Source of the DNA: an uncultured Alphaproteobacteria bacterium
GTDB taxonomy: Bacteria > Pseudomonadota > Alphaproteobacteria > Sneathiellales > Sneathiellaceae
Assembly (NCBI GenBank): GCA_913062525.1
Contig: CAJXWA010000015.1
Location: forward strand, 1-33,901
Reading direction: 5' to 3'
DNA: 33,901 nucleotides
The notes beneath the pieces were generated by a model that saw nothing but the letters and a program-made list of their open reading frames with translations, made no database searches and was not told where the DNA came from. A program made the translations under genes and the position numbers. Shown here piece after piece: positions 1 to 33,901 of this stretch (position 1 is the first letter of the stretch; each line of letters begins with the position of its first letter).

Positions 1-91
1 CTACAGATCCAGTTGAGGTTGAAGCGAGCAGGCCTCCGCCAAGTGCGGCAGCGCCTCCCTTTAGAAAACCACGTCTTCCCAATGACGACAT
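1..91 (-). CDS. soxC: SoxC N-terminus (sulfane dehydrogenase molybdenum subunit), partial
   Basis: Only the first 30 codons are inside the window; the gene continues past the left edge. The minus-strand ATG at 91-89 is preceded by a good ribosome site (GGGAAAG, about 3 bases before the ATG). The peptide begins MSSLGRRGFLKGGAAA and continues with small hydrophobic residues, a twin-arginine signal typical of SoxC. SoxC is the molybdenum-cofactor subunit of the periplasmic SoxCD sulfane dehydrogenase, which takes six electrons from SoxY-bound sulfane sulfur. Its place directly after soxB in a soxVWXYZAB series matches the Paracoccus order, so soxD is expected next outside the window. Identity rests on the signal peptide plus position, since no catalytic domain is visible. 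Confidence 0.8.
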   Translation of the reverse strand, partial: MSSLGRRGFLKGGAAALGGGLLASTSTGSV

Positions 92-116
92 TTACTTTCC
101 CTTTAAAACAATACAC

Positions 117-134
117 ATTGCAATATTTGAATAT
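117..134. promoter_or_regulatory. candidate SoxR operator upstream of soxC
   Basis: The string ATTGCAATATTTGAATAT has the layout ATTG-N8-GAAT. Near-identical strings lie upstream of soxX (4322-4339) and soxB (1874-1891). It sits about 26 bases before the soxC start. The half-site spacing resembles the ATTC-N8-GAAT box that I recall for SqrR-type repressors, but one half-site base differs. This is pattern evidence only. Confidence 0.35.
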
Positions 135-171
135 GTATAGCATGGCTTCATATTAGTTATCAACGAGTAGT

Positions 172-1860
172 TCAGGATTTTACAAGCTGAACTGCATCAT
201 GGGCTTTTACAGACACTGATTTTTGCGATGAAATGTAATCAGACACCACATCATAAATAGGCGGGCCCTCAACATCTTCATTCACGCTTGCCCATCCTGC
301 GACTGTGTAGTCTTTGTTTGCTTGGATGGCTGTTCCACTTTTCAAGTGCGTCATGTCCGTAATACGGCTTCCAATTTTCTCATTTGGATCAATACGATAC
401 CCCATACCGCCCACACGCACCATATCACCGCCTTGTTGGTAATATGGATCTTTGTTGAACAGATTATCGGCGACGTCTTCCAAAATGGTCTTGATGGTTT
501 GACCGCTCATGGTTGTTCTGTAGGCGCTTGGATAAGTGATTGATGTGACGTTATAGACATCTTCAGTTGTGATGTTCTGACCAGGTAGCAACGTGGCACC
601 CCACCTGAAACCAGGGGAGAGGGCAATATCTGCATCCCGTTCTGTTAGTAGGGCATCGCAGATTAGATCATCAAACGTGCCGTTCAAATTACCACGGCGA
701 TACAGCAGGCTTTCTGTTTGGCCTAGAACCTGCGTCAGTTCTTTCTCATACGGGGCCCGGATTTCAGTTACCAGAGATGTCATTTCTGCGTCAGGCGTTA
801 TGACGTCGGAGAGAATGGGAATAAGTTTATAGCTGTAGTCTTTGATTTTGCCGTTTTGGACATCCAAATCGAGGCGCGACAAGAATTTTCCGTGGCTGCC
901 CGATGCGATGAGCAGGGTGCCGTTGACGTCGATTGCAACGGGCAATGCATCATGGGTGTGGCCGGTTAAAATTACATCTATACCGTCCACGCGAGAGGCA
1001 AGTTTGCGATCCACATCAAACCCGTTGTGGGACAGCAAGACCACCAACTCTGCGCCAGCGGCTCGCGCCTTGGCAACATTGGCTTGAACATCTGCTTCGC
1101 GAATACCAAAGCTCCAGTCGGCGACTTTGTATCTTGGATTAGCGATTGGGGTATAGGGGAAGGCTTGCCCTATAACGCCAACTTTCACGCCGCCGCGCTC
1201 ATAATATGAAATGGCGTCGAAAACCTCTTCATTCCATTCGGTGTCGCGGACGTTACCGGCAAGGAAGTCAAAATCAAGCTCTTCAACAAGCTCTTGAACC
1301 CGTTCTTGGCCGTATGTAAATTCCCAATGGGCTGTCATGGCTTGTGGTTTCAAGGCGTTCATCACCTTGACCATATCCATACCGCCTGTTTTCAAAGACG
1401 TATAAGATCCCTGCCAAGTATCGCCGCCATCAAAGAACAAAGTCTTTCCGGGGCGTTCGGCGCGTATGTGTTTTAGAACGGTTGCGATGCGATCGATACC
1501 ACCGACGCGGCCATATGTTTTAGCAAGAGCCGAAAACTCTGCGCTTGAGAGCGCATAAGAATCGGCGGTGCCTTTGGCAATTCCGAATTTTTTCAGGAAT
1601 TCTGGGCCCGTAATATGAGGCGGTAAGCCCTCCATATCGCCAACACCAAGATTAATAGAGGGTTCGCGGAAATAAATAGGGACCAATTGAGCATGAATGT
1701 CGGTGATATGTGTAAGTGTCACATTCCCAACAGACTCAAAATCCAATAAATCCTGCTCAGTTAGTTTTTGAGTTGCAGCAGCATTTACAATGCCGCCGCC
1801 AAAACCGAGCAGCCCAGCAGTGGCGCAGGACACTTGAAGAAAATCACGGCGTGAAATCAT
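172..1860 (-). CDS. soxB: SoxB, thiosulfohydrolase
   Basis: SoxB is the periplasmic dimanganese hydrolase that releases sulfate from the thiosulfonate carried on the SoxY cysteine arm. The 562-residue protein starts with a Tat signal (MISRRDFLQVS). It then has the calcineurin/5'-nucleotidase fold typical of the family: THITDIHAQ (D54, H56), GGDTWQGS (D147), AGN (N203), LSHNG (H278) and TGHTHD (H301, H303), all expected metal ligands. The C-terminal half fits the 5'-nucleotidase C domain. Length is normal for SoxB. It follows soxA after a 95-base gap that carries a hairpin and a putative operator. The ribosome site is weak (AGG). The gene is intact. Confidence 0.96.
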   Translation of the reverse strand: MISRRDFLQVSCATAGLLGFGGGIVNAAATQKLTEQDLLDFESVGNVTLTHITDIHAQLVPIYFREPSINLGVGDMEGLPPHITGPEFLKKFGIAKGTADSYALSSAEFSALAKTYGRVGGIDRIATVLKHIRAERPGKTLFFDGGDTWQGSYTSLKTGGMDMVKVMNALKPQAMTAHWEFTYGQERVQELVEELDFDFLAGNVRDTEWNEEVFDAISYYERGGVKVGVIGQAFPYTPIANPRYKVADWSFGIREADVQANVAKARAAGAELVVLLSHNGFDVDRKLASRVDGIDVILTGHTHDALPVAIDVNGTLLIASGSHGKFLSRLDLDVQNGKIKDYSYKLIPILSDVITPDAEMTSLVTEIRAPYEKELTQVLGQTESLLYRRGNLNGTFDDLICDALLTERDADIALSPGFRWGATLLPGQNITTEDVYNVTSITYPSAYRTTMSGQTIKTILEDVADNLFNKDPYYQQGGDMVRVGGMGYRIDPNEKIGSRITDMTHLKSGTAIQANKDYTVAGWASVNEDVEGPPIYDVVSDYISSQKSVSVKAHDAVQLVKS

Positions 1861-1873
1861 GGATATCTACCTG

Positions 1874-1891
1874 AATGTTATATTTGAATGT
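1874..1891. promoter_or_regulatory. candidate SoxR operator overlapping the soxB leader
   Basis: AATG-TTATATTT-GAATGT has the same layout as the strings before soxC and soxX. TGAATGT also occurs twice as a direct repeat (1872-1878 and 1885-1891). It lies only about 14 bases from the soxB ATG, so binding there would also cover the ribosome-binding region. Support is sequence similarity among sites in the cluster. Confidence 0.3.
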
Positions 1892-1920
1892 GTGTTTGGT
1901 TTGTCGTTACGATCTCCGGG

Positions 1921-1949
1921 TACCACGCCGCCGTTTCAGCGGCGCGGTA
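1921..1949 (-). other. soxA-soxB intercistronic hairpin
   Basis: TACC-A-CGCCGC, a 7-base loop, then GCGGCG-C-GGTA: a GC-rich stem of 6 plus 4 pairs with one A/C mismatch. On the transcribed strand it is not followed by a T run, so it does not look like an intrinsic terminator. It could instead be an mRNA processing or 3'-stabilising structure that sets the soxA/soxB ratio. Confidence 0.5.
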
Positions 1950-1955
1950 GAGGAG

Positions 1956-2783
1956 TTAGTTACGTACAGCCGGGCTTTCAATTGGTAAGCCTTTTCCGCG
2001 ATAACCTAGATATAATTCCAAGTTCACGAACTCGTCAGAACCCACTTTATAAGGGGTTGCGCGTACATTTTTCATGCAGCCTTTAAACCGGCGATGAGTT
2101 GATCCAACTTTTTGCCATTTCAGACGATAGGTTGGGAAGCCGTTTGTTTGGCCCTGACTAAGTAAGTCAGAGCGGATCTGGTTTCCATAGTTATCTTCAT
2201 GACAGTTTGAGCATGCCAAATCCAATTGACCGACACGTTGGTAATACAGGTCTTTTCCTTTTTCAAAGAACGGAGCCATTGGACCGTCGACCTGTACATT
2301 TACCGGTTCGCCGCGAGATTGACTGCGAACAAACGATGTCATGGACAGAAGCTGCTCTGATTCCCATTTCCACTTATCAGCTTTCATGTTTTCAGTACGG
2401 CAGTCATTGATCTTTTGCTCGAGGTTAATTGGCTTTTGAAGTTTTTCACTCCATTTTGGAAATTCAGCACCCGCAGTTTTCATGCTCTCTGAAGCATCTT
2501 CATGACAACTTGCACATGATTTTCCTGCAGCACCGTCAACTTCCGACCAAAGGTCTTCCCCTTTATCGACCCAGATGTAACCTGGGTTTTCGAAATCATC
2601 ATCTTGAAGGTCCTGTGTTTCTGACGCGCGAAACTCGTAACCGGAAATGATTTCAGATAGTGGATGATTGGCTGGTGGTGCAATCGACTTAAGCGTGGAA
2701 TCAGCCATTGCGGTTCCATAGGTACTCAGTGCGAGCAATCCCGCGCCCAGTACGGTACTTATCAAACTTACTTTGCGACCCAT
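1956..2783 (-). CDS. soxA: SoxA, di-heme cytochrome c subunit of SoxAX
   Basis: SoxA with SoxX forms the periplasmic c-type cytochrome that oxidatively conjugates thiosulfate to the SoxY cysteine. The 275-residue protein has a Sec signal peptide (about residues 1-27). It has two heme attachment motifs, CASCH (C90-H94) and CSNCH (C191-H195), so it is the di-heme type. C236 in RRFKGCMK matches the cysteine, known to carry a persulfide, that ligates the active-site heme in characterised SoxA. A strong GGAGGA ribosome site precedes the ATG. It sits between soxZ and soxB as in Paracoccus. No sign of damage. Confidence 0.96.
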   Translation of the reverse strand: MGRKVSLISTVLGAGLLALSTYGTAMADSTLKSIAPPANHPLSEIISGYEFRASETQDLQDDDFENPGYIWVDKGEDLWSEVDGAAGKSCASCHEDASESMKTAGAEFPKWSEKLQKPINLEQKINDCRTENMKADKWKWESEQLLSMTSFVRSQSRGEPVNVQVDGPMAPFFEKGKDLYYQRVGQLDLACSNCHEDNYGNQIRSDLLSQGQTNGFPTYRLKWQKVGSTHRRFKGCMKNVRATPYKVGSDEFVNLELYLGYRGKGLPIESPAVRN

Positions 2784-2841
2784 ATTATCCTCCCATTAAT
2801 TCAGACCATTGGGACCGAAATCCCCCTAAGACTTGGTCCGA

Positions 2842-3168
2842 TCAGGACACTTTTATCGTTTGTTTCTTCTGATAAGTATCTCCGTTATCATCCGTCCAAA
2901 TGAATTCAAATTCGCCGGTTTTTTCGACTTTTGCATTGAATTGAAAATACGGATTTGCAGAGATCGCAGGTTCGATATCGCAACCAAAAATTGTCTGCCC
3001 TTCGAACTTACACGCAAATGTATTGATGATACGACGAGCAATTACATTGCCCTTCTTATCTTTACGCCGGCCTGATTCCATTTTGTGAGAAATGATCGTT
3101 TTGATTGTGATCGTTTCTCCTGCTTTGGCTTTTTTAGGCAGTTTAACGCGTGGTTTAATTTTCGCCAT
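2842..3168 (-). CDS. soxZ: SoxZ, sulfur carrier complex subunit
   Basis: SoxZ is the immunoglobulin-like partner of SoxY; SoxYZ carries the pathway intermediates in the periplasm. The protein is 108 residues, the usual length, with the SoxZ start MAKIKPRVKLPKKAKAGE and a lysine-rich, beta-strand-rich body. It has no signal peptide, which is normal: SoxZ is exported bound to SoxY through the SoxY Tat signal. An AAGGAA ribosome site lies upstream, and the gene follows soxY by 27 bases. Confidence 0.96.
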   Translation of the reverse strand: MAKIKPRVKLPKKAKAGETITIKTIISHKMESGRRKDKKGNVIARRIINTFACKFEGQTIFGCDIEPAISANPYFQFNAKVEKTGEFEFIWTDDNGDTYQKKQTIKVS

Positions 3169-3195
3169 TTTACTTTTTCCTTCACCTAATAGAAA

Positions 3196-3651
3196 TCAGC
3201 CGCCGCAGCCGCCAATGGTCACTTTCACTACAGATTGAGCGGAATGGAATGATCCATCGCTCATGGCTGCAACAGCAATGACATTTTGTGTTTTCGCTAG
3301 ACGCATGCGTGTGGAGGCTTCAGCAGCCCCGCTCATAGGCGAAAAATGGAAAGTCGCGACACCTGCACTTGGATTGCCGTCAGCAACAACCAAGACCGAT
3401 TTGACATAGTTGTCAGCAGTCATTGGACTGTCCACAGAAACGCCCACAGGAACGGTATTCCCGTTTTCAGCAATTTCAGGCATGTCCAATGTGACAAGAC
3501 CATCTTTAGGTTTAGCGCCGCCTGTAAATTTCATGATAGCGTCGGTGGCCATTGTGTTTGCCGCTAATGCGGAAAACGGAATTGATAAACTTGATACAAC
3601 AAGTGCACCTGCGCCCATTCCAAGAATGTGGCGGCGTGAGAGTTCCGGCAT
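3196..3651 (-). CDS. soxY: SoxY, covalent sulfur carrier
   Basis: SoxY carries thiosulfate-derived sulfur on the cysteine of a flexible C-terminal arm. That arm is present: the protein ends exactly in GGCGG. The N-terminus is a Tat signal (MPELSRRHILGMGAGA), which also exports SoxZ. I chose the ATG at 3651 (151 residues) because AAGGAA sits six bases upstream and it leaves a compact Tat n-region. An ATG at 3669 (157 residues) with GGAAAAG upstream is also possible. The gene lies 39 bases after soxX and before soxZ. Confidence 0.96.
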   Translation of the reverse strand: MPELSRRHILGMGAGALVVSSLSIPFSALAANTMATDAIMKFTGGAKPKDGLVTLDMPEIAENGNTVPVGVSVDSPMTADNYVKSVLVVADGNPSAGVATFHFSPMSGAAEASTRMRLAKTQNVIAVAAMSDGSFHSAQSVVKVTIGGCGG

Positions 3652-3690
3652 GTTATTTTCCTTCAACATAACTTTTCCAGCTTGTTTCGA

Positions 3691-4152
3691 TTATTGCGCT
3701 TTTAGGAAAGCGATAACGTCTTCAATTTGCTGTGCAGATAGAATTGTTTTGTCTTTAAATTTCTTGTTCACACGGACAAGGCCTTCTTTTTTGTAAAAAG
3801 CGGGCATAATTGTGCCGTCGAAAACTTGTTTCGGGTCGACAACAATGAGACGCATTTCCGCGTCGGAATATCTTTCGGCAACACCATCAAGCGATGGACC
3901 GACTTCTCCGTGGAAAGGCTGATTGTCCAGTGATGAAATCGCATGGCAGGCTAGGCAGTTGCCTTGTTTGCGGTTTATTACAATTTTGCGACCATTTTCC
4001 GCATTGCCAGCATCTTTTGCCAACGGTTTTGGAATGGTGTTTTCTACGATGTTGGGTGCGTTGTAAGTCTCAGCGGCACTTGCCCCGGAGATAAATACTG
4101 CAGCCAGTCCCGTTGCAACGAGTGCAAGTTTGAGCACATCAAATCCCTTCAT
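3691..4152 (-). CDS. soxX: SoxX, mono-heme cytochrome c subunit of SoxAX
   Basis: SoxX is the electron-accepting mono-heme partner of SoxA. The 153-residue precursor has a Sec signal (to about A26), one heme motif CLACH (C66-H70) and a likely axial methionine M116 in GTIMPAFY. The rest matches the SoxX class of cytochrome c. A strong GGGGAGG ribosome site precedes the ATG. A 193-base non-coding gap separates it from soxW, the place where characterised sox clusters have a second SoxR-controlled promoter, so soxX probably heads the structural-gene transcript. Confidence 0.95.
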   Translation of the reverse strand: MKGFDVLKLALVATGLAAVFISGASAAETYNAPNIVENTIPKPLAKDAGNAENGRKIVINRKQGNCLACHAISSLDNQPFHGEVGPSLDGVAERYSDAEMRLIVVDPKQVFDGTIMPAFYKKEGLVRVNKKFKDKTILSAQQIEDVIAFLKAQ

Positions 4153-4345
4153 AAAATCCTCCCCATAATCCCAACATTTGACAAGCAGCCCGGTTTTTAT
4201 TTGGAATATTTGGCGATGTTTTCAACAAAAGGATGAAAACGCCAAACACCCCGTTCGGGCTATGCTGCGTCAAATTGTCTCAGTTACGGTATCGTAAAAA
4301 ATGACTGGAGGCAATTCAATAATTGCATTTTTTGAATGTGTTTTT
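4153..4345. promoter_or_regulatory. soxW-soxX intergenic control region
   Basis: This 193-base gap precedes the structural sox genes. It contains three dyads: TTACG-GTAT-CGTAA (4284-4297), GCAATT-CAAT-AATTGC (4311-4326) and the candidate SoxR box ATTG-N8-GAATGT (4322-4339). In Paracoccus the soxW-soxX gap is a known SoxR binding region. Which dyad binds what is not decidable from sequence alone. Confidence 0.5.
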
Positions 4346-4939
4346 CTAGCCCGCCGCCAGATACTTATTGAGGCTCTTTATTTTATATGTCTCGCTGGCA
4401 ACATATTGAAATATTGAGAGAAATTTGTTTGGCTCCATATAGCCGGGCAATCGCGCGATTTCTCGGTCAAGTGGGGAAATGCTCTCAAGGTCTTTAAATT
4501 CTTTAGGGAAAAACTGAACAGTTGGCGTGAACCGAACGCCATATTTCTTCGCTAATTTCTTTTCGGAAAGCTCTTCTCCGTCAAAATCTATGACCTTGCG
4601 AGAGCCGATGACATTTAGCTGCAAAACGTCAAAGTTGTCTTGAATGAAACCACTAATTTTCTGATCGGCCAAATTGACTTCGTGGGTTTTTGCGCAGTAA
4701 GGGCAGTTTTTTAATTCCCACATAATGGCGAAATGTTTCTCAGAATCATTTGCTGTAGAATGGTCATCCGCAAGTTCTAGAAAGCTCTCAAGAAACCAGG
4801 GCTGATAATGCAATCCATCATCAGTTAGGACGGCCTCCGCCCCTGCAGCAAGTCCATTTTTGAGCAACGAGAGAGAGCTGGCCGCCGCGGTGGCACCGCC
4901 CATAAGCGCGTTTGTAAATGCCCGCCTTGTGATCTTCAT
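4346..4939 (-). CDS. soxW: SoxW, periplasmic thioredoxin-like protein
   Basis: SoxW is a periplasmic thioredoxin that receives electrons from the membrane protein SoxV and helps keep the Sox carrier cysteine reduced. The 197-residue protein has a Tat-like signal (MKITRRAFTNALMGG). It has a thioredoxin-fold active site CPYC (C79-C82) in LKNCPYCAKTHE and the cis-proline region VRFTPTVQFF. GGGAG precedes the ATG. It follows soxV by 41 bases, as in Paracoccus soxVW. The annotation rests on fold plus position. A generic DsbE/thioredoxin label would be the fallback. Confidence 0.88.
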   Translation of the reverse strand: MKITRRAFTNALMGGATAAASSLSLLKNGLAAGAEAVLTDDGLHYQPWFLESFLELADDHSTANDSEKHFAIMWELKNCPYCAKTHEVNLADQKISGFIQDNFDVLQLNVIGSRKVIDFDGEELSEKKLAKKYGVRFTPTVQFFPKEFKDLESISPLDREIARLPGYMEPNKFLSIFQYVASETYKIKSLNKYLAAG

Positions 4940-4980
4940 TTCAACTGCTCCCGTTTTTTCTGAATAGTTCTTTTCGTCAT

Positions 4981-5715
4981 TTAGCTAGCTTGCCCAAGGG
5001 TTGGAAAGAGTTCCTGCAACCCATAACCGATGGCCGACATATTCCCAGTGAGTAATAAAATACCTGTGAGAATGAGCATGATACCAACGGCAATTTCGAC
5101 TTTGTGTAGATGTTGTCTGAATTTTTTCATAAAGCGCATGAACGGATTTACAAAAATTGAGGCTAGAATGAAGGGTATTCCTATACCGATTGAATAGAGT
5201 CCCAAAAGTTTGATGCCCTGCCAGATGCTGTCTTCACTGCCTGCGATCATAAGAATCGTTGCCAATATGGGGCCGACACAGGGAGTCCATCCAAAGGCAA
5301 AGGCCAGGCCGACAAAGTAGCTTCCAATGGGACCGGTTGGTTTCTTGTTCGTCTGGAAACGGGCCTCGCGGTACAGAAAACCTATTTTTAAGAGCCCTGC
5401 GAAATGAAGCCCCAAAAGGATAATTATGATGCCGGCGATTTTTTCTAGAATATAGAAATTTTCGGTAATCAATCTACCAATAGAAGTGGCTGTGGCACCG
5501 AGAGCAATGAAGACTGTTGTGAAACCTGCGACGAACGCCACGGTTCGATAAAAAACCCGCTTTCGGACCTCACGGTCATCAGCCTCTTCTGTTAGCTCAC
5601 TTAACCCAACACCTGCAAGATAGCACAAATATGGGGGCACTAAGGGTAAGACACAGGGGGATAGAAAGGAGAACACACCCGCAATAAAAGCTCCGGAACT
5701 GGTAATTTCTAACAT
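4981..5715 (-). CDS. soxV: SoxV, CcdA-family thiol electron transporter
   Basis: A 244-residue polytopic membrane protein of the CcdA/DsbD-beta family that moves electrons from cytoplasmic thioredoxin across the membrane to SoxW. The motif FLSPCVLPLVPPY holds C21 in the first membrane segment, and GWTPCVGP holds C146 in a later one. This is the conserved cysteine pair of CcdA, each flanked by prolines. About six hydrophobic segments are visible. It is the first gene of the leftward sox unit and starts 121 bases from the divergent soxS. The ribosome site is weak. Confidence 0.92.
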   Translation of the reverse strand: MLEITSSGAFIAGVFSFLSPCVLPLVPPYLCYLAGVGLSELTEEADDREVRKRVFYRTVAFVAGFTTVFIALGATATSIGRLITENFYILEKIAGIIIILLGLHFAGLLKIGFLYREARFQTNKKPTGPIGSYFVGLAFAFGWTPCVGPILATILMIAGSEDSIWQGIKLLGLYSIGIGIPFILASIFVNPFMRFMKKFRQHLHKVEIAVGIMLILTGILLLTGNMSAIGYGLQELFPTLGQAS

Positions 5716-5836
5716 TTATTTTCTCGCGGCTTGCTATCACATTCATATTTTTCTATATATTAAGGCATAGAATGTGGAACGAGTAAATTGATAAAATTCG
5801 ATCTGATAGTAGTAACAATTGGAGGGAGAGGGCCAA
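5716..5836. promoter_or_regulatory. divergent soxV / soxS promoter region
   Basis: This AT-rich gap lies between soxV (minus) and soxS (plus). It contains an inverted pair ACATTC (5739-5744) and GAATGT (5770-5775), 25 bases apart, flanking an AT-rich core. The half-sites match the GAATGT element seen before soxX and soxB. The soxS-soxV gap is a known SoxR target in Paracoccus. A strong ribosome site for soxS, GGAGGGAGAGG, lies at 5821-5831. Confidence 0.5.
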
Positions 5837-6196
5837 ATGATACATAGACATGCCGCCAAACTTATAGTTGTTCTTTCTTTCAGTTGCTCGTTTTTTGCGA
5901 GCTCTGTTTACGCGGCTGAACTATTGATGTTTCGGGAACATGGTTGCAGTTGGTGCGAAAAATGGGATGAAGAAATTGGCGAAATTTACCCAAAAACCAC
6001 AGAAGGTAAGGCGGCGCCTCTCCGACAACTAAATATTCATGACCCGATACCAGAGTATGTGGCGAAAAATGGTTTAGTTCATTTCTCACCAACCTTTGTC
6101 CTAGTTGATGATGGGGCAGAAATCGGTCGAATAACAGGTTATCCGGGGGAGGATAATTTCTGGTGGTTTCTCGAGGAACTTGTCAAAAAAATGTAA
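5837..6196 (+). CDS. soxS: SoxS, periplasmic thioredoxin reactivating SoxYZ
   Basis: SoxS is a small periplasmic thiol-disulfide protein that reduces SoxY and so reactivates the sulfur carrier. The 119-residue precursor has a Sec signal (residues 1-26, ending SSVYA). It is followed at once by MFREHGCSWCEKW with active-site C37 and C40, and by a thioredoxin-like HFSPTFVLV segment. I chose the ATG at 5837 because GGAGGGAGAGG lies just upstream; an upstream TTG at 5819 is less likely. It is divergent from soxV and starts the regulatory transcript with the GlcG-like gene, soxR and soxT. Confidence 0.9.
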   Translation: MIHRHAAKLIVVLSFSCSFFASSVYAAELLMFREHGCSWCEKWDEEIGEIYPKTTEGKAAPLRQLNIHDPIPEYVAKNGLVHFSPTFVLVDDGAEIGRITGYPGEDNFWWFLEELVKKM

Positions 6197-6739
6197 ATGG
6201 GAGTGTATGGGGAAATGGGAATTAAAACAGGACTAAAGACGCTAGCAGGTTTTGCCATATGGGCGCTTGCTGTAAGTACACCACTATCAGTACCGGCTGC
6301 CGAAGAGGAGAGCCTTGTCACCTTTAAAGTGATGTCTCCAGATCTTGCAATTGAACTTGCGCAAGCAACACTTGAAGCGTGCCGAGAAAAAGACTTCCAA
6401 GTGGCGGTTGCCGTTGTTGACAGATTTGGTATTGTTCAAGTTATTCTCCGGGATCAGCTTGCTGGAGCCCATACACCTGAAACGGCACGACGAAAAGCAT
6501 GGACGGCAGTTAGTTTTCGCACAGACACTCTGTCGTTGGGAGAATCGACTAAAGCCGGAAATGAAGCCTCTGGTATTCGCTTCGTGACGGATGTTTTGAT
6601 GGCAGGCGGCGGAACACCTGTTATGGCCGGTGGCTCATTGGTTGGCGGTGTCGGTGTTTCTGGTGCGCCAAGCGGCGAGTCTGATGATGAATGCGCAAAT
6701 GAAGGAATTGAACAGGTAAGTGATCAGCTTGATTTTTAA
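6197..6739 (+). CDS. secreted GlcG/HbpS-like (DUF336) protein in the sox regulatory operon
   Basis: The 180-residue product has a Sec signal peptide (cleavage near SVPAAEE). It is followed by a single GlcG/HbpS domain recognisable from LAIELAQATLEACREK, VAVAVVDRFG, ARRKAWTA, a glycine-rich GGGTPVMAGGSLVGGVGVSGAPS and a final DECANEGIEQV. Family members bind heme or small ligands, or act as secreted partners of sensors; none fixes the function here. The ATG directly abuts the soxS stop (TAAATG), so it is co-translated. An ATG at 6215 is an alternative start. It separates soxS from soxR, which I do not recall from model sox clusters. Periplasmic location suggests heme or redox sensing, but that is inference. 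Confidence 0.8.
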   Translation: MGVYGEMGIKTGLKTLAGFAIWALAVSTPLSVPAAEEESLVTFKVMSPDLAIELAQATLEACREKDFQVAVAVVDRFGIVQVILRDQLAGAHTPETARRKAWTAVSFRTDTLSLGESTKAGNEASGIRFVTDVLMAGGGTPVMAGGSLVGGVGVSGAPSGESDDECANEGIEQVSDQLDF

Positions 6740-6760
6740 TTAAGCGACCTGACGATATGG

Positions 6761-7105
6761 ATGATTATGGATAGTATTGAACTTGATAAACTTGACGAAC
6801 TGATCGATTTCCCAGACGAAATGGTCAAAAATGCGTCATTGGCATGTACCACATTGAAAGCGATGGCTCATGAAAGCCGACTTCTAATCTTGTGCCTTTT
6901 GGCCAATGGAGAGAAATCGGTTATCGAGCTTGAAAAGCGCTTGTCCATGCGGCAACCCGCAGTCTCCCAGCAGTTGGCAAGATTGCGTGCAGATGATTTG
7001 GTCACAACGCGGCGAGACGGGAAGACCATTTACTACGCCATCGCTAATCAAGAAGTTAAAGCCATCATTAGGCTTTTATACTCTCTGTATTGTGCCCCAA
7101 AATGA
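6761..7105 (+). CDS. soxR: SoxR, ArsR-family (SqrR/BigR-like) persulfide-responsive repressor
   Basis: A 114-residue winged-helix repressor of the ArsR family, predicted to repress the sox promoters until sulfane sulfur appears. The recognition helix is RQPAVSQQLARLR and the wing is TTRRDGKTIYYA. C45 (in LLILCLL) and C111 (in LYCAPK) are 66 residues apart, the same spacing as the reactive cysteines of SqrR and BigR (C41/C107 and C42/C108), which form a polysulfide bridge. A third cysteine (C29) is extra. Start options are ATG 6761 or ATG 6767. Its stop overlaps the soxT start (ATGA), so the two are translationally coupled. Confidence 0.9.
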   Translation: MIMDSIELDKLDELIDFPDEMVKNASLACTTLKAMAHESRLLILCLLANGEKSVIELEKRLSMRQPAVSQQLARLRADDLVTTRRDGKTIYYAIANQEVKAIIRLLYSLYCAPK

Positions 7106-8190
7106 TGTTTGATTTACCGCTCCCAACTTTGATGGGTCTTCTTGGATTGGGCTGCGGAATTGTTTTGGGATTAACAGCAAGAACCGCCCGCTTTTGCACC
7201 TTTGGCGCAATCGAGGATGCTCGTTTAGGCAATGACTGGCGCCGGCTTAGATCATGGGGGATCGCTATTGTTGTCGCCATTATTGGCGCGCAATCCCTTC
7301 AGTATTTCGGTGTGTTGGATTTAAATGCATCCGTCCATTTAAGACCCGAACTGACGTGGCTGTCGTTAATCCTTGGCGGTCTCGTTTTCGGGTTTGGCAT
7401 GGCGCAAGTGGGAACCTGCCCATTTGGTGCGTTAGTTCGCTTTGGCACAGGAGATCTTCGGGCGTTTGTAACCTTGTTGGTTATTGGTATTACCGGCTAT
7501 ATGACATTACGCGGTATCACAGCCTACTTCCGGTTTTTCATCCTCGATCAAGTGAATATTGACATGGTTGATCGCGGGGCTCAGTCACTTCCCGCGCTTA
7601 TGGGGATAACAGATGCAAACGGAACGTACGGTGCAGCCATTGCTGTTGCGGCTTTATTGCTTATTTGGGTGATCAAGGATGCTGAGTTTTGGAAATCAAA
7701 ACGGTATTTTGTTTCTGGGTGCATTATTGGTCTAACAATTACCTTTGGCTGGTTTGCAACGGGGTATCTTGGCCAAGACGAGTTTGATCCGCAAACCGTG
7801 GTGTCCATTGGATTTGTGGGGTCGCTCTCCAACGGTTTAGTGTATTTGATGACCTATTCTGGCGCGACCATCAATTTCTCTATCGCTACGGTTGGCGGTG
7901 TGATTATCGGATCCCTTATTGGGTCGCTGATCAAAAAAGAATTCAAAATCGAAGCTTTTGATGATTCAAGAGAAATGAGCAGATATTTAATTGGCGCAGC
8001 CATGATGGGTTTTGGCGGAATAACTGCCCTTGGATGCACATTGGGGCAAGGTATGACAGGCCTGTCTACACTGTCCATTGGCTCCATAATTGCCTGTGGA
8101 TCTATCGCAGTTGGGGCCGTATTTGGATTGCATTATCTGCTGGAAGACAATTGGAAAGAAACACTGCTGGCGATTTTCAACCGGCAATAA
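7102..8190 (+). CDS. soxT: SoxT, YeeE/YedE-family sulfur transporter
   Basis: A 362-residue polytopic membrane protein of the YeeE/YedE (TsuA) family. Members import thiosulfate or related sulfur compounds through a cysteine relay. The family's cysteine signatures are all present: TARFCTFGA (C32), VGTCPFGALVRFGTGDLRA (C106) and GGITALGCTLGQGMTGL near the C-terminus. I start at ATG 7102, which overlaps the soxR stop; a TTG at 7090 is formally possible. In related bacteria soxT lies beside soxR and soxS, and one role suggested there is delivering a sulfur signal to the cytoplasmic repressor. Import versus signalling cannot be told from sequence. Confidence 0.9.
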   Translation: MMFDLPLPTLMGLLGLGCGIVLGLTARTARFCTFGAIEDARLGNDWRRLRSWGIAIVVAIIGAQSLQYFGVLDLNASVHLRPELTWLSLILGGLVFGFGMAQVGTCPFGALVRFGTGDLRAFVTLLVIGITGYMTLRGITAYFRFFILDQVNIDMVDRGAQSLPALMGITDANGTYGAAIAVAALLLIWVIKDAEFWKSKRYFVSGCIIGLTITFGWFATGYLGQDEFDPQTVVSIGFVGSLSNGLVYLMTYSGATINFSIATVGGVIIGSLIGSLIKKEFKIEAFDDSREMSRYLIGAAMMGFGGITALGCTLGQGMTGLSTLSIGSIIACGSIAVGAVFGLHYLLEDNWKETLLAIFNRQ

Positions 8191-8204
8191 CAACTCTGTG
8201 TGTT

Positions 8205-8253
8205 GGGGCCGTTTATTTTCGCGGCAAGTGCCGTCTCCTAACAGTGCCCCTTT
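8205..8253. terminator. possible terminator between soxT and the flavoprotein gene
   Basis: An outer GGGGC...GCCCC pair encloses an inner perfect hairpin CGGCA-AG-TGCCG (8222-8233). It is followed by a short TTT on the plus strand. It lies exactly in the convergent gap between soxT and the leftward flavoprotein gene. The stem is interrupted and the T run short, so this is tentative. Confidence 0.35.
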
Positions 8254-10675
8254 AAGTCTTCATACGGGCTTGTTCTGGATCGAATAGTGGCTCCATAAAG
8301 AGTTTGGCGCCGCGTTTCTCTCCCAGAATTTCAATCTCAACCTCTGTGCCTTCAGCCGCTAAAGAAGCTGGGACAAACCCAAAAGCCACAGATTTTTGGG
8401 TATAATGTGCATATCCGCCTGAGGTTACAAAACCGACAACTTCTCCGCTATGCCAAATAGGCTCGTCCCCCCAAACATCGGCATCTTTTGCATCCACAAT
8501 GAAAGTACAAAGCACCCTGTCTGGCGTTCGCGCACGATCTTTAAGGGCTGCCTCTTTTCCAATAAATGCAGCATCCTTCTTATAAGAGACAAAACGGCTC
8601 ATTCCTGTCTCAACTGGCTCATAATCAGGTCTGAATTCGCGCCCCCAAGATCCGAAAGATTTTTCAAGCCGCAAACTCATCATTGCCCGCATGCCAAAGG
8701 GTTTAAGGCCGAGCTCACGTCCGGCATGGGTCAATGTATGGTATAGGGCGATTTGATCTTCTGAGGGCACAAATATTTCAAACCCTAAATCACCCGTGTA
8801 TGAGACACGCTGGATCAAAGCGCGGCAGGGTCCCACATCCATTTCGCGGACATCCAGAAATTTGAAAGCCTCGTGCGATACATCATCAAAAAAAGCGACG
8901 CGTGATAAAAGCTCGCGCGCCCTTGGTCCCGCGATTTGAAACCCCAGTCGTTGAGTGGATATATTTTCAATTGTGACGGATCCGTCTGTTGGTAAATGCG
9001 ATTTGAACCACCGCATGTGAACGCTTTGCATTTGAAAAGAAGCTGTTGCCATAAACTCAGTCTCGGACAAGCAAGAAACCGTAAAATCACCGATAAGTTT
9101 TCCTTTGGGACTTAGCATGGGGTTAAGCGCCAACCGGCCGGGTTTTGGAATACGCCCTGCCATAATATGATCGAGCCAATCTCTGGCACCTTTACCGGTT
9201 ATCCGGTATTTCCCAAAATTATGGACTTCGTTGATCCCAACAGAGTTTCGAACGGCGCGGCATTCGGCGCCAATGGCATCGAATGCATTGCTCCGGCGGA
9301 AACTCGGTATCTCCTCGAGAGGATCTTCTTCATTTGCAAAATAATTCACAGCTTCCATGCCATACGCCGCGCCAAAGACAGCCCGTTGATCTTTCCAAAG
9401 GCTGTAGGCGGGTGTGGTTTGTTGAGGGCGGCAAACGGGAAGCTCTTCGTTAGGGTAGGAGACAGAGAAGCGGCGTTGATAGTTTTCGCGAACCTTGGCG
9501 CGGGTATATCCTGGCGTGATCCAGTTTCCAAAACGGGCAACATCCATGGCATGCACATCACGGGACGGCTCGCCCTCGATCATCCATTCAGCCAACGTGA
9601 GGCCAACGCCGCCACCTTGCGAGAATCCAGCCATAACTGCGCAAGCTGACCAGAAATTGCGCAAACCCGGTACTGGGCCCACAAGCGGGTTTCCGTCGGG
9701 CGCAAAAGTGAAGGGGCCATTAATAATTGTTTTGATACCGGAACGTTCTAGAATAGGAAACCGGTTGAAGGCGAAAGACAAAGAGCTGCCGATACGATCA
9801 AGGTCATTGTTTAGAAGCTCATGACCAAAATCCCATGACGTACCTTTTTCTGCCCAAGGCGTGCAGTTTTGCTCGTAAAAACCAATGCAAATACCGCGCC
9901 CTTCTTGGCGAAGATAACTCTCCCCTTCTGGGTCCATCACATGGGGGAGTTCTCTGCCAAGGTTGTAGACGTCTTCAATATCTTCGGTAATCAGATATTG
10001 GTGTTCCATTGGGTGAAGGGGCATATAGACGCCGACCATTTCCCCAATTTCGCGGGCCCATAGGCCACCCGCATTGACCACATGTTCCGCTAAAATCGTC
10101 CCATTTTTAGTGACAACTTCCCATGATCCGTCTTTTTGTGGGTTTAGCTCCAGCACTGGATTATGCAAGCTGATTTCTGCACCTGCCATCTTGGCGGCTT
10201 TGGCATAGGCATGGGTCGTTCCAGATGGATCAAGGTGACCATCAAGCGGATCATATAGGCCGCCAATAACACCGTCTACATTGGTAATGGGGGAGAGTTT
10301 TTTGATTTCATCGGGCCCAATGATTTCTGTATCAAGCCCCATATAACGGTGCTTGGCGCGCTCAGCCTTGAGAAAATCCATGCGTTCAGGCGTTGTGGCA
10401 AGGGTCACGCCACCAACATGATGCAGACTACAAGATTGCCCGGTTATTTCCTCCAGTTCCCGGTAAAGCCGAATGGTGTAGCCTTGCAGCGCGGCCATAT
10501 TGGTATCCGCGTTCAAGGTATGAAAACCGCCAGCGGCATGCCATGTGGATCCCGATGTGAGATCAGATCGCTCAACGAGCATGACATCACTCCAGCCTAA
10601 CTTTGTCAGGTGATATAAAACGGAGCAGCCGACAACACCTCCGCCAATAACAACGACGCGCGTCTGTGTTTTCAT
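8252..10675 (-). CDS. dimethylglycine/sarcosine dehydrogenase-like flavoprotein with GcvT (folate) domain
   Basis: The 807-residue protein has two parts. Residues 1 to about 400 are an FAD-dependent DAO-type oxidoreductase with the dinucleotide motif VVVIGGGVVGCS. SGSTWHAAGG follows, whose H46 matches the histidine that binds FAD covalently in dimethylglycine dehydrogenase. Residues from about 430 on are a GcvT/aminomethyltransferase domain that in this family passes the oxidised methyl group to tetrahydrofolate. It should oxidatively N-demethylate a secondary or tertiary amine in the cytoplasm. GGGAG precedes the ATG. It is the last gene of the operon with an MttB-type methyltransferase, which fits stepwise removal of methyl groups. 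The exact substrate is unknown. Confidence 0.88.
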   Translation of the reverse strand: MKTQTRVVVIGGGVVGCSVLYHLTKLGWSDVMLVERSDLTSGSTWHAAGGFHTLNADTNMAALQGYTIRLYRELEEITGQSCSLHHVGGVTLATTPERMDFLKAERAKHRYMGLDTEIIGPDEIKKLSPITNVDGVIGGLYDPLDGHLDPSGTTHAYAKAAKMAGAEISLHNPVLELNPQKDGSWEVVTKNGTILAEHVVNAGGLWAREIGEMVGVYMPLHPMEHQYLITEDIEDVYNLGRELPHVMDPEGESYLRQEGRGICIGFYEQNCTPWAEKGTSWDFGHELLNNDLDRIGSSLSFAFNRFPILERSGIKTIINGPFTFAPDGNPLVGPVPGLRNFWSACAVMAGFSQGGGVGLTLAEWMIEGEPSRDVHAMDVARFGNWITPGYTRAKVRENYQRRFSVSYPNEELPVCRPQQTTPAYSLWKDQRAVFGAAYGMEAVNYFANEEDPLEEIPSFRRSNAFDAIGAECRAVRNSVGINEVHNFGKYRITGKGARDWLDHIMAGRIPKPGRLALNPMLSPKGKLIGDFTVSCLSETEFMATASFQMQSVHMRWFKSHLPTDGSVTIENISTQRLGFQIAGPRARELLSRVAFFDDVSHEAFKFLDVREMDVGPCRALIQRVSYTGDLGFEIFVPSEDQIALYHTLTHAGRELGLKPFGMRAMMSLRLEKSFGSWGREFRPDYEPVETGMSRFVSYKKDAAFIGKEAALKDRARTPDRVLCTFIVDAKDADVWGDEPIWHSGEVVGFVTSGGYAHYTQKSVAFGFVPASLAAEGTEVEIEILGEKRGAKLFMEPLFDPEQARMKT

Positions 10676-10714
10676 TTATCTGATCTCCCGAATTGATCGT
10701 ATGGGGTCTGGGTT

Positions 10715-12250
10715 TTAATCATCGTTTGCAATGCCGCCTTCTGCAATGCGTTTAGCAACGAAGTCGGAGATCGCCTCTTTTCGGCTCTCATCCATTTCAG
10801 GTTCCTGATACGCATCGAGGAGTTTTTTATACAGCCCGTTGGCGCGCTCAGTGGCGGTGTTTGAGCCCGCTTCTTCCCAGCTTTCAAAATTTCTCCAATC
10901 AGAAATCATGGGATCATAAAAGGCAGTCTCATATCGCTCCAGCGTGTGGGGAGTGCCAAAATAATGCCCGCCCGGCCCCACATCTTGGATTGCAGCGAGA
11001 CCCAGGTCGGCTTCTGTAATTTTTGGAGGCTGGAGGAATTTGGCCATCATTTGTAACATTTCAGCGTCGATAATGAGTTTCTCAAAAGAGGCACATAAAC
11101 CGCCTTCAAGCCACCCAGCCCCGTGCATGACCATGTTGGCTTGGCCCATCACCGCCGACCAAATGGACATCTGACTTTCGTATGTTGCTTGTGCATCAAC
11201 ACAGTTTGATGCATTGGCGTTGCTTGACCGGTAGGGGATATTTATGCGCCTTGCCAGCTGGGCCCCAATTAGGGCTGCTTGAGCGTTTTCTGGTGTTCCA
11301 AATGCTGGCGATCCCGATTTCATATCCACATTGGACGTGAACCCACCGTAAGCCAGAGGACATCCGGGTGCAAAGAGCTGCAACAATGTCATTCCCGCGA
11401 GTGCCTCTGCATGTTGCTGAGCAAGGGCGCCGGCAAGGGTTATGGGTGCCATGGCACCGGCCAATGTGAAGGGTGTGATAATGCACAGCTGCTTATGCCG
11501 GGCCATCTCAAACGCCCCCTCAATCATCACTCCATCCAGCCGCAACGGGGACGAGGTGTTGATGATGGTAAACAATCTGATTTTTTGATCAAACTCTGCC
11601 CAAGAGGTACATCCATGGGCGAGGCGGGTTATTTCAAGGGCATCAGAGATCCGTTCCTTTCCAAGGGAGTAAGCGTGATAGACCTTGTCAGTGAGGATCG
11701 CCATATCACTGATACAATTTAAATGGCGAGTTCGAGGCGGAAGATCAACGGGTTCAACAGGGTAGCCAGCGATAAAATGAATGATGTTGAGGGACTGACA
11801 TAATTTCACGAGATTTTTGAAATCACCGTGATTGCCAGGGCGCCGCCCTCCTTCAAGGTCACTGACATTGGGGGCGGAGGCGACAGAACCAAAACTAATT
11901 CTACCGGGCGATAAATCAAGATTATGCGCTGGATTACGTGCATGAAGGGTGAGAGTGTTTGGGGCAGATTTAAGCGCGGTTTCGATAATATCTCGGCCGA
12001 TACGAACCCGCTCACCCTCAACAAGCGCCCCAGATTTTTTAAAGACCTGCCGGGCACCCTCATGCAGGATATCAACACCGATGGTTTCCAGAATGTCAAA
12101 CGCGGCACCACAGATGGCGTCTATGTTTTCTTCTGATACGATGTCCACAGGTTTATAGGGGTTGTTGATCTGCGCCCATGGTAATTGATTTAGCGAGCCG
12201 CCTGTTCGGCGAGTTCTATTGCCTCGGCTTCGTCTCGTCCTTTGTGACAT
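10715..12250 (-). CDS. MttB-family (non-pyrrolysine) trimethylamine methyltransferase-like protein
   Basis: A 511-residue member of the MttB superfamily. The archaeal trimethylamine enzyme reads an in-frame amber codon as pyrrolysine. This gene has no internal amber codon, so it belongs to the widespread non-Pyl branch. Members of that branch demethylate quaternary amines such as glycine betaine, proline betaine or carnitine. The basic start MSQRTRRSRGNRTRR and the TIM-barrel-like body match bacterial homologues. I chose ATG 12250 because AGGGAGA lies about six bases upstream; a TTG at 12280 would overlap the previous stop. No cobalamin-binding corrinoid protein gene is in the cluster, so the methyl acceptor must be encoded elsewhere or differ. 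Confidence 0.87.
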   Translation of the reverse strand: MSQRTRRSRGNRTRRTGGSLNQLPWAQINNPYKPVDIVSEENIDAICGAAFDILETIGVDILHEGARQVFKKSGALVEGERVRIGRDIIETALKSAPNTLTLHARNPAHNLDLSPGRISFGSVASAPNVSDLEGGRRPGNHGDFKNLVKLCQSLNIIHFIAGYPVEPVDLPPRTRHLNCISDMAILTDKVYHAYSLGKERISDALEITRLAHGCTSWAEFDQKIRLFTIINTSSPLRLDGVMIEGAFEMARHKQLCIITPFTLAGAMAPITLAGALAQQHAEALAGMTLLQLFAPGCPLAYGGFTSNVDMKSGSPAFGTPENAQAALIGAQLARRINIPYRSSNANASNCVDAQATYESQMSIWSAVMGQANMVMHGAGWLEGGLCASFEKLIIDAEMLQMMAKFLQPPKITEADLGLAAIQDVGPGGHYFGTPHTLERYETAFYDPMISDWRNFESWEEAGSNTATERANGLYKKLLDAYQEPEMDESRKEAISDFVAKRIAEGGIANDD

Positions 12251-12276
12251 TCTGCATCTCCCTGTTAGGGTTTCCC

Positions 12277-13071
12277 TCAAATCATGGGGCCAAATTTTTC
12301 CTGTACTCGGCGTAGCCGTGTTTCAATGACGTGGTAGTCTTTTGGGCGTGTTTTTGATAAACCAGTTAACAAAAGCGCGTCACGTGTGGGCTCGTCAAGC
12401 GCCATCATTGCATCAATAACCGCCATGTGGAGTTTGTCAGTTTCAGCACTTGAGCGGCGGCAAGTGATGTATGGCAACCCCGGAGTGGGGGCCGTGGTTG
12501 CGATAACCCGCAGCCGCGCGGCACTTTTCTCGTGTCGCATGGCCAGTTTCCATGTAATCGCATCAATAGCGGCAAAATCCGCATTGCCCTCTGCTACGGC
12601 TTGAATTGACTGACGGTGCCCGCCTGATTTCATGTGGGATATGAAGTGCTCTTCCGCATTTTCTATATCTGAAAGTGTGTAAAGAAGGGCCGCATACCCA
12701 GATTGTGAATTGCTGTCATTAAACGCAAATTTTAGACCTTTTAGATCTTCTAACGTATTAACATCTGAATTTTGGTGAACGACGATAACGCTGAAATATG
12801 ACCCTGCGCCGCAGTTGATGTCATACGCAGGAGTGCCAATAAGGCACACTTCACCTTTCAGAAAACGGACAAAAGGTAGCCCGCAGGTTTGTGACATTAA
12901 CAATTTTTGATCTTGCCAAATATCCAGCCCTTGTCGAGCCCGTTCCAATTTATTGGGAGTGTCGAAGCCTCTTTGGTTAAAGCTGTCTTTTAAAAGGGAA
13001 TGGAAGGTATTCGTATGATTTTCAATTTCTGGCCAATCATACATGGGCAGTGAAACGTGTAAGCTACTCAT
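12277..13071 (-). CDS. PhnD-like substrate-binding protein without signal peptide
   Basis: A 264-residue type 2 periplasmic-binding fold of the PhnD-like family. Typical features are ADFAAIDAITW, LRVIATTAPTPGLPYIT and the hinge segment LEDLKGLKFAFNDSNSQSGY. Family members bind phosphonates, phosphite or other small anions for ABC import. Here the protein starts MSSLHVSLPMYDWPEIENH, with no Sec, Tat or lipoprotein signal, and no permease or ATPase gene is nearby. It therefore looks cytoplasmic, perhaps a ligand sensor, substrate chaperone or enzyme-like derivative. It lies 12 bases after the desaturase-like gene and 26 bases before the MttB-like start, clearly in one operon. Confidence 0.8.
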   Translation of the reverse strand: MSSLHVSLPMYDWPEIENHTNTFHSLLKDSFNQRGFDTPNKLERARQGLDIWQDQKLLMSQTCGLPFVRFLKGEVCLIGTPAYDINCGAGSYFSVIVVHQNSDVNTLEDLKGLKFAFNDSNSQSGYAALLYTLSDIENAEEHFISHMKSGGHRQSIQAVAEGNADFAAIDAITWKLAMRHEKSAARLRVIATTAPTPGLPYITCRRSSAETDKLHMAVIDAMMALDEPTRDALLLTGLSKTRPKDYHVIETRLRRVQEKFGPMI

Positions 13072-13083
13072 TGATGCGTGCCC

Positions 13084-13977
13084 TTACTTCTGGTTACTGG
13101 TAAGAGTGGGATAAGCAACGGGTTCTTTTGGAGAAAAGGCAAATCGTCTGAAAATTTCCCAATAGCTTTTAAAATAATATCCTTCGTTAAGCGCCAGAAG
13201 ACGCTCCCTATTTTCTCTGTAAATGTTTGGCAGTCGGTACCACGCAACCGCTGGATAGGCATGATGCAAGGCATGTAGGTTGTTGTTTAGGAAAAGGTAA
13301 CTGAAAACCCCGGTATCTTCGATGATAACACTCCGCGCCCTAAGGGATGCATGGGCTTGGTGCTCCAGAAAAGTGCGGACCATGAGAAGAGAGTATCCGA
13401 AATAGCAACAAATCAAATAGATCCAAATCTGCATATTCCCCAGCGTATCAATTGCTAATAGGATCAGTGCCACAGAGACCAAATGAGATATCCAAATGGC
13501 GCCGCTTTTAAAGTTCAAATTTTTAATCTCATAACAGGCGAAGTTCATAAGATTGATGGCCGGCCCAATGAGCATCCGTCCTGTAAGTGTATTATTTATC
13601 TGATAAATTTTTTGGGCCAAGGAAGATCGGTTTTCCCAAACCGCAGGATCTTGATAGCAGCTTTCAGGATCTTCATAAGGAACCGCAAGGCGAGAGTTTT
13701 GATGGTGCTTTATGTGGGCGTCTTTAAATCTCAAATAGGGCAGGAATACTCCCATGGGCGCAAAAACAAGCGCATCGTTTAAAGTCTGTGATTTAAAGGG
13801 ATGTCCGTGGATGCATTCATGTTGCAACGAGGAATGTAGGGTAATTAAAGGAACAATAACTATAAGTTGGATGAAAACGGGCAAGGCCATGGGGTTTATA
13901 ATCATCAAACCGAAAGCTGAATAACAAAACACCAAAAGAGCAATTGTTCGCCATTCTGGGTACTCACTGAAACGCAT
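13084..13977 (-). CDS. membrane fatty-acid-desaturase-fold di-iron enzyme
   Basis: A 297-residue membrane protein with the three histidine boxes of the desaturase/hydroxylase family: HECIHGH (about residue 53), HIKHH (about 89) and HALHH (about 237). These bind a di-iron centre facing the cytoplasm. Four or so hydrophobic segments separate them. Classical members desaturate acyl chains, while others hydroxylate alkanes, carotenoids or sphingolipids. Its place as first gene of an operon for methylated-amine demethylation suggests a different substrate, or modification of membrane lipid or an amine-bearing lipid. That is inference. GAGAGGG precedes the ATG. Confidence 0.85.
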   Translation of the reverse strand: MRFSEYPEWRTIALLVFCYSAFGLMIINPMALPVFIQLIVIVPLITLHSSLQHECIHGHPFKSQTLNDALVFAPMGVFLPYLRFKDAHIKHHQNSRLAVPYEDPESCYQDPAVWENRSSLAQKIYQINNTLTGRMLIGPAINLMNFACYEIKNLNFKSGAIWISHLVSVALILLAIDTLGNMQIWIYLICCYFGYSLLMVRTFLEHQAHASLRARSVIIEDTGVFSYLFLNNNLHALHHAYPAVAWYRLPNIYRENRERLLALNEGYYFKSYWEIFRRFAFSPKEPVAYPTLTSNQK

Positions 13978-14050
13978 TTTTTTCCCTCTCTAAGCTATAT
14001 ATGGTTAATATGTGGGAAAATAAATTTCGTAGACAACCATATAATTCAAA

Positions 14051-14084
14051 CATTATAATGAACATTCACGACTATACTTGTATA
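14051..14084. promoter_or_regulatory. palindromic operator candidates between desaturase-like gene and XRE regulator
   Basis: The divergent gap (13978-14108) contains CATTATAATG (14051-14060), a perfect 10-base palindrome. It also contains TATAC-TT-GTATA (14073-14084), a perfect five-base dyad. Both are suitable targets for a dimeric XRE-type regulator, which is encoded next door. The GTG start of that gene has GGAG at 14098-14101. Confidence 0.45.
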
Positions 14085-14108
14085 TGTTTACATAGATGGA
14101 GAATTGGT

Positions 14109-14984
14109 GTGAATCCACAACATATGCCAACCAATAGCGCCGATAAACGAGACATTGCCCATATTTTTAGAGACCGCATGAACGTGTTAATTGCGCAGCG
14201 CGGCTTTAATTTAAGCCAGTTCTCCAAATCAATCGGTGTTGACCGGTCCGCACTCAGTCAATTCTTAGCGCCCGACTCTACCCGTCTACCAAGAGCAGAG
14301 ACACTTTATGCCATTTCCAAATCTTGCGGGGTATCGCTGGACTGGTTACTGGGATTAGTCGCGACAGAGGGCGAGTCAGATGACAGTGCGCCCTTGGTGG
14401 AAACCTTGCGAATTTCGGGCGAAGCGGCAACTCAAAAAATCGTGGAATGGCACCGGGAAGCGCTGGGCTACAAAATTCGATATATTCCCAGCACCATTCC
14501 AGATTTATTGCGCATAGAAGAAGTGAGTGATTACGAGTTTAAAAACTACAATCTTGATATCCGTGAAGCGCAGGATCAACAAGCCCGAAGGCAACTGTCA
14601 GCCGTCCCTTATCCTGAAACTGATATTGAAGTCTGTATGCCCCTTCAAACCCTAGAGCATTTTGCTAAAGGAGAGGGGACATGGAAAGAGCTTTCCATTG
14701 ATATACGGCGCAAGCAGCTTGAACATATGTTGAAGCTGGTTAATGAATTTTACCCCACATTTAGGTTGTTTTTCTTTGACCAACACGCGGTCTATTCCGC
14801 CCCTTACACGCTTTTTGGGCCTCTGCGGGCAGTGGTCTACCTTGGAAACATGTATCTTGTTGTCCATTCGGTGGAGCATATCAAAGCCTTAACCCAGCAT
14901 TTTGACCGCCTTATTCGAATAGCAAAAGTGGGTCCCGACCGGGCAGAAGCGCAAATTCGCTCCTTTATAAAACAACTGAGTTAG
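14109..14984 (+). CDS. XRE-family regulator with C-terminal ligand-type domain
   Basis: A 291-residue regulator. The helix-turn-helix is at about residues 20-75 (FNLSQFSKSIGVDRSALSQFL, then ETLYAISKSCGVSLDWLLG). The remaining 200 residues form an unnamed domain with alternating helices and strands, loosely reminiscent of the C-terminal sensory domain of some actinobacterial XRE proteins. I chose the GTG at 14109 because GGAG lies seven bases upstream. The longer frame from 14001 would place coding sequence over the promoter palindromes and has no ribosome site. Divergent orientation makes it the likely regulator of the amine-demethylation operon. Confidence 0.8.
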   Translation: MNPQHMPTNSADKRDIAHIFRDRMNVLIAQRGFNLSQFSKSIGVDRSALSQFLAPDSTRLPRAETLYAISKSCGVSLDWLLGLVATEGESDDSAPLVETLRISGEAATQKIVEWHREALGYKIRYIPSTIPDLLRIEEVSDYEFKNYNLDIREAQDQQARRQLSAVPYPETDIEVCMPLQTLEHFAKGEGTWKELSIDIRRKQLEHMLKLVNEFYPTFRLFFFDQHAVYSAPYTLFGPLRAVVYLGNMYLVVHSVEHIKALTQHFDRLIRIAKVGPDRAEAQIRSFIKQLS

Positions 14985-14993
14985 GTGGATTAC

Positions 14994-16421
14994 CTAGTCG
15001 GTCACATTGATCGTGCTTTTCATTCCCAGTGCGGCATGTTCTAGCAAATGACAATGTGACAGCCATTCCCCAAGGTCTGCCGGTACAACGCCAATATCAA
15101 GCGACCCATCATAATCAAGTAGAGCTGTATCTCTGAAATAGGGCTCGTTTACCGGAACGCCATCTCTTGCTAGGACTTTGAAAAAGACGCCGTGAATATG
15201 GACCGGATGGTATAGGCCCGTTCCATTGTTAAATCGCATGCGATAAAATTTGTTATTTTTGAGCTGAGTAATATCGTGATCCCCAAACACCTTATTGTTG
15301 ATGGTAAATGAGACAAAGGCTTTGTTTGTCCATAGGGAGCTAATATCAAACGCAGTATCAAAATCGAATATGAAATCTGGTTTCTCGTTCAGCGCATTTG
15401 TCCAATCGGGAACCGCGGTGTGGACAGGTAATGGGAAAGTCTTTGGTTTTGCAACTTTTCCTACAATACTAATTTTTGCGATCGTTTGAGGCCCCTCCAA
15501 TGCGCTTCCGCTCGCTTCTCGGTGAAAAAATGTATTGGCTATATGAACAGATTGACCTTCCAGGTTTTCTGGAATGGTGAGATCAATATCTACCCGGTTG
15601 CCAGGTACGATATCGAAAATTTCCACTTGTTGTGGCTCACCCACCAAATTGCCATCAACAGCAATAATCGCTGACGGCAAGTTGGCAAAGGACAGACGAT
15701 AATTTCGGGCATTGGATGGGTTAACAATCCGCAGCCGGATGCGTTCGCCGGCTTTAAAAGTGAACTTTGGCGTGTTCTCTCCATTGATCGTAATGATGTT
15801 TCCAAGGCGTCCGCCGGTGTCTAGAAATTTGAAATCGAAATCTTCATCGAGACTGCCGTCATCCTCTGTTAGGACATCGTCCAACATCCAGACCAGATCT
15901 TGATCGTATTTACCTTCGAATTCATCCTCAACAATCAACGTCCCGTAAAGACCGCGTTCCAATTGCTCGTGTCCGCGTACGTGGGGATGAAACCAGTAGG
16001 TTCCTGCATCTTGGGGAACAAAATCATAGGTGAAAGACTTTCCTGGCTTAACGGGGATTTGCGTTAAAAACGGAACGCCGTCCATGGCGTTGGGCACACG
16101 AACGCCGTGCCAGTGAATGGTAGTGTTTTGCGGAAGTTGGTTGGTGAGAGTAACCTGTACCCGGTCCCCTTTTTGAACTCTCAAAATGGGACCGGGAAGC
16201 TGTCCGTTATAGGCCCATCGGGTTACGGTTTCGCCGTCCTGCATGATTTCTATTGGGCTGGCAGTTAGATTAAATGCCCTAACCTGGCCTGTGTCCACTG
16301 AGGAGCCCAGAAACGTTTGGAATCCTTCAACGTACGTTTGGGTGCCGGTTTTTTCTGCACTATTTGCAAGTGATGAGATACCAAAAAGCAGACTTGCTAT
16401 CAGCAGTACAAATAAAGGCAT
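14994..16421 (-). CDS. periplasmic multicopper oxidase (laccase/CopA type)
   Basis: A 475-residue three-cupredoxin multicopper oxidase with a Sec signal (cleaved near SLANSA). All four copper motifs are present: HWHG (103-106), HPHVRGH (145-151), HPVHIHG and HCHLLEHAALGM near the C-terminus. The last gives the T1 cysteine, histidine and axial methionine. It oxidises metals (Cu, Mn) or phenolics with oxygen. It has no methionine-rich copper-tolerance loop that I can see. AAGGAAC precedes the ATG. It converges on the XRE gene with a 9-base gap, so it is probably independent of both neighbouring operons. Confidence 0.88.
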   Translation of the reverse strand: MPLFVLLIASLLFGISSLANSAEKTGTQTYVEGFQTFLGSSVDTGQVRAFNLTASPIEIMQDGETVTRWAYNGQLPGPILRVQKGDRVQVTLTNQLPQNTTIHWHGVRVPNAMDGVPFLTQIPVKPGKSFTYDFVPQDAGTYWFHPHVRGHEQLERGLYGTLIVEDEFEGKYDQDLVWMLDDVLTEDDGSLDEDFDFKFLDTGGRLGNIITINGENTPKFTFKAGERIRLRIVNPSNARNYRLSFANLPSAIIAVDGNLVGEPQQVEIFDIVPGNRVDIDLTIPENLEGQSVHIANTFFHREASGSALEGPQTIAKISIVGKVAKPKTFPLPVHTAVPDWTNALNEKPDFIFDFDTAFDISSLWTNKAFVSFTINNKVFGDHDITQLKNNKFYRMRFNNGTGLYHPVHIHGVFFKVLARDGVPVNEPYFRDTALLDYDGSLDIGVVPADLGEWLSHCHLLEHAALGMKSTINVTD

Positions 16422-16610
16422 TCTCGTTCCTTTTATAATCTCCGTCGTGTGATAAAGAGCTTAACCTCCAGAATTGTATTTGCCAAAAACTTTTAAACTC
16501 AACTCTGATTTACTTAAGTGAATATTTCAGAACTTTTCCCACCTGAGTTACTTAATATTAGTATGTTTGTAATATAACTCCTGAGATTATAGAATTTTGA
16601 CCATTTTAGT

Positions 16611-18176
16611 TTGAGTAAAACACTGAAGAAAATAATCTCCTCACATAATCAATCCTATTCATTGTTACGCAATCGGCTTGATGAAAACCCTTTTGACGCT
16701 GGGTTATTGATCGAAATGGGTGCGCTGTTGTTTGCTAACGGCAAAGCATCAGATGCGATGTTGTATTTAATGCGAGCAACTATCCGAAAGCCGGATAACC
16801 CAAGTCTTCTAATGAATATAGGTTTTTGTCTAAATGCTCTCAGCATTCACGGAGAGGCCGTGCGCTATTTTCAAGCGGCATTGGATTTGGGGAGTACGCA
16901 TACAAGGCTTTTAGAAAAAATGTGCGAAAGCCTTGGCCGGATTGGTAAGTATAGCGAGATTGACTCATTGTTGGATCAGTATAAAAAAACCGCACTTAAC
17001 AGCCGCCGCTTGTTGTTGTTATGCGTTGCCAATTATCACTCAATGAAAAACTATGAAGACGCTGCTGAGCTTGCTGATCGCGCGCGCGGGATGAATTTAA
17101 AAAACACCTATACGTCCGCAGCAGCTGATACGATAAAGGCCGCCCTAAATCACCAAACCGGGCGTAAGACAACGCAAAAATTACGGGTAGCATTTCATCT
17201 AAACGAGCAGTTCCATTACGCAATAATGAAGCCAATTTTTGATGCATTGAAACATCATTACGAGGTTGTAATGACATCAGATCCGATTTGGGTAAAGAAG
17301 TTCGATCCGGATTTAGTTTTTGTTGCGAATAGGCAAGCGGTGAATTTACGGAAACTCTTCCCAACTGCCAAATTCGTCTATACGCGCCACGGTCTTATCA
17401 GCAAGAATTTTGTCTATGATGCAGCAAGGAGTTGCGATTTTGTCTGCGTGAGTAGTGAAGATCAACAAAAACAATTTGTCGAAGAAGGAAAGTTTAGGGA
17501 AGAGAAGGTTTGGGTGACGGGGTATTCGCAGATGGATCCCTTATTTAGAGACGAACCCCCTACTGTGGAGTTGCCACTTCGGCCAGATCATAAATGCGTT
17601 TTATACGCGCCCACATTTACGCGTGGCCTATCTTCAATCCCAATGATGCTTCCCCATATGACTAAGGCATTCTTTAATGAGATGAAGGATGTAGATTTTG
17701 TCATTAAAACGCATCCGCTAACTCAGAAAACAAGTGGTGATTGGGTGATTAAACTTCAGGAAATTGCACAGACATTTGAACATGTTCATCTTGTTGATGA
17801 TATAGCAGCAGATATCGTTCCGCTTTTAAGTGGTGCTGATGTTTTGATCTCGGATGTCTCGAGTGTCATGTTTCAGTTTTTGGCTCTAGATAGGCCCATA
17901 ATCGCGTTGAATAATCCCGATCGCCTCCAAGTGAAAGAATATGATCCCAGCGGTATTGAATGGCGATGGCGTGATATGGCCACTGAGATAAACAATATGA
18001 TTGATTTGAGCGCAACTATTAAGGCCTGCTTATCTGATCCATCGAAAAACAAGAAGATTAGAGAAACTTACCGAAACTCTCTTTTTGGAACGATGACGGA
18101 AGGGAAAACCGGAGAGCGCGTTCTGGGCTATGTACAAAAATTATCGCTTTTGGAAGAACGGAATACGCGTGACTAA
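16611..18176 (+). CDS. TPR protein fused to CDP-glycerol/CDP-polyol phosphotransferase domain
   Basis: The 521-residue protein has N-terminal TPR repeats (about residues 25-185). A TagB/TagF-like CDP-glycerol glycerophosphotransferase domain (about 190-510) follows. Diagnostic segments are VYTRHGLISK with a catalytic-type His, VTGYSQMD, VLYAPTFTRG, VIKTHPL, and ADVLISDVSSVMFQFLALDRPII. Such enzymes transfer polyol phosphate from a CDP-polyol onto a glycan, lipid carrier or protein. No signal or membrane segment is evident, so it should act on the cytoplasmic face. The start is a TTG without a clear ribosome site; the true start is uncertain by some residues. Its last bases overlap the cytidylyltransferase gene, so the three genes form one unit. 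Confidence 0.85.
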   Translation: MSKTLKKIISSHNQSYSLLRNRLDENPFDAGLLIEMGALLFANGKASDAMLYLMRATIRKPDNPSLLMNIGFCLNALSIHGEAVRYFQAALDLGSTHTRLLEKMCESLGRIGKYSEIDSLLDQYKKTALNSRRLLLLCVANYHSMKNYEDAAELADRARGMNLKNTYTSAAADTIKAALNHQTGRKTTQKLRVAFHLNEQFHYAIMKPIFDALKHHYEVVMTSDPIWVKKFDPDLVFVANRQAVNLRKLFPTAKFVYTRHGLISKNFVYDAARSCDFVCVSSEDQQKQFVEEGKFREEKVWVTGYSQMDPLFRDEPPTVELPLRPDHKCVLYAPTFTRGLSSIPMMLPHMTKAFFNEMKDVDFVIKTHPLTQKTSGDWVIKLQEIAQTFEHVHLVDDIAADIVPLLSGADVLISDVSSVMFQFLALDRPIIALNNPDRLQVKEYDPSGIEWRWRDMATEINNMIDLSATIKACLSDPSKNKKIRETYRNSLFGTMTEGKTGERVLGYVQKLSLLEERNTRD

Positions 18177-18861
18177 AGGAAAATCGGTAAGCACTATCAT
18201 CTTGGCAGCAGGAACTGCGGAAAGAATGGGCGGCGGTGGAAAAGCCTTCCTCAAGGCTGGCGGCCAAACATATCTTGCCCGTCTTGTCGCATTATTCAGC
18301 CAATATTCCCAGCAGGTTATTGTGGCATTGAATGCGGAAGATTTGCACAATTTGGATGCCGATCATACGACGCTTGCCTGCCTATTTATCCAAGGTGGGG
18401 CAACCCGGCAAGAAACCATCGAACGTGCATTTCAGGAATGTAGAGGCTCCCTGATACTAATACATGAAGTTGCAAGGCCGCTTGTGACAGCCGCTGACAT
18501 TACAGCGCTGGTTGATTGCGCAAATAGTCATTCTGCAGTTACTCTGGTAAGTCCGATCAAATCACGTGATAGCCTTTCTTATGTTCTAGATGGTCATGTT
18601 TTGGCTCCAGTCGAGAGGGAGAATCTGGTAGAACTTAAGACCCCTCAGGCCTATCACTCCAGCACATTGTCTGAGGTATTTACTCGTGCAAAAGAGGAGA
18701 GTTGGCTTGAAAATAGCCTTGTGCCACTTTGCCGGCGGGCAAATATTATTGTTAAGTGTATTCAAGGGTCAGAACAGAATTTAAAGGTGACCTATCCTGA
18801 AGACATTTTGCGTGTTGAAAGAACGTTGAAAATCCGGGATGAGGGCGGACGAAATGGATAA
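18169..18861 (+). CDS. IspD/TarI-like cytidylyltransferase
   Basis: A 230-residue nucleotidyltransferase of the IspD/TarI family, which joins CMP from CTP to a polyol or methylerythritol phosphate. Signature segments are STIILAAGTAERMGGGGKAFL (CTP loop), GATRQETIERAF, IHEVARPLVT, TPQAYHSS and VTYPEDIL. In place of the usual HDAARP motif it has HEVARP, swapping the metal-binding Asp for Glu. I chose the GTG at 18169 because it begins at the conserved start of the fold, has GGAA upstream and overlaps the previous stop by eight bases. An ATG at 18130 is the alternative. Neighbours argue for CDP-polyol synthesis rather than the housekeeping isoprenoid enzyme. Confidence 0.85.
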   Translation: MTKGKSVSTIILAAGTAERMGGGGKAFLKAGGQTYLARLVALFSQYSQQVIVALNAEDLHNLDADHTTLACLFIQGGATRQETIERAFQECRGSLILIHEVARPLVTAADITALVDCANSHSAVTLVSPIKSRDSLSYVLDGHVLAPVERENLVELKTPQAYHSSTLSEVFTRAKEESWLENSLVPLCRRANIIVKCIQGSEQNLKVTYPEDILRVERTLKIRDEGGRNG

Positions 18862-19975
18862 TCTGAACTTTGATGAAGATAAGCTTCACGTTCAGGAAAA
18901 CATCCTGATTGTTGGTGCTGGTGCAATTGGGCGTGGCTTCCTTGCTCCCCATTTTGTCAAACGCGGATTTGAGATTTATTTTGTTGATGTAGCTCCTGAA
19001 TTGGTTTCAAAATTTACGGACCGAGCTAACCCGGTTTACGAAAGTGCCATCGCGTTGGAAGATGGCTATGTGATGCAGCAGGTACCGTTTGCTAAATGTT
19101 ATCTAATGACAGAAGTCAGCATTTCTCTTTCTAAGATGCACTATATTTTTTTCTGCGTGGGCGTTCGTGAATTGAGAGGGGCAGCACAGATTGTCCACCA
19201 AAATTTGAGTGACGGTAACAGCCTGAAAGCAGTTTATTCGGTAGAAAATGATCTTGGATCTGTGGATGTACTTAGAAGCATATTTTCGGATCTGCAGAGT
19301 ATTTATTTTGGTGTTCCAGACGTAATCACAAGCTCTACTGCTCCGGAAGAGTTAAGGAAAATTGACCCTTTATGTGTGGCATCGGAAGTTGGCGAGTTGT
19401 TTTTACAAGGTCCTTATCTGAAATCTGAAACTGAAACATATACGGATGCCTATGTTACAACCCATTGGATTTGTAAAAAATATCTGCACAACACACCTCA
19501 TGCGGCAATCGCATATTTGGGGGCAGAAAAAGATTATGAATTTATTCATCAAGCGACTGCGGACGCTGATATTTATCCTGTGATATTGCGATTGATGGAA
19601 ACTATTCGTTACCTGTTGCATGAAGAGTACGGGATTTCTATGGATTTTCTGTCGGCTTATTTGGATAAGGAAATGAAAAGGTTCCGTAATCCCCGACTGT
19701 TTGACCCGATCTCACGAGTAGCAAGAAACCCTGAACTAAAATTACAAAAAGATGAGAGAATTATCTATGTCGCCAACTTGCTATGTGCCTCTGGCAGGCC
19801 GACGGAGGATATTGCACGTGTGATTAGCGCGGCCTTTAATTACGATCTATGCGATCAGTTCAACGATTTAAAAAATCGGGAGAGTGAAGGCGAATTGCTT
19901 GAGAAAATCTGCGGCATCAAGGAACATTCCGTTCTCGGTCAGCAGGTCCTTGCTGGCATTAAAGTTTTGTCCTGA
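18854..19975 (+). CDS. mannitol-1-phosphate 5-dehydrogenase-like enzyme
   Basis: A 373-residue member of the mannitol/altronate dehydrogenase family. It starts with a Rossmann motif (NILIVGAGAIGRGFLAPHFVKRG). It contains VENDLGS (family N/D motif), SEVGELFLQG and a helical C-terminal domain. It probably interconverts fructose-6-phosphate and mannitol-1-phosphate, or a related ketose and polyol phosphate, with NAD(P)H. I chose ATG 18854, which overlaps the cytidylyltransferase stop by eight bases and has GAGG upstream; ATG 18839 lacks a site. With the two upstream genes it supplies polyol phosphate for a CDP-activated donor. I see no sugar phosphotransferase or mannitol uptake genes nearby, which argues against simple mannitol catabolism. 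Confidence 0.82.
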   Translation: MDNLNFDEDKLHVQENILIVGAGAIGRGFLAPHFVKRGFEIYFVDVAPELVSKFTDRANPVYESAIALEDGYVMQQVPFAKCYLMTEVSISLSKMHYIFFCVGVRELRGAAQIVHQNLSDGNSLKAVYSVENDLGSVDVLRSIFSDLQSIYFGVPDVITSSTAPEELRKIDPLCVASEVGELFLQGPYLKSETETYTDAYVTTHWICKKYLHNTPHAAIAYLGAEKDYEFIHQATADADIYPVILRLMETIRYLLHEEYGISMDFLSAYLDKEMKRFRNPRLFDPISRVARNPELKLQKDERIIYVANLLCASGRPTEDIARVISAAFNYDLCDQFNDLKNRESEGELLEKICGIKEHSVLGQQVLAGIKVLS

Positions 19976-20071
19976 CTTCTTTGTGTTTGCAGCCATACCA
20001 TGCGATTGATATGTTGCGCGCTCCTTGGCTGAATTAACAATCGCAGCCGTTTTAATTTTACAGGCAAGATT

Positions 20072-20653
20072 ATGACCATTGAAACCGACCTTCAGAAACG
20101 CAATGACAACAAATGCGAACTTTGCGCATCAATTGACGGTCTAAGTGTCTTTGAGGTCTCCCATGCGCCAGAGAGTTCTGTAAATGGATCTGCCTATCTG
20201 TGCCCTGTTTGTCAGGATCAGATTATCAATCCGGCTAATATCGACACGGCCCATTGGCAATGCTTGAGCGACAGCATGTGGAGCGAGACTTCAGCGGTTA
20301 AAGTCCTTGCATGGAGATTACTCAGGGTTATGCGGCGGGAGAGCTGGGCTCAGGACCTTCTCGACATGATGTATTTGGATGAAGGTGATCTCGTGTGGGC
20401 TGAAGCGGGCGAAACAGCGATGACCGATGTTGAGGATACACAGCATGTGGACAGTAACGGCGCGGTTTTGGCTGCCGGTGATACGGTTGTTCTGATTAAA
20501 GATTTGACTGTGAAGGGCGCAGGCTTTACGGCAAAGCGCGGGACAGCTGTTCGCGGTATATCGCTTGTGGCTGATAATGCCGATCATATTGAAGGTCGCG
20601 TGAGCGGTCAGCAAATTGTCATTTTGACGAAATTCGTTAAAAAATCGACCTAA
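20072..20653 (+). CDS. PhnA-domain zinc-ribbon protein
   Basis: A 193-residue cytoplasmic protein. The N-terminal part has two CxxC pairs (KCELC and LCPVC) that form a zinc ribbon. The C-terminal 70 residues match the PhnA/YjdM domain: DSNGAVLAAGDTVVLIKDLTVKGAG, KRGTAVRGI, then IEGRVSGQQIVILTKFVKK. Despite the name, PhnA/YjdM is not part of phosphonate uptake proper and its role is unsettled. It is transcribed alone about 100 bases after the polyol operon. Its stop directly abuts the stop of the convergent gene on the other strand. Confidence 0.85.
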   Translation: MTIETDLQKRNDNKCELCASIDGLSVFEVSHAPESSVNGSAYLCPVCQDQIINPANIDTAHWQCLSDSMWSETSAVKVLAWRLLRVMRRESWAQDLLDMMYLDEGDLVWAEAGETAMTDVEDTQHVDSNGAVLAAGDTVVLIKDLTVKGAGFTAKRGTAVRGISLVADNADHIEGRVSGQQIVILTKFVKKST

Positions 20654-21199
20654 TCACATATAAACGAATGTCTTTTTTGGGTTGAAAATTGGATCGTGAT
20701 TGGCTGCTATTAGACGCAGTTTGTCCTTGCTAATGGGGCTATAGAAATCTTTTCCGACATGGATGTAAATTTTTTCTTTTGCGGGGTCTGACACATTTTT
20801 ATTGTCGACACGCCGGAGGGAATGGTAGGGGCGGTTTCCCAAAAATTCCTCTTTTGCGGCATTATTGTGCCGCCAAACACCTTTCCCCCGGTGACGGATT
20901 GACACACTGATCCAACATGATTCTACACTGTGTGGGTTGGCCATTTGCGGTTCGCCAGCGCATTGGAAAAGATGTTGGATGAAGTTTATCCGGGGACGCA
21001 GGAGGGCTCCCACACCGTATATGTGATTGCCGACACCTGTAAATATTAGAGTTTCTGTATAAGGAAGGCTCAAACGGACACGATTTTCTTCCGCCTCGCC
21101 GCCTTCTGCAACCAATCGTATAAATTCTTCTTTCATCTTGTCTGAGCAGTCTTGAGGCCGTCGAACAATTGTTTTTAGATTGTTTAAATTTTTTGGCAT
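20654..21199 (-). CDS. GNAT-like protein, paralogue A of a tandem pair
   Basis: I do not recognise a named family. The 181-residue protein shows GNAT acetyltransferase-like features: a beta strand IYGVGALLRP, then ESCWISVSIRHRGKGV resembling the acetyl-CoA loop, then an aromatic C-terminal strand YIHVGKDFYS. It is closely related in layout to the next gene: both are 181 residues, both begin with an RRPxDCS motif and both end in NHDPxFxPxKxxxY. The two genes abut with stop and start adjacent (TGAATG), so they arose by duplication and are co-translated. Substrate unknown. Confidence 0.6.
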   Translation of the reverse strand: MPKNLNNLKTIVRRPQDCSDKMKEEFIRLVAEGGEAEENRVRLSLPYTETLIFTGVGNHIYGVGALLRPRINFIQHLFQCAGEPQMANPHSVESCWISVSIRHRGKGVWRHNNAAKEEFLGNRPYHSLRRVDNKNVSDPAKEKIYIHVGKDFYSPISKDKLRLIAANHDPIFNPKKTFVYM

Positions 21200-21745
21200 T
21201 CAGCTATACCGCATTTTTTTGTTTGGATCAAAAACGGGATCATGATTTTTAACAATTAAACACAACTTATTATCACTTGTATCAGAGTAGAAGTCGATGC
21301 CCGCTTGAACATAACCAAGTTTTTTAATTGGCTCAGATATCAAATTATTTTCGGCTCTGTGCACACCATGCATCGGCCTGTGTTCTGTATATTTCTGAGT
21401 TGTCTTGTATATGCTAGATAATGCCCCCTGATTTCTATAGTTGGGCAAAATAGATGCCCAGCAAGCTTCGAGACTATGCGGATTATACATTTCAGGAACA
21501 GTCGCTTTTTCAAAAAGGTGCTTATGAAATTTGGCGTTAGGATAGCGCAAAGCACATACGCCAATAACCACTTTTTCCTGCATGACGAAAATCAACATTT
21601 CTGCCGCAGGTACACCTCTATTCAAATTTTCAACAGGGACCTCGCCACTGGCTAGGACAATCTTTATAAAAAGTTCAATATTTTGAAGTGAGCAGTCAAT
21701 AGGCCGTCTCAGCATTGCGTGGATCTTGGGTTTATTGTCGCTCAC
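21200..21745 (-). CDS. GNAT-like protein, paralogue B of a tandem pair
   Basis: A 181-residue paralogue of the downstream gene. Shared landmarks in order are RRPIDCS near residue 14, AEMLIFVM, VIGVCALRYP, NPHSLEACWASILPNYRNQGALSSI (acyl-CoA-loop-like), HGVHRAENNLISEP, YVQAGIDFYS and the terminal NHDPVFDPNKKMRYS. The core resembles GNAT acyltransferases, but the usual Q/R-x-x-G-x-G/A loop is degenerate (RNQGAL), so enzymatic activity is uncertain. It is the first gene of the pair; 85 bases separate it from the crotonase gene. Its base composition looks slightly more AT-rich than the neighbours. Confidence 0.6.
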   Translation of the reverse strand: MSDNKPKIHAMLRRPIDCSLQNIELFIKIVLASGEVPVENLNRGVPAAEMLIFVMQEKVVIGVCALRYPNAKFHKHLFEKATVPEMYNPHSLEACWASILPNYRNQGALSSIYKTTQKYTEHRPMHGVHRAENNLISEPIKKLGYVQAGIDFYSDTSDNKLCLIVKNHDPVFDPNKKMRYS

Positions 21746-21830
21746 TTCAAAATCTCCTAATGTTTGATCAGTCAGTGTCAGAAAATTACATAGTTATCCA
21801 GATTTCCTAAAGTTTTCTTTTCAAAATTAA

Positions 21831-22613
21831 TTACCGCCCCTTCCAGACCGGTTTGCGTTTTTCAATGAAAGCTTTACGCGCTTCACGGCTGTCTTCAGAG
21901 CCAAAAGCGACTGCCATGGCGTCAAGCGCAGTTGGCGGAACTTGCTTGAAATCCATCCCTTCTACCCGGTACATCAATTCACGGGAGATTTTAAGGGCGA
22001 GCGGAGACATGCTTGCGATTTTTTCTGCAAGTTTAATTGTCTCTGACCTTAATTCTGCACGAGGGACCATTTGGGTGATGAGTCCAAGTCTTTCGGCCTC
22101 ATCGGCCTTGATCGGATCTCCAGTGAATATTAAGCGTGCTGCTTTCATCCGTCCAATAAGTTTTTGTAAGTGCCAGACATGCATACCTGGAGGTGCTGCA
22201 AGGTTAGGTACACCTGGGTATCCAAAATCCGCATCGTCAGAAGCCATGATCATATCACAAGCAAACGCGAGAGTGCAGGCGCCTTCACGGGCATATCCGT
22301 GGACGGCGGCGATAATTGGTTTTGACAGATTCCGGACACGCTCAACGGTTTTAATATAAAATAGGCTAAGGAAATCTTTCATTTCAGTGGGACCGAAGGA
22401 TTCAAGGAAATTGAGATCCACACCGCCAGAGAGTCCTTTGCCATTACCTGAGAGGATAATCACCCGCACATTTTCATCATTATCAGCAAGATCGAGCGCT
22501 GCCAGATAATCATAAGTGAGATCATAGTCGATCAGGTTTGCTGGGGGCCTGTCTAGAGTGATTTCAGCAACATTTCCCGTAACTGTATATTTTAAAGTAT
22601 TGAAATTCTTCAT
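21831..22613 (-). CDS. crotonase-family (enoyl-CoA hydratase/isomerase-like) protein
   Basis: A 260-residue crotonase-fold protein with the CoA-binding oxyanion segment GNGKGLSGGVDL, the second oxyanion segment HGYAREGACTLAFACDMIMAS and the closing FIEKRKPVWKGR. The two glutamates used by classical enoyl-CoA hydratase (E144 and E164 of the rat enzyme) are absent: the matching positions are T114 in ACTLA and G134 in GYPGVP, with the same 20-residue spacing. So a hydratase label is doubtful; isomerase, decarboxylase, thioesterase or hydrolase activity is possible. It is a single gene with no beta-oxidation neighbours in the window. Confidence 0.85.
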   Translation of the reverse strand: MKNFNTLKYTVTGNVAEITLDRPPANLIDYDLTYDYLAALDLADNDENVRVIILSGNGKGLSGGVDLNFLESFGPTEMKDFLSLFYIKTVERVRNLSKPIIAAVHGYAREGACTLAFACDMIMASDDADFGYPGVPNLAAPPGMHVWHLQKLIGRMKAARLIFTGDPIKADEAERLGLITQMVPRAELRSETIKLAEKIASMSPLALKISRELMYRVEGMDFKQVPPTALDAMAVAFGSEDSREARKAFIEKRKPVWKGR

Positions 22614-23010
22614 TTTATTTGATTTTATTTATTTAAGGAAATTTTGAGCAGCACCTTATTTTGGCTAGGTTCGCAATCCTCAAATCGTAAAATTCTACTC
22701 CTGTTTTTGATTATTAGTTAGAGCCTAGGCCTCTAACATACCGCTTTCAGGTGGGATCTGTAAATATTTTGTGACTGTTAGGCATAAGGGTTGAACCGGC
22801 GTCCGGTTTCCCAACGCTCGTATTTAAAGAATTTTCAATTTGTAATAAAGCCAAGCAAACTTAAGCTCATTTTAATAAATTTCTATAAAACTACGGAAAA
22901 ATTAGTTTGGATTGATTTCGAAAATACACTTGAAATCAATCATGGTTGCTTAAAATGTTCAGAAAATCTGAGAAGGTTTGTATCAGTTGATTAAGGGAAG
23001 TATTCGGACC
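22614..23010. other. 397-base intergenic region before the chemoreceptor gene
   Basis: This AT-rich stretch lies between the divergent crotonase and chemoreceptor genes. It holds one clear small dyad, AACCGG-CGT-CCGGTT (22794-22808), which could be an operator or leader hairpin. I find no convincing small gene: the longest frame (22791-22994) has no ribosome site and a lysine/leucine-rich composition typical of AT-rich noise. No obvious sigma-28 flagellar promoter is visible. Confidence 0.5.
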
Positions 23011-25809
23011 ATGACCAATGGAAATCCAACAACTGCAGTAAAAAGCGGGACACCCAAAGTTTCATTCAATAAATTTAAAAACCTAAACACCAAAACAAAG
23101 ATCCTAATTGGTATCTGTTCACCATTGGTGTTGTTGTTGGTTCTGGGTTTTGTCGCGGTTTATAATATTAATGGCCTGGTTGATACGAATGCCAAACTTG
23201 ATGAATCGCGAAATTTGATTGAGTTGACGACTGCAGTTGAAAATTCGGCGCTGAACATGGAAACTGGCATGCGCGGCTACTTACTCGCGGGTAAATCAAG
23301 TTTTCTGCAACCGTATAAAAATGGAGAAGAGGAAACCTACCGTCTTCTTGAGACACTGAAAGCGTCAAAAACTGATGACAGTGCGGACGGTGAACAGATG
23401 GCCCTTCTCGATAAAACGGAAGAAATTTTGCGTGAATGGCAAAAAAATGTAACAGAACCATCCATAGAACTTCGCGGCCTAATTGGTGACGCACCTACAA
23501 TGAATGATATGGCGAAGTTGGTGGGAGAAGCCAAAGGCGAAGTCTTCTTTAAAAAATTTCGCAAGCAAATTAACGAATTTATTGCCGTGGAGACCGCGCG
23601 TCTTGAGACACGGAAAGTTGAATTTTCAAAAGCTAAAGATGCCGTCACAGAACAGTTCGATGTGGTTCAAGAAACAGCATCTGTAGTTGAGTATACCCAA
23701 ACAATTTTATCTGGCGTAAAGAGTGTGAACAGCCTTATCGTCAAAATGCAAGCAGAGCTACGGGGCTATCTAATTGGCGGAAATAAAAAATTCCTCAATG
23801 CTTATGAGAGTACATCAGATCTGATGTTTGCTGAACTGGATGTGTTGGGACTGACTGTTGAAGAAGACGCAGAGCATTTGGTAAAGGTCCAAAAAGCAGA
23901 TGAGTTCATCTACAACTGGATTGAAACAACTCATAAACCAGCCATTAAAATGCGTGATGCCGTGAACAGCGGTTTTGGGAATCTGACTGCAATCAGCACC
24001 TATATTGGAGAGAACAAGGGTGCTGAGCTGCTTGAGAACTTCCAAAAAGAGCTCGGTAGTATTGCACAAGCTGAGCAAGAACGAGTTTACTACCGAAAAG
24101 CTGATGCTTTGGCCGCAGAACAAAAAGTTGAAGCAGGCTTGGTTACTATGATTGTAAACGAAGAAAAAGTTTCAACCAGTTATAAAACCATTGAAGCTGC
24201 CAATGAGATCTTGAGCGTTGCTGTCGATATGGAAACCAGTATGCGTGGTTATTTGCTGTCTGGCCAACCGAGTTTCCTTGAACCCTATAAAACCGGTGGA
24301 TCTACTTTTCAAAAAGCAGTTGCTGAACTGACAAAACAGGTATCGGAAGATGCTGCGCAGTTGGAGACACTTAAAAAGGCAGCAGCAACAATCACTGCCT
24401 GGCAAAAAGAAGTGGGTGAAGGTGCCATTAACTTGAGGCGCAGTATTGGCGATGCCAGAACTATGGACGATATGGCTGATTTGGTTGGCGAAGCTCGCGG
24501 TTTGAAATATTTCAGCCAATTTAAAGCTGTTCTTGGCGAGTTCAGAGGGTTTGAACAAAATCAAATGGACATGCGCGTTGAAGCAAGCGAGACAAGCGTG
24601 TTCAACACATATTTGGTTATTGCACTGTGCGTTTTGGGTGCAACTGTCATTGGTCTGATACTGGCGTTAGTTATTGGCGGTGGTATTGCAAATCCAATTC
24701 GTCAGATGACCTCTGCCATGAACGAACTTGCAAATGGGAACCTGAAAGCGGAAATCCCGGCGGCGAATACAAAAGATGAAATCGGTGAAATGGCCAAGGC
24801 CATGACTGTATTTAAAGACAATGCGGTTGAGGCTGAACAGCTTCGAGATGAAGCTGAAAAAAATGAAACTGAACGCCGTACCCGTGAAGCACAACGGCGT
24901 GATGAGCAGAAGCAACAGGAAGCAGCTGCCGATGCAGAACGCAAAAAACAAGAAGATGAAAATCGCGCGAACCTGTTAAAACTTGCTGATGACTTTGAAG
25001 CCTCGGTCGGTAGTATTGCATCCGCTGTAGATGCAGCGGCTCGAGACATGCATTCTTCCTCTGAACAAATGCTTATTGTTGTGGGCGAAACCAATACGCA
25101 AACGTCTAGTGCATTGGGGTCCGCCGAGCATGCATCAACAAATGTGCAGACGGTGGCCGCCGCTGCTGATGAAATGACCAGTTCAATTATTGAAATTAGC
25201 CAACAAGTCTCCCAGTCTACACGTGTTGCTGGGGACGCTGTGAAACAAGCTGAGGATACCCACGTACAGATCCAATCTTTGGTGGAGTCTTCTCAAAAAA
25301 TTGGGGAAGTGGTCGCTTTGATCACTGATATCGCGGAACAGACAAATCTTCTTGCGCTGAATGCGACCATTGAAGCTGCAAGGGCTGGCGATGCTGGTAA
25401 AGGGTTTGCTGTTGTTGCTGCCGAAGTGAAAAACCTCGCCAATCAAACCGCGAAAGCCACAGAAGAAATCAGCAACCAGATCAGTGGCATTCAAGGGGCG
25501 ACAAAACTGTCCGCTGATGCCATTCAAGGGATATCCAGCACTATTAGTCAAATGGATGAAATCTCCGCTGCTATTGCTGCCGCCATCGAAGAACAATCTG
25601 CATCAACGCAAGAAATTTCAAGAAGCGCAGGGGATGCATCAAACGGTACTACTGAGGTGACGACGAATATTTCAGGTGTGACCCGATCTGCAGAAGAAAC
25701 CGGATCAGCGGCTAATCATATATTGGAGCAATCGTCTACTTTGGCAGAACGGTCTTCTGAACTGAACGAGGAAGTTGCTAACTTCTTGAAAAACGTGCGG
25801 TCAGCATAG
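23011..25809 (+). CDS. methyl-accepting chemotaxis protein with three tandem CHASE3-like repeats
   Basis: A 932-residue inner-membrane chemoreceptor. TM1 is at about 31-52 and TM2 at about 533-557, with a 480-residue periplasmic part between them. That part contains three related helical units, each with a signature at residues 88 (MRGYLLAG), 251 (LRGYLIGG) and 412 (MRGYLLSG), about 162 residues apart. These are CHASE3-like. After TM2 come a HAMP domain (about 549-604), a coiled coil rich in E/K/Q and the methyl-accepting domain with the conserved tip [24 protein letters not shown]. No CheR-tethering pentapeptide ends the protein. I chose ATG 23011 (AAGGGAAG upstream) over a TTG at 22978. Confidence 0.92.
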
Positions 25810-25811
25810 CA

Positions 25812-25850
25812 TTAACCCGCCGGAAGACGGTTTGACTTGCGGCGGGTTAA
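25812..25850. terminator. strong bidirectional terminator
   Basis: TTAACCCGCCG (25812-25822) and CGGCGGGTTAA (25840-25850) form a perfect 11-pair stem with a 17-base loop, followed by ATTTAT. It lies in the convergent gap between the chemoreceptor gene and the ACT-domain gene. The AA/TT ends make it able to serve both strands. Confidence 0.8.
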
Positions 25851-25872
25851 ATTTATATCGAGTTTGATGGTT

Positions 25873-26400
25873 TTACAGTGTCTGAAAGCTCAGTTTTTGA
25901 CCGAGACCTTCTGCCGTATTTCCAAGGGCAGCGAGACAGTTGCTGGCGCGGTCTGCAGGGATATTGACCGAAAGCTGTGTTATGAAATGCCAGCCGTCGG
26001 CTGTTTCAACTTGATCAGATTTTAATCTGACGATATTGCCATCGAAATCTGTAAAAACCTCAGATAGGCGGGCTAATAGGCCGGGTTGGTCGTCGCCTTC
26101 ACATCGAATGTTGTGGGTTATGTTTGTGGACGGAGACTGTAATTCTGGCAAACTGACCCGTTTGACCTCTATATCTGCACCCGATAACCCATCCAACGAT
26201 GACAGTTCTGCCATCAGATCTTTTTCCGATAAATCAGCAGGGATTTCGACGATGCTTGAGAACTTGCCGCCTTTTCCTAATCTGGCAAAATTTGTATCGC
26301 CAAGATTAATGCCTTGGTTGAACAGGTGGCTTGTGACGTCGGATATAAGCCCCACGCGGTCTGGCGAAAATACTGACAAAAGTGCTTGGTAGCTTTTCAT
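25873..26400 (-). CDS. double-ACT-domain protein (GcvR-like)
   Basis: A 175-residue cytoplasmic protein made of two ACT domains. The first spans residues 4-80 (ALLSVFSPDRVGLISDVTSHLFNQGINL...). The second spans about 95-170 (IRCEGDDQPGLLARLSEVFTDFDGNIVRL...). ACT pairs of this kind sense amino acids; the closest characterised protein is GcvR, the glycine-cleavage repressor accessory protein. No gcv genes and no GcvA-type partner are nearby, so the amino acid sensed and the target are unknown. It is a monocistronic gene, divergent from the AAA+ gene. Confidence 0.82.
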   Translation of the reverse strand: MKSYQALLSVFSPDRVGLISDVTSHLFNQGINLGDTNFARLGKGGKFSSIVEIPADLSEKDLMAELSSLDGLSGADIEVKRVSLPELQSPSTNITHNIRCEGDDQPGLLARLSEVFTDFDGNIVRLKSDQVETADGWHFITQLSVNIPADRASNCLAALGNTAEGLGQKLSFQTL

Positions 26401-26605
26401 TAGGGTACCTCTTTGTTGGTGGGTATTGGGGGCTAATTATTTTTGGACTCGACCCGACTTATCTATGTTGTCCTATTGTATTTGCTTCAATCAAGAGAAA
26501 GATCAAAATTTTTGTAATTTCTAACGGGCTGTTAACGAAAAGCAGATAATAGTTAATAGAACCTTTTGTAATTTAAATTCTGATGTTGAAGATGGAGAGT
26601 ATAGG

Positions 26606-28102
26606 ATGCTCATAGGTGACCTCTTGCTGGCCCATGGACTAGTGACACGCGAGGACATTGAATTGGCCTTTCACCGTCAAAAAGAAAATGGCGGCCGTCT
26701 TGGCGAAAACCTTGTAGCTCTGGGGGTGTTAAGTCAGGACGCTGTAGATAAGATGATCTATGAGGCGCCGCAAGCACCGAAATCGATCGCTGACACCGGT
26801 ATTCCCACGTCGAATTTACTGCGTCTGATGTTTAAAGCAGTTTATGTCAATAGTCTTGAGACGGCTTCAGAATTCTCAAGCGCCATAAAATTGCCAATTC
26901 CAGTTATCAATCGGCTGCTTCAAGACGCGGGAGACCGTAAGTTTATTGAAGCGCTAGGATCTGCTGATCAGACGGGTTTTTCTGAAAACCGATATGTTCT
27001 CACCGAAGCGGGGCGACGTTTTGCCCTCGAATCCTTACAACAAAATCAATATGTTGGCCCGGCACCAGTTTCCTTGGAAGATTATCAAGCCCGGATTGAG
27101 CAACAGAAAATCACAAATGAGCGCGTGGAACAAAGCAAAATTGACAGCAGTTTTGAAAACTTGATCATAGCAGACGATTTCATACGGCGTCTCGGCCCCG
27201 GCATCAATGCGGGTAAAAGCATTCTTTTGTACGGACCGCCTGGGAACGGAAAGACCACCGTTGCTGAGAAGGTCGCCGCGATTTTTGCGAACGTGATTTA
27301 TATTCCCTATAGTTTCGAGGTGGACGGACAGATTATCAAGGTTTTTGATCCTGCTATCCATGTCCCTGTGCTTCCGGCTGATAAAGATGTTCCAAAATCA
27401 GGCCTTAGGCGGGAAGAGTTTGATGGTCGATGGATTCCTTGTGAACGCCCAATTGTCATTACTGGCGGAGAGCTCACACTTGAAATGTTGGATTTGAACT
27501 TTAATGCAAATGCCAAATATTATGAAGCGCCCCTTCATGTGAAGGCATCCAACGGAACCTTTATTATTGATGATTTTGGCCGCCAACTTGTTAGTCCCGA
27601 AGAGCTGTTAAACCGTTGGATCGTCCCTCTTGAAAGTCGGATTGATTTTTTGAAACTGCATACGGGGAAAAGCTTTCAACTCCCCTTTGATGAGCTGGTA
27701 ATTTTTTCCACTAACCTGTCACCAAATGACTTGATGGATCCCGCATTCTTACGCCGTATACCCTACAAGTTGGAGACCATTGGTCCAAATAGGGATCAGT
27801 ATTTTGAAATTTTCAAAATTGTTGCAGCCTCTAAAGGGTTGATGATGACGGAGGAAATACTTGAGCTCGTTATCACGGAGCTGCAGGTGAACAACAGTTT
27901 CGAACTAGCGTGTTTCCAGCCAAAATTTATTGTGGATCAGGTGATTTCAGCGTGTAAATATATGGGCGTGGCACCACATTTCACGGAAGAGCTGGTGACG
28001 GACGCGTTGAGGAATTTATATACAAGCGGCGCTAAAGGGTCTGGGCAAACTAGTGCAAAATCACTAAAATCTAAAAATAGTCCGGTAGCTGCGGCTGTAT
28101 AA
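26606..28102 (+). CDS. MshEN-like domain / AAA+ ATPase, function unknown
   Basis: The 498-residue protein begins with a segment like the N-domain of type II secretion/pilus ATPases (MshEN). It has two copies of the LGxxLxxxG pattern (LIGDLLLAHGLVTREDIELAF, then RLGENLVALGVLSQDAV, within residues 2-50). MshEN domains can bind cyclic di-GMP. A predicted winged-helix-like part (about 66-145) follows. The AAA+ module comes next, with Walker A GPPGNGKTT (210-218), Walker B FIIDDFG (319-325), a sensor-like IFSTNL and an arginine-rich PAFLRRIPYK. The C-terminus is a low-complexity tail. GGAG precedes the ATG. It is not a secretion ATPase because the RecA-type GspE motifs are missing. The neighbouring convergent gene is a response regulator. 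Confidence 0.75.
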   Translation: MLIGDLLLAHGLVTREDIELAFHRQKENGGRLGENLVALGVLSQDAVDKMIYEAPQAPKSIADTGIPTSNLLRLMFKAVYVNSLETASEFSSAIKLPIPVINRLLQDAGDRKFIEALGSADQTGFSENRYVLTEAGRRFALESLQQNQYVGPAPVSLEDYQARIEQQKITNERVEQSKIDSSFENLIIADDFIRRLGPGINAGKSILLYGPPGNGKTTVAEKVAAIFANVIYIPYSFEVDGQIIKVFDPAIHVPVLPADKDVPKSGLRREEFDGRWIPCERPIVITGGELTLEMLDLNFNANAKYYEAPLHVKASNGTFIIDDFGRQLVSPEELLNRWIVPLESRIDFLKLHTGKSFQLPFDELVIFSTNLSPNDLMDPAFLRRIPYKLETIGPNRDQYFEIFKIVAASKGLMMTEEILELVITELQVNNSFELACFQPKFIVDQVISACKYMGVAPHFTEELVTDALRNLYTSGAKGSGQTSAKSLKSKNSPVAAAV

Positions 28103-28146
28103 TTCGCCGAGGCGATCTACATGAAGAGCGAAAGAGGCTGCAGAAG

Positions 28147-28803
28147 TTAAGCGAATTCTTTAACCTTCAAGACCGCTTGCGTGCGATTGTTCACACCTAA
28201 TGTTCTGAAAATGGCAGTGATGTGAACTTTAACGGTACTTTCCGCTAATTCCAAAGCAGCCGCGATTTCTTTATTGGATTGCCCCTCCGCCATGAGATCG
28301 AGAACATTCCGTTGGCGAACCGTTAAGCCAGCCGCATTGTCATTCTCTTTTGCGGCGCTTGGTGTAGGGACCGCAGATTTTTTTAATTCAAGTTGGCTAT
28401 TGCTCAAATTGAATACTTCCGCTGGAATGTATTTTCCGCCGGACAAAACAAGCCGAATAGCGCTAAGCAGAACTTCTCTTGTTGATGATTTTGGGATATA
28501 TCCTTCAGCGCCAAGATTGAGCGAGGCAACCATATTGGATGTATCTTCAGAGGCAGAAATGACAATAACCGGTACGGATGGGAAGTCGTTCTTTAGGCTT
28601 TTCAAGGCTTCTTCAAATATCATGCCGGGCATATAGATGTCGAGTAATACCAAATCAGGAAGAACCTCAGCGGCGTTTATTTGGTCTTGCAATTGTACAA
28701 AATCGCAACAATCAATCACGTCTACAGTGTCATCAAGCTGTTTAAGCAGACCTGAAAGGGCCATTCTGTACAACGGATGATCGTCAGCAAGTATAATCTT
28801 CAT
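28147..28803 (-). CDS. NarL/LuxR-family response regulator
   Basis: A 218-residue two-component regulator. The receiver domain (1-120) has the acidic pocket ADD (D7, D8), the phospho-acceptor D55 in LVLLDIYMPG, the switch VISAS and K in IPKSS. The C-terminal LuxR-type helix-turn-helix (about 155-215) reads LTVRQRNVLDLMAEGQSNKEIAAALELAESTVKVHI. It should bind DNA when phosphorylated. No histidine kinase is in the window, so it is an orphan here. It converges on the AAA+ gene with a 44-base gap. Confidence 0.92.
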   Translation of the reverse strand: MKIILADDHPLYRMALSGLLKQLDDTVDVIDCCDFVQLQDQINAAEVLPDLVLLDIYMPGMIFEEALKSLKNDFPSVPVIVISASEDTSNMVASLNLGAEGYIPKSSTREVLLSAIRLVLSGGKYIPAEVFNLSNSQLELKKSAVPTPSAAKENDNAAGLTVRQRNVLDLMAEGQSNKEIAAALELAESTVKVHITAIFRTLGVNNRTQAVLKVKEFA

Positions 28804-28923
28804 AATTGTATAATATTACTTTTTAAATACGGATGGCGAAAAGTATCATAAATAGATATATGTGTATAGGCAAATAAACCCATGAAAGAAAGGTGTTAAA
28901 GACCCTTCTTCCTGTTTTTTTGC

Positions 28924-29655
28924 CTAACAGGTTAGCTGAAAGCGGTGACCTGGGAAGAGAAGTCGGGCGACTGATATTATTCTGTTTCCACTCCAGGTTC
29001 GCCGATCAATACTTAAACAGGGTGTCGCCTGTTCCAATTCCATAAAATGATGAAACTCTGCTGTTGATAAAGTTGCAGACACTTGATGTTCGTGCGAGAC
29101 CATGCTGCAATTTTCCATGAAATATTGATCAACGCTATTTTTGGAAAAATCCTTCGATAGAAAATCAGGGACAAGGGCCGGATTTGTATATCTGTCTTCT
29201 AACAAGATGGGAATGCCGTTTTCTCGGTGAACAAAATAGGATCTAAAAACAGGATCGCCTTCCTTTAGACCTAGACGGACGGCGTATTCGGATGTGACTG
29301 CTTCGGATTGAAGAAAATGAACGTCACACATATGTTGATTGCCGCGACTGCTAATGGTGTCCTGAATATAGGTCATGGTAAGGGCTGTTTTTTTTTGTTG
29401 CGGCTGGGCAACAAAAGTTCCCACTCCCTGCATCCGTTTGAGATGCCCCTCTTGTGTTAATTCTCGCAAGGCTCGGTGAATGGTCATACGCGACATTTTT
29501 AGGTCTTTGACAAGCGTATGCTCTGACGGAATCTGAAAATGTATGGGCCAATCCCCTGACTGAACATGATCAAGGACGTAGGATTTGACTTGTTCATATA
29601 GAGGTTTTGGCGGGTTGTTTGCAGTGTTGAAAGTTTGAGAATTTGTAGATGTCAT
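28924..29655 (-). CDS. GntR-family regulator of the HutC subfamily
   Basis: A 243-residue repressor. The N-terminal winged helix (about 20-85) has the GntR signature IPSEHTLVKDLKMSRMTIHRALRELTQEGHLKRMQGVGTFV. The C-terminal UTRA ligand domain (about 95-240) has the HutC-like segments VFRSYFVHRENGIPILLEDRYTNP and SIDRRTWSGNRIISVARLLFPGHRFQL. HutC itself senses urocanate and represses histidine-use genes. No hut gene is present, so the ligand and target are uncertain. I chose ATG 29655 over a TTG at 29667; neither has a strong ribosome site. It may also control the small-RNA candidate just upstream. Confidence 0.88.
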   Translation of the reverse strand: MTSTNSQTFNTANNPPKPLYEQVKSYVLDHVQSGDWPIHFQIPSEHTLVKDLKMSRMTIHRALRELTQEGHLKRMQGVGTFVAQPQQKKTALTMTYIQDTISSRGNQHMCDVHFLQSEAVTSEYAVRLGLKEGDPVFRSYFVHRENGIPILLEDRYTNPALVPDFLSKDFSKNSVDQYFMENCSMVSHEHQVSATLSTAEFHHFMELEQATPCLSIDRRTWSGNRIISVARLLFPGHRFQLTC

Positions 29656-29763
29656 GAGAGTGTCCAAGTTGTTTCGAATGCATACATGACGGACCTCTTA
29701 TGAACTTGTGAATACAAAATAGGAACTAAAAAGATCGATGTGAAAAAAATCTGTAAATATAGC

Positions 29764-29791
29764 TTGAACGAACGTTCCAATTAGATATATT
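29764..29791 (+). promoter_or_regulatory. sigma-70-like promoter with palindrome in the spacer
   Basis: TTGAAC (29764-29769), a 16-base spacer and TATATT (29786-29791) fit a housekeeping promoter. The spacer holds GAACGTTC (29770-29777), a perfect eight-base palindrome suitable for a repressor. It points away from the GntR gene towards the terminator at 29840, so it would drive a short RNA starting near 29798. Confidence 0.45.
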
Positions 29792-29797
29792 TAGAGA

Positions 29798-29884
29798 CGT
29801 GATCACTTCCTACTACACACATCGGGTTATGATCATTACGGCCCGCTCCAAATTAATGCGCCCCTTGGAGTGGGCCTTTCGCTT
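29798..29884 (+). ncRNA. candidate orphan small RNA
   Basis: There is a predicted promoter just upstream and a strong hairpin at the 3' end: GGCCCGCTCCAA (29840-29851) pairs with TTGGAGTGGGCC (29865-29876), 12 pairs including one G-T, followed by TTTCGCTTT. No protein-coding gene on this strand precedes the hairpin, since the neighbouring GntR gene runs the other way. The terminator therefore needs an RNA of its own, about 85 nucleotides long. I do not recognise an Rfam-type family. Transcription is not proven. Confidence 0.4.
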
Positions 29885-29970
29885 TAGGTCCGCTTTTCCG
29901 ACCAAATACCAAAAGCCTGTGACTGTGCGATCACCCCATCTCTCAAAATCTGATTTTTTTATTGGAATGC

Positions 29971-30000
29971 CTTGATCCCACGGCTGCTACTCTTCATATA
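29971..30000 (+). promoter_or_regulatory. heat-shock (sigma-32-like) promoter of htpG
   Basis: CTTGAT (29971-29976) and CATATA (29995-30000), 18 bases apart, resemble the sigma-32 elements CTTGAA and CCCATnT. The -10 part is imperfect. htpG is a sigma-32 gene in well-studied proteobacteria, which makes this placement plausible. Confidence 0.4.
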
Positions 30001-30038
30001 AAGAGCTATGAAAAATTCTTGGTATGAGGCGATATAGA

Positions 30039-31922
30039 ATGACCGAAAAAAAGCATGAGTTTCAGGCGGAAGTAGCTAAATTGCTGCATATCGTTACGCA
30101 TTCTCTTTATAGTGAAACGGAAATTTTCCTGCGGGAGCTTGTCTCAAACGCGTCGGATGCTTGTGATAGGCTGCGGTATGCGGCCCTTACAGCGCCAGCC
30201 TTGATCCAAGATGACCCTGAATTTAAAGTTACCCTCAGCATTGATAACGATGCAAAGACACTAACCATTGAAGATAATGGTATTGGCATGTCTGAGCAGG
30301 AAATGATCGATAATTTGGGCACAATTGCCCGTTCAGGAACATCGAATTTTGTGGATCAGCTCACGGGCGATTCTGCAAAAGATATCAACGTCATCGGTCA
30401 ATTCGGCGTTGGCTTTTATTCATCGTTCATGGTTGCCGACAAAGTGGAAGTTACCAGCCGTAAGGCGGGAGAGGAAAACGCCTATGTTTGGTCATCGGAT
30501 GGCAGCGGATCATATACCATTGCTGATGGATCCCGGGCCAGCCGGGGCACGACTATTATACTGCACATAAAAGACAGCACTGCAGAATATTTGGATGCTA
30601 ATCGAATTCGCAACGTCATTAAAACCTATGCCGATCACATTGCGCTTCCGGTTATTCTAAAAGCCGCAAATGAGACCGAAGATGGGACTAAAGAAGATGA
30701 AACACTGAATACAGCAAGCGCTCTTTGGACTCGGTCAAAATCTGAGATTACACCTGAACAATATACTGAATTTTACCATCATGTTGGCCAGGCATTCGAT
30801 GCTCCTTGGGCAACCTTACACAGTAAGGTCGAAGGCGTTCTTGAATATAGCCTGCTTGTTTTCATTCCAGGGCAACAACCATTTGATTTATTTAGCCCAG
30901 ACAGAAAATCAGCCCTGAAACTTTATGTGAAACGCGTCTTCATTACAGATGACTGCGAGGAATTGATTCCGGCGTATTTACGATTCCTGAAAGGGATTGT
31001 TGATTCAGAAGATTTGCCACTGAACGTTAGCCGGGAAATGCTGCAGAATAATCCGGTTTTGCGAAAAATACGGACAGGTTTGGTTAAAAGGGTTATTGGC
31101 GAAATTGAAAAACGCTCAAAAGCGGATGCGGAAGGTTTCCATAAATTCTGGGACAATTTCGGCGCTGTTCTCAAAGAAGGTATTTATGAGGATATGGAGC
31201 AGGGCGATCGCATTTTGAAGCTATCTGTCTTTAAATCCACGGCATCTGATAGTTACACCGATCTTGCAGCTTACGCGGAACGCATGAAGGACGGGCAAGA
31301 GAATATCTATTACATTACGGGTGATAATGAAGACGCCATTAAGAAAAGCCCACAGCTTGAAGGCTTCCGGGCAAAAGGTATTGAGGTCTTATTGCTAAGT
31401 GATCCGGTGGATAGTTTTTGGTTAAGTCGGCAAACTGCCTTTGACGGTAAGAATTTCAAATCCGTGACACAAGGTTCTGCTGAACTTGATAAAATGACAG
31501 CTGATGAAGATACTAAAAGCGACGATGACAAGTCAGATGAGGCAAATCTGTCAACTGTGATTGCAGCTTTCAAATTGGCGCTGGAAGACAAAGTGAAAGA
31601 TGTGCGCATATCCAACCGCCTGACAGACAGCCCGGTCTGCCTTGTGGCGGATGAGGGAGATGTGGACATTCATCTTGAAAAAGTGCTGAAAGCCCATAAA
31701 CAATTTGGCGCGGCTGCATCTCAGCGAATTCTTGAAATTAACCCCAAGCATGCCCTGATTGAAAAATTGAAGGAAAGAGGAGAGAAAGAAGGCGCGTCTG
31801 ACCTTTTAAGTAACGCCGCTCTCTTGCTGCTCGATCAAGCCTACATTATTGAAGGTGAGCCCATAAATGACCCGGTTGCCTTCTCGCAGCGTATGGCCAA
31901 CTTTATGGCTCAAGGCTTGTAA
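30039..31922 (+). CDS. htpG: HtpG, Hsp90-family chaperone
   Basis: A 627-residue cytoplasmic ATP-dependent chaperone. The GHKL ATPase domain has ELVSNASDACDRLR, DNGIGMS, GTIARSGTSNF and GQFGVGFYSSFMVA. The middle domain has LPLNVSREMLQNNPVLRKI with the catalytic-loop arginine, and the C-terminal dimerisation domain is present. Length is normal. An acidic insert near residues 485-500 (TADEDTKSDDDKSDEA) matches the variable linker before the C-terminal domain. I chose ATG 30039 (MTEKKHEF), the usual start, with GAGG upstream; ATG 30024 lacks a site. It is a single gene with its own promoter and terminator. Confidence 0.98.
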   Translation: MTEKKHEFQAEVAKLLHIVTHSLYSETEIFLRELVSNASDACDRLRYAALTAPALIQDDPEFKVTLSIDNDAKTLTIEDNGIGMSEQEMIDNLGTIARSGTSNFVDQLTGDSAKDINVIGQFGVGFYSSFMVADKVEVTSRKAGEENAYVWSSDGSGSYTIADGSRASRGTTIILHIKDSTAEYLDANRIRNVIKTYADHIALPVILKAANETEDGTKEDETLNTASALWTRSKSEITPEQYTEFYHHVGQAFDAPWATLHSKVEGVLEYSLLVFIPGQQPFDLFSPDRKSALKLYVKRVFITDDCEELIPAYLRFLKGIVDSEDLPLNVSREMLQNNPVLRKIRTGLVKRVIGEIEKRSKADAEGFHKFWDNFGAVLKEGIYEDMEQGDRILKLSVFKSTASDSYTDLAAYAERMKDGQENIYYITGDNEDAIKKSPQLEGFRAKGIEVLLLSDPVDSFWLSRQTAFDGKNFKSVTQGSAELDKMTADEDTKSDDDKSDEANLSTVIAAFKLALEDKVKDVRISNRLTDSPVCLVADEGDVDIHLEKVLKAHKQFGAAASQRILEINPKHALIEKLKERGEKEGASDLLSNAALLLLDQAYIIEGEPINDPVAFSQRMANFMAQGL

Positions 31923-31951
31923 AAGCTCTGTTTTGAGACTGTAGAATAAAG

Positions 31952-31978
31952 GCGGTGTCTTCGGATGCCGCTTTTTTT
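31952..31978 (+). terminator. htpG intrinsic terminator
   Basis: GCGGTGTC, a TTCG tetraloop, then GATGCCGC make an 8-pair stem (two G-T pairs). Seven T residues follow (31972-31978). It lies 30 bases after the htpG stop, a textbook rho-independent terminator. Confidence 0.88.
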
Positions 31979-32053
31979 GTGGTTTTTTGACACTGTTTTG
32001 CCGCCCAAACGTCTGTCTGAGTAATGGAAGTATGCAGGTAGGACGGCAGCAAA

Positions 32054-33178
32054 ATGAAAAAAGTGTCTCTAACAGTTTTGATGATCTTCGGTATGCAAGC
32101 CTTGTTGGTTGGATGCGCGTTGGGGCCGGATCCTGTTCTTCTTCAAAAAATTGATAATTTTTCGGTGGGAGCCATATCTCTCGCGTCAGCCGTGAACAAA
32201 AGATATGACATGGCGGAAAATGCCCACCGAAGTGCCCTTCAAAGTAATCTGAATCTACAATTGGAACTTGGAGGCTCTCCCGAAGTCACGGCGCCGGATC
32301 TATTTAGCCCGGATGTGAGGGCGTCCCGGTACGCAATTTTGCGGGCCATTCAAATCTACGCAGGTAACCTTCAGCAAGTTTATGACAGTGAGATCAAAAA
32401 TAATTATCAAAACGCGCATGTGGCAGAGATCCCTTTTGCGGCCCTGAAATCGTTAAATCCAAAGGATTTCGATTTGAAAAGGTCTTTAGGTGATCTACAG
32501 GTCGAAAATTTAGTGACATCCTTGAGTGGGTTTTCAAAACTGCTGTTTTACCCAAAGCGTGACCGTAAGGTTTCTGAAATTCTGGCAACGGCGCATCCCT
32601 TTATCGAGAAGGCCGCTATATTGTTGTATTTGGACTTAGGCGCACCAAAAGACTTGCATGAAAAATGCGCGTTTGCACCAGCTTCCACGGTGAAGACAGG
32701 GAATGTGATTGACCTGCAGCTCTGCCGTGGTGGGGTGCGAGGAATGATGAAAACCGCTATTAGTTCAAGCTTGCAAACTTGGAATTTACGTCTGCAACTC
32801 AACAGTCTAAATTCAAGCGCCAGTGCAGAACGCGCCCAAATTGTTCGCAAAATATACGACGTTGAACAAGCAGGCTCGCAACAAGACCACTTGATGCAAA
32901 ATTTGCAAGGGGCCCTAATTGAAATGGTCTCAGCGCATCTCCTCTTGGTTGAAGAATTTGCAGGCGACGCTGGAAAAGGCTCCTCCAAGGCAAAAATAAC
33001 GCCACCACTTCTACTGAGCTCGCCCCAAAATGCAGAGGGTCAGAAAATTCCGGGTTCGGATGCAACATCCCCAAATGTTTCGGTTCAGGAATTCACAATT
33101 CAGGTGAAAAGTCTGTCTGATCAGTCTGAAAGTTTCGATAAATTCTTTGAAAATTCTGATCAGGAAACCAACTCATGA
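32054..33178 (+). CDS. predicted lipoprotein of unknown function
   Basis: I do not recognise the family. The 374-residue protein starts with a lipoprotein signal (MKKVSLTVLMIFGMQALLVGC) whose lipobox LVGC places the lipidated cysteine at residue 21. The residue after it is Ala, so outer-membrane sorting is expected. The body is mostly predicted helix, with leucine, glutamine and asparagine runs and few aromatic residues, and it ends in a serine/aspartate-rich tail. Two internal cysteines (in EKCAFAP and LQLCRGG) could form a disulfide. Its stop overlaps the next start (ATGA), so the two products are probably made together and may work as a pair. Confidence 0.7.
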   Translation: MKKVSLTVLMIFGMQALLVGCALGPDPVLLQKIDNFSVGAISLASAVNKRYDMAENAHRSALQSNLNLQLELGGSPEVTAPDLFSPDVRASRYAILRAIQIYAGNLQQVYDSEIKNNYQNAHVAEIPFAALKSLNPKDFDLKRSLGDLQVENLVTSLSGFSKLLFYPKRDRKVSEILATAHPFIEKAAILLYLDLGAPKDLHEKCAFAPASTVKTGNVIDLQLCRGGVRGMMKTAISSSLQTWNLRLQLNSLNSSASAERAQIVRKIYDVEQAGSQQDHLMQNLQGALIEMVSAHLLLVEEFAGDAGKGSSKAKITPPLLLSSPQNAEGQKIPGSDATSPNVSVQEFTIQVKSLSDQSESFDKFFENSDQETNS

Positions 33179-33492
33179 TTATTCAAAAAAATGCCATCAG
33201 CACCTTGCAAGAAGCAATGGAAAATCTCAACAAGCAAGATATCGCAGAGCTTTCTATGGAGGGGCAACTGCAATTACTAGTAGCCCAGCGAGCGGTCTAC
33301 CTTGAACTTCAAGCCCAGCAGGCCAGCCAAATGCAATCTGCAACGACAGAGTTTGTCATGATAACAACTGGCCTGAAAGACAGTGAAAACGGCTTTCGAG
33401 ATATTCAGAAATGGGCAAAAACAGCTGAGAAAACTGGGAAATTTGTGAATGGTCTGTTGAAAGGGATTTCTCTCATCCTGACTCTGCTTTAG
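33175..33492 (+). CDS. small protein coupled to the lipoprotein gene, function unknown
   Basis: A 105-residue protein with no recognisable domain. It is mostly helical, rich in glutamine and alanine in the middle (LQAQQASQMQSA). It ends in a short hydrophobic stretch (GLLKGISLILTLL) that could insert into or lie on a membrane. It has no signal peptide. Its ATG overlaps the stop of the upstream lipoprotein gene by four bases (ATGA), which implies translational coupling. Its stop overlaps that of the convergent NUDIX gene by three bases. Confidence 0.65.
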   Translation: MIIQKNAISTLQEAMENLNKQDIAELSMEGQLQLLVAQRAVYLELQAQQASQMQSATTEFVMITTGLKDSENGFRDIQKWAKTAEKTGKFVNGLLKGISLILTLL

Positions 33493-33901
33493 CTTTTCTT
33501 GCTACCTGGATCCATCATGGGATCTATTAATCTGCGTGTAAGGCTGTAGTCAGCTTCCGCAGGAATGTTGAGGAATTTACCTTCATCAGTAATTTCCACT
33601 TGCGGGAGAACCGTCACGGTTTTCGTGAGAGCAGATTTCTCTACGGCCTCTTTTGCAGTCTCATAGCGCGTCAGATATTCCACATTCATCATGGTTGGGA
33701 AGATAATCGTATAGGTTCCCTCATCAGCGCCTTTCATGGCTTCGTTGGGGCCAATCCAAACAGAGTCCACAGATTCCTCACCGTCATGAATAGCAAGCTG
33801 TTCTTCAGGGGCGAGAGCAATGAAAAAATGTGTATCAAAACGTTTGGGCATGAATGTTGGGGTCACCCAATGTGAGTAATGGGCGAGGAGATCTGTCGCC
33901 A
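33489..33901 (-). CDS. NUDIX-hydrolase-like protein, C-terminal part (cut by window edge)
   Basis: The reading frame stays open to the right edge: upstream of the first in-frame GTG (33866) the codons still encode a protein-like ATDLLAHYSHWVTPTFMPKR. So the gene starts outside the window. The visible 137 residues include HWVTP, PKRFDTHFFIALAP and WIGPNEAM, typical of the C-terminal region of a NUDIX family related to NUDT19-type acyl-CoA diphosphatases. The NUDIX box itself is not in view, so catalytic competence cannot be judged. Confidence 0.65.
   Translation of the reverse strand, partial: ATDLLAHYSHWVTPTFMPKRFDTHFFIALAPEEQLAIHDGEESVDSVWIGPNEAMKGADEGTYTIIFPTMMNVEYLTRYETAKEAVEKSALTKTVTVLPQVEITDEGKFLNIPAEADYSLTRRLIDPMMDPGSKKS

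Follow-up and report, generated by a model that had tools for sequence, protein, structure and literature searches.

In a Sneathiella-like genome, a stretch of 33,901 nucleotides (the window) carries four closely spaced minus-strand genes and an adjoining, divergent regulatory gene (Table 1). We interpret this cluster, with moderate confidence, as a conserved aerobic B12-dependent catabolic module for an amino-acid betaine, i.e., a carboxylated quaternary amine, probably other than glycine betaine, that would share an MtgC/MtgD core encoded elsewhere in the genome. The gene content, conservation, co-occurrence, and linkage of the cluster and the presence of the corrinoid core are computed results; from them we infer the substrate class and the roles of the desaturase-fold enzyme (DES) and the binding protein (SBP).

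Table 1. Features of the cluster and its control region
Feature	Position	Strand	Basis
DMGDH-like flavoprotein/GcvT fusion, 807 aa	8252..10675	-	Pfam, solved relative, conserved operons
Non-Pyl MttB-superfamily corrinoid methyltransferase, 511 aa	10715..12250	-	PF06253, tree
SBP, AioX/ArrX/PtxB/PhnD superfamily, 264 aa	12277..13071	-	PF12974, profile search
DES, membrane FA_desaturase/hydroxylase-superfamily enzyme, 297 aa	13084..13977	-	PF00487, His conservation
Promoter-like site for XRE, TAGACA-18-TATAAT	14030..14059	+	11/12 matches
Candidate operator dyad, minus strand TGTTGTGGATTCACACCAAT	14103..14122		Overlaps probable XRE start
XRE-family regulator, probable start GTG 14109, 291 aa	14109..14984	+	HTH_3, relatives

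The genes for DES, SBP, MttB, and the DMGDH/GcvT fusion are intact open frames in the ORF list and its translations, and their recomputed gaps are 12 (DES-SBP), 26 (SBP-MttB), and 39 bases (MttB-DMGDH). The first-pass annotation had read them as one operon for the demethylation of a methylated amine. The open frames and gaps were reproduced, the spacing supports an operon-like unit, and the demethylation route is likewise supported by the data below. ORF calling by the longest ORF is rough in G+C-rich loci, and the names of neighboring genes given from the appearance of their sequences are what we take them to be, except where a family search backs them.

MttB, whose ATG start lies inside a longer TTG ORF (10715-12280), is a full-length member of PF06253 (MTTB; 634 bits over 6-506 against a cut-off of 25). 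It is not of the Pyl type, since its 511-aa frame is free of stops and it scored 288 bits with TIGR02369, below the cut-off of 525. In a 77-row tree that has open forks and a long-branch warning for L172, L173, and L192, MttB fell into a 67-row group (support 100/100) apart from the group that holds the MtgB of contig C111 in the same genome, 4yyc, and the glycine-betaine methyltransferase 9yce; it is thus not an MtgB by this test. For 4yyc, both the source and the substrate are assumed. Most rows of the tree are loci fetched via DES, so the number of rows linked to DES says nothing about association. The adjacent fusion protein matched DAO (224 bits), FAO_M, GCV_T (197 bits), and GCV_T_C, which is the domain order of dimethylglycine dehydrogenase (4p9s, 5l46), held in common over 800 residues. 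Its best solved relative is that enzyme (4p9s, 641 bits), to which the C111 paralogue is slightly nearer (673 bits), and relatives 71-86% identical to it occur in four-gene or split operons. The fusion is therefore probably an N-demethylase of a tertiary amine that transfers the methyl to folate.

It had been noted earlier that no corrinoid protein or methyl-corrinoid:folate transferase accompanies these genes. This holds for the window region but not for the genome, since both are encoded on C111, which carries MtgB, another DMGDH-like gene, MtgC (B12-binding), DUF1638, MTHFR, MtgD (Pterin_bind), and the first part of a RamA-like gene. The Fer2 N-terminus of the latter is 60% identical to a RamA-like protein, and the contig end truncates the gene. 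The MtgC, MtgD, and RamA-type genes of an MtgBCD-type pathway are thus present in the genome, which explains the lack of corrinoid partners beside the window MttB. As described in PMC12478193, the aerobic alphaproteobacterium Ruegeria pomeroyi combines PF06253 proteins with an MtgC/MtgD/RamA-type core (MtgBCD glycine-betaine demethylation/split methionine synthase), as here; the core may lie apart from the methyltransferase, and one MtgC may serve several PF06253 proteins per genome. The same passages describe one common corrinoid protein for the Eubacterium enzymes MtpB, MtcB, and MtyB, a likeness by description to hosts that are anaerobic, unlike that of the window. Unlike Ruegeria MtgB, the MttB of the window falls outside the MtgB group and comes with DES, SBP, and XRE; the word "desaturase" has no occurrence in the main text of PMC12478193.

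DES matched PF00487 (FA_desaturase) with 111 bits. It has hydrophobic membrane segments and the HX3H, HX2HH, and HX2HH motifs that characterize the FA_desaturase superfamily, and nine histidines (53, 57, 88, 91, 92, 206, 235, 238, and 239) are invariant in 47/47 rows, so the protein is predicted to be a non-heme di-iron enzyme. Its family and size are those of the hydroxylases CrtR, CrtW, and GntB, but NCBIfam matches to these are weak (22, 19, and 19 bits, where the cut-offs are 475, 350, and 380), and sequence searches yielded no solved relative.

A phosphonate link had also been proposed, and it did not survive. SBP matched Phosphonate-bd (PF12974) with 105 bits, yet it is not a PhnD by TIGR03431 (70 bits against a cut-off of 261), its best profile matches among solved structures are AioX (93 bits) and ArrX (64 bits) ahead of PhnD (49 bits), and Pfam scans of 17 window proteins turned up no phosphonate-cleaving enzyme. 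One window protein has a PhnA/YjdM domain, whose tie to phosphonates is in name only. The amine may still be lipid-linked, as was also suggested, although no lipid gene was recognized next to the cluster. Since a hydrophobicity check revealed no hydrophobic N-terminal segment and hence no export signal, SBP is probably cytoplasmic. The periplasmic location of AioX and ArrX is therefore probably not shared by SBP, which is leaderless and linked to DES and XRE instead. Cys63 and Cys87 of SBP are invariant in 22/22 rows, and the CGxP-motif Cys of AioX/ArrX, which binds As(III), aligns with an SBP Cys that is invariant among the SBP rows. Arsenobetaine as the substrate is suggested only by this kinship with AioX.

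The divergent gene encodes a regulator with an HTH_3 domain (30 bits). Its co-occurrence with the other genes is conserved, as the first-pass annotation would predict, but 14001, where its ORF opens, is probably not the start. The longest ORFs of relatives mostly span 287-301 aa (17 seen; one of 343), and the promoter-like site falls inside the extra N-terminus, both of which make GTG 14109 the likelier start; the site itself lends weak support, since sites of this kind number 11 in the region and average 9.0 in shuffled sequence. Among relatives, the XRE/DES intergenic regions share a dyad with the consensus TGTTGTGAATTCACATCATT, whose conservation may be partly coding because the dyad overlaps N-terminal codons of XRE. 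A 20-base operator matrix, comprising 15 of 16 intergenic sites (L050, with its dyad in another register, was left out), found no good site before unlinked DAO-DMGDH-MttB operons. No common regulon is thus shown, and the idea of one under XRE was set aside.

If homologues of the four genes were not found together elsewhere, the reading of a functional unit would fail. Complete sets were present in five loci, four of them with XRE (L037, L038, L040, and L041) and one without it at a contig edge (L043). All five genes recur in Kiloniella, where a sarcosine-oxidase-like flavoprotein, DAO435, lies inside the operon (a relative 69% identical is on contig C31 of the window genome), and the four genes occur together in other genera. 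Ten genus mates carry a split form, in which XRE/DES-SBP lies distant from a DAO435-DMGDH-MttB operon. Within the genus, 13/13 genomes with DES have a non-MtgB MttB versus 1/11 without DES (p 6e-6, kinship ignored). Among 289 Alphaproteobacteria, MttB was found in 38/42 DES-positive versus 22/247 DES-negative genomes, the other 4 of the 42 having no MttB match at E 1e-100; kinship among the genomes means that these counts lack phylogenetic independence. In 15 of the 42 genomes (9/22 families), DES and MttB are no more than 10 kb apart, against 0.71 expected; this expectation is a lower bound, given that it draws on the stronger MttB matches, with at most five candidates scored per genome. Recurrence across genera and linkage far above expectation indicated that the association of DES with MttB is more than chance.

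XRE is within 1.5 kb of DES in 71/80 named loci; for L188-L191, the key genes were covered in full and the gene neighbors in part. Four inspected plasmid regions encode a DES 38-39% identical to that of the window. One of them has MttB no farther than 8 kb away and another has MtgC, and those on the rhizobial plasmids of S. fredii and R. beringeri have neither a nearby MttB (8 kb) nor MtgC. Three of three inspected plasmid MttB regions are free of DES; PLSDB gene tables are incomplete, and the relevant plasmid stretches were checked by tblastn. In Rhodobacteraceae, DES mostly occurs next to carnitine genes and without SBP, such that it may not have one function throughout. The open-access literature searched yielded no paper on the combination of a desaturase with a trimethylamine methyltransferase gene.

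Judging from their families, the proteins would act in sequence. MttB would pass one N-methyl of a quaternary amine to the corrinoid on the C111 MtgC, MtgD would then hand the methyl to tetrahydrofolate, and RamA would keep the corrinoid reduced. On the tertiary amine thus formed, the DMGDH/GcvT fusion would oxidize an N-methyl and hand it over as methylene-tetrahydrofolate, and DAO435 on C31 would remove a further methyl or oxidize the product. DES would most likely be an O2-dependent hydroxylase in the MttB-DMGDH pathway, perhaps attacking an N-methyl with release of formaldehyde. XRE would control DES-SBP(-MttB-DMGDH), and the leaderless SBP would bind the substrate or an intermediate, either as a carrier for DES or as a co-sensor for XRE.

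A bolder version of this scheme, to which we give a low probability, would make DES a novel type of N-methyl oxygenase: a di-iron enzyme in the membrane that works alongside the B12-dependent MttB and has as its substrate a small polar amine, quaternary or tertiary. One methyl would go to the corrinoid and another would react with O2 to give formaldehyde, while the leaderless AioX-like SBP would serve the XRE-controlled system inside the cell, either sensing or carrying. A GFA-family gene within 1.2 kb of DES in 8/11 fetched DES-MttB regions fits this version, as does SBP behind XRE, co-directional, in 6/7 of the L180-L199 regions holding both. It is weakened because the GFA link is drawn from only three families (f26, f30, and f32) and GFA is absent within 6 kb of DES in all 80 named loci.

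As for the substrate, ornithine-cyclodeaminase, MLE, and Ldh-type genes serve proline-betaine routes, and several loci carry them. The Terrarubrum DES and an annotated PhnD-like SBP lie beside MtgC and RACo, together with ornithine-cyclodeaminase, MR_MLE, and Ldh-family genes; S. meliloti pSymA encodes an MttB (48% identical to that of the window) with a DMGDH-like protein (44%), a glycine-betaine ABC protein, MLE, and Ldh; and in Kiloniella L041 an Ldh_2 gene follows DMGDH at a distance of 1.7 kb. MttB could then convert proline betaine (stachydrine or hydroxyproline betaine) to N-methylproline and the fusion could yield proline, with DES acting on the ring or an N-methyl, and Eubacterium MtpB is described in PMC12478193 as demethylating proline betaine. 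We nevertheless consider this substrate unlikely, since no such accessory genes were found in the window, MLE and Ldh matches occurred in three loci each among all loci examined, the window SBP fails to match the Terrarubrum SBP at 1e-6, and the two methyls of proline betaine leave DAO435 over.

Less likely again is a role for DES as a genuine fatty-acid or membrane-lipid desaturase that is regulated together with osmolyte catabolism and takes no part in demethylation. Its FA_desaturase family and its varied osmolyte neighbors (carnitine genes, ectoine hydrolase, MttB, sometimes none) would fit such a role, but in many families it is linked to MttB and SBP, which argues against it, and no lipid gene was recognized among its neighbors in an incidental view of them. 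Doubt is greater for glycine betaine as the substrate of a second route beside C111. The 641-bit match of the fusion to dimethylglycine dehydrogenase, DES and XRE adjoining an MtgB-type gene in G187, and DES, XRE, and SBP within 15 kb of MtgB, MtgC, and MtgD in G024 all point to it, whereas the position of MttB outside the MtgB group and the MtgB plus DMGDH-like set already on C111 speak against it.

More improbable still is a scheme in which DES converts gamma-butyrobetaine to carnitine and either compound is demethylated by MttB. Of the 80 named loci, 36 have a match to carnitine 3-dehydrogenase no more than 10 kb from DES and 30 have one to BKACE, and an annotated Phaeobacter plasmid has a like gene order; yet all 36 loci are without SBP, and their synteny is long and includes unrelated genes. 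Carnitine as a general substrate was rejected for the window genome (85% complete), in which no full-length carnitine 3-dehydrogenase was found; 3/13 DES-positive genus genomes have one.

A five-gene marine homarine operon with a regulator was reportedly described in 2026, and its route is said to keep the N-methyl until N-methylglutamate, which would leave MttB without a role. That the present set is a version of this operon is highly improbable, and it was kept as a weak rival: no paper under the name of the operon was found in the open-access literature searched, and the gene list is absent from passages of PMC13390433 and PMC12817926. A 2026 homarine paper appears as a reference in the former.

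MtgC/MtgD-dependent demethylation is already known from Ruegeria, and in the relevant passages of PMC12478193 the glycine-betaine enzyme is the only MttB-type protein tied to the MtgC/MtgD core. Our comparison suggests that the variant with DES, SBP, and XRE is new. Aerobic Alphaproteobacteria carry several MttB-type proteins, one broad group of which now has frequent partners, and this partnership gives orphan methyltransferases a place in a testable pathway and hints at an oxygenase working next to B12 chemistry. Pathways of this kind would help to shape the marine recycling of nitrogen osmolytes to ammonium and C1 units.

We mapped the gene for the FA_desaturase-fold membrane protein (DES) and that for the non-Pyl PF06253 methyltransferase (MttB) in a sample of 289 alphaproteobacterial genomes (completeness floor of 90%; window genome added at 85%), using thresholds of E ≤1e-40 for DES and E ≤1e-100 for MttB with the window query, the latter also admitting MtgB-type proteins. 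DES was found in 42 genomes, MttB in 60, and the sarcosine-oxidase-like flavoprotein DAO435 in 25; DES co-occurred with MttB in 38 genomes and with DAO435 in 18. The DES and MttB genes lie within 10 kb of each other in 15 genomes from 9 families, the expectation, calculated with genome size and the listed MttB copies, being at least 0.71, and 13 genomes remain without the window genome and G237. They are convergent neighbors 27 to 125 bp apart in G157, G163, G069, and G187 (in the last, the gene adjoining DES is of the MtgB type) and 0.7 to 7.7 kb apart in the other linked genomes. Since these arrangements differ, the linkage either arose or was kept repeatedly.

When genome contigs were scanned with a profile of 13 aligned DES sequences, 325 relatives were confirmed, and the best 80 were analyzed, several ending at contig edges; the nearest of these named loci is L037, from Alphaproteobacteria bacterium 46_93_T64. 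Among these best 80 of 325, the regulator gene XRE lies within 1.5 kb of DES in 71 loci, MttB within 10 kb in 42, and the gene for the AioX/PhnD-like binding protein (SBP) within 1.5 kb in 21. The cassette proposed in the first-pass annotation recurs in other genomes: DES, SBP, MttB, and the DMGDH gene occur together in 5 of the 80 loci (L037, L038, L040, L041, and L043), 4 of them with XRE. The L039 contig stops after MttB; L058 has MttB and DAO435 without a DMGDH match; and L050, the sixth locus with a DMGDH match (upstream, 44% identity), lacks MttB. The oxygenase to which the Saccharospirillum locus L042 gives a match is one that adjoins an MttB in Mesorhizobium (L203).

Within the genus, 13 of 24 genomes carry a DES orthologue, a count that includes G007, in which 65 residues are present where the contig stops, and leaves out matches below 31% identity and two matches of 58 and 54 residues. 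The window genome and G018 have the fused form. A separate DAO435-DMGDH-MttB operon, whose DMGDH and MttB are 71 to 74% and 52 to 54% identical to those of the window, is present in G001, G002, G003, G007, G012, G015, G017, G019, G021, and G022; these genomes keep DES-SBP elsewhere with XRE divergent, except G007 (contig end). G009 has an MttB piece of the split-operon type at a contig end. Among the 11 genomes lacking DES (4 below 90% completeness), the operon occurs in G020 only, 5 have MtgB-type matches by score (two of these in pieces), 1 has a 33-bit MttB trace, and 4 are without any match. Non-MtgB MttB was thereby counted in 13/13 DES-positive versus 1/11 DES-negative genomes (Fisher P = 6e-6, uncorrected for kinship). 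A third MttB type, in G020 and G022, is long-branched in the tree and sits next to the MtgB group.

Four plasmid DES regions (38 to 39% identity) were inspected. The Phaeobacter region carries XRE and MttB, that of Terrarubrum MtgC and an annotated PhnD-like SBP, and that of S. fredii SBP and no MttB; neither SBP nor MttB was found in the R. beringeri region. DES was absent from all three plasmid MttB regions (Mesorhizobium, Parasedimentitalea, and S. meliloti). These results count against a fixed partnership.

The earlier statement that no corrinoid protein or folate methyltransferase is encoded holds for the cassette region but not for the genome, as contig C111 carries MtgC (B12-binding) and MtgD (Pterin_bind). 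Against 4yyc its MtgB scores 784 bits, and the second DMGDH-like fusion reaches 673 bits against 4p9s; this is likely a glycine-betaine demethylation set. In a 77-row tree, the window MttB falls apart from MtgB in a 67-row group (100/100), 52 rows of which lie within 10 kb of DES, most rows having been collected via DES. PMC12478193 suggests that several PF06253 proteins of one genome may feed a single MtgC, and the window MttB fits that suggestion. Contig C31 encodes a DAO435 relative 69% identical to that of Kiloniella.

The window corresponds to contig C15 in a 3.5-Mb genome assembly that comprises 247 contigs and is 85% complete. At the annotated coordinates, the reading frames of the four minus-strand genes and of the divergent XRE gene are all open, the recomputed gaps are likewise 12, 26, and 39 bases, and the gene names agree with domain matches. 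The longest ORFs of XRE relatives are mostly 287 to 301 aa.

Features of the window and of the compared loci
Location	Coordinates	Strand	Feature	Remark
Window	7090-8190	+	Sulphur-transport (TsuA-like) membrane protein	Convergent with DMGDH gene, ends 61 bases apart; under NCBIfam TsuA cut-offs
Window	14001		XRE ORF opening	GTG 14109 would yield 291 aa
Window	14994-16421	-	CueO-like multicopper oxidase	Convergent with XRE; also adjoins XRE in L022 (71% identical)
Window	16611-18176	+	TPR + CDP-glycerol glycerophosphotransferase-like protein	
Window	20072-20653	+	PhnA-domain (YjdM) protein	Name no evidence for phosphonate use
L126 (G000:C111)	2836-11666		MtgB, DMGDH-like, MtgC, DUF1638, MTHFR, MtgD, RamA-like start	Contig end cuts RamA-like gene
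L042 (Saccharospirillum, Gammaproteobacteria)	11796-13834		2OG-Fe(II)-oxygenase match (33%), then M24 peptidase domain	Follow XRE, DES-SBP
L172 (G020)	9660-13668		Third MttB type	Own DMGDH-like fusion
L173 (G022)	9661-13612		Third MttB type	Own DMGDH-like fusion
G008:C11	364118-365612		MttB gene, two overlapping matches	Probably broken or sequencing error
L183 (G187)	4805-7062		Meth_synt_2 (core-MetE-like) and 2Fe-2S ferredoxin genes	Downstream of XRE
L196 (G095)	7480-8991		Lyase	No NCBIfam family match at 1e-30

Histidines 53, 57, 88, 91, 92, 206, 235, 238, and 239 of DES are kept in 47/47 sequences, and a sequence search of the PDB gave no match. The ferredoxin of L183 is a possible electron donor for DES. 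SBP is without a signal peptide and has two cysteines invariant in 22/22 sequences; its nearest solved relatives are AioX and ArrX. Both XRE and SBP were found in 7 of the regions L180 to L199, and in 6 of these (L180, L185, L186, L189, L191, and L197; not L198) SBP comes after XRE with the same orientation, a GFA gene sitting between them in L180, L186, and L189, whereas SBP comes after DES in the clade of the window and in the 21 SBP-bearing named loci. Among the 11 regions L180 to L190, 8 (L180, L181, L184, and L186 to L190; not L182, L183, or L185), from three of six families, have a GFA-family gene no more than 1.2 kb from DES, its assignment confirmed by Pfam in three regions; no GFA match was found within 6 kb of DES in the best 80 of 325. 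The family name implies formaldehyde, on which action of its members is doubtful.

Other neighbors of DES include carnitine 3-dehydrogenase and BKACE in Rhodobacteraceae (NF005716, 796 bits in L066), ectoine hydrolase at three loci from Rhizobiaceae (L053 with 742 bits; L054 and L061 97 to 98% identical), MLE/OCD/Ldh-family genes in Terrarubrum, histidine ammonia-lyase and an OYE-type flavoprotein in G161, and peptide-type ABC transporters in Kiloniella, G069, and S. fredii. G095 (L195/L196) has three genes of the DES family: two are close to an imidazolonepropionase gene (TIGR01224, 480 bits), and the third is flanked on either side by a Lyase_aromatic gene; the lyase listed for L196 could be an amine lyase of a histidine betaine. 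The settings are mostly of the osmolyte or amino acid kind, and no neighbor fixes the substrate. We infer an amino-acid betaine, for which the proline-betaine type, improbable as it is in itself, comes first among the named candidates.

No paper naming the methyltransferase and the desaturase-like oxygenase together was found in the open-access literature searched. An orphan predicted oxygenase and a binding protein form a real, conserved partnership with a known methyltransfer system.
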